A stretch of 64,000 nucleotides of DNA, taken from NCBI GenBank assembly GCA_902776455.1, contig CACYQI010000007.1:1-64000 (forward strand), given 5' to 3'. The notes beneath the pieces are model-generated. The model was not told the DNA's origin, searched no databases, and was given only the letters and a program-made list of their open reading frames with translations. A program made the position numbers and the translations under genes. The DNA comes from an uncultured Bacteroidales bacterium (GTDB lineage: Bacteria > Bacteroidota > Bacteroidia > Bacteroidales > Bacteroidaceae). Positions 1 to 64,000 of this stretch are shown one piece after another (the first letter of the stretch is position 1; the number at the start of each line of letters is the position of its first letter).

Positions 1-18
1 TCGGACGGGAGTCGGGAT

Positions 19-84
19 TTAGCTGTGCCTCGTTGGTGATTTAGGCGTGCCTAATTGCGCACTTAGGTTAACCTAATCGGCTGC
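19..84. repeat. 22-bp periodic array with TTAGG/CCTAA dyads (left edge)
   Basis: TTAG recurs at 19, 41 and 63, an exact 22-bp spacing. The second and third units carry the inverted motif TTAGG-4 nt-CCTAA, so each can form a small hairpin. The array probably continues beyond the left edge of the window. No function is evident. Confidence 0.6.
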
Positions 85-120
85 CGTGGCTGGCCTCTTT
101 CCTTCCTCTCATTCACGCTA

Positions 121-151
121 CAAAGGTACGAAAAAATCCCGAATTACGCAA
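121..151 (-). promoter_or_regulatory. Bacteroidetes promoter facing left
   Basis: On the minus strand the sequence reads TTG, 20 nt, TACCTTTG, a full match to the Bacteroidetes sigma consensus. Transcription would start near 114 and run left through the 22-bp array. No reading frame opens on that strand before the window ends, so the target lies outside or the transcript is non-coding. Confidence 0.6.
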
Positions 152-601
152 GCAAATCGGCAATTATTTTCACCCGAAATGGAAGTTTTTTTATTGCTTT
201 CAAGAGGAAAGATGGCTGGGTGTCCACTGTCCACTGTCCTCGGCCGTTTTATACATTTCCCCATTATCTCTTTTTATACCCTTATATTATATATAAATAT
301 AATATAAGAATTGAAACGATATAGGTGTGCAGTATCTTGTTTCTGACAGGAGACGGGGTACGGGGTACGCTTTATCATTTTACAGGCACTTATTCTCCGT
401 TTTTGATTTTTGTGTTCGGCACTCTCAGTCTCTTCGTCTGAGGTGCCCTTTTGTGTTGCCCTTGATTTCAGACAAAGGATCTGCTTTCTTGTCGGTGAAA
501 ACTATGTCCGCCTACTTGCTGTGAGGTTACCGAACTTTGCAAGGTAAACCTGTAAGCCAAAAGCGCAGGCATAGTAGAAACAAATTTAAAATTTCACTAA
601 C
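152..601. other. Gene-poor stretch before the mobile-element remnant
   Basis: No convincing gene is seen. The open frames here use atypical codons and match no family I know. A perfect duplicated heptamer GGGGTAC lies at 355-368; a similar motif in the opposite sense lies near 3780-3795, at the other end of the mobile-element genes. Confidence 0.4.
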
Positions 602-937
602 ATGAAAGTAAAAAATCAAAAGACCGCACAGGCAGCTGCCTTGAAGATTGCCTACAAAACTGTAACTCGAGTACTTAACTATTCCCACGAGCAACTCCGT
701 GAAAAAACGCGATGGGATTATAAAACACTTTGCAAGATACGCGATGGAAAGCTTGGAAAGAATAGCCCTGTAAAGCATTACCTCGATGTGTTAATGGAAA
801 TAATGACAAAAGCAATGGTTGAGAGCTTTGAGGAGGACGGAGCGACGAAAGCAATGCTCATTAAAAATGCTATGGCGGCAATAGGTTGTGAGCTCTGCCA
901 CCAGCACTATCCGAAGCTAACAAACGAGAGCAAGTAG
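602..937 (+). CDS. Small HTH-like protein of a mobile-element remnant
   Basis: This 111-residue protein is basic at the N-terminus and has a helix-turn-helix look around residues 29-50 (EQLREKTRWDYKTLCKIRDG), like the short DNA-binding proteins of integrative elements. It begins with ATG after an A-rich leader (cactaac). It is followed by a small ORF, a DUF3987-like gene and a primase on the same strand, so it probably belonged to the control or replication module of an element. There is no signal peptide or membrane segment. The exact family is not recognised; the DNA-binding role is inferred from the motif only. Confidence 0.6.
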   Translation: MKVKNQKTAQAAALKIAYKTVTRVLNYSHEQLREKTRWDYKTLCKIRDGKLGKNSPVKHYLDVLMEIMTKAMVESFEEDGATKAMLIKNAMAAIGCELCHQHYPKLTNESK

Positions 938-1035
938 GAAGTTTCGTGCCTAACGTCCTACCAATCGTTCCACTGCATTCCAAAACTTCCGACATTTGCT
1001 CCGTCAATCGCGAAAGACAAGCAAAATTAAGTATC

Positions 1036-1305
1036 ATGCATAACAATTCTTTCCGTGCCAAAGTCACAAGGTATGACGGCGGCACAATGGTTGTGCAACC
1101 GTACCAAGAAACAGGTTGCAAGCGTTACGAGCATATTCTCTCAACAGAATGTACTCAACTCCGACGTACGAAGCGTGAGTACATCGTAGTCTTCCGTTTC
1201 CCTCGTGTAAAAGGCATTCTTGCCGCTGCACGACTTCTCATCTGCGAGACTTCTCGCTTAGCAATTTTGATGTGTAACGAACATTTTAATCACTACGAAA
1301 GATGA
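1036..1305 (+). CDS. Small hypothetical protein coupled to the DUF3987-like gene
   Basis: This 89-residue basic protein ends in an ATGA overlap with the next gene at 1302, which points to translational coupling and supports it being real. An upstream GTG at 946 would add 30 residues without obvious gain; the ATG at 1036 is preferred. The central part (RRTKREYIVVFRFPRV) alternates basic and hydrophobic residues, but I recognise no domain. It lies within the mobile-element remnant. Confidence 0.45.
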   Translation: MHNNSFRAKVTRYDGGTMVVQPYQETGCKRYEHILSTECTQLRRTKREYIVVFRFPRVKGILAAARLLICETSRLAILMCNEHFNHYER

Positions 1306-2636
1306 AAAAGAATTGGATTCAAGTCAAGGACCTGACGGCAGCGGATTTCCCGGTTTCCGTCCGTCCGTTCTTCGTCAATGCGCAATCGGTTGGCGATGTC
1401 AACATTGGTGTGAAACTTGCCATCGTGGCGATAGTGTGCCTATGCGCACTGTCCCCGAGGCTTCGGGTGAAGTACCACTACGACTTTGGTCTTAGCATGC
1501 TTCTGCTGAACGCATTATGCATAGGACCGAGCGGTAAGGGCAAACGCATCATCGGGTTCATTGTGAACATGCTGATGAAGTACTTCTACGAAGCAGACGA
1601 CAAGGAGCGTCAGATTTACTCGAAGTGGAAGGATCGGAACAAGCGTCGGGCCAGCAATGCGAAGGGCGAAGAAGAGCCTGCGGTGGCAATACGATGCCTA
1701 CAAAAGTTCACGCTGCCCATCATCACGAAGTACGCCGACCTGATTCACAAGAAGTACGGCGACGTGCTGCCCTTCTTCCTTTTCGCTCCGGAGCTTGGTT
1801 CGTTCATCGAGAACCGCAGGGGCAGCGCCGATTTCAAGGGAGTGGCACGCACGGCCTACGACCTTGGCGAGACCTATCGCCGCGACACGCTCTACGACGG
1901 CGGGCACAACGCTGCTGTGGACATCAACTGGCTCTCCATCATCTGCGGACAGGAGACAGTCCTGCCCAAACTCATCGACAAGGAAGGCATCACTGCGGGC
2001 GACCCTTCGCGCAACATCCTCATCAAGATTGGCGAAGGCATTGGCGACCCAGCGCCCACGCTCAAGCCTTTCACCCAAGAGCAGAAGCAGACAATCGACG
2101 ACACCGTCCGCCGCCTTTGGCGCGAGACCTTCACCGACGACGACCAGCTCATGCCCACGCACGAAGTGGATATGTCGTGGCTCGACAAGGACGTGAAGTA
2201 CTGGTGCGACCGCCAGCGCGAAATCATCACCAAGTCGGGCAGCCGCGCTCACGACTCCTTCTATTCCCGTGCCAGCACCTCTGCATTCCGCCTTGCCACG
2301 GCGCTTTACCATCTCTGGGGAGAGGAGAAGACGAAGCAAAAGAACGTGCGCCGTTGCTACTACTACTTCGCGCAGTTCATCCTCGACGGCCTCATGGCGC
2401 AGTGGGGGCAGCAGTACGAAGCAGCCATGCCGAAGGAGAAGGAAACGGCCATTGCACGCCCGTCGCTCTACGACACCCTGGGCAAACGCTTCACGCGGAA
2501 GGAACTGGCAGAGAAGATTACGGAACTTGGCATCAACTCCGCTCCGCGCAAGTTCATCTACAAATGGATGACCGAGCGCAAGTGGATCTTCGAAGTGGAA
2601 GGACACCCCGACACCTACGAGAAAATCTACGAGTAA
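1302..2636 (+). CDS. DUF3987-like protein of a mobile element
   Basis: This 444-residue protein has a hydrophobic N-terminal third and a Walker A-like loop GPSGKGKR near residues 91-98. It resembles DUF3987 (primase-helicase-associated) proteins of Bacteroidetes integrative and transposable elements, which usually lie just before a CHC2 primase as here. The C-terminus is rich in charged helices and ends near a winged-helix-like KRFTRKELAEKI segment. An in-frame overlap with the previous small gene suggests one operon. It probably acts with the primase in replication of the element. Family assignment is tentative; the loop and the gene neighbourhood carry most of the weight. Confidence 0.5.
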   Translation: MKKNWIQVKDLTAADFPVSVRPFFVNAQSVGDVNIGVKLAIVAIVCLCALSPRLRVKYHYDFGLSMLLLNALCIGPSGKGKRIIGFIVNMLMKYFYEADDKERQIYSKWKDRNKRRASNAKGEEEPAVAIRCLQKFTLPIITKYADLIHKKYGDVLPFFLFAPELGSFIENRRGSADFKGVARTAYDLGETYRRDTLYDGGHNAAVDINWLSIICGQETVLPKLIDKEGITAGDPSRNILIKIGEGIGDPAPTLKPFTQEQKQTIDDTVRRLWRETFTDDDQLMPTHEVDMSWLDKDVKYWCDRQREIITKSGSRAHDSFYSRASTSAFRLATALYHLWGEEKTKQKNVRRCYYYFAQFILDGLMAQWGQQYEAAMPKEKETAIARPSLYDTLGKRFTRKELAEKITELGINSAPRKFIYKWMTERKWIFEVEGHPDTYEKIYE

Positions 2637-2759
2637 AAGGATATCCGTGTAAAAAAGTGTAAGGCGGTATGTTAAGATAACTTAAAAGCACCCGAAAAAG
2701 GCCATTTTATTGTCCGAGGCTAAAAAAAAACTTTTGAACATCAAAAAGCATAGAAAACG
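2637..2759. other. Short gap inside the mobile-element operon
   Basis: This is an AT-rich stretch of 123 nt with an A-rich run just before the primase start. No promoter motif or hairpin of note is seen. Confidence 0.4.
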
Positions 2760-3800
2760 ATGGAAAACTACGAACTTCAGAGACTCAGAAGTCTTCCGGT
2801 AGAAAGCGTAGCTGAAAGGCTGGGGCTTGCGGTGCTGCGTCACCGCAGCCTCTGCCCCTTCCACGAAGACCACAGACCCAGTCTCGCGTTCAACGTTGCC
2901 AAGAACAATTTCCACTGCTACGCCTGCGGAGCGCACGGCAATACCATCGACCTCGCCATGAAGCTCCTGAACCTGCCCTTCCTCGAAGCCTGCCGATGGC
3001 TTGCCGACGAGCACAACGTGATTCTGACGACATTCAAGCCGAGCGAAACGAAGCCGCCCAAGCCGTTTGATGCAAAGAAGTATGAAAAGTATTTCGAGCA
3101 TCCTTTCTTGAACGAGGAGGCACGTCATTTCCTCTTCGCGGAAAGGAAACTGGATGAGCGTGTAGTCCGTTGGTGCCGGCTCAATTCGTGGCACGACAGG
3201 AATGGCATCCCTTGGCTCCAAATACCTTATTACAATAGGGAAGGAAAACTCATAGGCGTTCAGAATAGGAACTTAGAGACCCCCTCTAATTCAAAGGCCC
3301 CCTCTAACTCCCCCTTAAAGGGGGAGAAAGCAGGCGAGGAAAGCCTCCCATCGGGGAAGTTTGAAGGGGGTCTTGGGGAAGTTTGGAGAGAGTCTTCTCC
3401 CCGCTTCCGTTTCCCTGCCGCCTCCCGATGCCGCATCTACGACCTCCCCGTCTTGAAGATGCTGCGCCCAGGGGAAGACCTCTACATCACCGAAGGAAGC
3501 AGCGACTGCTGGGCAATGCTCTCCGCTGGTAGAAAAGCCATTGCAATCCCCTCGGCAACACTGTTCAACAAAAAGGAATTCAAGGAAGAATTGCAGGCGG
3601 CACGTATTCTCGAAAACGGAAACAGCCTCCACATCTATCCCGACAAGGATGCCGCTGGCGAGAACCTTCATTACGAATTGCTTGCGTTCGCCAACGACAT
3701 GGGCATCAAGCTCGTCCGCCATGACCTGCCCGACGGCTGCAAGGACTTTGCCGACTATTGGGTGCAGCAAAGCGTCCACCGTACCCCCGTACCCTCCTAA
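2760..3800 (+). CDS. CHC2 zinc-finger/Toprim primase carrying an in-frame repeat insert
   Basis: This 346-residue DNA primase belongs to the mobilisable-element type. The CHC2 zinc finger is complete, with ligands Cys32, His35, Cys53 and Cys56 (LCPFHEDHRP ... FHCYACG). A Toprim-like domain follows, with YITEGSSD around Glu242 and the acidic YPDKDAAG. It would make RNA primers for replication of the element. Residues about 170-210 (3267-3389) are a translated copy of the G/C hairpin repeat found in gaps of this window; it sits between NRN and PRFRFP, where related primases appear to be contiguous. The last residues (VHRTPVPS) look abnormal and the end lies only a few bases from a truncated gene on the other strand, so the 3' end may have been cut at that junction. 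Whether it is still active is unknown. Confidence 0.8.
   Translation: MENYELQRLRSLPVESVAERLGLAVLRHRSLCPFHEDHRPSLAFNVAKNNFHCYACGAHGNTIDLAMKLLNLPFLEACRWLADEHNVILTTFKPSETKPPKPFDAKKYEKYFEHPFLNEEARHFLFAERKLDERVVRWCRLNSWHDRNGIPWLQIPYYNREGKLIGVQNRNLETPSNSKAPSNSPLKGEKAGEESLPSGKFEGGLGEVWRESSPRFRFPAASRCRIYDLPVLKMLRPGEDLYITEGSSDCWAMLSAGRKAIAIPSATLFNKKEFKEELQAARILENGNSLHIYPDKDAAGENLHYELLAFANDMGIKLVRHDLPDGCKDFADYWVQQSVHRTPVPS
3267..3389 (+). repeat. G/C hairpin repeat inserted in frame in the primase
   Basis: The segment contains CCCCCTCTAACTCCCCC, then TTAAAGGGGGAG, and a second arm with GGGGAAGTTTGAAGGGGG. Very similar strings occur between genes at 29716-29785 and 61922-62105. The insert leaves the reading frame open and adds about 41 residues. 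Confidence 0.7.
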
Positions 3801-3982
3801 AAACAGATGTCCACCTTCACGCGCTCCTCGTAGCGGATGAACGCGGTGACGTCCTCCACGCCAAAGACGTTCTGCAGGAGATCTGTCCAGAACATCTGCG
3901 ACTCGCTCTTCTCGTCGCCCTTGCCTTGCCAACGCTCGGCAAAGTCCGCAGCAGCGAGGGATATCTGTTTCTCTGTCTTCAT
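3797..3982 (-). pseudogene. Truncated 5' end of an MmeI-like restriction-modification gene
   Basis: The minus strand encodes about 61 residues beginning MKTEKQISLAAADFAERW and continuing with SQMFWTDLLQNVFGVED and FIRYEERVKVD. This is the typical N-terminal start of MmeI/type IIL restriction-methyltransferase proteins, which are normally 900 residues or more. The homology stops abruptly at VKVD, two residues before a stop codon, next to the primase 3' end. The methyltransferase and target-recognition domains are absent. A TATCTTTG promoter element lies just upstream on the same strand. It is a remnant, probably left when the adjacent element was inserted or a deletion removed the rest. Confidence 0.65.
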
Positions 3983-4006
3983 GGATGTAGAGAATGATTT
4001 TTGCCA

Positions 4007-4014
4007 CAAAGATA
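4007..4014 (-). promoter_or_regulatory. -7 element for the truncated MmeI-like gene
   Basis: TATCTTTG lies on the minus strand about 25 nt upstream of the ATG at 3982. A TTG lies upstream, but at 23 nt the spacing is longer than ideal. The start region of the truncated gene therefore appears to keep its promoter. Confidence 0.45.
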
Positions 4015-4088
4015 AGAATAAATTCCGAAAGATGGTGCAAAGACAGTGAAAAGCTGCTACATTATATATATATTAACACGACTTTGCA

Positions 4089-4118
4089 TTGCAGTTAGGG
4101 AAAAAAGTCGTATCTTTG
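4089..4118 (+). promoter_or_regulatory. Promoter of the LptF-like permease gene
   Basis: TTG (4089-4091), 19 nt, TATCTTTG (4111-4118). The start codon at 4140 lies about 15 nt after the predicted transcription start, and this places the true start downstream of the in-frame ATG at 4089. Confidence 0.75.
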
Positions 4119-4139
4119 TCCGCGATTATACGCACGAAG

Positions 4140-6080
4140 ATGAAGGTCATCAAGAAGCTCGACATCTATATCATCAAGGAGTTCCTGCTGCTTTTTGCTG
4201 GAACGTTCTTCATTTGCCTGTTCATCTTCGTCATGCAGTTCCTGTGGATGTGGATGAACAACCTCATCGGCAAGGGACTGACGATAGACCTCCTGGCAAA
4301 GTTCTTCTGGTATAGCAGCCTGACGCTCATCCCGCGGTCGGTGCCCTTGGCAGTCCTGCTGGCCAGTCTCATCACGTTTGGCAATCTGGGCGAGAACTTC
4401 GAGCTGCTCAGCATGAAGTCCGCCGGCATTCCGCTCATCCGCATCCTCATGCCGCTCATCATCGTGGCGGGCATCATCAGCGGAGGCAGCTTCTACTTCC
4501 AGAACATGGTAAGTCCGTTCGCCACGCGCGAGCTGTCGCGACTGGCATGGAGCATGAAGCAGAAAAGCCCCGAGCTGGAGATACCCGAAGGGGTGTTCTA
4601 CAGCGAGATACCCGGCTACAACCTCTACGTGGAGCACAAGGACCGCGAGACGGGCATGCTCTACGGCGTGATGATCTACACCAATGCCAACGGCTACAAC
4701 GACACGCAGATAGTGATGGCCGACAGCGGACGCATGCAGAGCACTGCCGACAAAATGCACCTCAAGCTGACGCTCTGGGGAGGCGAACGCTTCCGCAACA
4801 TGGACGCCCAGCACGGCTCGATGCTCCGGGCCAGTGTGCCCTACATGCGCGAGTCGTTCATCAAGGAGGAGGACTTCATTCCCTTCGACGGCAACTTCAA
4901 CCTGATGGATGCCGACCTCTTCTCGCACAACGCTCAGGCGAAAGACCTTGACGGCATTCAGCACAGCATTGACTCGCTCGACCATAAGGCCGACAGTGTG
5001 CGACATGCCATCTACGCGAGTCTGCTGCAATGGCACATGCGCAAGGACATCCCTCCCGGACGTACCGACTCTGCCAGCATAGTGGAACAGGCGCAGCAGA
5101 TGCCTCCCTTCGACTCGCTCTACATGGCTATGAACGACGAGGCACGCGTCAAGGCGTGGCGTACTGCCTTGAGCCGCGCCCAGACGATGCAGGCGGAGTG
5201 TGAGTTCCGCTCCATCGAGACGAGCGACAGAAACCTGAACCTCCGCAAGCACCGCATAGAGTGGTACAAGAAGTACACGCTGAGCCTGGCCTGCCTGCTC
5301 TTCTTCTTCATCGGAGCACCCTTGGGAGCCATCATCCGCAAGGGCGGACTGGGCGTGCCGGTCGTGGTCAGTGTCATCATCTTCATCTTTTACTACATCG
5401 TCAACCAGGCAGGCGAGAACAATGCCAAGGTGAACGTCTGGACAGTGGAAAGCGGCACTTGGCTCAGCTCGCTCGTGCTTCTCGCCACAGGCGTCTTCCT
5501 GACGCACAAGGCAAACAGCGACAGCGTGGTGTTCAACATCGAAGGCTACAAGAACTTCTTCATGCGACTGCTCGGTCTGCGAGCCAGCAGGAAGCTGAAC
5601 CGCAAGGAGGTCATCATCGACGACCCCGACTATGCTACCCTACCCCGTCGCCTCGCCGAGCTGTCGGAGTTCTGCATCGAATGCCGAAAGACAATGCATC
5701 TGCGTCGCATTCCCAACTACATCGACATCTTCTTCAGCGAAGGTCAGGACAAGCATGCAGTCATGCTCAGCGAGCGGGTGGAAGCACTCGTCGAGGAACT
5801 CCACAACAGTCGCGACAACGTGATAATCATGTACATCAACGAGTACCCGGTCATCAACCCGACTGCCCACACCAGGCCTTTCGACAGTCAGCGCCTGAAC
5901 ATGGCCTTCGGCATCTTCTTCCCCCTCGGACTGCTCGTGTATCTTCGCATCTGGCGCTACAGGCTCAGGCTTAGGCTCGACCTCAGGAACATAGAACGCA
6001 TCAACAACTTGATTTCAGAAAGAATCATAAAGACACACCCCGAAATAACGACATCCCGAAACAACGAAACAACGTTATAA
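4140..6080 (+). CDS. LptF/LptG-family permease (YjgP/YjgQ) with C-terminal extension
   Basis: This is an inner-membrane subunit of the Lpt exporter that extracts lipopolysaccharide and passes it to the periplasmic bridge. Three hydrophobic segments lie in the first 120 residues (FLLLFAGTFFICLFIFVMQFL first), then a periplasmic domain to about residue 395, then three more segments (YTLSLACLLFFFIGAPLGAII is the family signature). An extra 170-residue part with a further membrane segment (NMAFGIFFPLGLLVYL) follows; such extensions are common in one of the two Bacteroidetes LptF/G paralogues. The start at 4140 is chosen because the promoter overlaps the earlier ATG at 4089. ribBA follows on the same strand. 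A second, shorter LptG-like gene lies at 39571, so both permease subunits are in the window. Confidence 0.85.
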   Translation: MKVIKKLDIYIIKEFLLLFAGTFFICLFIFVMQFLWMWMNNLIGKGLTIDLLAKFFWYSSLTLIPRSVPLAVLLASLITFGNLGENFELLSMKSAGIPLIRILMPLIIVAGIISGGSFYFQNMVSPFATRELSRLAWSMKQKSPELEIPEGVFYSEIPGYNLYVEHKDRETGMLYGVMIYTNANGYNDTQIVMADSGRMQSTADKMHLKLTLWGGERFRNMDAQHGSMLRASVPYMRESFIKEEDFIPFDGNFNLMDADLFSHNAQAKDLDGIQHSIDSLDHKADSVRHAIYASLLQWHMRKDIPPGRTDSASIVEQAQQMPPFDSLYMAMNDEARVKAWRTALSRAQTMQAECEFRSIETSDRNLNLRKHRIEWYKKYTLSLACLLFFFIGAPLGAIIRKGGLGVPVVVSVIIFIFYYIVNQAGENNAKVNVWTVESGTWLSSLVLLATGVFLTHKANSDSVVFNIEGYKNFFMRLLGLRASRKLNRKEVIIDDPDYATLPRRLAELSEFCIECRKTMHLRRIPNYIDIFFSEGQDKHAVMLSERVEALVEELHNSRDNVIIMYINEYPVINPTAHTRPFDSQRLNMAFGIFFPLGLLVYLRIWRYRLRLRLDLRNIERINNLISERIIKTHPEITTSRNNETTL

Positions 6081-6152
6081 AGAAATAACGACATCTCGTC
6101 ATAACGAAATAACGTTATAACGTCATAACGAAACAATTATGAATTATGAATT
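6045..6152. repeat. 8-bp ATAACGNN array running into a heptamer at the ribBA start
   Basis: From about 6045 the sequence is built of 8-bp units ending in ATAACG (or ACAACG). It then passes into AATTATG units at 6135-6141 and 6142-6148. The ATG of the first heptamer is the start codon of ribBA. Similar 8-bp arrays precede gdhA and lptG. Confidence 0.65.
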
Positions 6153-7344
6153 AACCTTAAGCTCCATCGAAGCGGCGCTCGACGACTTCCGCCAGGGAAA
6201 GTTCGTCATCGTCGTTGATGATGAGGACCGCGAGAACGAAGGCGACTTCATCACGGCAGCCGAAATGATAACCCCCGAAAAGGTCAACTTCATGCTTCGC
6301 AACGGGCGTGGCGTGCTCTGTGCACCCATCACCATGCAACGCGCTGCAGAACTGGAACTCGACCATCAAGTGGCAGACAACACCAGCATGCTCGGCACGC
6401 CGTTCACCGTGACAGTCGATTTGCTAGAAGGTTGCACGACAGGCGTCAGCACGCACGACCGCGCTGCCACCATCCGCGCTCTTGCCGACCCCACACGCAA
6501 GCCGGAAGACTTCGGTCGTCCTGGTCACATCAATCCCCTCTATGCTCAGGACAAGGGCGTACTTCGCCGTGCAGGACACACCGAAGCGGCAGTTGACCTT
6601 GCCCGCCTCTCCGGCTTGCAGCCGGCAGCTGCCTTGATTGAAATCCTCAACGAGGACGGCACCATGGCGCGTATGCCGCAGCTCAAGGAAGTGGCTCGCG
6701 AGCACAATCTAAAGATTATCAGCATCCGCGACCTCATCGCCTATCGACTCAAGCAAGAGTCGCTCGTGGAGCGTGGCGTAGAAGCCGACATGCCGACAGC
6801 CGACGGACACTTCCACATCATCCCCTTCCGCCAGAAGAGCAACGGACTGGAACACGTCGTCCTCTACAAAGGCACATGGACAGAAGACGAACCCGTGCTG
6901 GTGCGCATGCACTCGAGCTGCATGACGGGCGACATCTTCGGCAGCCAGCGTTGCGACTGCGGCGAACAGCTCCACAAGTCGATGCGCATGATAGAGCAGG
7001 AAGGCAAAGGTCTCATCGTCTATCTCAGCCAGGAAGGACGCGGCATCGGCCTGATGAACAAGATAGCCGCCTACAAGCTACAGGAGCAAGGCGACGATAC
7101 CGTCGATGCCAACATCCACCTCGGCTTCCGTCCCGACGAACGCGAGTACGGCGTTGGTGCCCAGATACTTCGCGAAATGGGCGTCGGCAAGCTGAGGCTC
7201 ATTACGAACAACCCCGTCAAACGCGTCGGCCTCGAAAGCTACGGCCTTACCATCGTAGAGAATGTCCCCATCGTCGTGGAGCCAAACGACTACAACCGTC
7301 GCTACCTCGAGACAAAGAGGACACGCATGGGGCATAAGCTTTGA
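6139..7344 (+). CDS. ribBA: Bifunctional DHBP synthase/GTP cyclohydrolase II
   Basis: The protein makes the two starting compounds of riboflavin synthesis: 3,4-dihydroxy-2-butanone 4-phosphate from ribulose 5-phosphate (N-terminal half, about 1-205) and the pyrimidine from GTP (C-terminal half, about 206-401). [11 protein letters not shown] at 27-37 and [12 protein letters not shown] at 98-109 are the RibB active-site motifs. The zinc site of RibA is complete: Cys261, Cys272 and Cys274 in [15 protein letters not shown], and QEGRGIGL follows. The length of 401 is normal. The first residues MNYEL are encoded by a 7-bp repeat (AATTATG), so a repeat supplies the start codon. The stop codon is followed after two bases by another heptamer array. 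Confidence 0.95.
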
Positions 7345-7346
7345 GA

Positions 7347-7374
7347 GTTGAAAATTGAAAATTGAAAGTTGAAA
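7347..7374. repeat. Heptamer array GTTGAAA/ATTGAAA after ribBA
   Basis: There are four 7-bp units (7347, 7354, 7361, 7368), beginning two bases after the ribBA stop codon. An identical arrangement of stop, GA, then GTTGAAA follows ruvA at 61889-61925. Confidence 0.7.
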
Positions 7375-7380
7375 ATTACC

Positions 7381-7473
7381 TAGGAAAGCCTAGGAATACC
7401 TAGGAAAGCCTAGAAACTCCTAGGAAAGCCTAGAAACTCCTAGGAAAGCCTAGAAACTCCTAGGAAAGCCTAG
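7381..7473. repeat. 10-bp phased array upstream of the aminotransferase
   Basis: Nine full 10-bp units alternate TAGGAAAGCC and TAGAAACTCC (one variant TAGGAATACC), and TAG begins each unit at 7381, 7391, 7401 and onward. Most of CCTAGG and CCTAG repeats every helical turn. It ends 43 bases before the aspC start, so it could bend DNA or bind a protein in phase. Confidence 0.75.
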
Positions 7474-7516
7474 CCCCCCAATAATTACCCAGAAAACCCA
7501 AGAAAAACCTACCACA

Positions 7517-8725
7517 ATGAAAACAAATCTTTCCGAGAGGCTACAACGCCTTTCACCCAGTGCAACGCTTGCCATGAGCCAGCGCAGCAGCGAACTCAAA
7601 GCAGAAGGCGTTGATGTCATCAACATGAGTGTGGGCGAACCTGACTTCAACACGCCCGACCACATTAAGGCTGCTGCCATCAAAGCCGTTGAGAACAACT
7701 ACAGCCGCTACAGCCCAGTTCCGGGTTATCCCGAGCTGAAGAAAGCCATCGTGGCTAAGCTAAAAAACGAGAACGGCTTGGACTACGCTCCCAGTCAGAT
7801 TCTTTGCAGCAACGGCGCCAAGCAGAGCGTCTGCAACACCATCATGGCTGTTGTCAATGCCGGCGACGAAGTTATCATCCCCGCGCCCTATTGGGTGAGC
7901 TACCCGCAGATGGTACTCCTGGCAGAAGGCACGCCCGTCTTCGTCGAGGCAACCATCGAACAGGACTTCAAGATAACGCCAGAACAGCTCGAAGCTGCCA
8001 TCACGCCCAAGACGAAGGCACTCATCCTCTGCTCGCCCAGCAACCCGACCGGCTCCGTCTATAGCAAGAAGGAACTCGAAGCACTGAAGGACGTGCTGCT
8101 TCGTCACGAAGACATCATCGTCATTGCCGACGAGATTTACGAGCACATCAACTACGTCGGCGAGCATGCCAGCATGGCGCAGTTCCCCGAAATCAAGGAG
8201 AGAGTGGTCGTCATCAACGGCGTCAGCAAGGCCTACGCCATGACAGGTTGGCGCATTGGCTTCATCGCAGCACCCGAATGGATAGTGAAAGGTTGCAACA
8301 AGCTGCAGGGACAATACACCAGCGGTCCGTGCTCCGTCAGCCAGAAGGCAGCAGAAGCCGCCTTTGCTGGTCCGCAGGAGTGTGTCGAAGAAATGCGTCA
8401 GGCCTTCGAGCGTCGCAAGAACCTCATCGTCAAGCTTGCTAAGGAGATTCCCGGTCTCGAAGTCAACGACCCGCAAGGAGCCTTCTATCTCTTCCCCAAG
8501 TGCAGCAGCTTCTTCGGCAAGAAGGCAATGGTCAATGGTCAATGGTCAATGGTCAATAATTCCACCGACCTCGCCATGTACCTGCTCGAAGTGGGTCACG
8601 TTGCCACTGTTGGCGGTGATGCTTTCGGCTCGCCCGAGTGCTTCCGCATGAGCTATGCCACCAGCGACGAGAACATCATCGAGGCCATGAAGCGCATCAA
8701 AGAAACCCTCGCAAGACTGAAGTAA
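7517..8725 (+). CDS. aspC: PLP-dependent aspartate aminotransferase family protein
   Basis: This fold-type I aminotransferase of 402 residues most likely makes aspartate from oxaloacetate or acts on related keto acids in the cytoplasm. Visible motifs are MSVGEPDFNTPDHI near the N-terminus, SNPTGSVYSKKEL, the PLP-contacting DEIYEHINYVGEH, the lysine motif NGVSKAYAMTGWRIGF and a C-terminal FRMSYATSDENI with the substrate-binding Arg. A loop near residues 336-347 (AMVNGQWSMVNN) is encoded by four perfect AATGGTC heptamers; related enzymes have a short unrelated loop there. As 7 is not a multiple of 3, gain or loss of one unit would truncate the protein about 65 residues early. The GH43-like gene follows after 12 bases. 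Confidence 0.88.
   Translation: MKTNLSERLQRLSPSATLAMSQRSSELKAEGVDVINMSVGEPDFNTPDHIKAAAIKAVENNYSRYSPVPGYPELKKAIVAKLKNENGLDYAPSQILCSNGAKQSVCNTIMAVVNAGDEVIIPAPYWVSYPQMVLLAEGTPVFVEATIEQDFKITPEQLEAAITPKTKALILCSPSNPTGSVYSKKELEALKDVLLRHEDIIVIADEIYEHINYVGEHASMAQFPEIKERVVVINGVSKAYAMTGWRIGFIAAPEWIVKGCNKLQGQYTSGPCSVSQKAAEAAFAGPQECVEEMRQAFERRKNLIVKLAKEIPGLEVNDPQGAFYLFPKCSSFFGKKAMVNGQWSMVNNSTDLAMYLLEVGHVATVGGDAFGSPECFRMSYATSDENIIEAMKRIKETLARLK
8527..8557 (+). repeat. AATGGTC heptamer array inside aspC
   Basis: Four perfect units at 8527, 8534, 8541 and 8548, followed by AAT. It is coding and is read in all three phases (MVNGQWSMVN). Confidence 0.8.
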
Positions 8726-8737
8726 AAGCCCCTCCCC

Positions 8738-11700
8738 ATGAACAAAGCTATCGTATTCCTGCTGCTGCTGCTTGCCGCTGGCACTTCTGCCCTGGCAGAC
8801 ACTTACACGAATCCCGTCATCAGCCTTGATGTGGCCGACCCGACGGTACAGCGTGGCACAGACGGTGCCTGGTATTGCGTGGCAACAGGCGGCGGTTTGT
8901 ACCGCTCCTCCGACCTCGTGCATTGGACAAGCCTCGGCAGTGCCTTCATGGACTACCCGCAGTGGAACGAAGGCTATGTGGTGTGGGCAACCGACATCTC
9001 CCGCCTTGGCAAAGGCTACATCATGCACTATGCCTTGGCAAAATGGGGCGACGAAACCATCACCGGCATCGGGGCTGCCACGTCGCAGACGGCAGAAGGT
9101 CCTTTCACAGACTTGGGCAAGATGTTCGCCACGGCCGAGAGCGGCGTCAAGAACAGCATTGACCCTTGCTACATTGAGGAAGGAGACCGCAAGTACATGG
9201 CATGGGGAAGCTTCAACGGCATCTACATTGCCGAGCTTGAAGACGATGGTTTTACCGTCAAATGGAACACGAAGAAACAGATAGCCGGCTCGGGCTTCGA
9301 GGGAGCAATGCTCCACAAGCACGGCGGCTACTACTACCTGCTGGCCAGTGTTGGCTCTTGTTGCGAAGGCGCGAAGTCCACGTACAAGGCAATTGTCGGG
9401 CGCAGCACGTCGCTCATGGGCGACTACGAAGCACGCAACAACAACGGCACGCTCTGGTCGAAGAAGATGCTCAAGAATGCCTACGACGTGCTCATCGACC
9501 GCAACAGCCGTTTCGTCGGCCCTGGGCACAACAGCGAGATTGTGACCGACGACGAAGGGCAGGACTGGATTCTCTATCATGCCTACGACTTGACGCAGAA
9601 CGAGTCGGAGCGTATGCTTATGCTCGACCGCATCACTTGGCAGGACGGATGGCCCGTCGTGGAAGGTGGTTCGCCAAGCACAACCCAGAAGCCCGCTCCC
9701 GTCTTCCACAGTGGCGACGGAGCCAAAGTGTGCTATCGCTTCCTGAACCTCGACCTTGCCGGGAGCACATGCCGCTATTGGGACTTGGAGAAGGCAGGCG
9801 TCTCCGTGCAGAGCGGACAAGGTTCGGTACATCTTCCTGTTACGACCATCAGCGGAGCAGGCTCGTTCTCCTTGACACAAACCGCAGGACAGATGCGCGA
9901 CGGCTTCTACGAGATGCGGTACAACGGCACGCAGACTGGCAGCCACATCTGTGCCCAAGTCTGTGGAATCGTTACGCCTATCAGTCAGGATGGCTCGCTC
10001 AGTAACGCAGACGATGCCAGTTCAAGCTTCCTCCTGGGGCAGCACGAACAGCGTGCCTACGGGCTGGTGACAGGCGGCAAGCTGACCATCGGATTCTGTT
10101 CGAATGGCAATGTCGGTTCCGACGAAACGGCATACTTCGGCAACATCGAAGTCATCTATCGCGAGAAGAACAGCGCTGTCCTCCACGAACTTATGCCGAA
10201 ATACATAGAACTGGCAAGGATGGCAAAGGCAATCACCCCGTCCGTGGAGCAGCAACAACTGCTTCAGCAGGCCATTCACGACCTCGAGACGGCCAACACC
10301 GACAGCGAACGCTACGACTGCCTCGTGGCTCTCTGCACGATGATACAAGGGCTGGAAGCCCACGACGAACAGGATACGAAGATGAAAGGCACAGGTTCGC
10401 CTTCCGACCCCTACGTCATCGAGACGGTTGCCCATGCCATCGAATTTGCCCGTAGCGTGAATGCCGGTGCCACAGATGCCTGTGCAGTATTGGCCGCAGA
10501 CATTGACCTGAAGAACCGCACCTGGACGCCCATCGGCTCGACAACCAAGCCGTACAAGGGAACCTTCGACGGCGGATGCCACCGCATCATGAACATGAAG
10601 CTCTCGAACAGCAAGACCTATCAGGGCTTTTTCGGTGCCGTGACGGACGGAGCCTACATTCACCACCTCATCATCGACAGTTCGTGCAGCATTCGCGCGG
10701 CATCGCGTGCGGCCGGTCTGATAGGCGGAAGCGTGGGCGGAAGCAACAACGTAAGGAAAGTCTTCATAGCCAATTGTGGCAACGAAGCAAGCGTCTATAC
10801 GAACAACGAGAATGCCGCAGGCATCATCGGCACGAACACCGAAAGCTCAGCTTCCATCATCATTCGCGACTGCTACAACACGGGCACCATCGAAGGCGGC
10901 TCGGACATCGGAGCCATCAGCGGGTGGCTTGGCGGCGGATGGAGCGAGGTGTGCAATACCTACAACATAGGAAGGGTGAAGACCCATTCAGCCAACTCCA
11001 CCGAGTTCGCTCGTCACAACGGTTGCCGATTCTCCAATTGCTACTGGCTCAGCACGATGAACACGAGTAATTGTGGCGGGTCAAGTGTCACAACTATACA
11101 GGTGAAGTCGGGCGAGTTGGCGTTTATGATTGCCGGAGAATGCACGGGTTCTGCCACATGGACACAGGCCATCAGCACCGATGCACATCCCATTCCCTGG
11201 GACGAAGGCGGCCGCATCTATCGTCACCCCTTGCTGAAGTGCAACGGAGAGCCAGCCGACGCATATATTTATAATAATGTAGAAGGCGATGCACCCGTGC
11301 TGGAGTCGCACACCTACGGTACGAACGGCGTCTGCTCCGTCTGCCAGCAAGCCTACACCATCAAGAATGCCGACCAACTGATGGCTTTTGCCGAAGCCGT
11401 CAATGCAGGTGCCGTGACCGCGAGTGCCGTGCTTACAGCCAACATCAACCTTTCGGGCAAGACTTGGACTCCCATAGGAAATGCCGAACATCCCTATGAA
11501 GGCGAGTTCGACGGCGGAGGACATCGCATCACGAACATGACTATCCAAAGCGCGGCAGACTATCAAGGTTTCTTCGGCATCGTCACCGACGGCTTGTTCC
11601 TCCACGACCTCATCATCGACAGTTCTTGTTCCGTCAGGGGCGGCAACTACTGCGCCGGACTTGTAGGTGGCAGCAACGGAGGCAAGTCGAACAGGGTGGA

Positions 11701-12922
11701 ATTGCTCATCGAACGCTGCGGCAACGAGGCCGATGTAACGGCAAGCGGCATCAATGCTGCAGGCATCTTCGGCTGCAACATGGAGGGATGGGCCACCGTC
11801 ATCATTCGCAACAGCTACAACACGGGCACTATCCACGGCGACCACGAGTGCGGCGCCATCAGCGGATGGCTCGGAGGCGGATGGAGCCACGTCAGCAACT
11901 GCTACAACACGGGAGCAGTCACCACGGGCAACGACGTGTGTCACGACTTCGGACGCAACAGCGGATGCTGGTTCCACAACTGCTATTACCTCGACTCTAC
12001 CGATACGCACGACGTGACAAACGGCTGTTCGAAGGAGGTTTACCCCGTCTCGGAGCAGCAAGTGCGCAATGGCAATCTCTGTTCATTACTCGGTGCCGCC
12101 TTTGGCCAGCAACTCACCACCGACGCCGTTCCCACACCGGGTGCTGTCCGCGTCAAGCCGGGTATCACCCTCCCCTACTACAACATGAACGCCACCGGTC
12201 GTGCTTCGACCTACAGCATTCTGCTGAGCCACGGATTCGAGCCTAAGCTTCCCGCCGGTACGACCACTCTTGCGGCTGCTGCTGTGGACTACGACCTCAA
12301 GGTAAACATCGGCCAGCCCGTATTCTTCACCCTGCCTGTCACGGTCGATGCCTCCTACTTCTCCGGCACCGTCTATCGCTTGCAGGACTTCCAGAACGGC
12401 GTACTTAACTTCGTGACGGTCAGCGAAGTGGCAGCAAACACGCCCTACATGCTGTTGCCCGACAAGAACGACTACCTGTTGCAACCCGACGCTCCGGTTC
12501 GTTCCGCAGCCATGCCTCGCGCCAAGAACGTGACGGTGAAGGACGGCAGCCAGCAAGCGTGCCACATCGGCACCTACCAGACCACGACGGACGTCACAAC
12601 CCTTCTGGCATCCCTCAGCGGGCAGGACGGCTATGTCTTTATCCTCCCTGGCCGGGAGGAAATGGAGGAAAGCCCCGTCAGCCCTACTTTGCAGCCCTTC
12701 GATGCCAGCCTCGTCATCACAGACGACGCGTCGATAGCCAGCCAAAGCTTTGAGATTCGCCTGGACGGCACACCCACAGCCATCGACTTCTCACAGGCGA
12801 ATGACGGCCAAGGACAGTGGTATAATCTCTCCGGACAACAGGTAGTGAACGGCAAAGGGCAGGCACACGGACTTTTCCTTCAACCGATGGGCGGCTCGGG
12901 CTACAGAAAGGTGCTGAAATGA
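8738..12922 (+). CDS. Secreted GH43-like glycosidase with GLUG repeats
   Basis: This 1394-residue exported protein has a signal peptide (first ~20 residues, ending ALA). A five-bladed GH43-type domain spans about 22-310. The family acids are visible: Asp34 in VADPTVQ, Asp142 in SIDPCYIEE and Glu189 in GFEGAML followed by GGYYYLLAS, so arabinanase- or xylosidase-like activity on plant or host polysaccharide is likely. Residues about 310-480 look like a carbohydrate-binding beta-sandwich. Two GLUG-type blocks follow (about 555-790 and 870-1110), with repeated WTPIG, FDGGGHRI, YQGFFG and SYNTGTI motifs. The end (YNLSGQQVVNG ... KVLK) resembles Bacteroidetes C-terminal sorting or anchoring domains, which fits the T9SS genes in this window. 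It lies 12 bases after aspC. Confidence 0.8.
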   Translation: MNKAIVFLLLLLAAGTSALADTYTNPVISLDVADPTVQRGTDGAWYCVATGGGLYRSSDLVHWTSLGSAFMDYPQWNEGYVVWATDISRLGKGYIMHYALAKWGDETITGIGAATSQTAEGPFTDLGKMFATAESGVKNSIDPCYIEEGDRKYMAWGSFNGIYIAELEDDGFTVKWNTKKQIAGSGFEGAMLHKHGGYYYLLASVGSCCEGAKSTYKAIVGRSTSLMGDYEARNNNGTLWSKKMLKNAYDVLIDRNSRFVGPGHNSEIVTDDEGQDWILYHAYDLTQNESERMLMLDRITWQDGWPVVEGGSPSTTQKPAPVFHSGDGAKVCYRFLNLDLAGSTCRYWDLEKAGVSVQSGQGSVHLPVTTISGAGSFSLTQTAGQMRDGFYEMRYNGTQTGSHICAQVCGIVTPISQDGSLSNADDASSSFLLGQHEQRAYGLVTGGKLTIGFCSNGNVGSDETAYFGNIEVIYREKNSAVLHELMPKYIELARMAKAITPSVEQQQLLQQAIHDLETANTDSERYDCLVALCTMIQGLEAHDEQDTKMKGTGSPSDPYVIETVAHAIEFARSVNAGATDACAVLAADIDLKNRTWTPIGSTTKPYKGTFDGGCHRIMNMKLSNSKTYQGFFGAVTDGAYIHHLIIDSSCSIRAASRAAGLIGGSVGGSNNVRKVFIANCGNEASVYTNNENAAGIIGTNTESSASIIIRDCYNTGTIEGGSDIGAISGWLGGGWSEVCNTYNIGRVKTHSANSTEFARHNGCRFSNCYWLSTMNTSNCGGSSVTTIQVKSGELAFMIAGECTGSATWTQAISTDAHPIPWDEGGRIYRHPLLKCNGEPADAYIYNNVEGDAPVLESHTYGTNGVCSVCQQAYTIKNADQLMAFAEAVNAGAVTASAVLTANINLSGKTWTPIGNAEHPYEGEFDGGGHRITNMTIQSAADYQGFFGIVTDGLFLHDLIIDSSCSVRGGNYCAGLVGGSNGGKSNRVELLIERCGNEADVTASGINAAGIFGCNMEGWATVIIRNSYNTGTIHGDHECGAISGWLGGGWSHVSNCYNTGAVTTGNDVCHDFGRNSGCWFHNCYYLDSTDTHDVTNGCSKEVYPVSEQQVRNGNLCSLLGAAFGQQLTTDAVPTPGAVRVKPGITLPYYNMNATGRASTYSILLSHGFEPKLPAGTTTLAAAAVDYDLKVNIGQPVFFTLPVTVDASYFSGTVYRLQDFQNGVLNFVTVSEVAANTPYMLLPDKNDYLLQPDAPVRSAAMPRAKNVTVKDGSQQACHIGTYQTTTDVTTLLASLSGQDGYVFILPGREEMEESPVSPTLQPFDASLVITDDASIASQSFEIRLDGTPTAIDFSQANDGQGQWYNLSGQQVVNGKGQAHGLFLQPMGGSGYRKVLK

Positions 12923-13007
12923 AAACTGCAGTTGTCACGAAGACATCGAGCGAGCGGTAAAACAACAAAATCTTTGTCCGATTGATACACAATTCGTATT
13001 TATTTTA

Positions 13008-13015
13008 TATATTTG
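13008..13015 (+). promoter_or_regulatory. -7 element upstream of nadE
   Basis: TATATTTG lies 44 nt before the nadE start. A TTG lies upstream at 12982-12984 but at 23 nt, longer than ideal. The region 12923-13059 between the genes is otherwise AT-rich and free of repeats. Confidence 0.5.
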
Positions 13016-13059
13016 CGGTGTAAATCACATTAAAAGAACAAACAAATCAAACAATCATA

Positions 13060-14994
13060 ATGAATCACGGATTTGTAAAAGTGGCATCGGCCATTCCGTC
13101 TGTCAAGGTAGCAGACTGCCAGTACAACGTAGAGCAGATTGAATCGCTCGTCATTCAGGCCGAAGGCAAGGGCATAGAGATAATCTGCCTGCCCGAACTC
13201 TCGCTGACGGCCTATTCCTGCGGCGACCTCTTCCAGCAGCAACTGATGCTCGACGAGGCTGAAATGGCGCTCATCCACTTGATGAACAACACGCGCAGCC
13301 TTAACATCATCAGCATCGTCGGTCTTCCCGTCGCCTATCGCGGCAGCCTGCTCAACTGCGCAGCCGTGCTCCAACGCGGCAAAATCCTTGGCCTCGTGCC
13401 AAAGACGTTCTTGCCCAACTACAAGGAGTTCTACGAGAAACGCTGGTTCCAAAGCGGAGCCGACATACACGAAGGCACGGTGCTCATCTGCGGACAGCAG
13501 GTTAAAGTGGGGACTAACCTCCTCTTCAACACGCCCTCCTGCGTGTTCGGCATAGAACTTTGCGAAGACCTTTGGGCACCTGTACCGCCCAGCTCGATAC
13601 TGACACTACAGGGCGCTGACATCATCTTCAACCTTAGTGCAGACAGCGATGCAGTAGGCAAGTACACCTATCTGCAAAACCTTCTTGCACAGCAAAGTGC
13701 GCGCACCATCTGCGGCTATGTCTTCAGCAGCTGCGGCTTTGGCGAAAGCACGCAGGACGTCGTGTTCAGTGGCAAAGGTCTCATCTACGAGAACGGCACG
13801 TTGCTTGCAGAGACGAAGCGACATCAATTTCAGCCGCAAATGCTTGAGGCAGAGATCGACGTGGATCGTCTTCGCAGCGAACGCAGAAAGAACACTACCT
13901 TTGCAGCCTGCGCCAAGCGGTGTGCAGCGGTCAATGGCGTTTGGTCCATGGTGGACACCGAGCGTGTTCCAGCCCGTCCCTTCTCGCTGACACGCACCAT
14001 CGACCCCCATCCCTTCGTTCCTACCGGTTCACGTCTCGACGAACGCTGTCAGGAGATATTCGACATTCAAACCGAAGGATTAGCCAAACGCGTTCAGCAT
14101 ACTGGCGCTGAGACTGTTGTGGTAGGCATCAGCGGCGGCCTCGACTCCACTCTCGCCCTGCTTGTCTGCGTCAGCGCCTTCGACAGACTCGGCCTGAACC
14201 GCAGAGGCATCGTGGGCATCACCATGCCGGGTTTCGGCACAACCGACCGCACCTACACCAATGCCGTCAACCTGATGAAGCTGCTCGGCATTACTATCCG
14301 CGAGATAAGCATCAAGGAGGCTTGCCTGCAACACTTCGCCGACCTCGGACACGACATGGACACGCACGACGTGACCTACGAGAACGGACAGGCTCGCGAA
14401 CGCACACAAATCCTCATGGACGCTGCCAATCAGATGAACGGCTTCGTGGTCGGCACGGGCGACCTCAGCGAACTGGCCCTGGGATGGGCAACGTACAACG
14501 GCGACCACATGTCGATGTACGGCGTGAATGCCTCGGTGCCGAAGACGCTCGTCAAGCATCTCGTGGCCTGGATAGCAGAGCATACGAAGGACGAAAGCAC
14601 GCGGCAGACGCTGCTCGACATCGTCGATACGCCCATCTCGCCCGAGCTTATACCGGCCGACGAACAGGGCAACATCACGCAGAAGACGGAAGACCTCGTC
14701 GGTCCCTACGAGCTGCACGACTTCTTCCTCTACTACCTGTTGCGCTGGGGCTTCCATCCTGCCAAGATTTACCTGCTGGCGCGTCAAGCCTTCGGGCAAA
14801 CCTACGACGACGCCACCATACGCAAATGGCTCCGCACCTTCTACCGACGCTTCTTCACGCAGCAGTTCAAACGCAGCTGCATGCCCGACGGACCGAAGGT
14901 GGGAAGCTGCAGTCTCAGCCCTCGTGGCGACTGGAGAATGCCCAGCGACGCATCGGCCAACCTTTGGCTCAAAGAGTGCGACGAGCTGGGATAG
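13060..14994 (+). CDS. nadE: Glutamine-dependent NAD+ synthetase
   Basis: The enzyme converts nicotinate adenine dinucleotide to NAD+ with ATP and glutamine-derived ammonia, the last step of NAD synthesis. The N-terminal nitrilase-type glutaminase has its full triad Glu46 (LPELSL), Lys115 (VPKTFLPNY) and Cys168 (GIELCEDLW). The C-terminal synthetase has the PP-loop ISGGLDST near residue 353 and [20 protein letters not shown]. The length of 644 is normal for the two-domain form. It is transcribed alone from a TATATTTG promoter; gdhA follows after a short gap holding an 8-bp array. Confidence 0.95.
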
Positions 14995-15028
14995 GCAACA
15001 GAGTCTCGGCATCACAGCCGACGACCTC

Positions 15029-15062
15029 TCCATAACGACATAACGTTATAACGTCATAACGA
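15029..15062. repeat. 8-bp ATAACGNN array upstream of gdhA
   Basis: Four to five units of the form NNATAACG (CATAACGA, CATAACGT and relatives) lie about 25 nt before the gdhA start. Same family as before ribBA and lptG. Confidence 0.55.
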
Positions 15063-15085
15063 CAAATAAACTAAAACAAAGCAAC

Positions 15086-16423
15086 ATGTACGTAGAAAGA
15101 ATTATGCAAGGCCTGGAGCAGAAGCACCCAGGCGAAAGAGAGTACCTACAGGCTGTCCGCGAAGTGCTGGAAAGCATCAAGGACGTGTACAACATGCACC
15201 CTGAGTTCGAGAAAGCCAAGATAGTGGAACGCATCGTAGAGCCTGAACGCATCGTCACCTTCCGTGTGCCCTGGGTGGACGACAAAGGCGAGGTGCAAGT
15301 CAACTTGGGCTACCGCGTTCAGTTCAACAGCGCCATCGGCCCCTACAAGGGCGGCTTGCGCTTCCATTCCTCAGTGAACCTCTCCATCCTGAAGTTCCTC
15401 GGCTTCGAGCAGACCTTCAAGAATGCCCTCACCACCCTGCCAATGGGCGGCGGCAAGGGCGGCAGCGACTTCTCTCCCCGAGGCAAGAGCGATGCCGAAA
15501 TCATGCGTTTCTGCCAAGCATTTATGATGGAACTGTTCAGGCACATAGGCCCCGACGTCGATGTACCTGCAGGCGACATTGGCGTGGGCGGTCGTGAGAT
15601 AGGCTACCTCTTCGGCATGTACAAGAAGCTCACCACGCAGTTCCACGGAGCCACGCTGACAGGCAAGGGCCTGGAATGGGGCGGCAGCATCCTTCGTCCC
15701 GAGGCAACAGGCTTCGGAGCACTCTACTTCGTGAACCAGATGATGCAGACGCACGGCCTCGACATCAAGGGCAAGACGGTCGCTCTCTCGGGCTTCGGCA
15801 ACGTCGCCTGGGGTGCTGCGAAGAAGGCTACCGAGCTGGGAGCGAAGGTTATCACCATCAGCGGCCCCGACGGATACATCTACGACCCGGCAGGACTCGA
15901 CGAGAAGAAGATTGACTACCTGCTTGAATTGCGTGCCTCGGGCAACGACATCTGCCAGCCCTATGCCGAGCAGTTCCCCGGCTCCACTTTCTTCGAAGGC
16001 AAGAAGCCGTGGGAGCAGAAGGCCGACATCTATCTGCCTTGTGCTACACAGAACGAGCTGAACGGCGAGGATGCCGACAGGATATTGGCCTCGAAGCCGC
16101 TTTGCGTGGCCGAAGTCAGCAACATGGGCTGCACGGCCGAAGCAGCCGAGAAGTTCATCGCAGCACGTCAGCTCTTTGCTCCGGGCAAGGCCGTCAATGC
16201 CGGCGGCGTAGCAACCTCCGGTCTCGAAATGACACAGAACTCCATGCGCCTCTCCTGGTCGGCTGAAGAAGTGGACAGACGTCTGCACCAAATCATGGCA
16301 GGCATCCACCAGCAGTGCGTCAAGTATGGCAAGGAGGGCGACTACGTCAACTACGTCAAAGGGGCGAATATCGCTGGTTTTATGAAGGTTGCGAAGGCCA
16401 TGATGGCCCAAGGAATCGTCTGA
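15086..16423 (+). CDS. gdhA: NADP-type glutamate dehydrogenase
   Basis: It interconverts 2-oxoglutarate plus ammonia and glutamate, the main ammonia-assimilating step in many gut Bacteroidales. Length 445 fits the hexameric small-subunit class. Signatures are GPYKGGLRFH near residue 92, the catalytic-lysine motif LTTLPMGGGKGGSDF, PAGDIGVGGREIGYLFG, and the dinucleotide-binding ALSGFGNVAWGAAKKATELGAK. NADP(H) preference is inferred from overall similarity to the small hexameric type, not from a tested residue. It lies on the same strand as nadE, 91 bases downstream; a separate promoter is not obvious. Confidence 0.94.
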   Translation: MYVERIMQGLEQKHPGEREYLQAVREVLESIKDVYNMHPEFEKAKIVERIVEPERIVTFRVPWVDDKGEVQVNLGYRVQFNSAIGPYKGGLRFHSSVNLSILKFLGFEQTFKNALTTLPMGGGKGGSDFSPRGKSDAEIMRFCQAFMMELFRHIGPDVDVPAGDIGVGGREIGYLFGMYKKLTTQFHGATLTGKGLEWGGSILRPEATGFGALYFVNQMMQTHGLDIKGKTVALSGFGNVAWGAAKKATELGAKVITISGPDGYIYDPAGLDEKKIDYLLELRASGNDICQPYAEQFPGSTFFEGKKPWEQKADIYLPCATQNELNGEDADRILASKPLCVAEVSNMGCTAEAAEKFIAARQLFAPGKAVNAGGVATSGLEMTQNSMRLSWSAEEVDRRLHQIMAGIHQQCVKYGKEGDYVNYVKGANIAGFMKVAKAMMAQGIV

Positions 16424-16447
16424 GAAAAGGAGCATAAGTTGATGCCC

Positions 16448-16557
16448 CGTGGAGCGCAGGCCGACACAACGTGGAGCGTAAGCCGATGCAACGTGGAGGA
16501 AAGCCCGATGCAACGTGGAGCGTAAGCCGATGCTCCACGGAGCGTGAAACTACCACC
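16448..16557. repeat. 22-bp array, CGTGGAGCGTAAGCCGATG family
   Basis: CGTGG recurs at 16448, 16470, 16492 and 16514, exactly 22 bp apart, with a degenerate fifth unit near 16536. The same unit occurs in the opposite sense at 24606-24740. Confidence 0.75.
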
Positions 16558-16558
16558 T

Positions 16559-16619
16559 GTGGATAGTTTGCGAAATGTCCGTGGATAGTTTGCGAAATGT
16601 CCGTGGATAGTTTGACAAA
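16559..16619. repeat. 22-bp array, GTGGATAGTTTGCGAAATGTCC family
   Basis: Two perfect 22-bp units (16559-16580, 16581-16602) and a partial third. This is the reverse complement of the nine-copy array at 25082-25279. Confidence 0.8.
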
Positions 16620-16675
16620 TCTACATGGAGTGTTTACTTCAGCAGTACTCTACAAAGATTCAGTCGAAGCTTCGC

Positions 16676-16920
16676 GGCGTTTCCCCTCCCTTTTAAGGGG
16701 AGGGGTTAGGGGTGGGGTGAGAATGTCAAAGCCCAAAGCTATTCAGTCAATTACAGACCCCACCCCCTACCCCTCCCCTTGAAGGGAGGGGAGTCGCGGC
16801 AGGGCTTCACTAAGATTCCATCCCTAAGGGAGGGGAGTCGCGGCAGGGCCTCACTAAGATTCCATCCCTAAGGGAGGGGAGTCGCGGCGGGGCTTCACTA
16901 AGATTCCCTCACTTCGAGTG
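16676..16920. repeat. G/C hairpin repeat and 44-bp tandem units
   Basis: A palindromic CCCCTCCCTTTTAAGGGGAGGGG block near 16683-16715 is followed by a second arm around 16760-16790. Then comes a tandem unit with GAGTCGCGGC at 16791, 16835 and 16879, a 44-bp period (twice 22). The units continue up to just past the 3' side of the convergent cmk gene's downstream region. The stretch 16424-16968 holds no gene. Confidence 0.65.
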
Positions 16921-16968
16921 GATGGAATCTTCTGCAGGACATTATTATTTCCGACCGCCTGTGCGCGT

Positions 16969-17658
16969 CTATTCGTCTGCCACCCGATGATACTGCTCCA
17001 GCAGCCAGGCCTTCTGCTCGGGAATGGTCATGTGGCTGTTGTCGAGCACGATGGCATCCTCCGCTTGTCGAAGGGGGCTGATGGCACGTGTGGAATCGAT
17101 ACGGTCGCGCTCCATGACGTTGGCACGTATCTCGTCGAAGTTGCACGCCTCGCCTTTTGCCGTCAGTTCGTCGTAACGGCGCTGGGCACGTACATCGACG
17201 CTTGCCGTGACGAACACCTTCAGCTCGGCATCGGGAAACACCACGGTGCCTATGTCGCGCCCGTCCATGATGACGCCCTTTGCCGCACCCATCAGACGTT
17301 GCAAATCCACCATAGCCTCGCGGACAAAGCCAAGCGTAGCAATGGGGCTGACGTAGTTCGACACCTCCATCGAGCGTATCTCTCGCTCCACGCAGATGCC
17401 GTTCAGATAGGTGTCGGGACGCCCCGTCTCCTCGTTCAGCCGGAAGGTTATCATCACTTCGGGCAGGTGCTGGCGAAGACCATCCTCGTCGATGCCGGCC
17501 TCGGAAATCAAGCCGTTCTGCAAGGCGAAGAGCGTGACGGCACGGTACATCGCGCCGGTATCAATATAAATATAGCCTATTTCCTTGGCCAAATCCTTGG
17601 CCATCGTGCTTTTGCCACAAGAAGAATGGCCGTCAATGGCAATCGTTATCAGTTTCAT
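16969..17658 (-). CDS. cmk: Cytidylate kinase
   Basis: It phosphorylates CMP and dCMP with ATP in pyrimidine nucleotide recycling. The P-loop GHSSCGKST is at residues 10-18, followed by [11 protein letters not shown], the NMP-binding [11 protein letters not shown] and the lid region with RAQRRYDEL. The length of 229 residues is normal. It lies 217 bases downstream of porQ on the same strand; the porQ-cmk pairing is common in Bacteroidetes. Confidence 0.95.
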
Positions 17659-17875
17659 CGTACATTTAACTTACTGAAGTTTCTGAAGTTAAAGTGGAAG
17701 TAAAAATGGAAGTAAACTCGCTACGCTCGGAAGTTATAGAAGGACGTTACCGTATAAGCAGGCCGCATCCAAAGCTATCGTCCAGCCAGCTTGCTGGCTT
17801 AAATTCCTGCGCGAAGCGCATAACTCCCTATTTAACTTCATCTTATAACTCCCGGAACTTAAATTAACTTATGTT
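17659..17875. other. Gap between porQ and cmk with a hairpin
   Basis: It holds AGCCAGC/GCTGGCT (17784-17799), a stem with a 2-nt loop, and several near-repeats of GGAAGTAAA and GAAGTTA. There is no U-run in the minus sense, so termination is uncertain. No gene is seen. Confidence 0.4.
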
Positions 17876-18922
17876 TTAGTCTTTCTGAAAGTTGTAGGCC
17901 AACGTGAAGGCCAACGTGGGAGCGCTGACGTGATACTTGGCGTAGGCGACGCCCAGCTTGAAGCGCTTCAGGTTGACGCCACCGCCAAACGACAGGCCGG
18001 CGGCATGCGACGAACCCGCTGCCGTTATCTCGTAGCCGCGACGGAAGTTATAGCCTAATCCGACATAGAACTTGCTGGAGATGAGCCACTCGGCACCCAG
18101 CACGAAGTGGTTGATGAAGATGCTGCCTCCCTTGAGCTTGTTGCCCGTGGTGAAGTAGTCCTTCGACGTCCATCGGGTGAGGTCCACCATCGTCACGGAG
18201 ACGCGGATGGGAGCATGGCCGAGCGACTTGGTGATGCCTATCTCGAGGTCGGCAGGCAGAGGGTCGCGCTCATTGCCGAAGCTCTTCACCTGTCCGCCCA
18301 GGTTGCGGGCCGCAATGGAGAACGAGAAGTCGATATCCTCATTGTAGTAGTTGAGTCCCAAGTCCGCTGCCAAAGCACACGAAGAGTATGGGCCGTAGTG
18401 CGAATAGATGAACTTGGCCGTGACGCCACCTGCCCAGTGCGTGCTCAAGAGATGGCTGTACTGACCGGCTATGCAGAGGTCAAGAGGCTTGAACGACCCT
18501 ACTTCCTCGCCCGAGAGAAGCGTCTCTTTCACCGAACCATAACCTACGAAACGTGCATGCACGCCCCAGTTGCCGCGCGCCCCTACTTGCTGTCCGTAAG
18601 CAGCTGCACCCGTGTTGGTGCCCTGCATGTAGGTCATAAACGAGAAGCCTATCGTCTTGTCGCTGACGCCCGAGAGCAAAGCCGGGTTCTGCAGCGCAAG
18701 CGATATGTCGTCCTCAATCAGGGAGATATTCTTTCCGCCGAGGGCTGTGGAATGCGAAGATACAGGCAAGTTCAGGAAATTGAACACGGTGCCGCTCTCC
18801 TGCGCCTTAGCCAGAAATGCAAAAGGAGAAAGGAAGAGGTAAACGAAGAGGAAAGACGACAGCCTCCACTTCCATCGGTTCGCCACAGACGCACTGCCCT
18901 CTATCTTCATCGCACTTGCCAT
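17876..18922 (-). CDS. porQ: Type IX secretion system protein PorQ
   Basis: This outer-membrane beta-barrel protein belongs to the PorV/PorQ (FadL-like) group of the Bacteroidetes type IX secretion system. The N-terminus has a signal peptide (SSFLFVYLFLSPFAFLAKAQ). The family start FNFLNLPVSSHSTALGGKNIS with LALQNPALL follows, then alternating strands to the C-terminal AFTLAYNFQKD. The start is uncertain: a TAACTTTG promoter element overlaps an upstream TTG (18994), so ATG at 18976, 18922 or 18910 are the options; 18922 has the best purine-rich leader. Together with sprA at the other end of the window it indicates a working T9SS. Confidence 0.85.
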   Translation of the reverse strand: MASAMKIEGSASVANRWKWRLSSFLFVYLFLSPFAFLAKAQESGTVFNFLNLPVSSHSTALGGKNISLIEDDISLALQNPALLSGVSDKTIGFSFMTYMQGTNTGAAAYGQQVGARGNWGVHARFVGYGSVKETLLSGEEVGSFKPLDLCIAGQYSHLLSTHWAGGVTAKFIYSHYGPYSSCALAADLGLNYYNEDIDFSFSIAARNLGGQVKSFGNERDPLPADLEIGITKSLGHAPIRVSVTMVDLTRWTSKDYFTTGNKLKGGSIFINHFVLGAEWLISSKFYVGLGYNFRRGYEITAAGSSHAAGLSFGGGVNLKRFKLGVAYAKYHVSAPTLAFTLAYNFQKD

Positions 18923-18991
18923 GTATGTTCTTCCTTCTTCCTTGAGCTTCATTCTTCTTACAATAATCCTATTCATATCATAAATCGGGGT

Positions 18992-18999
18992 CAAAGTTA
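18992..18999 (-). promoter_or_regulatory. -7 element upstream of porQ
   Basis: TAACTTTG on the minus strand; transcription would start near 18985. It argues against the longest possible porQ frame. Confidence 0.5.
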
Positions 19000-19095
19000 A
19001 GGAATTTTATTACAATAACGGACACAATAGGCACAAAATTGCATCGAAAAGGAAAAAAAAGCCTCTTTCATGCATGAAGAATAAAAAAAATGCTG

Positions 19096-19103
19096 TAAAT
19101 TTG
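19096..19103 (+). promoter_or_regulatory. -7 element upstream of tonB
   Basis: TAAATTTG, 45 nt before the tonB start. No clear TTG at -33. Confidence 0.45.
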
Positions 19104-19148
19104 TGGCACTAATAATGTGATTAGGCAATAAAAACAACAAAATAAGAC

Positions 19149-19865
19149 ATGGAAGCTAACAAAACAGTAAACGAAGAGCTGCGGAGTCAGAAATCGACCA
19201 ACATGCTGATTGGTTATGTCCTGGCACTCGCTGCAATGTTCGTCGCCTTCGAGTACACACAGCGCGAAGTGAAGGTGGTGGACGAAGAGAAGATTTATGA
19301 TTTCAGAATGGAAGAGGACATGATCCCCATCACGCAGCAGCAGGAAATGGTTGCTCCTCCTCCAGCAGCTGCCCCCACAGTCATGGAATTCATCAACGAG
19401 GTGGAGGACGACACCGAACTTCCCGAGGAAGAGATTGAGACCACCGAGGAAATGAACCAGGCCATCACAGCCGTTGTGGGCACAGGCGCTCCCAGTGCAG
19501 CTGTCGTCACAGGCCCTGTAGGTCCCGTAGTCGAAGCTGACGACGATGACCGCATCTACGAAATGGTAGAGGAGAACGCACAGTTCCCCGGCGGCGACGC
19601 TGAGTGCTTCAAGTGGCTGAGCGAGCACATCAAGTACCCCAGCATCTGCGTAGAGCAGGGCGTACAGGGACGTGTCATGGTGAACTTCGTGGTCAATCGC
19701 GACGGCTCTATCGTCGATGTCAAGACCGTACGTTCCCCAGACCCCAACCTCACCAAAGAGGCAGAGCGCGTAGTGAAGATGATGCCCAAGTGGAAACCCG
19801 CACGTCAGGGCAACAAGCCCGTACGTTCACGCTTCACACTGCCTGTCATGTTCCGTCTGAACTAA
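19149..19865 (+). CDS. Energy transducer TonB
   Basis: The protein couples the inner-membrane proton gradient, through ExbB/ExbD, to TonB-dependent outer-membrane receptors such as SusC. One membrane segment lies near the N-terminus (MLIGYVLALAAMFVAFEY, about 19-37). The periplasmic spacer is acidic rather than proline-rich. The C-terminal TonB fold (about 150-238) shows FPGGDAECFKWLSEHIKYP, GRVMVNFVVNRDGSIVDV and MPKWKPARQGNKPVRSRFTLPV, all typical. exbB/exbD homologues follow 2 kb downstream. Length 238 is normal for the short Bacteroidetes form. Confidence 0.92.
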   Translation: MEANKTVNEELRSQKSTNMLIGYVLALAAMFVAFEYTQREVKVVDEEKIYDFRMEEDMIPITQQQEMVAPPPAAAPTVMEFINEVEDDTELPEEEIETTEEMNQAITAVVGTGAPSAAVVTGPVGPVVEADDDDRIYEMVEENAQFPGGDAECFKWLSEHIKYPSICVEQGVQGRVMVNFVVNRDGSIVDVKTVRSPDPNLTKEAERVVKMMPKWKPARQGNKPVRSRFTLPVMFRLN

Positions 19866-19887
19866 TCGGGAGAAACAATGGAACCAA

Positions 19888-19935
19888 GGGCGAGGGACAA
19901 GAGGCAACATAAGCCTCGCCCCTCGCTCTTTACTT
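19888..19935 (+). terminator. Possible terminator of tonB
   Basis: GGGCGAGG (19888-19895) pairs with CCTCGCCC (19914-19921); the loop is 18 nt and a pyrimidine-rich stretch follows. The long loop makes it a weak candidate. Confidence 0.4.
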
Positions 19936-19995
19936 TTTCCTGTTCTTCCCTTTATTTATATTACCAGTTCCTCCCCTCTTATATATATATAAATA

Positions 19996-20970
19996 ATGTA
20001 TAATAGCAAACAACTCCTTAAGATGGTAGAAGAAACCATCGCTGCCCTGCCCCTCGAGAAGGAACCCCAGGGTCTGTACGCCCCCATTCGCTACGTCCTC
20101 TCGCTCGGAGGGAAACGCATCCGCCCTGTGCTTATGCTCATGGCCTACAACCTCTATCACGAGGACGTACGGCCTTGCCTCATGCCTGCTGCAGGACTCG
20201 AAGTGTTCCACAACTTCACGCTGCTTCACGACGACCTCATGGACCGCGCTGAAGTGCGACGTGGCAAGACATGCGTCCACCGCAAGTGGAACGACAACAC
20301 CGCCATCCTTAGCGGCGACAACATGCTCGTCCTTGCGTTCAACTTCATGCAGCAATGCGACAGAGAGAAAATGCCTGCCGTCATGCAGCTATTCACTCAG
20401 ACAGCCGTCGAAATTGACGAAGGACAGCAATACGACATCGAGTTCGAGACGCGAGACGACGTAACAGAAGCGGAATACATCGAGATGATACGCCTCAAGA
20501 CATCTGTTCTTCTTGCTTGCGCCTTGCAAATAGGTGCCACACTGGCAGGTGCATCCGATGCCGACGCTCAAGCTCTCTACCGTTATGGCGAATGCCTCGG
20601 GCTTGCCTTCCAGCTTCAGGACGACTTTCTCGATGTCTATGGCGACCCCGCTGTGTTCGGAAAGAAGATAGGCGGCGACATCCTTTGCGACAAGAAGACC
20701 TTCATGCTCATCAATGCCCTGCTCCATGCCTCCGACAAAGACAAGGCCGAACTGCAACGATGGATTGGATGCAAGGACTGCAACCCCGACGATAAGATAA
20801 AGGCCGTCACGGCGATTTATACAAACATCGGTGTTGACCGCATGGCCAAGGAACGCATGAACGCTTACTATGCCGAAGCCGAGACCTACCTCGCAAAGCT
20901 TAACGTACCCGAGGAACGCAAGCAAATGCTTCGGGACATTGCACTCGAACTAATGGGGCGGCAGAAATGA
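19996..20970 (+). CDS. Polyprenyl diphosphate synthase family protein
   Basis: This trans-prenyltransferase of 324 residues chain-elongates isopentenyl diphosphate. GGKRIRP is at 38-44, the first Asp motif is D79-D80-x-x-D83 (LLHDDLMD), and the second is D209-D210-x-x-D213 (QDDFLD). The residue five before the first Asp is Phe74, whereas octaprenyl synthases have a small residue there; this suggests a product shorter than C40, perhaps C15-C20, but it is only an inference. Bacteroidales usually use such enzymes for menaquinone or for precursors. The tatD gene overlaps its stop by 4 bases. Confidence 0.85.
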   Translation: MYNSKQLLKMVEETIAALPLEKEPQGLYAPIRYVLSLGGKRIRPVLMLMAYNLYHEDVRPCLMPAAGLEVFHNFTLLHDDLMDRAEVRRGKTCVHRKWNDNTAILSGDNMLVLAFNFMQQCDREKMPAVMQLFTQTAVEIDEGQQYDIEFETRDDVTEAEYIEMIRLKTSVLLACALQIGATLAGASDADAQALYRYGECLGLAFQLQDDFLDVYGDPAVFGKKIGGDILCDKKTFMLINALLHASDKDKAELQRWIGCKDCNPDDKIKAVTAIYTNIGVDRMAKERMNAYYAEAETYLAKLNVPEERKQMLRDIALELMGRQK

Positions 20971-21782
20971 TAGACACCCATAGCCATATCTACGAACCGG
21001 AATTCGCTGCTGACCGCGAAGAAGTCATTCAGCGGGCAAAGCAAGTTGGCGTTGAGCAAATCCTTTTGCCCAACATCAACGCCGAGAGCATCGGTAGCAT
21101 GCTCAGCCTCTGTCGCCTTCATCCCGAATGCTGCTTCCCAATGATCGGGCTGCACCCAACTGATGTGGAGCCTGCCAACTACAAGCAGATCCTGTCCGAC
21201 ATGGAGAAGATGCTCGAAGAACCGGAACACCCCTTCATTGCCATCGGCGAGGTGGGACTGGACTATTACTGGGATAAAAGCAATGCCAAAGAACAGGAAG
21301 CAGCCTTCCGCACACAGATTGAGTGGGCCATTCGGTACAGCCTTCCCCTCTCCATACATGCCCGTTCTGCCCACCGACAGCTTGTGACAGCATTAACAGA
21401 GTACCGCGGCGAAGCACTCAGCGGCGTGTTCCATTGCTTCGGAGGAACAGCTGAAGAGGCACATGAACTGCTCGACTTCCCCGACTTTGTGCTTGGCATA
21501 GGCGGAGTTGTCACATACAAGAAAAGCACCTTACCCGGAGTCCTCGCCACAGTCCCGTTGGAGAGAATCGTGCTCGAAACCGATTCCCCGTACCTTGCCC
21601 CCGTACCCTATCGAGGCAAACGGAACGAGAGCGCGTACATCGTCGAAGTGCTTCGGAAAATAGCAAGTATATATAATGTAGAAGAAAAACAAGCGGAATT
21701 CATCACAAACGACAATGCAAAGCGCATATTTCGACGTATGAACACGCAAATAAGCAACGAAAACAACAAAAAATGCACTTGA
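20967..21782 (+). CDS. TatD family metal-dependent hydrolase
   Basis: It is a TIM-barrel deoxyribonuclease-type hydrolase of about 270 residues. The metal ligands are visible: DTHSHIY at the start (His4, His6), GEVGLDYYW (Glu), SIHARSA, HCFGGT and ETDSPYLAPVPYRGKRNE (Asp). TatD proteins act in DNA repair or RNA/DNA turnover, or on D-amino-acid tRNAs; the exact role is unclear. It overlaps the prenyl synthase gene (ATGA), so it is co-translated. Confidence 0.9.
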   Translation: MIDTHSHIYEPEFAADREEVIQRAKQVGVEQILLPNINAESIGSMLSLCRLHPECCFPMIGLHPTDVEPANYKQILSDMEKMLEEPEHPFIAIGEVGLDYYWDKSNAKEQEAAFRTQIEWAIRYSLPLSIHARSAHRQLVTALTEYRGEALSGVFHCFGGTAEEAHELLDFPDFVLGIGGVVTYKKSTLPGVLATVPLERIVLETDSPYLAPVPYRGKRNESAYIVEVLRKIASIYNVEEKQAEFITNDNAKRIFRRMNTQISNENNKKCT

Positions 21783-21807
21783 AGCGAAACTTTTTGTGCA
21801 AAAGCTA

Positions 21808-21837
21808 TTGTTGTATAAGAAAAAAAAGGTAACTTTG
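21808..21837 (+). promoter_or_regulatory. Promoter of tRNA-Ser and the exbB cluster
   Basis: TTG (21808-21810), 19 nt, TAACTTTG (21830-21837). Transcription starts near 21844, 45 nt before the tRNA. No other promoter lies between the tRNA and exbB, so they are probably transcribed together. Confidence 0.7.
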
Positions 21838-21889
21838 TGTCCGAAAAGCGCAAAACACATCGTAACGGAAAGAAAAGCGCACATAAAAA

Positions 21890-21977
21890 GGAGAGATGCT
21901 CGAGTGGCTGAAGAGGCACGCCTGGAAAGCGTGTGACCGGCAAAACTGGTTCGCGAGTTCGAATCTCGCTCTCTCCG
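21890..21977 (+). tRNA. tRNA-Ser(GGA)
   Basis: An 88-nt class II tRNA. The acceptor stem GGAGAGA pairs with TCTCTCC (21970-21976), with discriminator G at 21977. The anticodon loop is CTGGAAA with anticodon GGA, reading UCC and UCU. A long variable arm and the T-arm motif GTTCGAATC are present. No CCA is encoded. Confidence 0.95.
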
Positions 21978-22023
21978 CAAAACACTAAACAATTAAAATC
22001 ATAAACTCTAAACAAACAACACA

Positions 22024-22796
22024 ATGAAAAAGTTATTTGCAATTATTGCAATGGTTGCTGCCTTCTCATTTGGAGCAACATCATCTGTAAAGGCTCAAGA
22101 AGACGTTGCCACCGAACAGGTTGACAGCGCCGCTGTGGACTCTGTCGCTGCCGACACCGTTGCCGTGGAAGAAACAGTCGAAGCAGCACCAATCGTAGAG
22201 GAAGAGAACGAAGGTGTTTTCAAGACACTTAAGACAAAGTACATCGAAGGTGGCGCAGGCTTCATGTCACTCGTTGCCATCGCCCTCGTGCTCGGTCTTG
22301 CTTTCTGTATCGAGCGCGTCGTTTACCTGACACTCGCTCAGATCAACACCCGCAAGTTCACAAAGGAACTCGCCGACCTCGTGGCCGCTGGCAAGATTGC
22401 TGAAGCCATCGAGAAATGTAAGGGTACACGCGGACCTGTAGCTCAGGTTAGCCGCAAGGCAATGGAATGCCTTGACAGTGCCGACCGTAACGACATCGGC
22501 ACCATCGAGCGCACCATCAACATGGAAGCAGAAGTACAGGGTTCTTACCTCGAGGAGAACTGCTCATGGATTACCCTCTTCATCGCTATGGCACCGTCAC
22601 TCGGCTTCCTCGGAACTGTGATCGGTATGGTGATGGCCTTCGACGACATCCAGCGCGCTGGTGATATCAGCCCGACAGTCGTTGCAGGCGGTATGAAGAC
22701 ATCCTCGCCAAGGTTGAGGCTTTGACCGGCAACATGGAAGAGGCCGCTCAGGAACTGCTCGTTATGTGCGTCAAGAGCGACAAGTGCAAGAAGTAA
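22024..22796 (+). pseudogene. exbB: ExbB/MotA/TolQ-type proton channel gene with internal deletion and frameshift
   Basis: The frame encodes a normal Bacteroidetes ExbB-like protein (signal-like start MKKLFAIIAMVAAFSFGA, then an acidic periplasmic part, a membrane segment FMSLVAIALVLGLAFCI, a long cytoplasmic loop, and WITLFIAMAPSLGFLGTVIGMVMAF) up to VVAGGMK. There it runs into TSSPRLRL and stops at 22725. The expected C-terminus (ILAKVEALTGNMEEAAQEL ... CKK) continues in the +2 frame from 22701 to the stop at 22796. The usual last membrane segment (about 22 residues) is missing at exactly this point, so roughly 60-65 bp have been lost. The gene is either a real pseudogene or an assembly gap. 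The downstream membrane protein and two exbD genes are intact. Confidence 0.75.
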
Positions 22797-22805
22797 TATA
22801 AATAA

Positions 22806-22840
22806 AGATTAAAGATTAGAGATTAAAGATTAAAGATTGA
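22806..22840. repeat. Heptamer array AGATTAA
   Basis: Five 7-bp units starting at 22806, 22813, 22820, 22827 and 22834, ten bases after the exbB-frame stop. Further T/A-rich near-repeats reach 22890. Confidence 0.65.
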
Positions 22841-22899
22841 TTCTTTAACTTTTTAAATTCTTAACTCTTTAACTTTTCAACTCTTAATAGCGTAGAACT

Positions 22900-23385
22900 A
22901 TGAAGATAGAGAAAATATCAAGTCGCGTACTTATGTGCTGCGTCGGGCTGATAGTAGTTTGCTTCGCTGCATTCTTCTGTATTGGCTACGACAACATGGT
23001 AGGCGACCACAACGAGCCAGTGCTCACAGATATCATCATGTGGCTCATGTATGTGCTTGTCATCGCAACGGCTGCCCTCACCGTTTGGTCGCTCGTACGC
23101 GGCATTCAGAACAGCAAAGGCACCGACTCAGCTGCCACTACAGGCGTACCTGGCGGTAAGATTACCATGTTCACATGCTGTCTGACAGTCGCTTCCCTCG
23201 TACTGGGATGGGTAACCGGACTTGGCTCAACTGAGTTCACCGCAAGCGACGGCACCGTAACCAGCGCAGGCTGGGTAACCCTAGTCAATGTATTCATGGT
23301 CAGCATGGGCGTACTCCTCGTAGCTGCCGCCATTGCTGTTGCCGTAAGCATGACAGGTATCTTAACAAAGAACGCAAGTAAGTAA
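22900..23385 (+). CDS. Membrane protein between exbB and exbD
   Basis: This 161-residue protein has four hydrophobic segments (VLMCCVGLIVVCFAAFFCIGY; IIMWLMYVLVIATAALTVW; MFTCCLTVASLVLGWVTG; LVNVFMVSMGVLLVAAAIAVAV). The Bacteroidales exbB-exbD cluster usually contains such a gene in this position; its role is not established. The start is the ATG at 22900 after an A/T-rich leader. exbD follows after 24 bases. Confidence 0.8.
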   Translation: MKIEKISSRVLMCCVGLIVVCFAAFFCIGYDNMVGDHNEPVLTDIIMWLMYVLVIATAALTVWSLVRGIQNSKGTDSAATTGVPGGKITMFTCCLTVASLVLGWVTGLGSTEFTASDGTVTSAGWVTLVNVFMVSMGVLLVAAAIAVAVSMTGILTKNASK

Positions 23386-23409
23386 CCGACCTCTAAAAAC
23401 AAGAAAGAT

Positions 23410-24012
23410 ATGGCAAAGAAGAAAAAGAAGATGCCAGGCTTGAACACCAGTTCAACAGCCGATATCTCTTTCATGTTGCTCATCTTCTTCCTGGTCACCA
23501 CTTCAATGGACACCGATATGGGTCTGGCACGTCGCCTGCCCAAGCCACCAGAACCAGATCAGGAAGATGCCACCATGGACATCAAGGCAAGAAACATCCT
23601 CTATGTCCGCCTCAATGCTGCTGGTCAGTTGTGGATTCAGGACGAGATGAACTTCGGTTATGCCGACATTCGCGAACTTCGTCCCCGCGTCAAAGAGTTC
23701 GTCAAGAACGAACAGAACCTGAGCAGACTGCCGGAGAAGCACGTGAAGAACATCGACCTGCTCGGTCAGTGCTTCGTTACCGACAAGCATGTAGTCAGCG
23801 TTCAGACCGACCGCGGCACGCCCTACAACATCTATTTCCAGGTGCAGAACGAATTGGTGGCTGCATACAATGAACTGAGAAACGAACTGTCCAAGCAGAA
23901 GTTCGGTCGTGAATACCAGTACCTCAAAGACGAGGAAAAGCTTGCAATCAGGCAATACTATCCCCAGAACATCTCTGAGGCTGAACCCAAAAAGTATGGA
24001 GGAGACAAATAA
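23410..24012 (+). CDS. exbD: Biopolymer transport protein ExbD (first copy)
   Basis: It is an inner-membrane partner of ExbB in the TonB energising complex. The N-terminus shows the family pattern: basic KKKKKMPGLNTSSTADISFMLLIFFLVTTSM, with the key Asp in the membrane segment. A periplasmic domain of about 150 residues follows (200 in total, longer than classical ExbD). It overlaps the second exbD by one base. Confidence 0.9.
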   Translation: MAKKKKKMPGLNTSSTADISFMLLIFFLVTTSMDTDMGLARRLPKPPEPDQEDATMDIKARNILYVRLNAAGQLWIQDEMNFGYADIRELRPRVKEFVKNEQNLSRLPEKHVKNIDLLGQCFVTDKHVVSVQTDRGTPYNIYFQVQNELVAAYNELRNELSKQKFGREYQYLKDEEKLAIRQYYPQNISEAEPKKYGGDK

Positions 24013-24470
24013 TGGCAGGATTTAAGAGAAAAGAAAGTCGCGAAATGCCGGAGATGAACACGTCATCTCTGCCCGACCTTATCTTCACCATCCTTTTCTT
24101 CTTCATGATGGTAACGACTATGCGCGAGGTAACACTCAAGGTTAAGTTCACCATCCCCTCGGGTACAGAACTTGAGAAACTGGAGAAGAAATCGGTAGTA
24201 TCGTTCATCTATGTAGGTCCCCCGACCGACAACCTGCGTGCCCAAATGGGTAGCAGCACACGTATTCAGCTCAACGACCGTTATGCAGAACCCCGCGAAG
24301 TCATGGATTTCGTGGCAGCAGAACGCAAGGGCATGACGAATCAGGCTGAACAGGTCATCAGCATCAAAGCCGACCAAGGCACACAGATGGGCTACATCAC
24401 CGACATCAAGGAAGTGTTGCGTAAATCGTGGGCACTGCGTATCAACTACTCAGCTTCCCGCAGAAACTGA
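24012..24470 (+). CDS. exbD: Biopolymer transport protein ExbD (second copy)
   Basis: This second ExbD, 152 residues, has the same N-terminal organisation (basic start, PEMNTSSLPDLIFTILFFFMMVTTM with the membrane Asp) and an ExbD-like periplasmic domain (QVISIKADQGTQMGYITDIKEVL). The two copies are common in Bacteroidetes. A hairpin-plus-T-run terminator follows. Confidence 0.9.
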   Translation: MAGFKRKESREMPEMNTSSLPDLIFTILFFFMMVTTMREVTLKVKFTIPSGTELEKLEKKSVVSFIYVGPPTDNLRAQMGSSTRIQLNDRYAEPREVMDFVAAERKGMTNQAEQVISIKADQGTQMGYITDIKEVLRKSWALRINYSASRRN

Positions 24471-24496
24471 TGCCGACACGAATCGGAACAATACAG

Positions 24497-24536
24497 AAAG
24501 CGGTTCTCTCACACATGAGGGAGCCGCTTTTGTTTT
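24497..24536 (+). terminator. Rho-independent terminator of the exb operon
   Basis: AAAGCGGTTCTCTCA pairs with TGAGGGAGCCGCTTT across a 4-nt loop with two mismatches, followed by TTTTGTTTTG. Confidence 0.8.
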
Positions 24537-24605
24537 GATTACCAGCACAATAAAGGACGCATTCCTAACAGTACGTTTTAACACGTTACTGAGTATCATC
24601 CTACG

Positions 24606-24740
24606 CTCCACGGAGCATCGGCTTACACTCCACGTAGCATCGGCTTATGCTCCACGGAGCATCGGCTTACCCTCCACGGAGCATCGGCTTACGCTCCACG
24701 GAGCATCGGCTTACACTCCACGGAGCATCGGGCTACGCTC
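24606..24740. repeat. 22-bp array, CTCCACGGAGCATCGGCTTAC family
   Basis: Six units with start CTCCACG at 24606, 24628, 24650, 24672, 24694 and 24716. Reverse complement of the unit at 16448-16557. Confidence 0.8.
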
Positions 24741-24758
24741 TACGGAAATTTGGAAAAT

Positions 24759-25050
24759 ATTGTTGTCCGCTAAATAAGCGCCGAAGGCGCGAAAGAACAC
24801 AGACGGGGGTGAAACCCCCGGGATAAAGTAGCAGAACAATCGTAAGCCCTAAAGGGGCGACAGAAAGCCCAATTGGTTAGTGAACAGCATATTAAGAACT
24901 CTGTCGCCCCGTCAGGGCTTCTTTTGTTTTCGCAATCCTACCGGGGGTTTCACCCCCGTCTGTGGTCTTTCGTCTCTTCGAGACTTTAGCCAAGCCCACA
25001 TAAGCAGCTTTTCGTCAGAAATGCCGATGGATAAAAACCAAAATAGAAGA
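24759..25050 (+). repeat. Long palindromic element, copy A
   Basis: A ~290-bp element with nested inverted repeats: GACGGGGGTGAAACCCCCG near the left and CGGGGGTTTCACCCCCGTC near the right, and an inner pair GCCCTAAAGGGGCGACAGA/TCTGTCGCCCCGTCAGGGC. Copy B at 33196-33512 is the same element in the opposite orientation. No reading frame of note. Confidence 0.75.
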
Positions 25051-25081
25051 AAATTAATTTTTTCATCAGGCATTAATATTC

Positions 25082-25279
25082 GGCAAACTATCCACGGACA
25101 ATAGGCAAACTATCCACAGACATTTGGCAAACTATCCACGGACAATCGGCAAACTATCCACAGACATTCGGCAAACTATCCACGGACATTTGGCAAACTA
25201 TCCACAGACATTCGGCAAACTATCCATGGACATTTGGCAAACTATCCACGGACATTCGGCAAACTATCCACGGACATTC
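25082..25279. repeat. 22-bp array, GGCAAACTATCCACGGACAT family, nine copies
   Basis: Nine units of exactly 22 bp with near-identical cores (GGCAAACTATCCACGGACAT, differing mainly at the last bases). Same family as 16559-16619 in the reverse sense. Confidence 0.85.
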
Positions 25280-25392
25280 GGATTGAGGGCTGTTTTATCC
25301 TTTTGCACTCCTTTATGGTGCGGCTCAAAGTCGATACTAATAATGAAAAAAACTTAAAAGCAGTTTATTTTTCAAAAATAAGTGACGTATTA

Positions 25393-25423
25393 TTGCTCAC
25401 ATCATTATTTATTCGTAGATTTG
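25393..25423 (+). promoter_or_regulatory. Promoter of the methyltransferase-ketosynthase cluster
   Basis: TTG (25393-25395), 20 nt, TAGATTTG (25416-25423). Transcription starts near 25430, giving a leader of about 117 nt. A ten-codon open frame (MKQEQTASQQ) begins at 25428, at the predicted start, so its use is doubtful. Confidence 0.65.
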
Positions 25424-25546
25424 CATTATGAAACAGGAACAGACTGCTTCGCAACAATGACAACGGCACACCAACTGTCGGCAAAAGGTACGTGTAGTGT
25501 GAAGTGAAAGGCATTGTCAGACAGATAATTAAAAGTAAAAATTGAT

Positions 25547-26659
25547 ATGAACCTCTTTCGCGACTTAAAGCAAAAGTACACCGCTGACACCCTCTCGGCT
25601 CGCGAGGCTCAGCGACAGGCTGAGTTCATTGCCTGGGGGCCTATCGTCTTCCAAGCTTCGCGCCTGATGCTCAAGTTCGGCATCCTCGACCTTCTGCGCG
25701 ACAGCGACAACGGGCTTACGGTAACTGAGGTTGCCGAGAAGGTCGGACTCTCGGAGTATGCCGTCAAGTGTCTGCTCGAGGCGTCGCTCAGCATCGGCAC
25801 GGTGCTCATCAACACAGAAACCGACCGCTACTCCATCTCCAAGACGGGATGGTTCCTCTTGAACGATGCCGCAACGAAGGCGAACATTGACTTCGTACAC
25901 GATGTCAACTACGTGGGTCTGTTCCGCCTCGAGGAAGCCATCAAGGAGGGAAAGCCTGCCGGACTGAAACACTTCGGCGACTGGCCGACCATCTACGAGG
26001 GGTTGTCCTCTCTGCCCCCTGATGTGCAAAGGAGTTGGTTCGCCTTCGACCACTTCTACAGCGATTCCTCTTTCCCCGAGGCCTTGCAGATAGTCTTCGG
26101 CGAACACTTTGTCCGCACGCTCTACGACGTGGGAGGCAACACGGGCCGATGGGCACTCCGATGTGTCAGCTACGACGAGAAGGCTGAAGTAACCATTCTC
26201 GACCTTCCCGGTCAAATCAAGATGATGCAGGAGAACATCTCGGGAAAGCCCGGAGCAGAGCGCATCAAAGGCTACCCTATCGACTTGCTCGACAGGTCGG
26301 CCGCCTTCCCTCAGCACAAAGGCGAACTCGATGCCATCTGGATGTCGCAGTTCCTCGACTGCTTCAGCGAAGAGGAGATTGTCAGCATTCTCTCCAGGGC
26401 AAGGGAGGTGATGACGGACGGCACGCGCCTCTTCATCATGGAAACCTTCTGGGACCGCCAGCGCTTCGAGCCTGCTGCCTTCTGCCTGACCATGACCAGC
26501 CTCTACTTCACGGCATTGGCCAACGGCAACAGCAAGATGTATCATTCCGACGACATGCGACGTCTCGTCCGTGAGGCGGGACTGGAGATAGAGAGCATAC
26601 ACGACGGACTAGGACAAGGGCACAGCATCATGGTGTGCAAAAGGGCCGAAAAACTCTAA
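25547..26659 (+). CDS. SAM-dependent O-methyltransferase-type protein
   Basis: This 370-residue protein has the architecture of small-molecule O-methyltransferases: an N-terminal winged-helix dimerisation part (EVAEKVGLSEYAVKCLLEASLSIGTV), then a Rossmann methyltransferase domain with the SAM motif LYDVGGNTGRWAL at about 190-202, TILDLPGQ and a late SAREVM/FIMETFWDR region. In an aryl-polyene-like setting such enzymes methylate the aromatic head group. First gene of a five-gene run (methyltransferase, acyltransferase, ketosynthase, ACP, ketosynthase-CLF). The substrate is unknown. Confidence 0.8.
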   Translation: MNLFRDLKQKYTADTLSAREAQRQAEFIAWGPIVFQASRLMLKFGILDLLRDSDNGLTVTEVAEKVGLSEYAVKCLLEASLSIGTVLINTETDRYSISKTGWFLLNDAATKANIDFVHDVNYVGLFRLEEAIKEGKPAGLKHFGDWPTIYEGLSSLPPDVQRSWFAFDHFYSDSSFPEALQIVFGEHFVRTLYDVGGNTGRWALRCVSYDEKAEVTILDLPGQIKMMQENISGKPGAERIKGYPIDLLDRSAAFPQHKGELDAIWMSQFLDCFSEEEIVSILSRAREVMTDGTRLFIMETFWDRQRFEPAAFCLTMTSLYFTALANGNSKMYHSDDMRRLVREAGLEIESIHDGLGQGHSIMVCKRAEKL

Positions 26660-26670
26660 GCTACAGAGAG

Positions 26671-27576
26671 ATGGCAGAACGAGAGTGGGCAGGAACGACA
26701 TACGGCAACGAGTGGATGCACAAGTGGCTCATCCGCATGCTTCGGTACATCGACATACGGGTGCTGTACGTCTTCGCGGCTATCTTCATCATTCCCGTCT
26801 GCCTGCTGCTGAACCCAAGCCGTGGCATTGCCTATCGCTATTTCCGCCATCGCATCGGGTTCGGACGGATGAAATCGGCCTGGATGACATACGTCAACCA
26901 CTGCCTCTTCAGCCAAGTCGTCATCGACAAGTTCGCCATGTTCGCAGGAAAGAAGTTCAACGTGGAGATAGAGAACAACGAGAGCTTCCTTGAGCTGGCG
27001 AGGCAGAAGGAAGGCTTCGTGCAGCTGAGCGCACATGTCGGCAACTACGAAATAGCGGGCTACACGCTCGAATGCAAGGAGAAACGGCTCAACGCACTCG
27101 TCTTTGGGGGCGAGAAGGCAAGCGTTATGCTCAATCGCAACACGCTCTTCAGCAGCAGAGGCATCAGGATGATAGCCGCCGGAACAGACATGAGCTACCT
27201 CTTCGAGCTGGACAAAGCGCTGACAGACGGCGAGATAGTCTGCATGTCGGCCGACCGCATCCTCCGTTCACCCAAGCACATCGAGTGCGACTTCCTCGGA
27301 GCAAAAGCAAACTTCCCGCTCGGCCCCTTCTCCCTCGCCACCATGCACGGCCTCAATGTGCTGGCAATGAACGTGATGAAGACAGCAATGCGGAGCTACA
27401 AGATCTACGTCACTCCCCTGCCCTACGACAAGTCAGCCCCGCGGAAGGAACAGATAAATCAGCTCTCCAAAGCCTATGTCGCCGAGCTTGAGAAGCAGGT
27501 GCGCAGGTATCCGGCACAATGGTACAACTACTTTGAGTTCTGGAACACCACCCCGACACACGCTCCCGAGAAGTGA
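26671..27576 (+). CDS. LpxL-like lysophospholipid/lipid acyltransferase
   Basis: The frame opens upstream but the ATG at 26671 (MAEREWAGTTYGNEW) has a purine-rich leader and removes an artificial overlap with the methyltransferase. An N-terminal membrane anchor (YVFAAIFIIPVCLLL) is followed by the acyltransferase signature HVGNYE (HX4E). This is the LpxL/HtrB class that adds acyl chains to lipids; in polyene clusters homologous genes may attach the chain to a lipid anchor. About 300 residues, normal length. Substrate unknown. Confidence 0.8.
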   Translation: MAEREWAGTTYGNEWMHKWLIRMLRYIDIRVLYVFAAIFIIPVCLLLNPSRGIAYRYFRHRIGFGRMKSAWMTYVNHCLFSQVVIDKFAMFAGKKFNVEIENNESFLELARQKEGFVQLSAHVGNYEIAGYTLECKEKRLNALVFGGEKASVMLNRNTLFSSRGIRMIAAGTDMSYLFELDKALTDGEIVCMSADRILRSPKHIECDFLGAKANFPLGPFSLATMHGLNVLAMNVMKTAMRSYKIYVTPLPYDKSAPRKEQINQLSKAYVAELEKQVRRYPAQWYNYFEFWNTTPTHAPEK

Positions 27577-27682
27577 ACAACAAAGAATAGTGAACTTGCT
27601 AACGCCCTGTAAACAGATAAATTATGAATTCGAACATCAATCACTCATTGTGTACATTGCCCATTAGTACATTCCGAAAATT

Positions 27683-29365
27683 ATGATAAGCGTACTGTCC
27701 ACCAACATCACCTCGCCTCTGGGCCTCACCACAGAGCAGAACTATCAGGCTGTCTTTTCGGGGAGCACAGCCTTGAGGCGCTATGAGGGTATGTGGGGAC
27801 TGCCAGAGCCGTTTGCCGCCTCGCTGTTCAGCGACGAGCAGAAGGCAGCACTCGCATTGGATGGATATACGTTCTTCGAAGCACTTGCCATACGTTCCGT
27901 TCGCGAAGCCCTCTCGCATCTGCGGCTCGATGTCACGTCCGAGAGAGTTGTCTTCATACTGAGCACCACGAAAGGCAACGTGGAAGAGATAAACACCCCT
28001 CGCTACTATCCGTCGGAATCGGCAAGCATCATCGCAAGAAACATCGGGCTGACCACAACGCCCATCGTGGTTTGCAACGCCTGCGTCTCGGGCCTTTCAG
28101 CACAACTCCTTGCCGACCATCTGCTTACGGCCAACCTCTACGACTACGCCATCGTGGTAGGAGCAGAGGTGCAAAGCAAGTTCATTGTGGCTGGTTTCCA
28201 GTCCCTTAAGGCCATATCGGAAGAGCCTTGCCGCCCATTCGACATGGAACGTAACGGCCTCAATCCAGGCGAAGCGGCTGCCACGATTGTCTTCGGCAAG
28301 CCTTCTCCAAGGCTCGGTGACGTTAGAGAGGGTCTCTATTGGAACCTCGTGGACGGAGCAGCTTGCAACGACGCCTGCCATCTCGTCTCGCCATCGCCGC
28401 AAGGCGTGGGTCTGACCGCTGCCATCGAGACTGCGATGAAAGGTCGCGACAAGAAGCAACTCGCTACGATTTGCGCTCACGGAACAGCCACGCTCTACAA
28501 CGATCAAATGGAGTCGAAAGCCATTGAGAAGGCCCATCTGTCGGACATCCCCCTGTCTGCGCTCAAAGGCTACTACGGGCATACGATGGGGGCGGCAGGC
28601 GTGCTCGAAACCATCCTGTCCATGCGAGCCACAGACGACGGCATCGTGCTTGCCACAAAGGGTTTTATGGAACCGGGTGTCAGCGGAAAAGTCAGCATCA
28701 ATGGCGAGCCGCGACCCATCGATAAGACCGCCTTCTTGAAGGTTATGTCGGGTTTTGGCGGCTGCAACGTAACGGCACTCTATGAAAGAGGGGCAGGAAG
28801 CATGGAGCAAGGGGCAGGAAGCATGGAGCAAGGAGCCAGAGGAAAAGTGAAGCTCGAAAAGGTGCAGACCGTCAGATTCTCTTCTGCGGAAGGGACTTCT
28901 CCCTCCGACATCTACAAGCAGGAAATAGGGAACTATCCTAAGTTCTACAAGATGGACATCCTTTCGCGACTGGCTTTCGTGGCAGCAGAAAAGGTCCTCT
29001 CCAACTCTCCCCTGAAGGACGAAGACAAGAAGCCTGCCCTCATCCTCTTCAACCACTCGTCCTCGATAGAAAGCGACCGCCGTTTCCTCGACACAATCAG
29101 CCGTGCCGAAGACTTCTTCCCCAGCCCTTCCGCCTTCGTTTACACCTTGCCCAACATCGCAGCTGGCGAGATAGCCATCCGACATCAGCTTCTCGGCGAG
29201 ACCTCCTTCTACATCCTTCCCGAGAAAGACGAAACGTTGATGCAGCAGATACTCGAAGCCACTCTGGGCGGCACGGAAGCCCGAAGCGTCGTCAGCGGCT
29301 GGGTAGATGCCGAAAGCAACACAAGCTACGAGTGCGAACTGACAATATATTCTGTTAAAGTATAA
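27683..29365 (+). CDS. Beta-ketoacyl-ACP synthase with a degenerate C-terminal thiolase-like domain
   Basis: The N-terminal ketosynthase (about 1-365) has a full triad: Cys134 in VVCNACVSG, His266 in CAHGTATL, Lys295 and His300 in LKGYYGHTMGAAG. Residues about 390-560 form a second thiolase-like half without a catalytic Cys (DILSRLAFVAAEKVL ... NIAAGEIAIRHQLLGETSFYIL), resembling the small chain-length-factor-like proteins of aryl-polyene and flexirubin clusters. The linker (about 370-388) is a tandem of the 21-bp unit GGGGCAGGAAGCATGGAGCAA, giving RGAGSMEQGAGSMEQGARG. Such a linker is not expected in the family and looks like repeat-born sequence. It probably extends a chain on the neighbouring ACP. 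Confidence 0.8.
   Translation: MISVLSTNITSPLGLTTEQNYQAVFSGSTALRRYEGMWGLPEPFAASLFSDEQKAALALDGYTFFEALAIRSVREALSHLRLDVTSERVVFILSTTKGNVEEINTPRYYPSESASIIARNIGLTTTPIVVCNACVSGLSAQLLADHLLTANLYDYAIVVGAEVQSKFIVAGFQSLKAISEEPCRPFDMERNGLNPGEAAATIVFGKPSPRLGDVREGLYWNLVDGAACNDACHLVSPSPQGVGLTAAIETAMKGRDKKQLATICAHGTATLYNDQMESKAIEKAHLSDIPLSALKGYYGHTMGAAGVLETILSMRATDDGIVLATKGFMEPGVSGKVSINGEPRPIDKTAFLKVMSGFGGCNVTALYERGAGSMEQGAGSMEQGARGKVKLEKVQTVRFSSAEGTSPSDIYKQEIGNYPKFYKMDILSRLAFVAAEKVLSNSPLKDEDKKPALILFNHSSSIESDRRFLDTISRAEDFFPSPSAFVYTLPNIAAGEIAIRHQLLGETSFYILPEKDETLMQQILEATLGGTEARSVVSGWVDAESNTSYECELTIYSVKV
28790..28831 (+). repeat. 21-bp tandem inside the first ketosynthase
   Basis: Two perfect copies of a 21-bp unit (28790-28810, 28811-28831) and the beginning of a third. 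It is in frame and lies at the boundary of the two protein halves. Confidence 0.75.
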
Positions 29366-29436
29366 TGGCTAAAGATTAAAGGTTAAAGTAATGGTTAAAG
29401 TAATTCTTAATACACATATTATAAATATATACTAAG

Positions 29437-29697
29437 ATGGAACAACTTATTAACGACTTGAAACAACAGATTAAGGAAGTCCTCAACCTGGAGGAGCTTT
29501 CTCTTGAAGACTTCGATGCTGATGCGCCTCTCTTTGCCGATGAAGGCATCGGCCTCGACTCCATCGATGTGCTCGAAATCATCGTGCTCTTGGAGAAACA
29601 GTATGGCATTCGTCTCGCCAACCCGAAAGAAGGCAAAGCCATCTTCAAGAGCGTGCGTACAATAGCCGAATACGTGCAGGCAAACAGGAAGAAGTAA
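29437..29697 (+). CDS. Acyl carrier protein
   Basis: An 86-residue carrier protein. The phosphopantetheine attachment motif is GIGLDSIDVLEI with Ser42. The helix II and III pattern is typical of dedicated ACPs of secondary pathways. It carries the growing chain for the flanking ketosynthases. About 70 bases separate it from the ketosynthase upstream. Confidence 0.92.
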   Translation: MEQLINDLKQQIKEVLNLEELSLEDFDADAPLFADEGIGLDSIDVLEIIVLLEKQYGIRLANPKEGKAIFKSVRTIAEYVQANRKK

Positions 29698-29819
29698 AGA
29701 GTTAAGAGTTGAAAAGCCCCCCTCTGACTCCCTCTTAAAGGGGAGGACTCCCTCCCTTTAAGGGAGGATTGAGGAGAGTCTGAGAGTTGAAGTTGAAAGT
29801 TGAGAGTGAACCAAATAAA
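29698..29819. repeat. Heptamer and G/C hairpin repeats between the ACP and ketosynthase genes
   Basis: Begins at the ACP stop with GAGTTAA/GAGTTGA heptamers, then a hairpin with CCCCCCTCTGACTCCCTC and GGGGAGGACTCCCTCCC near 29716-29785, then GTTGAAAGTTGAGAG. The hairpin matches the inserts inside the primase and second ketosynthase. Confidence 0.6.
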
Positions 29820-31736
29820 ATGGCAAACGTAATAGTAGCAGGTTACGGCATTATCTGCGCCATTGGCAACGATGCCTCGGCTGTCCTGAAGTCCCTCAAA
29901 GAAGGGCAAACAGGGATTGGCCCAATGCGTTATCTCCAGTCGAGCCACAAGGAGTTGCCCGTTGGCGAAGTGAAACTCTCCAACGAAGAGATGAAGCAGA
30001 TGCTTGGCTTGGACAAAGAAGCCATCATCAGCCGAACCGCTTTGATGGGAGCCATTGCTATCCGCCAAGCCTTAGAGCATGCCCAGCTGACACTAAAAGG
30101 CAAGCGCGTTGTCGTCATTTCCGGCACGACCGTAGGCGGAATGGATATGACGGAGCGTTACTTCAAAGGTCCTTCTGCAGAGCTGGAAGAAGCTCTCAGG
30201 AAGCACGACTGCGGCAGCTCCACGCGGCAGATGGCCAACCTTGCCGGACTTGTAGATGCCGAGGTGTGTACCGTCTCCACAGCCTGCTCGTCTGCCGTCA
30301 ACGCCATCATCCTCGGCTCGGAAATGCTGAAAAGGGGCGAAGCAGACATCGTCATAGCAGGCGGCACGGAAGCCCTGAGCATGTTCCACCTCAACGGGTT
30401 CAACTCGCTGATGATTCTCGACAAAGCCCAATGCCGACCATTCGACAAGACGCGTACTGGCCTGAACTTGGGCGAAGGAGCTGCTTTCCTTGTGCTTACA
30501 CACACTTTAGTGAAGAGTAAAGAGTTAAGAGTGAAGAATAATAGTAACAACTTAGAGCGCAAAAGTAGTTCTAATCCTTCACTCTTCACTCTTCACTCTT
30601 CTGTTTACATCCGCGGCTATGCCAACCGTTGCGATGCCTTCCACCAGACTGCTTCATCCGAAAACGGCGAGGGAGCCTTCCTTGCCATGACCGATGCCTT
30701 GAAGATGGCTGGGCTGAGACCTGAAGACATCAGCTACATCAATGCCCACGGCACGGGTACTCCCAACAACGATGCCAGCGAAAGCGAAGCCATCCGACGA
30801 GTCTTCGCCGACAACATCCCGCCCGTCTCCAGCACGAAAGGCTTCACAGGCCACACCACCTCGGCTTCCGGCGCAATAGAAACCGTCATATGTATCCTTG
30901 CTCTTCAAAACAACTTCCTGCCTGCAAACCTCGGCTGGAAGGAACAAGACGAAGCGTGCATCACTCCCCTTGGAAATGAAGAATTAAGAATGAAGAATGA
31001 AGAATTTGCTACCGCGCGTAACATTCTTTGCAATTCCTTCGGATTTGGAGGGAACGATTCGGCAGTTGTGATAGGTAAAAGCTCCCTCCCCGACTTTTCG
31101 AGCAAGGAGCAGCCTCTCCTAAAACGCAGGGGGCAGGAAGCCTTTTCCCCTTCCCTAAACTTAAAGTCCTTCCCTTCAGGGGAGGATTTAGGAGAGGCTA
31201 CCACCTGCGTCTTGGGAGAAGCCGTAATAGATGATGTTGAGCAACTAGGTGAGCTTCGCGAGTTTGTCACAGCAGGCGAAGCCCGACGGATGGGCAAGCT
31301 GATGAAGGCAGCCACCATCACCTCCATGAGAGCGTTGCGGCAGGCAGGCGTGGAACGCCCCGATGCCATCATCACAGCCACCGCCTACGGAATGCTCGAG
31401 ACGAGCGAACGCTTCCTCACAGACATGGTGGAGAACGGCGAAGAGATGCTCAGCCCTACCCTCTTCATGCAGAGCACACACAACACCATCGGCTCAGCCC
31501 TCGCCATACGGCTCAAGTGCCACGGCTACAACATCACTTATTCGCAAGGCGCAGACTCGTTCCGTTGGGCACTTCGCGACGCCAAGCGCCTAATAGAAAC
31601 GGGCAAGGCAAAGACTGTCCTTGTGGGTCAGCACGACGAAGCAACGCCTATGATGCAGCACTTCTGCCGCCTAATGGGTTGTCCCGTCCCGCCGATGCTC
31701 TACTCCCGCAGCATCGTGCTGAGCCGCAAGACCTGA
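29820..31736 (+). CDS. Ketosynthase fused to a chain-length-factor domain by repeat sequence
   Basis: The start at 29820 follows a repeat-rich leader; an earlier in-frame ATG would add only repeat-coded residues. N-terminal beta-ketoacyl synthase, about 1-420: Cys156 in VSTACSSA, His310 in NAHGTGT, Lys340 and His345 in STKGFTGHTTSASG. C-terminal domain, about 466-638, is a ketoacyl-synt_2 (chain-length-factor) domain with EARRMGKLMKAA, RPDAIITATAYG, FMQSTHNTIGSALAIRL and VLVGQHDEATP. Normally these are separate genes in aryl-polyene-like clusters. Three in-frame repeats interrupt it: residues ~231-261, ~386-398 and ~421-462; the last joins the two domains. It is unknown whether the enzyme tolerates them, but all catalytic residues are kept and the frame is open for 638 codons. 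Confidence 0.82.
   Translation: MANVIVAGYGIICAIGNDASAVLKSLKEGQTGIGPMRYLQSSHKELPVGEVKLSNEEMKQMLGLDKEAIISRTALMGAIAIRQALEHAQLTLKGKRVVVISGTTVGGMDMTERYFKGPSAELEEALRKHDCGSSTRQMANLAGLVDAEVCTVSTACSSAVNAIILGSEMLKRGEADIVIAGGTEALSMFHLNGFNSLMILDKAQCRPFDKTRTGLNLGEGAAFLVLTHTLVKSKELRVKNNSNNLERKSSSNPSLFTLHSSVYIRGYANRCDAFHQTASSENGEGAFLAMTDALKMAGLRPEDISYINAHGTGTPNNDASESEAIRRVFADNIPPVSSTKGFTGHTTSASGAIETVICILALQNNFLPANLGWKEQDEACITPLGNEELRMKNEEFATARNILCNSFGFGGNDSAVVIGKSSLPDFSSKEQPLLKRRGQEAFSPSLNLKSFPSGEDLGEATTCVLGEAVIDDVEQLGELREFVTAGEARRMGKLMKAATITSMRALRQAGVERPDAIITATAYGMLETSERFLTDMVENGEEMLSPTLFMQSTHNTIGSALAIRLKCHGYNITYSQGADSFRWALRDAKRLIETGKAKTVLVGQHDEATPMMQHFCRLMGCPVPPMLYSRSIVLSRKT
30510..30602 (+). repeat. GTGAAGA/TTCACTC inverted repeat inside the ketosynthase (insert 1)
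   Basis: Left arm AGTGAAGAGTAAAGAGTT, right arm TTCACTCTTCACTCTTCAC. The arms pair. The same heptamer (agtgaag) occurs between genes at 46183-46206 and 53095-53122. It adds about 30 residues between THTLV and YIRGY. Confidence 0.7.
30975..31013 (+). repeat. GAATGAA heptamer inside the ketosynthase (insert 2)
   Basis: It reads GAATGAAGAATGAAGAATTT and then GCTACCGCGC. The intergenic copy at 40704-40743 is identical over the last 30 bases and has one more heptamer. Confidence 0.75.
31080..31205 (+). repeat. G/C hairpin inside the ketosynthase, joining the CLF domain (insert 3)
   Basis: The end of the insert (AAGTCCTTCCCTTCAGGGGA and onward to GGATTTAGGAGAGGCT) differs by one base from the intergenic copy at 52286-52322. 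The upstream part (GGGGGCAGG AAGCC) also matches that copy in order. Confidence 0.75.
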
Positions 31737-31862
31737 ATCAATTCATAATTCTTAATTCATAATTCATAATTATTGGCGTCCGGGGAAAGCATTTCATCTT
31801 CTATATAGGCTCTTATCCATCGGTATTTCTGACGAAAAGCTGCTTGCGTCCCGGGGGAGGAA
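31737..31862. repeat. AATTCAT heptamers and a fragment of the long palindromic element (E)
   Basis: AATTCAT-type heptamers at 31740-31771 follow the stop. Then a fragment of the A/B element in the B orientation: the terminus ATTATTGG(C)GTCC, CATCTTCTATNTAGGCTCTT and ATCCATCGGTATTTCTGACG. Confidence 0.6.
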
Positions 31863-31962
31863 ATGTAGCACGTGGCTTCCGGACACACAGAAACCCTCTC
31901 TAACTCCTCTTTAGGGTTGAGGAACAACCCCTTGCTCCAAAAGGAAGCAAGCTTCCGAAAAG

Positions 31963-33096
31963 TTAAAGGAACTTCACCTTCGAGGCGTCGCGAGGCTTGG
32001 CGTCAGGGGCTTCGTCGGGATAACCAATGGCTATGACGTAGAGCAACTTATAGCCCTCGGGGATGTCGAGACGGTCGAGGAAGAACTTCGCCTTCTCGTT
32101 TGAGAGCAGGAAGCGGACGGGACCTGTCTGTATGCATGTGCCGAGACCTATCGACTCGGCTGCCAACATCATGTTCTGGCCCAAGAGACCAGCATCGAGG
32201 TCGAAGCCTCCGTCCTTCGGAGCGCAGACGCAGATGAGGTTGGGAGCACCCCGGAACATGTTTTTGAAGTTCTTGTCTTGCTGCACCATATCGGGGTTCG
32301 CCTGCTTATAGACCTCGCTCACGTCGCTGAGGAGCTTCTGGTCTTCTATCACTCTGACGGCCCAATACTGCCAGTTTCTCGCGCTCGGAGCGTTGATGCC
32401 GGCGCGGACAATCACTTCCAGCTTCTCGCGCTCAACGGGGCGGTCGAGGTACTTACGGACGGAGCGTCGGGCCATGATGTTGCTGAGCACGGGATTCAGT
32501 TCCATGCGAATATCCGCCTCTATGTCAGAGATTTTGTCCATAGGCTCATAGCGCTTCACCACTCTTCCGTCGCGGCTGACCAGGAACTTCGTGAAGTTCC
32601 ATTTGATGTCGGCATTCTTGTCGTAGTCAGCATTCTGCTTGCGGAGCATATCGTCGAGCAGTTTGCCCATCTTGTCGCCAAGGTCGAAGCCTCCGAACCC
32701 CTTCTTAGCCTTCAGGTAAGCATAGAGAGGATGAGTGCCTTCGCCGTTCACCTCGATCTTGTCGAACTGCGGAAAGCGGATGTTATAGTTGGCTGTGCAG
32801 AACTCACGAATCTCCTTGATGGTGCCCGGAGCCTGCTGTCCGAACTGATTGCAAGGGAAGTCGAGGATGACGAGGCCTTCGCCGGAAAGCTTGTCGTAGA
32901 GCTGTTCCAGTTCTTTGTATTGAGGCGTAAAGCCGCATCGTGTTGCCGTGTTGACGATGAGCAACACCTTGCCCTTGTACTCAGCGAGCGAGACGTCCTG
33001 CCCGCCTTCGTTCTTCACCTTGAAATCGTAGATGCTCTGTGCCGATACCGCCAGCACGGCTGTCAATGCCAATAGGCAGATAAAGAGTCTTTTCAT
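31963..33096 (-). CDS. Exported glutathione peroxidase-nitroreductase fusion
   Basis: A 377-residue protein with a signal peptide (MKRLFICLLALTAVLAVSAQ). Residues ~21-200 are a glutathione-peroxidase-type thiol peroxidase: Cys54 in NTATRCGFTPQY, FPCNQFGQQAPG (Gln84), WNFTKFLV (Trp166, Asn167) complete the tetrad. Residues ~204-377 are an FMN nitroreductase (MARRSVRKYLDRPV, PSARNWQYW). The signal peptide means the whole protein would pass the inner membrane, where FMN and reductant are scarce, so its reductant and flavin supply are unclear. It may protect the envelope from lipid or alkyl hydroperoxides. No other gene on its strand is adjacent, and a good promoter lies upstream. Confidence 0.85.
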   Translation of the reverse strand: MKRLFICLLALTAVLAVSAQSIYDFKVKNEGGQDVSLAEYKGKVLLIVNTATRCGFTPQYKELEQLYDKLSGEGLVILDFPCNQFGQQAPGTIKEIREFCTANYNIRFPQFDKIEVNGEGTHPLYAYLKAKKGFGGFDLGDKMGKLLDDMLRKQNADYDKNADIKWNFTKFLVSRDGRVVKRYEPMDKISDIEADIRMELNPVLSNIMARRSVRKYLDRPVEREKLEVIVRAGINAPSARNWQYWAVRVIEDQKLLSDVSEVYKQANPDMVQQDKNFKNMFRGAPNLICVCAPKDGGFDLDAGLLGQNMMLAAESIGLGTCIQTGPVRFLLSNEKAKFFLDRLDIPEGYKLLYVIAIGYPDEAPDAKPRDASKVKFL

Positions 33097-33145
33097 AGTC
33101 TTTTACCTTTATACAATTAGTCTAACAGAGGAATAAACTCGGCGA

Positions 33146-33176
33146 CAAAGGTACGAAGAACTGCGCGAACTACCAA
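33146..33176 (-). promoter_or_regulatory. Promoter of the peroxidase-nitroreductase gene
   Basis: Minus strand: TTG, 20 nt, TACCTTTG. Transcription starts near 33139, about 43 nt before the start codon. Confidence 0.65.
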
Positions 33177-33195
33177 ATTTATTTCAGTTTATCTG

Positions 33196-33512
33196 TTGTC
33201 CGGTGAAACTTTGTCATCTTCTATTTAGGCTCTTATCCATCGGCATTTCTAACGAAAAACAACTTATAGAGGCTTAGTAAAAGTCTCGAAGAGACGAAAG
33301 AACACAGACGGGGGCGTTAGCCTCCGGTAGGATTGCGACAACAAAACTAAGCCCCGACAGGACGACAGAGTTCTAAATATGCTGTTTCCAAACAAGTTGG
33401 ACTTTCTGTCGCCCTTTTAGGGCTTCTCTTCTCCGACATATTTCTTACCGGGGGTTAAAACCCCCGTCTGTGGTCTCTCGCGCCTTCGGCGCTTATTTAG
33501 CTGACAACAATT
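33196..33512 (-). repeat. Long palindromic element, copy B
   Basis: Reverse-complement partner of copy A at 24759-25050 with many substitutions but the same order of hairpins, including GACGGGGG near 33308, an inner TAAGCCCCGACAGGACGAC and CGCGCCTTCGGCGCTTATTT at the end. It sits between the peroxidase promoter and copy F1. Confidence 0.7.
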
Positions 33513-33633
33513 ATCTCGTTTTACCTGTTCTCGTAGCAGCATGGACAGGAATCTGCATGGCTGATACGCGACGATTCAAAGGCATGGACTAAGGTTGCGA
33601 ATGCCATCAGCTATGCGCTCGGCAAGCAGATGC

Positions 33634-33820
33634 TTTGTCAAGACTTTTCGCATTCCGACGCGCTCTGACGGCATCTTTTTGCTTCTGTGGCACTTTGGTC
33701 CACCGAAGACGAGAAATGGGCTTAAATCGAATGGCAGCTGAAAATCAACGGGTTGGGAAGGGGCGTTTGGCAAGGGCGGGTTAAGAAAGTATAAGGTCGG
33801 CATGAAATGCCGACATACAA
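33634..33820 (+). repeat. 190-bp dispersed repeat, copy F1
   Basis: Its reverse complement matches 52641-52829 over about 190 bp, with GCACTTTGGTCCACCGAAGAC and AAATGGGCTT as the best parts. It ends in a perfect hairpin GTCGGCAT-GAA-ATGCCGAC (33796-33814). A third fragment lies at 62961-63004. Confidence 0.65.
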
Positions 33821-33866
33821 AACAAAGAATGAAGGGAAAATTGGCTAGTTGAAAGGGGGAAGTTAA

Positions 33867-33955
33867 CGTGGAGGAAAAGGCAACACTCCGTGGAGAGTTG
33901 GCCGACTTAACGTGGAGCTTCGAAAGACAAGGCGTGCTACGTCGGCCGATTCGGC
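33867..33955. repeat. 22-bp array (degenerate), CGTGG family
   Basis: CGTGG or CGTGC at 33867, 33889, 33911 and 33933, exactly 22 bp apart, although the sequence between has drifted. The short open frame that runs through here is judged not to be a gene. From 34030 to 34085 a G/C hairpin repeat (GGGAGAAGTCTCTCCC) lies just before the next gene. Confidence 0.55.
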
Positions 33956-34200
33956 TCGCTGCGATGCAAAATCATGTCAAGGTTTTTCGCATATATTCCA
34001 CTCGCCACGAAGGAGAGAAGGCTCCGACAATTCCTCTCTGTAAGGAAAGGGAGAAGTCTCTCCCTTTAGGGGGAGATTTAGAGGAGGCTGAGGCAATTGG
34101 GAAGACTTCAGCTCCCTGAATTCGCAGAACAAATAAGGCTGTTCGTTGAAATTATTGATTAAACTTCAATCCTTGCACCTTCATCTCAAAACTTTTTTCG

Positions 34201-34208
34201 TAACTTTG
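34201..34208 (+). promoter_or_regulatory. -7 element upstream of the Cthe_2159-like gene
   Basis: TAACTTTG, 15 nt before the first ATG at 34223. TTG at 34173-34175 is 25 nt upstream, longer than ideal. Confidence 0.5.
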
Positions 34209-34222
34209 CAAGCAAAACCCCT

Positions 34223-36019
34223 ATGTTAAATGTAATTCGTACAATGGAATTGATGAATATCCGCTATTATGCAAACACGAAGAAGACTTCCTTGTTGGCA
34301 CTTGCCTTCTGTGCTATGATGGCGACTGCCTGCTCGACGGACTCGCAGACTACTGTTGACGCAGACGGTCAGGTGAGCGACAATCAGAACAACAGCTCTT
34401 CCCAGACATCCGGCCAGCTGGCGACCTTCGACGTCGCTATTGACAAAGTGACTGCTGAGCCTACAGACGTCGCGGCTGAATACTTCCCCAGCGAAGAAGA
34501 TGTGCTGGAGAACAACTCCTTCACGACAGAGGTGCCGATAGACTTGTCCAACCCCGTCGGCAAGACAGAAAACGGCGTGGAAGTGACGGTGGAAGGAGGG
34601 CACGTGACGGCCAATCACGGAGAGACGAAAGGAGTGTGCTATGTCGTGAGCGGCACGACAACGAATGGTTCGCTCACCGTCTTGGGCGAAAAGAAGTACG
34701 CGGTAAGGCTCAACGGCGCAAACATCACGAATCCCGACTCTGCGGCGCTCAACCTGTTGAGCAGTAAGCGTGCTTTTGTCGTTCTTGCCGAAGGGACTTC
34801 CAACTCGCTCTCCGACGGAACGGGAGGCAGCCAGAAGGGTGCACTCTATTGCAAGGGCAAGCTACTCTTCAACGGCAGCGGCTCGCTCTCCGTCGCAGCA
34901 GCAACAAACAACGGCATTCATTCGGCCGACTACATCGTGTTCCGCACGGGCAACAACGTCTATGTCAAGTCGGCAGCCGGCCACGGCATCAAGGCCAACG
35001 ACGGCATCTACATCAATGGGGGCATCCTGAACGTCGAGGTGTCGGCAGCAGCGGCAAAGGGCATCAACTGCGAGAACGACATCATCGTGAACGGCGGACG
35101 TACCACGGTGCTGACCACCGGCAGCGGGACCTACGACACAGACGAGCTCGAAGCAAAAGGAGCGGCCTGCATCAAGGCCGACTCCATGCTGACAGTCAAT
35201 GCCGGAGAGCTGTGGCTGAAGAGTTCCGGTGCAGGCGGAAAGGGCATCAATGGCGATTCCAGTCTCTGCCTGAACGGTGGCAACGTCTATGTCGTCACTA
35301 CCAGCGGAGTGTATAGCTACTCGGGCGACACGTCTTCGCCCAAAGGCATCAAAGTCGATGCCGACATCAACGTCGGCGGCGGCAGGACATGGGTACGAAC
35401 CACAGGCAACAAGGGCGAAGGCATCGAGACGAAGAACACGTTCAGCATGACCGATGGCGAAGTGGCTTCCTATGCCTACGACGATGCCATCAACTCCAAG
35501 AGCACGATGACCATAAGCGGCGGCTATGTCTATGCGCACGGCAGGAACAACGACGGACTCGATGCCAACGGCAACTGCTACGTCAAGGGAGGTACGGTCT
35601 ATGCCCTTTGCTCCGGCTCGCCCGAGGTTGCCATCGATGCGAACACCGAAGGCGGTTACAAGCTCTATGTGGAAGGCGGAACCCTTGTCGCCGTTGGCGG
35701 ACTGGAACAGAATGCCAGCCTTTCGCAATCGTGCTACCAAGCATCTTCGTGGAGCACAGGCACATGGTACGCGCTCAGCAACGGTACAGACACATTCGCC
35801 TTCCTCACCCCCTCAAGCGGCAGTACAGGCCTCGTCGTGTCGGGCGGAACGCAGCCAACGCTCCTGTCGAAAGTCGGCACAAGCGGCGGCACGTTACACT
35901 TCGGCGGTCTCGCCATTAGCCAGCCATCCATCAGCGGCGGTTCAAGCGTCACACTCACGTCCTATACCGGCGGAGGCGGCATGGGGGGCAACCCCGGAGG
36001 CGGCGGTAGGAAATGGTAG
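34223..36019 (+). CDS. Carbohydrate-binding (Cthe_2159/DUF4353-like) lipoprotein
   Basis: A lipoprotein with lipobox ATACS (signal about residues 1-36). The body is a beta-helix-like protein with repeated GIKANDGIYINGG, GINCENDIIVNGG, GIKVDADINVGGG and GIETKNTFSMTDG motifs, as in the Cthe_2159 family, which binds polygalacturonic acid or similar polymers. The C-terminus is glycine-rich (GGGGMGGNPGGGGRKW). The 34253 ATG (MNIRYYANTKKTSLLALAFC) would give a normal signal peptide and is a possible true start. It precedes the LytS/LytR genes by 173 bases and could be linked to them. Confidence 0.75.
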   Translation: MLNVIRTMELMNIRYYANTKKTSLLALAFCAMMATACSTDSQTTVDADGQVSDNQNNSSSQTSGQLATFDVAIDKVTAEPTDVAAEYFPSEEDVLENNSFTTEVPIDLSNPVGKTENGVEVTVEGGHVTANHGETKGVCYVVSGTTTNGSLTVLGEKKYAVRLNGANITNPDSAALNLLSSKRAFVVLAEGTSNSLSDGTGGSQKGALYCKGKLLFNGSGSLSVAAATNNGIHSADYIVFRTGNNVYVKSAAGHGIKANDGIYINGGILNVEVSAAAAKGINCENDIIVNGGRTTVLTTGSGTYDTDELEAKGAACIKADSMLTVNAGELWLKSSGAGGKGINGDSSLCLNGGNVYVVTTSGVYSYSGDTSSPKGIKVDADINVGGGRTWVRTTGNKGEGIETKNTFSMTDGEVASYAYDDAINSKSTMTISGGYVYAHGRNNDGLDANGNCYVKGGTVYALCSGSPEVAIDANTEGGYKLYVEGGTLVAVGGLEQNASLSQSCYQASSWSTGTWYALSNGTDTFAFLTPSSGSTGLVVSGGTQPTLLSKVGTSGGTLHFGGLAISQPSISGGSSVTLTSYTGGGGMGGNPGGGGRKW

Positions 36020-36042
36020 CAGAGACAGCAGGAAACCCCTAC

Positions 36043-36170
36043 CCCACACTTTAGTCTCTCCCCATCCATCTCCCATGGGAGAGGGGGAACAGACCAACCC
36101 CAGCCCTCCCTCTCAAAGGGACTTAGGGCGTCTGAGGAGATTTGAAGGAGGCTCTAAATAGTAAATATAA
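36043..36170. repeat. G/C hairpin repeat and heptamers before the kinase gene
   Basis: TCTCCCATGGGAGAGGGG and related arms occupy the first part; AAATAGTAAATATAAATG-type heptamers follow to the kinase start. Same families as elsewhere. Confidence 0.5.
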
Positions 36171-36192
36171 ATGTAAAACGTAAATTAAGCAG

Positions 36193-37404
36193 ATGAAGAG
36201 AAACTGGACTAACTTGCTTCTGCGGCCGGAAAACGGATTGTACATGGCTCTTTGGGGGCTGGTCTTTGCTGCTATTCCGCTGAGTCTGTACTTGCGGACA
36301 TTCAGCGACCCGTTCTTTGATTTCCAATGGAATGATGTGTTCTTCGAATGGCAGCGCTTCGTCGTCTTTTTCATCCTTTTTCTCGTCCACAACTTCCTGC
36401 TGCTTCCCCTTCTGGTGCCGGGGCATAAGCGTCTGGCTTACTTCTGCTCCGTCGTCGTGGTGGCAGCGGCTTTCACCATCTACCATTGCAGCAACAAACC
36501 CAAAGGTCCACGTGGCCGGCGCAGACCGCCCATAGAGCAACAGCACTTCAGGCACAGGGAGTTGGCTCACCATCGTCCCGGTCCATCCGATTCGTGTACA
36601 GCCCTCGCCAAGCCGTCGGCCGAAGGGAGAGACTTCGTCCATCAGCCGAAGGAGAGATGGAGAGCTGGCCATAGGGAAAAGGCCTTCGAGAAAGGCGGAC
36701 CACCCTTCTTCGACGAGCGCGACATCCTAGTTGTCGGCATCCTGATACTCATGTTCGGAGCCAACCTCGGCATCAAGGTCTATTTCCGTAGCCACGAGGA
36801 CCGCAAACGCCTCTCCGAGCTTGAAAAGCAGAATCTGGAGCACCAGCTGGAGTACCTCCGCTACCAGATAAACCCGCATTTCTTCATGAACACGCTCAAC
36901 AACATACATGCCCTCGTTGACATCGACCCGCAGAAGGCAAAGACTTCCATCGTAGAACTCTCGAAGATGATGCGCTACGTGCTCTATGATGGCAACAAGC
37001 AGAGCGTCGCTCTCTCGCAGGAACTCGACTTCATCCGGCACTACGTCTTCCTCATGCAACTGCGCTATACCGACCATGTCAGAATCGAACTCGACCTTCC
37101 GCAAGGGCTGCCCGAACGCCACATACCGCCCCTCATACTCATCACCTTCGTCGAAAACGCCTTCAAGCACAGCATCAGCTACCAGAAGGAGTCGTTTGTC
37201 CACGTGAAAGTAGCCATCGGGAAAGGCGAACTGCACTTCACCTGCCACAACTCGAAGGCAGAGAATCCCAATCAGGAAAAAGGCGGAGTAGGACTCACTA
37301 ACGTGCAGGGACGGCTCGACCTGCTCTATGGCCGCCACTACACGCTGCACATCGACGAAACCTCTGAAACATATACTGCTACACTTAAAATCCCCTTGTC
37401 ATGA
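36193..37404 (+). CDS. LytS-type sensor histidine kinase
   Basis: A membrane histidine kinase of the LytS/YehU class (403 residues). Four hydrophobic segments (about 17-33, 54-75, 81-98, 178-197), then the dimerisation and phospho-acceptor motif YQINPHFFMNTLNNIH with His229 and an ATPase part with FVENAFKHSISY and GVGLTNVQGRLDLLYG. The loop at about 100-176 is rich in Arg, His and Pro. It overlaps the response regulator by 4 bases, so the two form a two-component pair. Signal not known. Confidence 0.85.
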   Translation: MKRNWTNLLLRPENGLYMALWGLVFAAIPLSLYLRTFSDPFFDFQWNDVFFEWQRFVVFFILFLVHNFLLLPLLVPGHKRLAYFCSVVVVAAAFTIYHCSNKPKGPRGRRRPPIEQQHFRHRELAHHRPGPSDSCTALAKPSAEGRDFVHQPKERWRAGHREKAFEKGGPPFFDERDILVVGILILMFGANLGIKVYFRSHEDRKRLSELEKQNLEHQLEYLRYQINPHFFMNTLNNIHALVDIDPQKAKTSIVELSKMMRYVLYDGNKQSVALSQELDFIRHYVFLMQLRYTDHVRIELDLPQGLPERHIPPLILITFVENAFKHSISYQKESFVHVKVAIGKGELHFTCHNSKAENPNQEKGGVGLTNVQGRLDLLYGRHYTLHIDETSETYTATLKIPLS

Positions 37405-38123
37405 TACGTTGCCTTGCAATCGACGATGAGCCTCTGGCTCTCTGGCAAATCGCCAACTACATCGAGAAAGTGCCCTTCCTCGAACTTGCCGCCTCATGCC
37501 GCAGCGCATTGGAGGCACGCACATTCCTCGAGCACGACACCATCGACGCCATCTTCTGCGACATCAACATGCCCGACCTCAACGGCATGGATTTCGTGAA
37601 GTCGCTCGACGTACCGCCCCTCATCATCTTCACTACCGCCTACAGCGAATATGCCGTCGATAGCTACCGACTCGGTGCAATCGATTACCTCCTCAAACCC
37701 TTCGGACTACAGGAATTCCAAAGAGCCGCCAACCGAATCAAAGAACGGCTCGAAAGCAGGACCGACGGCCACAATCCGGCATCACAGCAAGACCCCGACC
37801 AACTCTTTATTCGCACCGACTACCGAATCGTCAGCGTACGCATCTCAAGCATACGCTACATCGAGGCCATGAGCGAGTACCTGAAGATATGGACAGAAGG
37901 CCAGCAGAAGCCCATCATCACGCTCCTCTCGATGAAGAAACTCGAGGAACGACTGCCTTCGAACTTCATGCGCATCCACCGCTCCTACATCGTCAACCTC
38001 AACAAGATACAGGAAGTGAACAAGAACCGCATCTTCCTCGACTCACAGACAGAGCTGCCCATCGGCGACCTCTACAAAGAAGAGTTCCAAGCTTACCTCA
38101 ACGCCAACTACCTCGTCAAGTAG
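37401..38123 (+). CDS. LytTR-type response regulator
   Basis: A 240-residue regulator. The receiver domain has the phospho-acceptor Asp54 (FCDINMPDLNG), the switch Thr/Lys region (FTTAYSEYAV, DYLLKPF), and a LytTR DNA-binding domain (about 135-240) with IRYIEAMSEYLKIWTEGQ and MRIHRSYIVNLNKI. Overlaps the kinase gene by 4 bases. The target genes are not visible; the lipoprotein upstream is a candidate. Confidence 0.9.
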   Translation: MIRCLAIDDEPLALWQIANYIEKVPFLELAASCRSALEARTFLEHDTIDAIFCDINMPDLNGMDFVKSLDVPPLIIFTTAYSEYAVDSYRLGAIDYLLKPFGLQEFQRAANRIKERLESRTDGHNPASQQDPDQLFIRTDYRIVSVRISSIRYIEAMSEYLKIWTEGQQKPIITLLSMKKLEERLPSNFMRIHRSYIVNLNKIQEVNKNRIFLDSQTELPIGDLYKEEFQAYLNANYLVK

Positions 38124-38312
38124 CGGGAGCGGTCGGCGCACTTCATGCACGACAAGCAACGGCTGTCCGAATACGCAAAAACGTCAAATCACTCAACCTT
38201 CGCTTAACGTCAAGTCCGTCAGAAAGGGACAAAGCAACCTGCATTCCGACGGTCCGACGAAGCCTATGGCAAAGCGAAAGTGGGGTAATTTGACGTTTTG
38301 ATTTTATAAATT

Positions 38313-38342
38313 TTGAATTTTGAATTAATTGTTGTACCTTTG
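38313..38342 (+). promoter_or_regulatory. Promoter of tgt
   Basis: TTG (38313-38315), 19 nt, TACCTTTG (38335-38342). The leader to the ATG at 38364 is about 15 nt, which supports the start chosen for tgt. Confidence 0.75.
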
Positions 38343-38363
38343 CACGCGGAAAAATCAGCCTCA

Positions 38364-39494
38364 ATGATATTCAAGCTACAACATACAGACCCCCTCTCCA
38401 ATGCCCGTGCAGGCCTCATCACGACCGACCACGGACAGATAGAAACCCCCATCTTCATGCCCGTCGGCACAGTAGGCAGCGTGAAAGGCATTACCGACCG
38501 CGACCTTCACCAGGAAGTGAAGGCTCAGATCATACTGGGCAACACCTACCACCTCTACCTCCGACCCGGCACAGAGATACTCGAGAAAGCCGGCGGCCTG
38601 CACCGCTTCAACGGTTGGGACAAGCCCATACTGACGGATAGCGGCGGCTTTCAGGTCTTTTCCCTTGCTGGCATACGCAAACTGACCGAAGAGGGATGCA
38701 CCTTCCAAAGCCACATCGACGGCAGCCGACATACGTTCACGCCCGAAAGAGTGATGGACATAGAACGAAGCATCGGAGGCGACATCATCATGGCCCTCGA
38801 CGAGTGTCCACCAGGCAACAGCGACTACAACTATGCCAAGAAGAGCCTCGGACTCACTCACCGCTGGCTCGACCGCTGCATCAAACGACTCAATGAGACG
38901 GAACCGCTCTACGGATACAGCCAAAGCCTCTTCCCCATCGTTCAGGGCTGCACCTTCCGCGACCTCAGAATACAAAGTGCGGAATTCGTGGCCTCGAAAG
39001 AAGCCGACGGCAACGCTATCGGCGGATTGGCCGTGGGAGAGCCTACGGAAGTGATGTACGAGATGATAGAAGTGGTGAACGCCATTCTGCCGAAGGACAA
39101 GCCGCGATACCTGATGGGCGTCGGCACTCCTGCCAACATCCTCGAAGCCATAGAACGAGGCGTCGATATGTTCGACTGCGTCATGCCTACCCGAAACGGC
39201 AGAAACGCCATGCTCTTCACGAGCCAAGGCATCATGAACATGCGCAACAAGAAGTGGGAGGACGACTTCTCCCCCATCGACCCGACGGGAACAGCTTGGG
39301 TGGACGGCTTCTACACAAAAGCCTACCTCCACCACCTCTTCAAGGCACAGGAACTGCTTGCCCTGCAAATAGGCAGCATCCACAACCTCAGCTTCTACCT
39401 CTGGCTCGTAGGCGAAGCAAGGAAACACATCATCGCAGGCGACTTCTCTACATGGAAGCCGGCTATGGTCAAGCAGGTAATGCAGAGAATATGA
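38364..39494 (+). CDS. tgt: Queuine/preQ1 tRNA-guanine transglycosylase
   Basis: It swaps guanine 34 of GUN-anticodon tRNAs for a queuosine precursor. Motifs: LGNTYHLYLRPG, DSGGFQVFSLAGI, DECPPGNSDYN, QGCTFRDLR, GGLAVGE and MGVGTPANILEAIERGVDMFDCVMPTRNGRN are the active-site parts. The canonical zinc cysteines (CxCxxC) of the bacterial enzyme are absent; the corresponding place reads IDPTGTAWVDGFYTKAY. That substitution may be a lineage trait. The start lies at 38364, in agreement with the promoter. lptG-like gene follows. Confidence 0.92.
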   Translation: MIFKLQHTDPLSNARAGLITTDHGQIETPIFMPVGTVGSVKGITDRDLHQEVKAQIILGNTYHLYLRPGTEILEKAGGLHRFNGWDKPILTDSGGFQVFSLAGIRKLTEEGCTFQSHIDGSRHTFTPERVMDIERSIGGDIIMALDECPPGNSDYNYAKKSLGLTHRWLDRCIKRLNETEPLYGYSQSLFPIVQGCTFRDLRIQSAEFVASKEADGNAIGGLAVGEPTEVMYEMIEVVNAILPKDKPRYLMGVGTPANILEAIERGVDMFDCVMPTRNGRNAMLFTSQGIMNMRNKKWEDDFSPIDPTGTAWVDGFYTKAYLHHLFKAQELLALQIGSIHNLSFYLWLVGEARKHIIAGDFSTWKPAMVKQVMQRI

Positions 39495-39560
39495 CGACAT
39501 GACGAAATAACAACATGACGAAATGACGTTATTACGATATAACGACATTACGATTCGTAA
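39494..39560. repeat. 8-bp ATGACGNN array before lptG
   Basis: Units of 8 bp of the form ATGACGAC, ATGACGAA, ATAACAAC and relatives, lying directly after the tgt stop and before the permease start. Third example of this family. Confidence 0.6.
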
Positions 39561-39570
39561 AATAGTGTAA

Positions 39571-40659
39571 ATGAAGAAAATCGACCGCTACATCATCGGT
39601 AAGTTCCTCGGCACTTACTTCTTCTCCATCGTGCTTATCATAAGCATCGGTGTGGTGTTCGATTTCAATGAGAACATCGACCGCTTCACCGAGTCGAATG
39701 CGCCGTGGCGAGCCATCGTCTTTCAGTACTACCTCAACTTCATCCCCTACTACGCCAACCTCTTCAGCGCCCTGTTCGTCTTCATCAGCGTCATCTTCTT
39801 CACCTCGAAGATGGCAGACGGCAGCGAAATCATTGCCATGATAAGTGCCGGCATCAGCTACCGACGGCTCCTGCTGCCATACATGATAAGCTCTGCCATC
39901 ATTGCCTCCCTTACCTTCTATCTCGGGTCGGAGGTCATTCCGCGAAGCAGCGTGAAACGTCTCGCCTTCGAGAACACCTACAAGAAACGCAACAAGAACC
40001 CGACATATGCCGAGAAAGTACAGTTGCAGGTAGAGCCGGGTGTCATTGCCTACATGGAGCACTTCGACGGAGTCAGCAAGACCGGCGTACACTTCTCGCT
40101 CGACATGTTCGAGAACAAGAAGCTCGTCTCGCACCTATCAGCAGGCACAGCCCAATACGACACGCTGAGCGACGTCCGCTACCAATGGCACTTGAGGGAT
40201 GTCACGGTGCGCGAACTTCGCGGCATGAGGGAGAAAATCACGCATTACGACCTCGTCGATTCCATCATTCGCATCGAGCCGCAAGACTTCCTCTTCATCC
40301 GCAACCAGCAGGAAACGATGACGAATGCCGCGCTGAAAGAGTACATAGAGAAGCAACGCAACCGCGGAAGCGGCAACCTGAGCATCTTCGAGGTGGAGTA
40401 CTACAAGCGCTATGCATCGCCCTTCGCCGCCTTCATTCTCTCCTCCATCGGCATGTCGCTGTCCTCCCGCAAACGCAAAGGCGGAATGGGCTTCTCGTTG
40501 GGAATAGGTATTGCCCTGAGTGCCACCTACATCCTGCTGCAAGGCATCTCGGCAACCTTCTCTACAAACGCAGGAATGCATCCTGCCCTCGCTGCCTGGA
40601 TGCCCAACATCCTATATACATTAATCGCGATATATCTCTATCGCAAGGCACCGAGGTAA
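39571..40659 (+). CDS. LptG/LptF-family permease (second copy)
   Basis: A 362-residue inner-membrane protein of the lipopolysaccharide exporter. The N-terminal segments (FFSIVLIISIGVVFDF, YANLFSALFVFISVIFF), a periplasmic domain, and the C-terminal YKRYASPFAAFILSSIGMSLSSRKRKGGMGFSLGIGIALS are as in the family. It lacks the C-terminal extension of the paralogue at 4140-6080. The tgt-lptG order is usual in Bacteroidales. Confidence 0.9.
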   Translation: MKKIDRYIIGKFLGTYFFSIVLIISIGVVFDFNENIDRFTESNAPWRAIVFQYYLNFIPYYANLFSALFVFISVIFFTSKMADGSEIIAMISAGISYRRLLLPYMISSAIIASLTFYLGSEVIPRSSVKRLAFENTYKKRNKNPTYAEKVQLQVEPGVIAYMEHFDGVSKTGVHFSLDMFENKKLVSHLSAGTAQYDTLSDVRYQWHLRDVTVRELRGMREKITHYDLVDSIIRIEPQDFLFIRNQQETMTNAALKEYIEKQRNRGSGNLSIFEVEYYKRYASPFAAFILSSIGMSLSSRKRKGGMGFSLGIGIALSATYILLQGISATFSTNAGMHPALAAWMPNILYTLIAIYLYRKAPR

Positions 40660-40828
40660 ATGAAGAATGAAGAATGAAGTATTTGCTACCGCGATTAGTA
40701 AATTAAGAATGAAGAATGAAGAATGAAGAATTTGCTACCGCGCTCAATAAATGAAGAATTAAATCCTTAAATCATAAAATCCTTAAATCATAAAATCCTT
40801 AAATCTTTAAATCCTTAAATCTTTAAAT
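40660..40828. repeat. Heptamer arrays after lptG
   Basis: GAATGAA units begin right at the stop codon and end in GCTACCGCG twice (near 40690 and 40742); TTAAATC/CTTAAAT-type repeats then fill the rest to the helicase start. The GCTACCGCG tail also occurs inside the second ketosynthase. Confidence 0.7.
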
Positions 40829-40838
40829 TGTAAATATC

Positions 40839-42104
40839 TTGGATTTCTACGACTTAGACCTCAACGACTATGTCCTCGATGCACTCGACGACATGAACTT
40901 CACCGAAACGACTCCCATTCAGGAGCATGCCATTCCGCCTATTCTGGAGGGACGCGACATGATGGGCGTCGCACAGACGGGAACAGGCAAGACGGCAGCC
41001 TACCTTCTGCCTGTACTGAGCATGCTCGCCGACGGCGGCTATCCGAAAGATGCCATCAACTGCATCATCATGTCGCCTACACGCGAACTTGCACAGCAGA
41101 TTGATAGTGCCATGCAAGGCTTTGCATATTATCTGAATGACATCAGCAGCGTAGCCGTCTATGGCGGCAACGACGGCATCCGATACGAGCAGGAGAAGCG
41201 AGCCATGCAGAGCGGAGCGGATGTCGTCATCGCTACACCGGGCCGACTCATCAGCCATCTCAGCCTCGGCAACATCGACCTCAGCCGCGTCTCGTTCTTC
41301 ATCCTCGACGAGGCAGACAGAATGCTCGACATGGGCTTCTGCGACGACATCCTCCTCATAGCTAAAGCACTCCCCAAGGAGCACCAGACAATCATGTTCA
41401 GCGCAACAATGCCCGGCGACATATTGAACTTGGCACACAGCATCTTGCAGAATCCTGTTGAAGTGAAACTTGCGGTCAGCAAGCCTGCCGACAACATCCG
41501 GCAGAGTGCTTATGTTTGCTACGAACCGCAGAAGCTTCTCGTCGTCAAGCATCTCTTCGAGCAGGAGCCACCGCATCGCGTCATCATCTTCGTCGGCTCG
41601 AAGAAGAAGACGAAGGAACTTGCCATCAGCATCATTCGTGCCGGCTACAACGCCAGAGCCATGCACAGCGACCTCTCGCAAGCAGAACGCGACGAAGTGA
41701 TGCATCTCTTCCGCAGCGGAAAGATTGACATCCTTGTAGCCACTGACATTGTGGCCCGCGGCATCGACATCGACGACATTGCCATCGTCATCAACTTCGA
41801 CGTGCCCCGCGACGAGGAAGACTACGTTCACCGCATCGGCAGAACAGCAAGAGCAGGACGTGGCGGACGGGCAGTCACGCTTGTCGGCGAAAAGGACATG
41901 TACTTCTTCCGACAGATAGAAAGGTTTCTCGGCAAAGAGATACACAAGGAGAAAATGCCCGAAGAGTTTGGCGAAACACCTGCCTACCACTCTGCCGGCA
42001 AAAGCAAAAAGCCAAACGCAAAAGGCAGATACTACGGCAAAGGGAGAGGCAGAGGAAAAGGCAAAGGAGGAAAGAACCACTGCCATAATTGCAAATGCAA
42101 ATAA
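40839..42104 (+). CDS. DEAD-box RNA helicase (RhlE-like)
   Basis: A 421-residue helicase. The Q motif (TETTPIQEHAIPPIL), AQTGTGKT, PTRELA, TPGRL, DEAD (ILDEADRML), SAT, ARGID and HRIGRTAR are in order, and a basic Gly/Lys-rich tail (GRGRGKGKGG) follows. The frame opens with TTG at 40839 (MDFYDLDLNDYVLDAL); no ATG lies upstream in frame, so a TTG start is likely. It remodels RNA, perhaps in ribosome assembly or cold response. Confidence 0.9.
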   Translation: MDFYDLDLNDYVLDALDDMNFTETTPIQEHAIPPILEGRDMMGVAQTGTGKTAAYLLPVLSMLADGGYPKDAINCIIMSPTRELAQQIDSAMQGFAYYLNDISSVAVYGGNDGIRYEQEKRAMQSGADVVIATPGRLISHLSLGNIDLSRVSFFILDEADRMLDMGFCDDILLIAKALPKEHQTIMFSATMPGDILNLAHSILQNPVEVKLAVSKPADNIRQSAYVCYEPQKLLVVKHLFEQEPPHRVIIFVGSKKKTKELAISIIRAGYNARAMHSDLSQAERDEVMHLFRSGKIDILVATDIVARGIDIDDIAIVINFDVPRDEEDYVHRIGRTARAGRGGRAVTLVGEKDMYFFRQIERFLGKEIHKEKMPEEFGETPAYHSAGKSKKPNAKGRYYGKGRGRGKGKGGKNHCHNCKCK

Positions 42105-42118
42105 GCCACGAATGAAGG

Positions 42119-42198
42119 GCCTTAATTTTTAATTGTGAATTGTGAATTGTGAAGGGCGTAGCCTAATTATGCATTATGAATTAAGAATTATGAATTAA
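42119..42198. repeat. AATTGTG/AATTATG heptamers before the pseudouridine synthase
   Basis: AATTGTG units followed by AATTATG units run up to the start codon at 42199; a short insertion (GGGCGTAGCC) interrupts them. Confidence 0.6.
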
Positions 42199-43119
42199 AT
42201 GAAACAGCTAACCGGTGAACAATACGCCCGAAGGAAATACATAACCCTGTCTGTAAGAGAGCCAATGCCACTTATGGAATTCCTAATGAAGGAAATGAGC
42301 GGCATCAGTCGCAACCGAGTCAAAGACTTGCTTGCCGGGCACGCCATAATGGTCGATAGACAACTCGTCACGCGTTACGACTTCCCGCTTGAAGTCGGGC
42401 AGACGGTTCTCGTCAGCCGACACAAACGAAGCACGGAGCTTCGAAACAAATACGTCAAGATAATCTACGAGGATAAGGACATCATCGTCATCGAAAAGTC
42501 GGAAGGCATTCTCAGCATGGCCTCCGCTCCCGGACAGTACTGCGTCAAGACCATCCTCGACGAGTATTTCCGAGGGCGTCACTTCCCCTGCACGGCTCAT
42601 GTGGTGCATCGGCTCGACCGCGACACCAGCGGACTGATGATCTACGCCAAAAGCCTCGAGGCAAGGAAGATACTCGAAGAGAATTGGCATAACATCGTCT
42701 TCGACCGCCGCTACGTGGCAGTACTCTGCGGCGAAATGAAGCAGGAAGGCGGCACCGTACACTCATGGCTCAAGGACAACAAGGCCTACGTCACCTACAG
42801 CAGCCCAGTCGATAACGGAGGCAAGGAAGCCATCACTCACTACCGCCGCATCGCCACGAACCGACACTACACCCTTGCTGAAATGCGACTCGAAACGGGA
42901 CGGAAGAACCAGATTCGCGTCCACATGAAAGACCTCGGCTATCCCATTGCAGGCGACGACAAGTACGGCTACGGCCCCTGCCCTCTTCATCGGCTGGCAC
43001 TCCATGCCTTCCGCCTTTACTTCTATCACCCGAAGACAGGAGAGCTGATGAAGTTCGAAACTCCCTACCCTACTGCTTTCGCAAAACTATTCGAAAACCC
43101 AAATAACCAATCATTATGA
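42199..43119 (+). CDS. RluA-family pseudouridine synthase
   Basis: It modifies uridines of rRNA or tRNA. An S4-like RNA-binding part (about 20-75; PLMEFLMKEMSGISRNRVKDLL) precedes the catalytic domain with HRLDRDTSGLMIYAK (catalytic Asp) and ETGRKNQIRVHM. 306 residues, normal length. It overlaps the DUF4923 gene by 4 bases. Confidence 0.93.
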   Translation: MKQLTGEQYARRKYITLSVREPMPLMEFLMKEMSGISRNRVKDLLAGHAIMVDRQLVTRYDFPLEVGQTVLVSRHKRSTELRNKYVKIIYEDKDIIVIEKSEGILSMASAPGQYCVKTILDEYFRGRHFPCTAHVVHRLDRDTSGLMIYAKSLEARKILEENWHNIVFDRRYVAVLCGEMKQEGGTVHSWLKDNKAYVTYSSPVDNGGKEAITHYRRIATNRHYTLAEMRLETGRKNQIRVHMKDLGYPIAGDDKYGYGPCPLHRLALHAFRLYFYHPKTGELMKFETPYPTAFAKLFENPNNQSL

Positions 43120-43751
43120 ACAAAGTAAAATCATTTGCAGCCATTGTCGCTGCAAGCCTGACACTCGCATCCTGCGGTCTCGGCACAACCGGAACTACGA
43201 CAACAAACAACACCGCTGCCCAGAACACAGACATCCTGCAGGCCGGTACAGGCATCCTGGGAACTATTCTCGGCAACATCCTTGGCGGCACAACCTCCCA
43301 GCAGACGCTTATCGGCACATGGACCTATTCGGGACCGAAGGTCGTCTTCGAGAGCGAGAACATCCTTTCGCAGATTGGCGGACAAGTGGTCAGCAGCAAC
43401 CTCGAACAGAAGCTTGGCACACAGCTCGCCAAGATAGGCTTCACAGCAGGAAAGTCTGCTCTTGTCCTCAACAACGACGGCTCTTGCTCGCTGGCACTTG
43501 GCAAAAGGACTCTTCCCGGCACCTACACCTATGATGCCAGCTCCAACAAGCTGACACTTTCGGGCGTGCTTGGCGTAGGACAGATGACATGTACCGTTTC
43601 CGTACAGGGCGGACAGCTCTTCATGCTCTTCGATGCCGACAAGCTGCTTGCCGTAGCCACTTCGCTCTCCTCCAAGAGCACCAGCACCCTCGGTTCCATC
43701 CTCAACAGCTATTCAGGACTCAAGCTGGGCTGGGCAATGACGAAGCCCTAA
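43116..43751 (+). CDS. DUF4923 family lipoprotein
   Basis: A 211-residue lipoprotein: signal peptide with lipobox LASC, then a body with IGTWTYSGPKVVFESENIL, AKIGFTAGKSALVLNNDGS and ILNSYSGLKLGWAMTKP. This DUF is typical of Bacteroidales; its function is unknown. The start overlaps the pseudouridine synthase stop, so it is co-transcribed. Confidence 0.88.
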   Translation: MNKVKSFAAIVAASLTLASCGLGTTGTTTTNNTAAQNTDILQAGTGILGTILGNILGGTTSQQTLIGTWTYSGPKVVFESENILSQIGGQVVSSNLEQKLGTQLAKIGFTAGKSALVLNNDGSCSLALGKRTLPGTYTYDASSNKLTLSGVLGVGQMTCTVSVQGGQLFMLFDADKLLAVATSLSSKSTSTLGSILNSYSGLKLGWAMTKP

Positions 43752-43912
43752 GCTTCAGCAATTCAACCTGCACGCAACACACCCCAAAGAACATATAATT
43801 GATGGAAATTCGTGGGTGATTCTTCGGCTGTTAGCCTCAGGCGCAGGCGGAACATGGTAATTCGTGTGTCTTCTATTTCAACATATAATTGCCACGAATT
43901 GTCCATGAATTT

Positions 43913-44000
43913 TCATAATTCATAATTATTGAGGGCAATTCATAATTCTTAATTCATAATGCATAATTAGGCTACGCCCTTAGCAATTCATAATTCATAA
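43913..44000. repeat. AATTCAT heptamer arrays
   Basis: AATTCAT and AATGCAT units around 43915-44000, broken by GAGGGC and GGCTACGCCCTTAG. Same family as 31740-31771 and 44278-44375. Confidence 0.6.
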
Positions 44001-44002
44001 TA

Positions 44003-44180
44003 GGTGGGTTCTATAAATTAGGTTTGAATTGCTCTTAGGCTATTTTCGAGCAGATTTGACTTCAAGCCCGCCGAAGCGTAGCGAGCTACGTTTCAAGGGA
44101 TTGGAAGCAAAGATACCGAAAAGAGACAAGAGCAAACAAAGATAATTCATAGAGAATTTATTAATTAATAGAACCCACCA
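44003..44180. mobile_element. MITE-like element with 12-bp inverted ends
   Basis: GGTGGGTTCTAT (44003-44014) and its exact complement ATAGAACCCACC (44168-44179) enclose 153 bp that encode no protein. ATAATA flanks both sides (43997-44002, 44181-44186) and could be a target-site duplication. The centre holds a CGTAGC/GCTACG hairpin. No transposase in the window. Confidence 0.55.
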
Positions 44181-44286
44181 ATAATAAGTGCCGAAGGCGC
44201 AAAAGACCACAGACAGCGTGTACTCCGTCTGTGGTCTTTCGTCTCTTCGAGACTTTTGGCAAGCCTAGACTTTCCCTGGGCACCAA
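44181..44286 (+). repeat. Short copy C of the long palindromic element
   Basis: GTGCCGAAGGCGC and GACCACAGACAGCGTGTAC, then GTCTGTGGTCTTTCGTCTCTTC and ACTTTTGGCAAGCC, as the outer parts of A and B with the centre deleted. It ends GGGCACCAATAAT, the family terminus. Confidence 0.6.
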
Positions 44287-44375
44287 TAATTCATAATTCA
44301 CAGTTCATAATCAGACTACGTCCTAAGTTTAGCGAAGGAAATAATTATGAATTATGAATTATGAATTGTGAATTG
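44287..44375. repeat. AATTATG/AATTCAT heptamers near degP
   Basis: Heptamers of the AATTCAT and AATTATG type on both sides of a unique stretch; they stop about 10 bases before the degP stop codon. Confidence 0.55.
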
Positions 44376-44386
44376 ACTATCGTTGA

Positions 44387-45874
44387 TTATTCGTTCAGGT
44401 CAATCACGTAGCTTACTTTGCGGCCGCTGGGAGTGATGGCCTTTATCCAGAGCGTGCGGTCGGTTGACTGGTTAGCGCTCTTGACGGCTTCCTCCCAATC
44501 CTCTACCGTTTGCATCTTCTGGTCGTTCACTTGCAGGATGATGGTGCCTTTGGCGGCTCCTGCCGACTTCATCTTGCCGGCACGGATGGCCGTAATCGTC
44601 AAGCCGTAGTTGATGTCGAGAGTCTTCTGCTCCTCTTCGCTGATAGGCTTGAGAGCAACGCCCATCTGGTCGAGGTCAACTTCCTCCATCACCTTCGTTG
44701 TGCCTTGCGTGTTGCGCAACGTGACGTTTATCTTGTGTTCCTTCTTGCCGCGCTTGTAGGTGAGGCTCACCTTGTCGCCCGGACGGTGCTGTGCAATGGC
44801 TTCCTGCAACTCTGACATCTTGCTGACACGTTTTCCGTCAAATTCGGTCACAACGTCGCCCTTCTCCAGTCCTGCCTCCTCGGCTGCGCTGGCATCGGTC
44901 ACTTTGTCGATATAGACGCCTTCCACCACATCGAGATCCGGCTCGTTGCCCTTAGCCTTCTCGCTGTCTATCCAAGTGGACACATCTGTGCCCTGCACGC
45001 CCAAAATGGCTCTCTGCACGGTGCCATAGACCTTGAGGTCGGCCACCACTTTGTTCATGATGCTGGTGGGAATGGCAAAGCCATAGCCGCTGTAACTTCC
45101 TGTCTGACTGTAGAGCATAGCGTTGATGCCTACCAGCTCGCCTCGCTCGTTGACCAGCGCACCGCCCGAGTTGCCGCTATTGATGGCAGCATCGGTCTGT
45201 ATGAAGCTCTCGATGTTGTTTGCTCCGAGGGAACGTGCCTTTGCGCTGACGATGCCAGCTGTCACCGTGCTTGTCAGATTGAAGGGATTGCCCACGGCCA
45301 GCACCCACTGACCGAGCTTCAGTTCGTCGCTGTTGCCTATCTTGATGGCTGGCAGGTCCTTTGCGTCAATCTTGATGAGCGCAAGGTCGGTCGTGGCATC
45401 GCAACCGATGATGCGGCCCTTGAACTCGCGGTTGTCGTTGAGCTTCACCTCTATCTCGTCGGCCTCACCCACCACATGATTGTTCGTCACGATGTAGCCG
45501 TCGGCCGAGATGATTACGCCGCTTCCGGCAGCATGGCGGTCGGGTTGCCTGAACTCGCGCTGCTGGGGCTGACGGCCGCCAAAGCCGAAGAAATCGCCGA
45601 AGAAGTCGCTGAAGGGGTCTTGCACCTGAATCCTCTGCGTCTTGCCCGTCTGCGTCACTTTGATATATACGACCGACTCCACGGCACTTTCAGCCGCTCC
45701 AGTCAGATCTACCAGTCCCGAAGGAGCGGCCACCTGAGCGGGCATTGCAGCCGCAGGCTCCGACATGCGGGGCTGACTGCTGGACGACGTACCTTTTACC
45801 ACTGCACCTGTCACTGCGCTACTGCCCAGAACCAGGGCAACAGCACCTAACCAATTTTTAGTTGTCTGTTTCAT
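44387..45874 (-). CDS. DegP/HtrA-type periplasmic serine protease
   Basis: A 495-residue trypsin-like protease/chaperone that degrades misfolded envelope proteins. Signal or anchor segment near the N-terminus (LGAVALVLGSSAVTGAVV). Catalytic His133 (TNNHVV), Asp163 (TTDLALIKI) and Ser236 (NSGNSGGAL). Two PDZ domains follow (GVQGTDVST ..., EEQKTLDINYGLTITAIRAGKM). Pro/Gln-rich loop around 100-115. The -7 element TATCTTTG lies about 115 nt upstream. Length is typical. Confidence 0.92.
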   Translation of the reverse strand: MKQTTKNWLGAVALVLGSSAVTGAVVKGTSSSSQPRMSEPAAAMPAQVAAPSGLVDLTGAAESAVESVVYIKVTQTGKTQRIQVQDPFSDFFGDFFGFGGRQPQQREFRQPDRHAAGSGVIISADGYIVTNNHVVGEADEIEVKLNDNREFKGRIIGCDATTDLALIKIDAKDLPAIKIGNSDELKLGQWVLAVGNPFNLTSTVTAGIVSAKARSLGANNIESFIQTDAAINSGNSGGALVNERGELVGINAMLYSQTGSYSGYGFAIPTSIMNKVVADLKVYGTVQRAILGVQGTDVSTWIDSEKAKGNEPDLDVVEGVYIDKVTDASAAEEAGLEKGDVVTEFDGKRVSKMSELQEAIAQHRPGDKVSLTYKRGKKEHKINVTLRNTQGTTKVMEEVDLDQMGVALKPISEEEQKTLDINYGLTITAIRAGKMKSAGAAKGTIILQVNDQKMQTVEDWEEAVKSANQSTDRTLWIKAITPSGRKVSYVIDLNE

Positions 45875-45987
45875 AATGCTATTTTATTTTTATTAATGTA
45901 TCTGTCTTCTTTTCTTTTAATGTTCAGCCCACTTCGCATATCCCCGCTCCTATGCAAGAGGGATGGAGGAAAAGCTTTTATCTGCTG

Positions 45988-45995
45988 CAAAGATA
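45988..45995 (-). promoter_or_regulatory. -7 element of the degP-like gene
   Basis: TATCTTTG on the minus strand, 114 nt before the start codon. No clear TTG at -33. Confidence 0.45.
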
Positions 45996-46139
45996 TATAG
46001 TTTTTACGTTACGATGTTCTTTTGTTCCCAATCTTTAACACTCGTTGCACTACGCTTAACTATCTTTCAGTTTTCAAAAATCGTTTTTCAACTTTATTAA
46101 ACCGTACTATAATTGTCCTAACAAAAACAATGCCAAACC

Positions 46140-46400
46140 TGCGAAGTGAAAAGTGAGGCCTCTCCCCATCCGGCGAAGTGAAAAGTGAAGAGTGAAAAGT
46201 GAAAAATCAAAGTTACCAGCCGCCCTGTAAATAGCTAAATTATAAAATAGTACATAAATAGTAAATCGTAAATCGTCAAATCGTAAATTAAATAGGATTA
46301 CAAATAAATAGTAAATTGTAAATAGTCAAATTGTAAATTACTTAGGATTACTAAATTGTACATCAATTGTACATTGTACATTGTTAAATTGTAAATTAAC
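46140..46400. repeat. GTGAAAA and GTAAATC/GTAAATA heptamer arrays
   Basis: GTGAAAA/GTGAAGA units at 46146-46206, then GTAAATC, GTCAAAT and TTGTAAA-type units at 46246-46400. Very similar arrays lie at 53090-53275. No gene. Confidence 0.65.
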
Positions 46401-46451
46401 AGTTCTTCTATGCCGAATATCAAAGATATTCACATTTTATTCCTAAAAGAC

Positions 46452-46482
46452 TTGTGTAATAGAATAAATAATCGTACCTTTG
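46452..46482 (+). promoter_or_regulatory. Promoter of the BspA-like gene
   Basis: TTG (46452-46454), 20 nt, TACCTTTG (46475-46482). Transcription starts near 46489, 37 nt before the start codon. Confidence 0.75.
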
Positions 46483-46525
46483 CAGAAACTTACACACATT
46501 ATTAACCATAAAAACATCAAAAACT

Positions 46526-49500
46526 ATGAAAAGAAAGGACTTTTTGATTGCTCTCTTGCTGGCCATCTTCGGTATGCAGACAGCCTTGGCAGAGTACCAT
46601 TATGTTGATTTGGGTTTGCCCAGCGGTACATTGTGGGCAACGGTAAACGTCGGAGCCAACTTACCCACCGACCCCGGCGACTACTTCGCTTGGGGAGAAA
46701 CCAGTCCGAAGAGCGACTACAGCTCGAGTACCTACAAGTGGTGTGAAGGCTCTGAAAACGCCTTAACTAAGTATTGCGACAATAGTTCTTATGGCTACAA
46801 CGGCTTTACAGACAATTGTATGGAGCTTTTGTCCCAGGACGATGCCGCAACCATGAACTGGGGCTTAGACTGGCGGATACCAACTAAGGAGCAGTGGGAA
46901 GAACTGTTAAATACAGAGTACACCACACAAGAATGGTATTCGTTGGGTGGACTCGGTGTTAATATCTATGGGTGTGAAATTAAAAGCAAACTGAATGGGA
47001 ATTCCATTTTTTTGCCTGCAGGAGGAGAATATAAAGGTTCAAGGTTGGAAGCTTCTGAAGCATGCGGTTCTTATATGTCGCGTAATCTCAAGCCCTCCTA
47101 TTCCTATGATACATATATTATTTTTTTCTATTCTGATGAAAATCATGTTAAGATTAGGGTGGTTTCTGATGCTAGTCGATTTTATGGATACAACATTCGT
47201 CCGGTTCACATGCCTGAGCGCGATTATGTTGACCTGGGTTTGCCCAGCGGTACACTTTGGGCAACAACAAACATCGGTGCCACGAACCCCGCCGACGATG
47301 GCTCTTTCTTCGCTTGGGGTGAGACGCAGTCGAAGAGTAGTTTCTCATACGGTACCTACAAGTGGAGCAAAGGCTCAACCAATACTCTCACGAAGTATTG
47401 CACTGACAGCCAATATGGATATAGTGGCTTTACCGACGGTCTGTCAAAGCTATTGCCGGAGGACGATGCCGCGGCAGCAAACTGGGGCGATGGATGGAAG
47501 ATGCCAAGCATGGAACAGTGGATGGAATTGACCGACGACAGATACACCACGCAGTTCTGGACGCAAAAGCCCACTACGTCTGGTTCTCAGAATTATGGAT
47601 ATCAGATTACGAGCAAGACGAACGGTAACAGCGTCTTCATCCCTGCTGCGGGTCATTTTATCGGCTCTATACATGTCAAGAACGATTCCGAAACATGGAA
47701 TTATTGGACGCCCAGCCTCAGCGAGGATAACTCAGATGCTGCAAAGTTCTTCCAAGATAATCTCAATACTAAAGGTGTTTTCGATAACGACAAGACAACG
47801 GCGCGTTTCTTAGGATTGCCTGTCCGCCCAGTTCTCAGAAGCCCAGTTGTCTATACCGAGTTTGTCGAAGCAACTGGCAAACTGACCTACTACTACGATA
47901 ATATGATGGATTACCGCTCGGGCATCACGGAACTCTACGACCCCGTCGGCACCCCGAATGCAGTACGCTTCAAGGGCTACAACGACAAGATTCTCAAAGC
48001 CGTCATCGACCCCTCGATGATGGATGCTCCGCTCACTTCGATGAGTAACATGTTCTACGGCAATTATGATGAAGAGACAAAAGAGAATCTGTACTTGAAA
48101 AACATGACCGGCATCGAAGGATTGAGGAATCTCAATACGTCAATCGTGACAAATATGTTTGAGATGTTCGATGGATGCTCCTCGCTGAAGGCGCTCTACC
48201 TCAGCTCGTTCAACACGCAGAACGTGACAACAATGTATGGCATGTTCAGTAGATGCTCTTCGCTGCAGTCGCTCGACCTCAGCTCGTTCAATACTGAGAA
48301 CGTATATCACATGAGCTATATGTTCTCCAACTGTTCTTCCCTGCAGGTGCTCGACATCTCTTCGTTCAACATACATACAGCGATAAACATTCATGACATG
48401 TTCGAGGGTTGCACATCCCTGAGAACCATTTATTGCAACGACGACTGGAGCGGCACAACGGCTAACTCCGAATACATGTTCTTTAACTGCATTTCCCTCG
48501 TTGGCGGACGGGGAACAAAATACGACCGCAACGTCGAAGACGCCACCTACGCCCGTCCCGATGGAGGACAGAGTGCCCCGGGCTACTTCACAGTGAAGGG
48601 AGAGGTCTATACCGAGTTCGTTGCAAGCACAGGGACGCTGACTTATTACTACGACCTCAAGCGCAAATCCCGCTCGGGCATTACGGAGCTTTACGACCCA
48701 GTCGGCAACCCCGATGCGCTCCGCTTCAATGATTACCACGACAAGGTGCTCAAAGCTGTCATCGACCCCTCGATGAAGAATGCTCCTTTGACTTCGATGA
48801 AAGGTATGTTCTTTGGTGGAATCAATGTTAGTGTCATTAATTGTTTGTCTGCAATGACCAGCATCAGAGGACTGGAGAACCTCAACACGACAGGCGTGAC
48901 GAATATGGAATCCATGTTCAGGGAATGCTCTTCGCTGACAATGCTCGACCTCAGCTCGTTCAACACGCAGAACGTGACAAACATGTATGCTATGTTCAGC
49001 AGTTGCTCTTCGCTGAAGTCAATCGACGTCCGTTCGTTCAACACGCAGAACGTGACAAACATGGATATGATGTTCTACAATTGCAGTTCCGTACAGATTC
49101 TCGTCACCCGCTCGTGGAACACGCAGAACGTGACGAATATGTACGGTATGTTCTCCGGATGCTCGTCGTTGCTTTCGGTTGACCTCGGTTCGTTCAATAC
49201 AGAGAACGTGACGAATATGCAGAAAATGTTCTCCGGATGCTCATCGCTGCCTTCAATCAACCTCAGCTCGTTCAATACGCAGAACGTGACGGATATGAGT
49301 TTGATGTTCCGGGGATGCTCTTCGTTGACGAGGCTTGACCTCAGCAAGTTCAATACCCGCAGCGTGTCCGACATGTCTTTGATGTTCATGGAGTGTTCTT
49401 CGCTTACTTCGCTCGACCTCAGCATGTTCAATACAAGAAATTTGAAGAAAGCGCTATCCATGTTCTACTTATGCTCAAAACTGCAGACGATTGACATGAC

Positions 49501-52213
49501 CTCTTTCGATTTAAGCAACGTAACAGAAGCCGGTAGTATGTTCTATCTGTGTTCGCAGCTACAGACCATCTATTGCAGTAGCGACATGAGTGGCTCGTCA
49601 GTCCAATCAGAATATATGTTTAGCGGCTGCACCTCCCTCGTTGGCGGACAGGGAACAAAATACGACATCAACTTCACCGACAAGACCTACGCCCGTCCCG
49701 ATGGCGGAACGAGCGCTCCCGGGTACTTCACCGAGAAGGGAAAGATTTATGGCGAAGTCTATACAGAGTTCGACGAAAGCACAGGCACACTGACCTACTA
49801 TTTCGACACGAAGCGCGATTCCCGCTCGGGCATCACAAGTCTCTACCAACCCATTACCGCACCCACAGCACCACGCTTCAAAGGCTACCACGACAAGATT
49901 GTCAGGGCCGTCATCGACCCCTCGATGAAGAATGCGCCCCTCACTTCCTTCGCTGCCATGTTCTTCGGCGGATATGACACCAAGACTTCCGCCTTCCTCT
50001 TCTTGACTAACCTGACCAGCATCGAAGGCTTGGCGAACCTCAACACAGCCGTCGTCACCGACATGAGCTATATGTTCTGGTTCTGCTCCGCACTCACATC
50101 GCTCGACCTCAGCTCGTTCAACACAGAGAACGTGACGAACATGGAATACATGTTCTATAATTGCAGCAGCCTGCAGACGGTCAACGTCTCATCCTTCGAC
50201 ATCAGCAACGTGACAGACCTCGGAATCATGTTCGGCGGGTGTTCTTCGCTCACCACCATCTTCTGCAACGACGACTGGAGCGGCTCAACGGCTGTCAACC
50301 TCGGCATGTTCGCTGGCTGCACATCGCTCGTCGGAGAAGAAGGAACCACCTACAACGAAGATGCAAAAGACATCTCCTACGCCCGTCTCGACGGCGGACC
50401 GAGCGCTCCCGGCTACTTCTCCGTAGCACCGAAAGTCTATACCGCGTTCGCCGAAGCCACAGGCACACTCACCTACTACTACGACAACAACATCGCTTCC
50501 CGCACAGGCCTTACGGAACTCTACGACCCCGTTGGCAACCCCGATGCCGTCCGCTTCAGGGACTACAGCAAGAAGGTACTCAAAGCCGTCATCGACCCCT
50601 CGATGAAGAACGCCAATCTCGTCTCTATGAGGAATTTCTTCTTTGGCGGAATAGACAACGAGACATTCGCCTTCTATACCCTGCCCAACATGGCCAGCAT
50701 CGAAGGAATGGAGAACCTCAATACAGCCAGCGCCACAGACATGAACGGCATGTTCACCTCCTGCTCGGCGCTCACCTCGCTCGACCTCTCTTCCTTCATC
50801 ACCACCAACGTCACCAACATGAACGGCATGTTCATGGGATGCAGCTCCCTCCAAACCCTCGACGTCAGCTCCTTCAACATCAGCAATGCTACGAACATCG
50901 AAATGATGTTCGCCGGCTGCCCGAAACTCACCACCATCTATTGCGACGACGACTGGAGCAACACCACAGCCCTCTCCAGCTATATGTTCTCGGGGTGCAG
51001 TAAGCTGGTCGGCTCCCAGGGAACATCCTTCGACAGCAACATCATCGATGCCACCTACGCCCGTCCCGATGGCGGACCGAGCGCACCCGGCTACTTCACC
51101 ATGCGACCCCTCGTGGCCTATACCGTCAAGTACGTCGATGCAGAAGGCAACGAGCTGAGGGAAGCGCGTACAGATCAAGGAAGGCGGGGCACCACAGTCG
51201 TGCTGAAAAATTACGACAAGAGGTCGTTCTTCTCAAGAGACCGCCAGTCGAAATATGGATACGTCTCCGACAACAGCTCCGAAGTAATCCTCTCGGAAAA
51301 CGAAGAGGAAAATGTCATCACCGTTACTTTCCGCAGCCTCGAAGCCTACTATGCTACGCTGAACTGCGTGGCCAACGGCAGCATGGAACGTCTCGCACAA
51401 TATACCGGCATATTCTTCGAGGGCGAGGAACTCGACATCTGTCCTGCCAACGGACTTCGCGGCTCGGACGGCAAGTACTACTTCACCTCTCCCACCGAAG
51501 ATAACGTACGGATATTCACCTTCCCTGCCAACATCACCCCCGTCGTGCGCGGCGGCAAGACATACTACAGCGCCGTCATCCTCTACAACGAAGACCCCAC
51601 CGTAGCCTACTACGCAGAGTTTGAGAACCTTGCCCTCGATTCGGACGATGACAGCTACAGCTTCACCGGTCTCGGACAAGTAGAAGGCGATGCCTACATT
51701 ACCCCATGGGATATATGGTACTCACAAGGCACCAGCGTTTGCCTCTGGTCCTCTTCTTACCTCTGGACAGAACCCATAGCAGAAGCAGGAACCTATAGCG
51801 TCAGCATCTATGGCTGCAACTACTGTGATGAAGATGAGCCAAAGCCCTTCGCCCTGGGCTATCGCACAGCAGATGGCGAAGTCTTCATCTATTCCGACCT
51901 CAACATTCCTACTTGGGGATACGGAGCAGCCGAAAAAGTCATCCAGAATGTTCCCATACCCGCAGGAGCATCGCTGGTCGTAATGAACGAATACACCGAA
52001 TACGACATCGAATACACCGAACACTACTACGACTTTGAACTCGATGCCGTCAAGCTCGTCAAGACAGGCGACTACCGCGAGCCTATTGCCGATGGCATAG
52101 AAGGCATCGGCCACGAGGCGAATGCCCCCATCTACAATGTCGCAGGTCAACGCCTGCAGAAGATGCAGCGCGGCATCAACATCGTCGGCGGAAAAAAGAT
52201 TCTGGTCAAGTAG
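46526..52213 (+). CDS. BspA-like leucine-rich-repeat surface protein
   Basis: An 1895-residue exported protein; signal peptide about residues 1-22. Two paralogous FISUMP-like blocks (about 23-230, 231-440; YVDLGLPSGTLWATVN, YFAWGET). Four cassettes follow, beginning about 446, 693, 1077 and 1303, each opening with VYTEF-x-TGTLTYYYD and LKAVIDPSM and carrying several DUF285 repeats (NVTNMxxMFSGCSSLxxLDLSSFNT). A MucBP-like segment (VKYVDAEGNELREA) and a beta domain follow, and the end IYNVAGQRLQKM ... KKILVK resembles Bacteroidetes sorting domains. BspA proteins bind host fibronectin, fibrinogen or other bacteria. Near-identical units in DNA make recombination likely. Confidence 0.85.
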   Translation: MKRKDFLIALLLAIFGMQTALAEYHYVDLGLPSGTLWATVNVGANLPTDPGDYFAWGETSPKSDYSSSTYKWCEGSENALTKYCDNSSYGYNGFTDNCMELLSQDDAATMNWGLDWRIPTKEQWEELLNTEYTTQEWYSLGGLGVNIYGCEIKSKLNGNSIFLPAGGEYKGSRLEASEACGSYMSRNLKPSYSYDTYIIFFYSDENHVKIRVVSDASRFYGYNIRPVHMPERDYVDLGLPSGTLWATTNIGATNPADDGSFFAWGETQSKSSFSYGTYKWSKGSTNTLTKYCTDSQYGYSGFTDGLSKLLPEDDAAAANWGDGWKMPSMEQWMELTDDRYTTQFWTQKPTTSGSQNYGYQITSKTNGNSVFIPAAGHFIGSIHVKNDSETWNYWTPSLSEDNSDAAKFFQDNLNTKGVFDNDKTTARFLGLPVRPVLRSPVVYTEFVEATGKLTYYYDNMMDYRSGITELYDPVGTPNAVRFKGYNDKILKAVIDPSMMDAPLTSMSNMFYGNYDEETKENLYLKNMTGIEGLRNLNTSIVTNMFEMFDGCSSLKALYLSSFNTQNVTTMYGMFSRCSSLQSLDLSSFNTENVYHMSYMFSNCSSLQVLDISSFNIHTAINIHDMFEGCTSLRTIYCNDDWSGTTANSEYMFFNCISLVGGRGTKYDRNVEDATYARPDGGQSAPGYFTVKGEVYTEFVASTGTLTYYYDLKRKSRSGITELYDPVGNPDALRFNDYHDKVLKAVIDPSMKNAPLTSMKGMFFGGINVSVINCLSAMTSIRGLENLNTTGVTNMESMFRECSSLTMLDLSSFNTQNVTNMYAMFSSCSSLKSIDVRSFNTQNVTNMDMMFYNCSSVQILVTRSWNTQNVTNMYGMFSGCSSLLSVDLGSFNTENVTNMQKMFSGCSSLPSINLSSFNTQNVTDMSLMFRGCSSLTRLDLSKFNTRSVSDMSLMFMECSSLTSLDLSMFNTRNLKKALSMFYLCSKLQTIDMTSFDLSNVTEAGSMFYLCSQLQTIYCSSDMSGSSVQSEYMFSGCTSLVGGQGTKYDINFTDKTYARPDGGTSAPGYFTEKGKIYGEVYTEFDESTGTLTYYFDTKRDSRSGITSLYQPITAPTAPRFKGYHDKIVRAVIDPSMKNAPLTSFAAMFFGGYDTKTSAFLFLTNLTSIEGLANLNTAVVTDMSYMFWFCSALTSLDLSSFNTENVTNMEYMFYNCSSLQTVNVSSFDISNVTDLGIMFGGCSSLTTIFCNDDWSGSTAVNLGMFAGCTSLVGEEGTTYNEDAKDISYARLDGGPSAPGYFSVAPKVYTAFAEATGTLTYYYDNNIASRTGLTELYDPVGNPDAVRFRDYSKKVLKAVIDPSMKNANLVSMRNFFFGGIDNETFAFYTLPNMASIEGMENLNTASATDMNGMFTSCSALTSLDLSSFITTNVTNMNGMFMGCSSLQTLDVSSFNISNATNIEMMFAGCPKLTTIYCDDDWSNTTALSSYMFSGCSKLVGSQGTSFDSNIIDATYARPDGGPSAPGYFTMRPLVAYTVKYVDAEGNELREARTDQGRRGTTVVLKNYDKRSFFSRDRQSKYGYVSDNSSEVILSENEEENVITVTFRSLEAYYATLNCVANGSMERLAQYTGIFFEGEELDICPANGLRGSDGKYYFTSPTEDNVRIFTFPANITPVVRGGKTYYSAVILYNEDPTVAYYAEFENLALDSDDDSYSFTGLGQVEGDAYITPWDIWYSQGTSVCLWSSSYLWTEPIAEAGTYSVSIYGCNYCDEDEPKPFALGYRTADGEVFIYSDLNIPTWGYGAAEKVIQNVPIPAGASLVVMNEYTEYDIEYTEHYYDFELDAVKLVKTGDYREPIADGIEGIGHEANAPIYNVAGQRLQKMQRGINIVGGKKILVK

Positions 52214-52231
52214 TCATACAGAGACTGTTTA

Positions 52232-52345
52232 AGGGGCAGGGGGCAAGGAAAGCCTCTCCCCAACCCTCTCCTGAAGGAGAGGGGGAAGTCCTTCCCTTTA
52301 GGGGAGGATTTAGGAGAGGCTTGCCTTGCCCCCTTGACTCCTTAG
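52232..52345. repeat. G/C hairpin repeat
   Basis: GCCTCTCCCCAACCCTCTCC and GGAGAGGGGGAAGTCC form the first arm pair, and GGGGAGGATTTAGGAGAGGC the second. It matches insert 3 of the ketosynthase at 31163-31198. Confidence 0.65.
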
Positions 52346-52522
52346 AGTTATTTTTATATTTCGGATGTACCGTTTCCTATGTACCTCGTAGGCAATGTCA
52401 CCCAGTTCCGACGGGTTTCAAGACCGCCCAAACAGCGTAATCCTTTCGCAGAAGGCAAAGGCTTCGTGCCCGAAAAACCACGACACATTTTTCCTCCTCT
52501 CTATAGGGAAATCCCCTACCCT

Positions 52523-52600
52523 GCACGCTGTCCTTTTCGACACTCCACGTTGTGTAAGCCGATGCTCCACGTTGTATCGCCTTTCCCTCCACGTTAACTT
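52523..52600. repeat. 22-bp array, CTCCACGTT family
   Basis: CACG at 52523/52525 and CCACG at 52545, 52567 and 52589, a spacing of 22 bp. Same family as 16448 and 24606. Confidence 0.6.
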
Positions 52601-52640
52601 TCCCCTCTCAACTCTCAATTTTCAACTTAAATCTTTGTTC

Positions 52641-52829
52641 TGTATGTCGGCATGTCATGTCGACCTGACACTTTCTTAACTTTCCTCGACAAAACGCCCC
52701 TTTCTAACCTACTAATTCCCAGCGACAATTCAAAATAAGCCCATTTCCCGTCTTCGGTGGACCAAAGTGCCACAGAAGCAAAAAGATGCCGTCAGAACGC
52801 GCCTCATTGCGAAAACTTCTGACAAAAAC
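52641..52829 (-). repeat. 190-bp dispersed repeat, copy F2
   Basis: Reverse orientation of F1 at 33634-33820; the region GTCTTCGGTGGACCAAAGTG is conserved. No gene inside. Confidence 0.6.
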
Positions 52830-52860
52830 AATGTTATCTCACACGGAAAGCACAGAAAGC

Positions 52861-53275
52861 ACAGAAAAGCTACACCAGCGGTTCCCCTCCCCCTAGGGGG
52901 AGGACGGGAGGGGGCTTTTCCCTTTAGGGGAAGATTTAGGAGAGGCTTGGGAGGGGTTAGGGGTGGGGTCTATCTCACACGGAAAGCACAGAAATGTCGC
53001 CTTCGGCGAAGTGAAAAGTGAAGAATTTGTTACCGCGCTTTGTAAATGAAGAATTAAGAATGAAAAGTGAAGAATATCGCCTTCGGCGAAGTGAAGAGTG
53101 AAAAGTGAAAAGTGAAAAATCAAAGTTACTACGCTCCGCCGCCTTGTAAATAGCTAAATTATTAAATAGTACATAAATAGTAAATTGTAAATCGTCAAAT
53201 CGTAAATTGATTAGGATCGTCAAATCGTAAATTATATAGGATCGTCAAATCGTAAAATAATTAGGATTGTATTTT
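52861..53275. repeat. Mixed G/C hairpin and heptamer repeats after the BspA gene
   Basis: CCCCTCCCCCTAGGGGGAGG at 52885-52905, GGGGAAGATTTAGGAGAGGC, then GTGAAAA units with CGCCTTCGGCG (53083-53093) and GTAAATC/GTCAAATC heptamers to 53275. No gene. Confidence 0.6.
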
Positions 53276-53295
53276 GAGACACAGTCTAACTGCCT

Positions 53296-56200
53296 TTATC
53301 TTGTCAGCGAGAACTTCATGGTCATGCCGAAGTCTTGGGTGATGGTGGGGTAGCTGCTGCTGGAGAGGAGAGGCTCGGAGCGTTGGCGGTCGTAGAAGAG
53401 GCTCATCGTGACCATGCGGCTGAGGGTGTAGTCCATCTGGACGCTTGTCTTGAAGGCTTTGCTTCCGCTGGTGGCTTCGCAGAGGTTGGTCTGCAGGTCG
53501 CGTTTGATGGCGCTCTGGTTGCGTATGCTGAAGTCGAACCGCATGTTGAGGTCGTGCGCTATGCGCTGCTTGCCGCTGCGGTTGTTCTGGTTGTTCTGGG
53601 CGTTCTGGTTGTTCTGATTGTTCTGGGCGTTCTGATTCTTCTTCTTGCTGCCTGCATTGACTTGTTCGCTGGCTTTCTTAGAGCGCAGGAGGCCGAGGAG
53701 GTTGAAGTCGTTGATTTTGTAGCCCCAGCCGATGACGAAGTCTTTGGAACCTGTCTCGGTGAGCTGTGCGCTCGTCATGCTGAGGTTGAGTACGCGCGTG
53801 GTCTTGTACTCGACTTTGAGCGTCATGTTGTTGTTGAGGGTGGCGTTGATGCCGATGAGGGGGGAGAAGCTCTCGTTGATGCTGACCGTGCTGACGTCGA
53901 AGAGGCTGTTGGGCGAGTAGGAGCCGGTGGTGGTGTTCTGAATGAAGCCGAGTCCGCCTGTGCCCATGCACTCTTGCCATGAGCTGAAGGAGTTGTAGGA
54001 GCCGACGGCATAGACGCTCTTGTAGGCGTGGGTGAGGTTGACGCTCTTGAAGTGGTCGCGCACCCACGGCAGGTTGCTGAGGCCTTTGTAGTTGATGGAC
54101 CAGTTGGGCAGCATCTTGAGGAGCGAGGGGAAGATGTCGAGTCCGCCGCTGCCGGTATAGGCGTTGAGGAAGGCGGGCACCATGACGTCGGCGCTGTAGC
54201 GGCCTACTGTTCCGTTGGCAGGATTGAATTTGCCCTTCATGCCTGTGCCGGCTGGGTACTGTACGCCTTCGTAGCGGGCTTCGACGCGCTGCTGATAGAG
54301 GTCGAGGTTGCGCTGGAACTTGTCGAATGCGCTGCTATGGTAGCCGTTGCTGGCAGAGCCGATGCTGGCGAATGCGGAGCCGATGCTGATGGTTGTCATG
54401 TTGAAGGAGCCGCTATGTGTGGGCGGTGCGCCGTACATGTACTGTATGCTCTTGTTGCGGTTGTCGGTGCGGCTCATGTTGAGGTCTATCTTGAGGTCGG
54501 TGAAGGGTTCGAGGGTCATCTTGACTTGCACGTCTTCGGTCTGGGCGATGGTGGCAGGGGTGGCTACGCTGTCGCTGCCGATGAGCCATCCGCGCGACTT
54601 GGCTTTGTCGAGATAGGAGTCGTCGACGAAACCGAAGGCGAAATCGACTCCGGGGGTGAACATGCCGCCCATGCGTCGCTGTCCGAGCATGTCGCCCACT
54701 TCGGGGAGGAAGCCGGGGACGCTGAGGTTGTAGGTGTTGCGATAGCTGATGCTGACGTTGCGCAGCATCATGAGGAAGCGGGCTGCGGTCTGAGCGACGC
54801 TGTACCACTTCTGCTCGGAGGCTTTGGGGAGGGCTACGACGTTGAGTCGGAGGGTTGTGGTATCGACGGGCGTGCGGACGATCTTGATGCTGTTCTCATC
54901 GACCTTCTTGAACTTGATGTTGTAGGCGAATCCGCTGCTGTCGCGAGCTGTGACGCGGACGCGCTTGGACTTCTGTCCGTGGGCTATGACGAGGTCGGAA
55001 TCGGGATAGAGTGTGACTTCCTGCACGAAGCCTTTGTTCTCGGGTTTCTTCTTGGAGCTGATGCCGCTGGCGTTGCTCTGCTTGGAGGCGGCGTTCTGCT
55101 GCTTGGCGAGGATGCTGTCGAGGGGTTCGCCTGTTTCCATGGCTTGCTGCTCGGCTTTCTTGCGAGCGTCCTTCTCTTTGTCCTTGGCGGCTTTTTTGGC
55201 TTTGTCCTCTTTCTCCTTCTCCATGCGCTTCTGGTTGGCTCCGGCACGTGCGTTGGAGGCCGAGAAGCGTTTGTTGGCTTCGCGGAGGAAGGGGCTGTGG
55301 TTGTAGAGTTTCTCGAGGTCGAACTTGCCGTTGACGTTAACGGTTCGCTGGGAGTTGATGTTGTTGCCGAGGGAGCGTTTGCCGGGGCGTTCCGCTCCGC
55401 GCTTCCAGGAGTAGGTGGCGTTGTAGGAGACGTCGGCCGAAGCCCAGTCGAAGACGGGTATCTTCTCTAAGGGGAGCTTGTAGCTCATCTGGGTGTTCTG
55501 GCTATAGTCGAGGGGACGTCCGAAGTGTCGGAGGCTCCACTTGACGGAATCCTTCCAAGCTTCGTAACGGTCGGGATAGAGGTCTTTGTTGATTTGCGTG
55601 TAGGGTTCTTCTATCTCGGCGCGTGTGCCGCTCTGGAAGGAGAAGTGCAGCGCTTTGAAGATGTCCCACTTGAGGGAGAAGTTGCGGTTCCACGTCCAGT
55701 TCTGATTGAAGGAAGCTGGGAGTGCGGAGAGGTCGCCCGGGTTGTCGAGGTCGCGCTCCTGCAGCTCGTAGTAGGTGCGGTTCATGTCGGTGGAGAAGGT
55801 GATGCTCTGCGGAGCGAAGGCGATGTTCTGTGCCTTGATGATGTCGAGCCACTTGCTTTTTCCCTTGAGGTTCTTGAAGGGTTCCCAGGCTTTCCAGTTA
55901 GGACTCCACGAATAGTTGATGTTGGCTTTCCAGTTGAGTTCCCGCTCATAGACGGTAGTCTCGCCCTCGGTGTATTGGGTGGAATGGCTGTAGCCAAAGG
56001 TGAAGTTGGCGGGGTCGTAGGGCATGGGGTGCTTGCGCGAGCTGATGTTGAGGCGTACGCCCGTGAAGGAGAGGTTCTTGCTGGTTTCGACATGTGTGGT
56101 GAGGCTGCGAAGGGAGTCGCGCTGGTGCTCGTTGGCAAGGGCGTCGAGGGCATCGCCGAGGAGCATGTCGGTGTCGAAGGGATTGTACTTGGGCGATTTC

Positions 56201-59200
56201 TTCTCGCGGCTATAGCTATAGTAGAAGGGGAAGGTGAGCTTGACCTTTTCGGGCAGGATGCGTCCGAGGTCGAAGTTGGTGGTGACGGAGTAGTTGAGGT
56301 TGTCCTCGTTCTTGCGTTGTGCCACGCTCTGCTCGATGCCGCCGAAGCCGGAGGTAATCATCTTGGCCGTGGCGTTGACGGAACCGAGGTCGCTCAGCTG
56401 CACTTGCAGATTGCCTTGTGCCGCCCAACCGCCGTTGTTGCTGAACTCCTGCAAGCGAAGTTCGTTGACCCATACCTCGATGCTTTTCGTCTTGCCGCTG
56501 TTGTTGCGTATGCCTATCATGATGGTTTTCACTTCGCCAAGTGTGGGATTGCCCATGATGGAGATGCGGTTGCTGGGATGGTTCTCGTCGTAGGAGGAGA
56601 AGAGGCGGTTCATGGCAGCGACGCCGATGCTGGCTTGTGCGTTGCGCTGCTTCTTGATGGAGGTGAAGAGGTCGAAGTTGATATCGACCATGTTCTCGGC
56701 AGGCCAAACGGCCAGACAGCCGGCTGCGCTATAGGTGTCGTAGTTGCCTGCTGGGGTGAGCTTCAGGGGCACTTCGTATTCGTAGTAGTTGCTCTTGTAG
56801 TCGGAACCGAGGCGAATGAAGACGCTGCATTCGTCGTCGGCCGTGGCGGTGACGTTCTCGGCAAGAGCGTTGGCATGGACGTACATCTGGAGGTGCTTGT
56901 ACTGCCGCATGTCGTAGTTGCAGTTCTTATAGACTGCTTTTGCCTCGCTGCCGCTGAGGTTGCGCCCGACCATGCACATGGACTGCTCGTTGGCTTCGAC
57001 GAGCTGCGACTGCGAGGGGTCGGTGATGCGGGTGATGCCGGGAGGCAGTACGTAGTTGACGGGCTGCTTGTCGTTGTTCTCTTCGATGCAGACGGTGCTC
57101 ACTTCCAAGGTGCCGCTACCCGAAGAGGCGATGTTGCCGTTGTAGAGGGGCTGCTGATAGGTGCGCCAATCGCCCTGAACGAGGTCGAGCGTGGCAAGGC
57201 GAAGAACGGTTGCTTCCTGGAATCCCGACATGAAGATACGCATGAAGCGGATGCTCGTGAAGTCGCGGATGTTGCCTTCTTTTTCTTCGTATTCGCGCAG
57301 AGGGATGCGGAAGAGGTACCATGTACACTCCTCGGTGTTTCCGTTTCGCAGTTTGACGCTTGCGGTACGCTTGTCGGCGATGTGGTTGCGGCCCACTACC
57401 ATGTCTTCGGGACGAATGCTGACGCGATACTGGTAGTACTTCTCGTATTCGTTGAGGGTGAAGTCCTGATTGATGTCCTCCACATCGGGTGTCACCTTCC
57501 AAGCCGTCTCGTAGGATTCGGGGCTTGTATCGTTGTCGGCACTATTGCCTTGCGGCATGTTGATGCGCTTGTAGCGGTCGAGGATGGACATGCGGAGATT
57601 GTCGAAGTCTGTGCCGCGATAGTAGTGGTAGTTGTCGTTGGCAGGGTCGTTGTAGATGCTGTCATAGACGGCTGGCGAGACTTTGCTCTGAATCTGCTGG
57701 AGGTAGTTGGCATAAAGTCCGAACTCGCGTTCCTCTTCGTCGTTGAGGCCGTTGAGACCGATGTCCTGTCGGGCACGAGCACCTGCTTCGTTGTTGAAGG
57801 CATAGGTGACGCTACTGCTGTTGGGGATGCGTCCCCAATAGCCTTCGGTGAAGTATTGTGGATTGCCGTCAACGGGCATTCCGCTCTCGAAGTACTTCTT
57901 GCCGTCCTTGAGAATGTCCTCCGACACTTCGCCGAGGTTGAAGTAGAGGTCGCCTCCATGATTGCCGGGAAGGTCGCGCTTGTAGATGAAGGGGTCCATC
58001 ATCCAGAACTCGATGTACTCGATGTTCTGCGCCTCGAAGTCGGTATTGTCGAGTTTTCGCATCATGCCGCCCCATTTCTCTTCGGGATGGTTGAGGTGGC
58101 CGTTCTGGTCAACATCGGTCGAGAGGTTGTAGGCACCTCGTTCCTGCGGATAGAAGGCAAGGTTGAGGACGTTGAGGCCGGTGGAGCTTGTATAGGTGTT
58201 CTGTGTCTTCTGTGGATAGAGTTCTCGCTCATAGACCTCGCGGACGTAGTGGCTGGAGAGCTGGTCGAGGTCGCTCTTGATGTGGCTGGGCGTAAGCGTG
58301 CTGCTGCGACGGGTGAAGATGGGGTCAACGTAGTACCATGCCAGCAAGGCGCGGTTGTAGCCATAAGCAGCATCGCCCGTGAGCTTGCTTTCGGCAAACA
58401 TGCTGGGGGTGCTCGCCATGCTCCAATAGGTGGGTTGCGTCATGCTGTTCTTGATGCTGCTTGTCTCGAAGTCGTCGAGGTAGGAAGCATCGCCCTGCAC
58501 GCTATGGTTCTGCCCTGCAAGCAGCTGCGCGAACTCGCCGTTGAAGGCGATGAAGCTGGGCTGTGTACATTGGAGGAGCGGCAGCTTGTCGATGAGATTG
58601 GTGAGCCATTGGCTTTCCTTCTTCCAGCTGATGTGGAAGCCCCAAAGGGTGTTCTTCAGCGGCTCGTTGCCCATGCTGACTTTTGTGGTAAGAGGCTGTT
58701 CGCTCAGGTACATGAGTGTGCCGCCGACGGTAAAGTTCTTGTTGATTTCGTAGTCGAGGTTCAAGCCGAGCATCGTCTTTCGCTGCATGCCGTAGTTGTC
58801 GTTGCTTTCGACGGAGGCGCTGATGTTCGTACCGGCATCGATAAGACTCTGGTTGATGATGGTCACGCGGCCCATGTTGTAATCGACCGTGTAGTCGGTG
58901 TTTTCGGTAAGCGTCGTACCGCCTGCCGTGACGATGACTGATCCTCGGGCTATGTTCGTCACTCCCAAATCAATCTCGCCCGCATTCGTTCCCTTGAAGC
59001 GGCCAGTGAGCAGGAACTTGTCGTGCTCGGAGATTTGCTTGGCCACGGTCTTTGTGCTGTCGTAGAGTTCGCGGAAGCAGTACTTGTCGGCAAGGGCTGG
59101 GTCGCCTATCCATTTGGCCAGATAGTCGCCGAAGGGTTCGGCTACGGTGAAGATGATGCGGCCCTTGTTGACGGTCAAGCCTTCCACGAAGTCGAACTGT

Positions 59201-61119
59201 CCGTTGGGATGCGGGTTGTTCTTGGCGTCCAAGCGGTCAAGGGCCAAAGCTCTCAAGAGGGTAGTGCTCTTGAACTTCTCTTCGGGCAGATAGCTGAGAT
59301 AGACGCCCGTGGAGTCGCTTTGGTACTTGATGTCGAGGCGGAACTTGTCGGCCATCACCTTCTGTGTGCCAAGGTAATAGACGTTCTTCATCATCAGTCG
59401 CCACGTCGGCATATTGGGACTTCCCGATGTGCCTTTCAGCATCTTTACGTAAAGAGCCTTGGTGTTGTCGGTAAGGTCGCTGGCGAACTCGCCCACCTGA
59501 TAGGTGGTGCCCATATAGGTGTATTCGAAGGCAACGGCAAGGACGTCGTCCACTTGGAGCGTGCTGGAGAGGCTGACGTAGCCCAAGGCGTTGTTGACAG
59601 TATATTCGCTGCTGGAGAGCTTGCGGGCTGCCTGCAGCTTCTCGTAGTCGATGCTGCCATGGAACATGTCGCCGCCTCCTATTCCGTCGAGGATGTTGGT
59701 AGCGAGCGAGATGTCGCGGGCATCGGGGTAGTCGTTGACGAGGCGGTCGTATTCGTTGTTCGAGCGGTTGCTGGGAACCTTGATGTCCGTGGGCGACCAA
59801 AGGCTGGTGTTGTGGATGTGGTTTGTCTCGCCAAGGTCGGCCAAGGCGATGAGGTTGCGGTTGTTCTCTGTCTTGCCGCTCTTGTTCGTGACCCAAATCT
59901 CGACGCGCTTGATGTTGATGCCACTGGAGATGGTGGGCAGCGACTCCATGTTCTTGTCGTAGCGCTCGCGGAAGAAGTGAGAGAGGAAGAAGTGGCGGTT
60001 CTCTTCGTAGTTTGTGGCGCTGAACTCGAAGTTGGTGGTCTGCGAGCCGCCTTTACTGCTGACGCTCGAACTGGCACTCTTCTTTTGGCTGATGACCGAC
60101 TGAATCTTCAGTTTGCCGAACTGCACGTCGGTGCGCAAGCCGAAGAGGCTGCTGACACCCGGCACAAGGCTGATGTTGCTGGGGAACGAAACGTTGCCTG
60201 CTTCGATGAGCTTGACGATTTCGTCTTCCTTGCCGTCGTATTTGAGTTTGAGGTTCTGTGCGTCGTAGTCGAAGGTGGCTTGTGTGTTGTAGTTCAGGTT
60301 CATGTTGATTTTGTCGCCCACCTTACCGTTGAGGCTCAGATTTATCTTCTCGTCGAAATCGAAGCCTACAGTCTTCCTTCGCGATGCGGCGAGGGCTGGG
60401 TTGTTCACCTTCTTCGAGTTGATGCCTATCTTGAGTTCGGCACTACCTTGTGTCTTGATTTGTACGCCACCGGGACCGAATATCTTCTCGGCAGGACCGA
60501 GGTCGAAGTGCATGTCGGTGAAGTCGAACTTGTTCTTGCCTTCAGCCTCGAAAGCCTCTGCGTTCTTTTGCCGCCAATACTGTTGCATGCTGTTCTGCAA
60601 CGACCATTGCTGATACTCCTCGGGCGTCATGAGGACGGGAGCATTCAGGAAGCTTGTGGCAGTAGAGAGGGTGAAGCCCGACCTTCCGGGAATGATGCTG
60701 CCCGAAGAAGCGCCTGCCGCACCCGTAGAAGAAGCTTGTCCCTGCTGAGTGCTCGGCGTGGTGCGTGGAGGAGTTCGGGTGCCGCCGTCTCTTGTTCCCC
60801 CGCTTTTGCCTGTGGAGCCTGCTTCGCCCGAACCGGTCAGCGAAGTGCCGATGGTATAGGTGTTGTCCTTTTCGTCGTAGATGACTTCGGTGTTCAGGTT
60901 ATCGGGGTCTCTCAGGTCGGCCGACTTCTTGCGGACAGACTTCGCGTCCTCCGCTCCAGTCTTGCGAACCGAATATCGGGGCTTGTCGCTGTTGACAGTA
61001 TCGGCAGGAGCAGTCAGTCCCTTCTCCGCAGCACTACCAATGGCACTTCCCCAAAGGGGGAGCAGGGAGGGGGCTGCCAGCAGCAGCAAAACTAATAATA
61101 TATACTTACGCACGCTCAT
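53296..61119 (-). CDS. sprA: Type IX secretion outer-membrane translocon SprA
   Basis: This 2607-residue protein is the giant beta-barrel translocon of the T9SS (Sov in Porphyromonas), through which cargo leaves the cell. Typical parts: N-terminal GNVSFPSNISLVPGVSSLFGLRTDVQFGKL, LKIQSVISQKK; mid-protein YIEFWMMDPF with NHGGDLYFNLGEVSEDIL; and a C-terminal barrel region (QNAQNNQNNQNAQN-rich stretch). The signal peptide is followed by SLLPLWGSAIGSAAEKG, whose DNA (61043-61075) resembles the G/C hairpin family. It is divergent from ruvA, an arrangement common in the group. Long open frames on the opposite strand are antisense shadows. Confidence 0.93.
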   Translation of the reverse strand: MSVRKYILLVLLLLAAPSLLPLWGSAIGSAAEKGLTAPADTVNSDKPRYSVRKTGAEDAKSVRKKSADLRDPDNLNTEVIYDEKDNTYTIGTSLTGSGEAGSTGKSGGTRDGGTRTPPRTTPSTQQGQASSTGAAGASSGSIIPGRSGFTLSTATSFLNAPVLMTPEEYQQWSLQNSMQQYWRQKNAEAFEAEGKNKFDFTDMHFDLGPAEKIFGPGGVQIKTQGSAELKIGINSKKVNNPALAASRRKTVGFDFDEKINLSLNGKVGDKINMNLNYNTQATFDYDAQNLKLKYDGKEDEIVKLIEAGNVSFPSNISLVPGVSSLFGLRTDVQFGKLKIQSVISQKKSASSSVSSKGGSQTTNFEFSATNYEENRHFFLSHFFRERYDKNMESLPTISSGINIKRVEIWVTNKSGKTENNRNLIALADLGETNHIHNTSLWSPTDIKVPSNRSNNEYDRLVNDYPDARDISLATNILDGIGGGDMFHGSIDYEKLQAARKLSSSEYTVNNALGYVSLSSTLQVDDVLAVAFEYTYMGTTYQVGEFASDLTDNTKALYVKMLKGTSGSPNMPTWRLMMKNVYYLGTQKVMADKFRLDIKYQSDSTGVYLSYLPEEKFKSTTLLRALALDRLDAKNNPHPNGQFDFVEGLTVNKGRIIFTVAEPFGDYLAKWIGDPALADKYCFRELYDSTKTVAKQISEHDKFLLTGRFKGTNAGEIDLGVTNIARGSVIVTAGGTTLTENTDYTVDYNMGRVTIINQSLIDAGTNISASVESNDNYGMQRKTMLGLNLDYEINKNFTVGGTLMYLSEQPLTTKVSMGNEPLKNTLWGFHISWKKESQWLTNLIDKLPLLQCTQPSFIAFNGEFAQLLAGQNHSVQGDASYLDDFETSSIKNSMTQPTYWSMASTPSMFAESKLTGDAAYGYNRALLAWYYVDPIFTRRSSTLTPSHIKSDLDQLSSHYVREVYERELYPQKTQNTYTSSTGLNVLNLAFYPQERGAYNLSTDVDQNGHLNHPEEKWGGMMRKLDNTDFEAQNIEYIEFWMMDPFIYKRDLPGNHGGDLYFNLGEVSEDILKDGKKYFESGMPVDGNPQYFTEGYWGRIPNSSSVTYAFNNEAGARARQDIGLNGLNDEEEREFGLYANYLQQIQSKVSPAVYDSIYNDPANDNYHYYRGTDFDNLRMSILDRYKRINMPQGNSADNDTSPESYETAWKVTPDVEDINQDFTLNEYEKYYQYRVSIRPEDMVVGRNHIADKRTASVKLRNGNTEECTWYLFRIPLREYEEKEGNIRDFTSIRFMRIFMSGFQEATVLRLATLDLVQGDWRTYQQPLYNGNIASSGSGTLEVSTVCIEENNDKQPVNYVLPPGITRITDPSQSQLVEANEQSMCMVGRNLSGSEAKAVYKNCNYDMRQYKHLQMYVHANALAENVTATADDECSVFIRLGSDYKSNYYEYEVPLKLTPAGNYDTYSAAGCLAVWPAENMVDINFDLFTSIKKQRNAQASIGVAAMNRLFSSYDENHPSNRISIMGNPTLGEVKTIMIGIRNNSGKTKSIEVWVNELRLQEFSNNGGWAAQGNLQVQLSDLGSVNATAKMITSGFGGIEQSVAQRKNEDNLNYSVTTNFDLGRILPEKVKLTFPFYYSYSREKKSPKYNPFDTDMLLGDALDALANEHQRDSLRSLTTHVETSKNLSFTGVRLNISSRKHPMPYDPANFTFGYSHSTQYTEGETTVYERELNWKANINYSWSPNWKAWEPFKNLKGKSKWLDIIKAQNIAFAPQSITFSTDMNRTYYELQERDLDNPGDLSALPASFNQNWTWNRNFSLKWDIFKALHFSFQSGTRAEIEEPYTQINKDLYPDRYEAWKDSVKWSLRHFGRPLDYSQNTQMSYKLPLEKIPVFDWASADVSYNATYSWKRGAERPGKRSLGNNINSQRTVNVNGKFDLEKLYNHSPFLREANKRFSASNARAGANQKRMEKEKEDKAKKAAKDKEKDARKKAEQQAMETGEPLDSILAKQQNAASKQSNASGISSKKKPENKGFVQEVTLYPDSDLVIAHGQKSKRVRVTARDSSGFAYNIKFKKVDENSIKIVRTPVDTTTLRLNVVALPKASEQKWYSVAQTAARFLMMLRNVSISYRNTYNLSVPGFLPEVGDMLGQRRMGGMFTPGVDFAFGFVDDSYLDKAKSRGWLIGSDSVATPATIAQTEDVQVKMTLEPFTDLKIDLNMSRTDNRNKSIQYMYGAPPTHSGSFNMTTISIGSAFASIGSASNGYHSSAFDKFQRNLDLYQQRVEARYEGVQYPAGTGMKGKFNPANGTVGRYSADVMVPAFLNAYTGSGGLDIFPSLLKMLPNWSINYKGLSNLPWVRDHFKSVNLTHAYKSVYAVGSYNSFSSWQECMGTGGLGFIQNTTTGSYSPNSLFDVSTVSINESFSPLIGINATLNNNMTLKVEYKTTRVLNLSMTSAQLTETGSKDFVIGWGYKINDFNLLGLLRSKKASEQVNAGSKKKNQNAQNNQNNQNAQNNQNNRSGKQRIAHDLNMRFDFSIRNQSAIKRDLQTNLCEATSGSKAFKTSVQMDYTLSRMVTMSLFYDRQRSEPLLSSSSYPTITQDFGMTMKFSLTR

Positions 61120-61291
61120 GTTTTTATATAAACGTATGCGCGTTTCCTTTTATTGTATATTATGTTACTTTTTTTCATAATTTCTTCATTCTAACCAAAT
61201 CTTTCAATTCTCAACTTTCAACTTTCAACTTTATTTCGTATCTTTGCGCATTCAAATTCTTAATTCCTAATTCTTAATTCTAAATTAGAAT
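61120..61291. other. Divergent sprA-ruvA gap
   Basis: Contains TTCAACT and ATTCTTAATT heptamer-like repeats and the ruvA promoter. No sprA -7 element is evident. Confidence 0.4.
61239..61246 (+). promoter_or_regulatory. -7 element of ruvA
   Basis: TATCTTTG 46 nt before the start codon, after a TTCAACT repeat. No clear TTG at -33. Confidence 0.5.
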
Positions 61292-61888
61292 ATGATTGAA
61301 TACCTGAAAGGGACACTTGCCGACCTCTCTCCCGCACTTGCTATCGTGGAGTGTCACGGGGTGGGCTATGGCGTGAACATCTCTCTGAACACCTTTTCTG
61401 CCATTCAGGGCAAACAGGAGGTGAAGCTATGGATAAGCGAGTCAATCCGCGAAGATGCCTACCAGCTATGGGGCTTCAGCACACGTGCCGAGCGCGAACT
61501 CTTCCTGCTGCTGCTGGGCGTGAGCGGCATCGGAGCAGCCACTTGCCGCGTTATTCTCTCGTCGATGACTGTGGCCGAATTGGCTGGCATCATCAGCGAA
61601 GGCAACGACAAGGTGCTGAAGTCGGTGAAGGGCATCGGACCGAAAGCAGCCCAACGCATCATCGTGGAACTTCGTGACAAGATTGGGTCGCTGGGCATAG
61701 ACGCGGCATCGACTCCTCAGGCACAGATGCCTGCGGTCAACAAGGAAGTGATGGACGAGGCAGTTGCTGCACTTTCCATGCTCGGATTCAGTCCCGCACC
61801 AACCCACAAAGTCGTGCAGAAGATACTTCAGGACGAACCCGATGCACCCGTGGAACGCGTCATCAAACTTGCCTTGAAAATGCTATAA
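61292..61888 (+). CDS. ruvA: Holliday junction branch-migration protein RuvA
   Basis: RuvA binds four-way junctions and loads RuvB for branch migration in recombinational repair. Length 198. [20 protein letters not shown] opens the OB-fold domain, the helix-hairpin-helix part shows [16 protein letters not shown] and [16 protein letters not shown], and the C-terminal part ([27 protein letters not shown]) contacts RuvB. Divergent from sprA. Confidence 0.95.
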
Positions 61889-61890
61889 GA

Positions 61891-62171
61891 GTTGAAAGTT
61901 GAAAATTGAAAATTGAAAGTTGAAGACCCCTCTAACTTCCCCCGTAAAGGGGGAGAACTGAAAGTCGACGAAGTCAACTCCCTCTCCCACGGGAGAGGGT
62001 TGGGGAGAGGCCTGAAAGTTGAAGCCCCCCCTCCATCTCCCCCGAGGGGGGAGAGGTTTTCGCGGCAGCAAGTCTCCCCTCGGGGAGATTTAGAGGGTCT
62101 GAGACCCCCTCTGACTCCCCCTCTATGGGGAGAACAATTAAATGGTAAATGGTAAATGATTAAATGGTAAA
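61891..62171. repeat. Heptamer arrays and G/C hairpins between ruvA and cysQ
   Basis: Five GTTGAAA/ATTGAAA units start two bases after the ruvA stop. CCCCTCTAACTTCCCCCG with AAAGGGGGAG follows at 61925-61960, then further hairpins to 62130, and TAAATGG heptamers at 62140-62171. Confidence 0.7.
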
Positions 62172-62177
62172 TGCGAG

Positions 62178-62951
<774 letters not shown>

Positions 62952-62960
62952 TCCTGCCCC

Positions 62961-63153
62961 ATTTTGTCAGAACTTTTCGCAAACGAATCGCATCCTGACG
63001 GCCATAGGAAACACAGACGGGGTGCTCTCCGCTTGTGTTTTGTTGTCTCATCGAGACTAATGATAAGCCCCCATGAGCTGCTTTTCGTCAGGAGGACCGA
63101 AAAATAGGCGCATAAGTAAAGGTGTTCTGGATTTCCCCCGGACACCAATAATA
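62961..63153 (+). repeat. Composite of F3 and palindromic element copy D
   Basis: 62961-63004 matches F1 (TTTTGTCAGAACTTTTCGC, CTGACGGC). 63005-63153 matches the A element's outer part (ACACAGACGGGG, GTCTCATCGAGACT, GAGCTGCTTTTCGTCAG) and ends CGGACACCAATAAT. No gene. Confidence 0.6.
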
Positions 63154-63217
63154 TGAGATAAGAAACAGCTTGATAAGTGACAACGACGCCCTGTCCCAAG
63201 GGCTATGCAGAACACAA

Positions 63218-63365
63218 CGTGGAGCGTGGGCCGATACTGCGTGCTGTGTGAGCCGATGCAACGTGGAGCGTGAGCCGATGCTACGTGGAGTGTTTTAACG
63301 TGTAAAGTTGACTAACTAAACGTGTAGTGTTGACTGACTTAACGTGTAAAGTTGGATGATGCCGG
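63218..63365. repeat. 22-bp arrays of two families at the right end
   Basis: CGTGG or CGTGC at 63218, 63240, 63262 and 63284, then CGTGT at 63299, 63321 and 63343: each block keeps a 22-bp period although the unit changes from CGTGGAGCGTGAGCCGATG to AACGTGTAAAGTTGACTGAC. Confidence 0.75.
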
Positions 63366-63392
63366 AAGGAAAGTGTACCTGCGCCCACACAG

Positions 63393-63510
63393 AATCGCCA
63401 CAATCTGCCACAATCTGCCACATTTTCAACAATCTGCAACAAATCTGCCACACGCATATCCGTTTGTACTTCAACGCGATAAAGCACATCTGTGGCAGAT
63501 TGGCAGATTT
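63393..63510. repeat. 10-bp ATCTGCCACA array with inverted partner
   Basis: GCCA at 63397, 63407, 63417 and 63447, with a degenerate unit between. The complementary TGTGGCAGATTGGCAGATTT lies at 63491-63510, so the region can fold back. Confidence 0.55.
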
Positions 63511-63570
63511 TCTCGGGAAAAAACCATGTGTACGCGCATGCGCGCGTAACATTATTTTATTAAAGTTTTT

Positions 63571-64000
63571 ATTTCTATGGAGTACATGGAGAAGGCCCTA
63601 CTTCCCTCCTTTTACTACTTGGTTCCGTAGAGTTTATTAATGTCTAAGGAGTATAGGAGTATAGGAGTCTTGGAGGCGGGGAGGGGGGCCTTCTCCTTTG
63701 ACTCCTTGACTCCTTAGAGTTTTTCATTTCTACGGAGTACATGGAGTACATGGAGATGGCCCTACTTCCCTCCTTTTACTACTTGACTCCGTAGAGTTTA
63801 TTAATGTCTAAGGAGTATAGGAGAAAAGGAGTTTTGGAGGCGGGGAGGGGGCTTCACTTCTCCTTTGACTCCTTGACTCCGTAGAGTTTATTAATGTCTA
63901 AGGAGTATAGGAGAAAAGGAGTTTTGGAGGCGGGGAGGGGGGCCTTCTCCTTTGACTCCTTGACTCCTTAGAGTTTTTCATTTCTACGGAGTACATGAAG
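63571..64000. repeat. Long tandem repeat array at the right edge
   Basis: ATTTCTANGGAGTACATGGAG recurs at 63571 and 63726 (155 bp), and GTAGAGTTTATTAATGTCTA at 63627, 63791 and 63881. Each unit holds TAAGGAGTATAGGAG, TTGGAGGCGGGGAGGGGG and CTTTGACTCCTTGACTCC. The array continues past the window. Confidence 0.7.

Follow-up and report, generated by a model that had tools for sequence, protein, structure and literature searches.

Short repeats of many families lie in frame in a ketosynthase gene and in housekeeping genes of an uncultured Bacteroidales genus

Protein-coding repeats in bacterial genes have been described mainly in Rickettsia and Wolbachia, and in an archaeon (PMC2996958). The Rickettsia palindromic elements (RPE), of 105-146 bp, occur both between genes and in frame in conserved genes, where they typically lie in non-structured segments, and the product of one such gene (gmk) is reported to be translated and active (PMC2229807, PMC2996958). 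The first report counted 19 intragenic cases (Ogata et al. 2000, as cited by PMC2229807 and PMC10969869), and in R. conorii ten families have integrated 44 times (PMC2229807, PMC10969869); counterparts exist in Wolbachia and Methanocaldococcus (cited in PMC2996958), and the latter source also describes palindromic amphipathic repeat coding elements (PARCEL). GTAG/CGTC REPs and REP dimers are found inside open reading frames, some genes, including repair genes, holding two or more (PMC3733652). Heptanucleotide tandem repeats are known from Nostoc/Calothrix and Xanthomonas, 68% of those of a Nostoc strain being intergenic and the rest inside genes (PMC4692102), and TAACTGA repeats from Beggiatoaceae (PMC4679880). 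The accessible part of PMC5771137, which deals with Porphyromonas repeats, does not mention in-frame repeats.

We consider here a ketosynthase (KS) gene of an uncultured Bacteroidales bacterium. It is located in a stretch of 64,000 nucleotides, all of which was analysed and which we call the window; the source genome is a draft of 94 contigs, with 87% completeness. The reading frame codes for 638 amino acids and is open throughout (an alternative TTG start is possible at 29787). A Pfam scan finds the KS families PF00109/PF02801 and, at the C-terminus, PF13723 (residues 482-611), which corresponds to the chain-length-factor-like (CLF) domain. The locus also contains the gene of an acyl carrier protein (29437-29697) and that of a LipA-like acyltransferase (26635-27576), both identified with Pfam/NCBIfam, and from this gene set we take it to be of the aryl-polyene or flexirubin type. 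The features discussed below are collected in Table 1.

Table 1. Genes, inserts and intergenic repeat copies in the window (positions in nucleotides)
Feature	Position	Strand	Evidence
KS fused to chain-length-factor-like domain	29820..31736	+	ORF, Pfam, NCBIfam, AF2, Foldseek
KS2, second KS gene beside the KS gene	27683..29365	+	ORF, Pfam
GGAGCAG-type heptamer array, in frame in KS2	28789..28836	+	array scan and congener comparison
G/C element, intergenic, directly upstream of the KS gene	29735..29783	+	71% over 49 nt to reference copy (family D13)
Insert 1, inverted GTGAAGA heptamer doublet	30510..30602	+	doublet scan, folding, homologue comparison
Insert 2, AATGAAG heptamer array with tail TTTGCTACCGCG	30974..31017	+	BLAST to 40700-40743
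Insert 3, doublet rich in G/C, ending in perfect 13-nt inverted repeats; lies in the KS-CLF linker	31111..31199	+	sequence, BLAST, folding
Insert-2 element, two intergenic copies	40659..40756	+	repeat scan, BLAST, tail search
Insert-3 element end, intergenic copy	52275..52323	+	repeat scan, direct comparison
(CAATGGT)4.6 array, in frame in aminotransferase gene (7517-8725)	8526..8557	+	array scan, Pfam
G/C hairpin element, in frame in DnaG-like zinc-ribbon/Toprim gene (2760-3800)	3299..3335	+	BLAST, Pfam

An initial annotation of the window had proposed that three segments of the KS gene look like its non-coding repeats, and this is indeed the case: when gene interiors were compared by BLAST with the intergenic DNA of the same genome, all three segments gave matches: inserts 2 and 3 each reached an E value of 4.7e-14, and the right arm of insert 1 gave 6.6e-6. 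Insert 1 contains a doublet (30512-30601) whose arms of 25 nt each (30512-30536 and 30577-30601) enclose a spacer of 40 nt; only the right arm passed the BLAST comparison (24 nt, 100%), and the left arm is 72% like 46171-46216. The match of insert 2 to 40704-40743 was also correctly seen, and it spans 40700-40743 (95.5% over 44 nt, from 30970-31017); the insert, which had been thought to end with GCTACCGCGC at 31013, actually extends to 31017. Its tail, TTTGCTACCGCG, recurs beside an array twice at 40659-40756 and, if one mismatch is allowed, at 53024 as well as in the homologous loci L039 and L053. Insert 3 ends in perfect inverted repeats (13/13 nt, AGCCTCTCCTAAA/TTTAGGAGAGGCT), a terminal feature of the MITE type, and its best intergenic match is 88.9% over 54 nt. 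The claim that it is one base off 52286-52322 holds for 31164-31199 against 52286-52321 (36 nt), and fails over the 37 nt that include position 52322, where there are two differences. The KS-CLF linker has 62 aa in the window; in 73 of the 81 aligned proteins its length is 33-37 aa.

The KS gene is not special among repeat-bearing genes. We sampled 444,948 bp of the genome (the window and stretches of four contigs), in which our own simple gene caller finds 247 genes: in 38 of them, a total of 46 segments have a match to intergenic DNA elsewhere with E <= 1e-4, versus 0/247 for codon-shuffled gene interiors, a control that does not catch paralogue matches; at least two of the 38 (C3:42371 and C4:19902) look like such matches, and C2:32096 may reflect an effect of its neighbour. 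The sample contains 82 arrays with a lag of 7 nt, of which 21 lie inside genes, 12 at edges and 49 between genes; there are 12, 19, 6 and 5 arrays at lags 8, 9, 10 and 12, respectively, and none at lags 5, 6 and 11. Inverted doublets number 75 (58 between genes, 10 inside, 7 at edges), versus 0 in one order-2 simulated genome. The repeats share features with several types of element: dispersed tandem 7-nt units as in STRR, two inverted units with a spacer as in the REPIN/RAYT type (insert 2 being a single unit), and, as in RPE, the same repeat between genes and inside conserved genes. Inserts 1 and 3 are long palindromes, insert 2 is not, and non-repetitive tails recur beside arrays.

These observations bear on the idea that replication slippage enlarged native low-complexity loops in situ, without any mobile element. 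Period-7 arrays dominate, slippage can alter array length, and, outside the KS gene, a single 22-mer unit distinguishes the loci L040 and L048 of two sister species. Against it stand the inverted arms separated by a spacer, the tails common to intergenic copies, the near-identity to copies elsewhere in the genome and the unrelated families found at one site (see below). The intergenic matches, the inverted doublets and the shared tails led us to reject a native linker made by slippage, and we consider growth in place to be highly improbable.

A Pfam domain was found in 29 of the 30 repeat-bearing genes scanned. Under short names derived from Pfam families, they include AlaRS, QueA, RsmF, PriA, ArgC, Asd, AroB, PyrF, QueG and an LptB-like ABC protein. 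The list used for this purpose also numbers 38 genes; it leaves out the KS gene, C2:32096, C2:83973, C3:42371, C3:76849 and C4:19902 and adds five genes with lag-7 arrays and KS2, 30 of its genes having been scanned, and the gene at 7517-8725 and KS2 separately. The initial annotation also needs correction in that KS2 has an array too, insert 2 forms no hairpin and congeners carry other families at the same loops. At the site of the KS2 array, congeners have other heptamer families or a G/C hairpin, some loci being without clear repeat, and whatever the family, 17 of 23 loci have a linker stretch of 111-117 nt.

The window has other repeats as well. Arrays of a 22-nt unit (CGTGGAGCGTAAGCCGATGCAA and CAAACTATCCACGGACATTCGG types) occur at 16429-16635, 24602-25281 and 63196-63354, inverted between loci, and gene C3:93638 of this genome contains a related block. 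An inverted repeat pair of 304 nt (33634-33937 and 52523-52826) is 78% complementary. The gene at 46526-52213 (1895 aa) has 78-nt periodic repeats (families D1 and D3) and presumably codes for a surface protein of the BspA/DUF285 type. In the accessible text of PMC2996958, a domain of this type is linked to palindromic coding repeats.

The KS alignment comprises 80 named loci and the window, i.e. 81 rows; we count 22 rows, those of the window and 21 loci, as close and the other 59 as distant. In the distant homologues the loops at the three sites, S1, S2 and S3, are mostly short, with 9-16 aa at S1 in 54 of the 59 rows (17-27 aa in the others), 11-13 aa at S2 in all 59 and 33-37 aa at S3 in 53, and insert 1 was not seen in any of these 59 rows. 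In the close rows the same loops hold repeats of various families. At S1, the GTGAAGA doublet is present in the window, L038 and L040, and as a single arm in L043; L039 has a G/C doublet, L054 and L065 have GGGGCAA/GGAGCAA heptamer doublets, and L044, L046, L049 and others half G/C hairpins, with no clear repeat in close rows such as L041, L045, L050, L051 and L057. At S2, AATGAAG is shared by the window and L039; AATTCAA arrays occur in L038, L040, L041, L043, L047, L048 and L053, whole or half G/C hairpins in L042, L088, L044, L046, L049 and L058, and ACAACAG in L045. At a fourth site (S0, after residue 88), L039, L046 and L088 have CAATGGT arrays, and different arrays are present in L050 and L053. 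Insert 3 is seen in the window alone.

On a KS tree of 36 of the 81 rows, built without S1-S3 and with repeat labels assigned by hand, the fewest label changes are 5 at S0 (35 rows), 9 at S1 (32 rows) and 9 at S2 (33 rows). This count omits ambiguous rows (L042, L047, L058 and L072 at S1; L054, L056 and L072 at S2; L072 at S0), and L055, which may hold a CCTCAAC array at S1, is labelled as having none. We note separately that the AATTCAA insert of L053 at S2 (114 nt) itself contains a GCGCGATTGTAGTCGCG palindrome, and that this nested repeat keeps the frame.

The same situation prevails in housekeeping genes. Among 25 chosen genomes of the genus, including that of the window, we found 22 matches for QueA, 24 for the LptB-like protein and 23 for AlaRS, in which sites were judged to be filled by segment length. 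One loop of the LptB-like protein is filled in 10 of 24 loci, by at least four families; AlaRS is filled in 10 of 23 loci, by CAATGGT, GGGGCAA or G/C doublets; for the three sites of QueA, 19 of the 22 aligned rows were counted, and 13, 6 and 15 of these, respectively, are filled. Each of these five sites has received at least three families, and many congeners are without insert at a given site. The trees of these genes omit L158 (QueA) and L213, L214 and L217 (AlaRS).

Heptamer arrays seemed at first to be confined to one clade: 48 are found in 282,634 bp of the 21 close KS loci (0.170 per kb) and 16 in 722,575 bp of the 59 others (0.022 per kb). The contrast is weaker in genome samples, with 82 lag-7 arrays in 445 kb of the window's own genome, 21 in 380 kb of the close congener G091 and 38 in 360 kb of the far congener G094, which has repeat families of its own. 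Genes matching intergenic DNA are 38/247, 14/283 and 19/238 in these three samples (several of those of G094 being only paralogue-like). We therefore gave up the idea of a strict clade restriction: the repeat load differs between species, and the phenomenon extends beyond the close clade.

As stated in the initial annotation, all three KS inserts keep the frame. Frame 0 is without stop in each, and the +1/+2 frames contain 4/6 stops in insert 1, 2/2 in insert 2 and 4/0 in insert 3. Among 75 long segments from the surveyed genes (a count that omits L157, L158, L159 and the S1 loops of L072, L080, L081 and L083), each off-frame has a stop in 51; the absence of in-frame stops in these segments (0/75) is by construction, the reading frames having been cut from stop to stop, and is superseded by a test in which the flanks of each site were placed independently by tblastn, which avoids conditioning on open frames. 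The test was applied to four sites of KS in 80 loci, to three sites of QueA in 22 loci, and to the LptB-like protein (24 loci) and AlaRS (23 loci). It located both flanks in 430 of 433 cases, the three misses being S2 flanks, and all 430 placed pairs are collinear and in one frame, with no stop between them. Filled sites make up 78 of the 430 pairs, counted over eight sites and leaving out S0, where the threshold cannot separate filled from native; these counts differ slightly from those of the long segments because the site limits differ. The QueA match of G051 has an internal TAA, yet its three sites are open in the flank test.

An open frame across all placed pairs, while off-frames are mostly closed, speaks for translation of the inserts, which would then be neither spliced out nor bypassed. 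The frame is not kept by virtue of element length, an explanation that we rejected since doublet lengths are not multiples of 3 (remainders 0, 1 and 2 occur 2, 3 and 5 times in coding doublets and 17, 16 and 25 times in intergenic ones). By eye, the three copies of insert 1 differ freely in amino acids. It might still be objected, the genome being a draft, that the inserts are artefacts, in the form of a chimeric assembly, a pseudogene or segments removed at the RNA level (intron-like or by translational bypass). A chimera is unlikely, since insert 1 is also found in the assemblies of L038 and L040 and insert 2 in that of L039; the consistently open frames and the conservation of the catalytic residues also argue against such artefacts, which are barely credible as an explanation.

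These residues, C156, H310, H345 and K340, which we take to be the catalytic ones of KS, are invariant in 51 homologues, in agreement with the claim that the inserts leave them intact; the same 51 of the 81 homologues served for the AlphaFold2 model (pLDDT 87.3, pTM 0.90). A Foldseek search with this model returns FabF chains at the top and the KS-CLF of PfaC (6riw) at rank 15. Insert 1 (residues 234-258) lies between strands 220-227 and 262-271 and insert 3 (residues 427-457) between strands 412-419 and 462-470, both with pLDDT below 50; insert 2 is modelled with a pLDDT of about 77-81 and a helix at 389-396. All three inserts are placed between core elements.

In terms of RNA, insert 1 is predicted to fold with -35.9 kcal/mol (z -6.1, 200 shuffles) and insert 3 with z -3.3, each beating 200/200 shuffles. 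This, together with the reuse of the same loops in many species, could be taken to mean that the loops are adaptive or regulatory, either by diversifying the surface of the proteins or as mRNA hairpins that regulate translation or mRNA stability. On the contrary, insert 2 shows no hairpin on folding, families vary freely between close species, the enzymes affected have unrelated functions and, at any given site, many congeners do without an insert, so that a selected function appears quite improbable.

Sister species in which genes or loci are 92-95% identical in nucleotides differ at single sites: L040/L048 at S1 of KS, L044/L046 at S0, L154/L156 at site 3 of QueA and L196/L198 in AlaRS. In L044/L046, an array of 33 nt stands in place of 12 native nt, and native codons are lost at the junctions in this pair as well as in L154/L156 and L196/L198, which would not be expected of a simple insertion. 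By eye, the close pairs show no target-site duplication, the junctions being blurred by the replaced codons. The L038/L043 pair at S1 fits an in-frame deletion of 66 nt. There is one difference that looks like a plain insertion: a gene of L040 that we named MMPL/RND-like by eye contains in frame a GTGAAGA doublet of 132 nt, absent from L048 (L040:10265 vs L048:12644), and this doublet adjoins a native AAAAGTGAAGAAG, which resembles the heptamer. In AlaRS, the right flank of L196 resembles other filled species, and some filled loops may for this reason have come by homologous recombination. Taken together, most close pairs suggest loop replacement more than clean insertion.

One may go further and imagine that the repeats overwrite native loops, by a templated patching in which template switching at short homologies would often leave the length unchanged and swap families between sisters. 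This is a tentative reading, which we judge possible though doubtful. It is prompted by the replacement in L044/L046, by the swap between L040 and L048 at S1, by the GTGAAGA doublet beside the native AAAAGTGAAGAAG in the MMPL/RND-like gene, even if that one has the look of a plain insertion, and by the constancy of the S1 and KS2 linker lengths: S1 measures 15 aa in 12 of the 22 close rows, several of these loops being derived from repeats of several families, a constancy that counts against the explanation favored below. If overwriting were true, the proteome of the genus would be under continuous natural loop replacement, and its genomes would hold a genome-wide record of the loops that tolerate foreign sequence.

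With respect to the agent of mobility, the doublets could be REPINs moved by a RAYT transposase. Their architecture of inverted pairs is the expected one, intragenic REP dimers are known (PMC3733652), and the PF01797 (RAYT) profile has three weak matches in the genome, two of them over the cut-off. At L138:1276-2239 (contig C22), a RAYT gene of 179 aa stands between GGCGGATTTGTAATCCGCC-type palindromes in a 53-nt inverted repeat, which is an arrangement of the classical REP type; in the 445-kb sample, the GGCGGATTTGTAATCCGCC-type palindrome is matched 8 times when up to two mismatches are allowed. However, this is another family: the insert families are absent from the flanks of the L138 gene, where GGCGGATT palindromes are found instead, and we accordingly discarded this RAYT as the mover. 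No transposase could be linked to the insert families, which counts against the explanation favored below. The flanks of L139 and L140 were scanned for repeats within themselves only. Since the repeat families are also many, we find a REPIN/RAYT origin improbable. As a side observation, the RAYT-like gene of L140 (889-930, contig C76; PF01797 match below the cut-off) has an in-frame 21-nt tandem repeat of the CAACAGACAAG type.

The explanation that we favor, with a probability of roughly 0.84, is that the inserts are short non-autonomous repeats of many families that are often inserted and survive only in frame in tolerant loops. Many of these elements are doublets, made of two inverted arms (heptamer arrays or G/C hairpins) around a spacer. 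They would have entered coding sequence repeatedly throughout the uncultured Bacteroidales genus, either by replacement through microhomology and template switching or by a transposase acting in trans. The only copies to survive would be those that keep the frame, bring no in-frame stop and fall in a tolerant loop, so that the same loops would be struck independently by different families. The repeats would be translated as extra loops, probably near-neutral for enzyme function, and filled loops may pass between species by homologous recombination.

This looks like a case, in an uncultured, mostly rumen-dwelling gut Bacteroidales genus, of many families lodged in housekeeping genes, with the same loops refilled. 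The 139 genomes of the genus amount to a natural insertion scan of tolerant protein loops, which could be of use in protein design and in quantifying the movement of short repeats and the acceptance of new sequence by proteins.

We found no report of such inserts in Bacteroidales in the open-licence literature, nor any description there of heptamer-array arms, of many families or of reuse of the same loops. PARCEL are similar insofar as they are palindromic repeat DNA that codes for protein; in the accessible text of their description they are tandem 75-nt repeats in membrane-associated proteins of unknown function, whereas here scattered inserts are found in housekeeping enzymes. The repeats of Nostoc/Calothrix, Xanthomonas and Beggiatoaceae are also dispersed period-7 arrays, but here the arrays are the arms of inverted doublets, in frame in loops of housekeeping enzymes, with many families per genome. 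Intragenic REPs resemble the inserts as short palindromes and dimers within open reading frames; the accessible part of PMC3733652 describes no heptamer arrays, and here the families differ at the same loop in congeners. The likeness to RPE, pointed out in the initial annotation, is right in substance, and concerns palindromic repeats both intergenic and in frame in conserved genes, compared by description; the distant homologues mostly have short loops at these sites, and the region is unlikely to be an assembly chimera. Contrary to RPE, the repeats described here affect 38 of 247 sampled genes, their arms are often heptamer arrays, and different families occupy the same loop in sister species. 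The kind is therefore already known, from RPE and from intragenic REP dimers, while the heptamer-array doublets in Bacteroidales, their number and the reuse of the same loops, which we found nowhere described, appear to be new.
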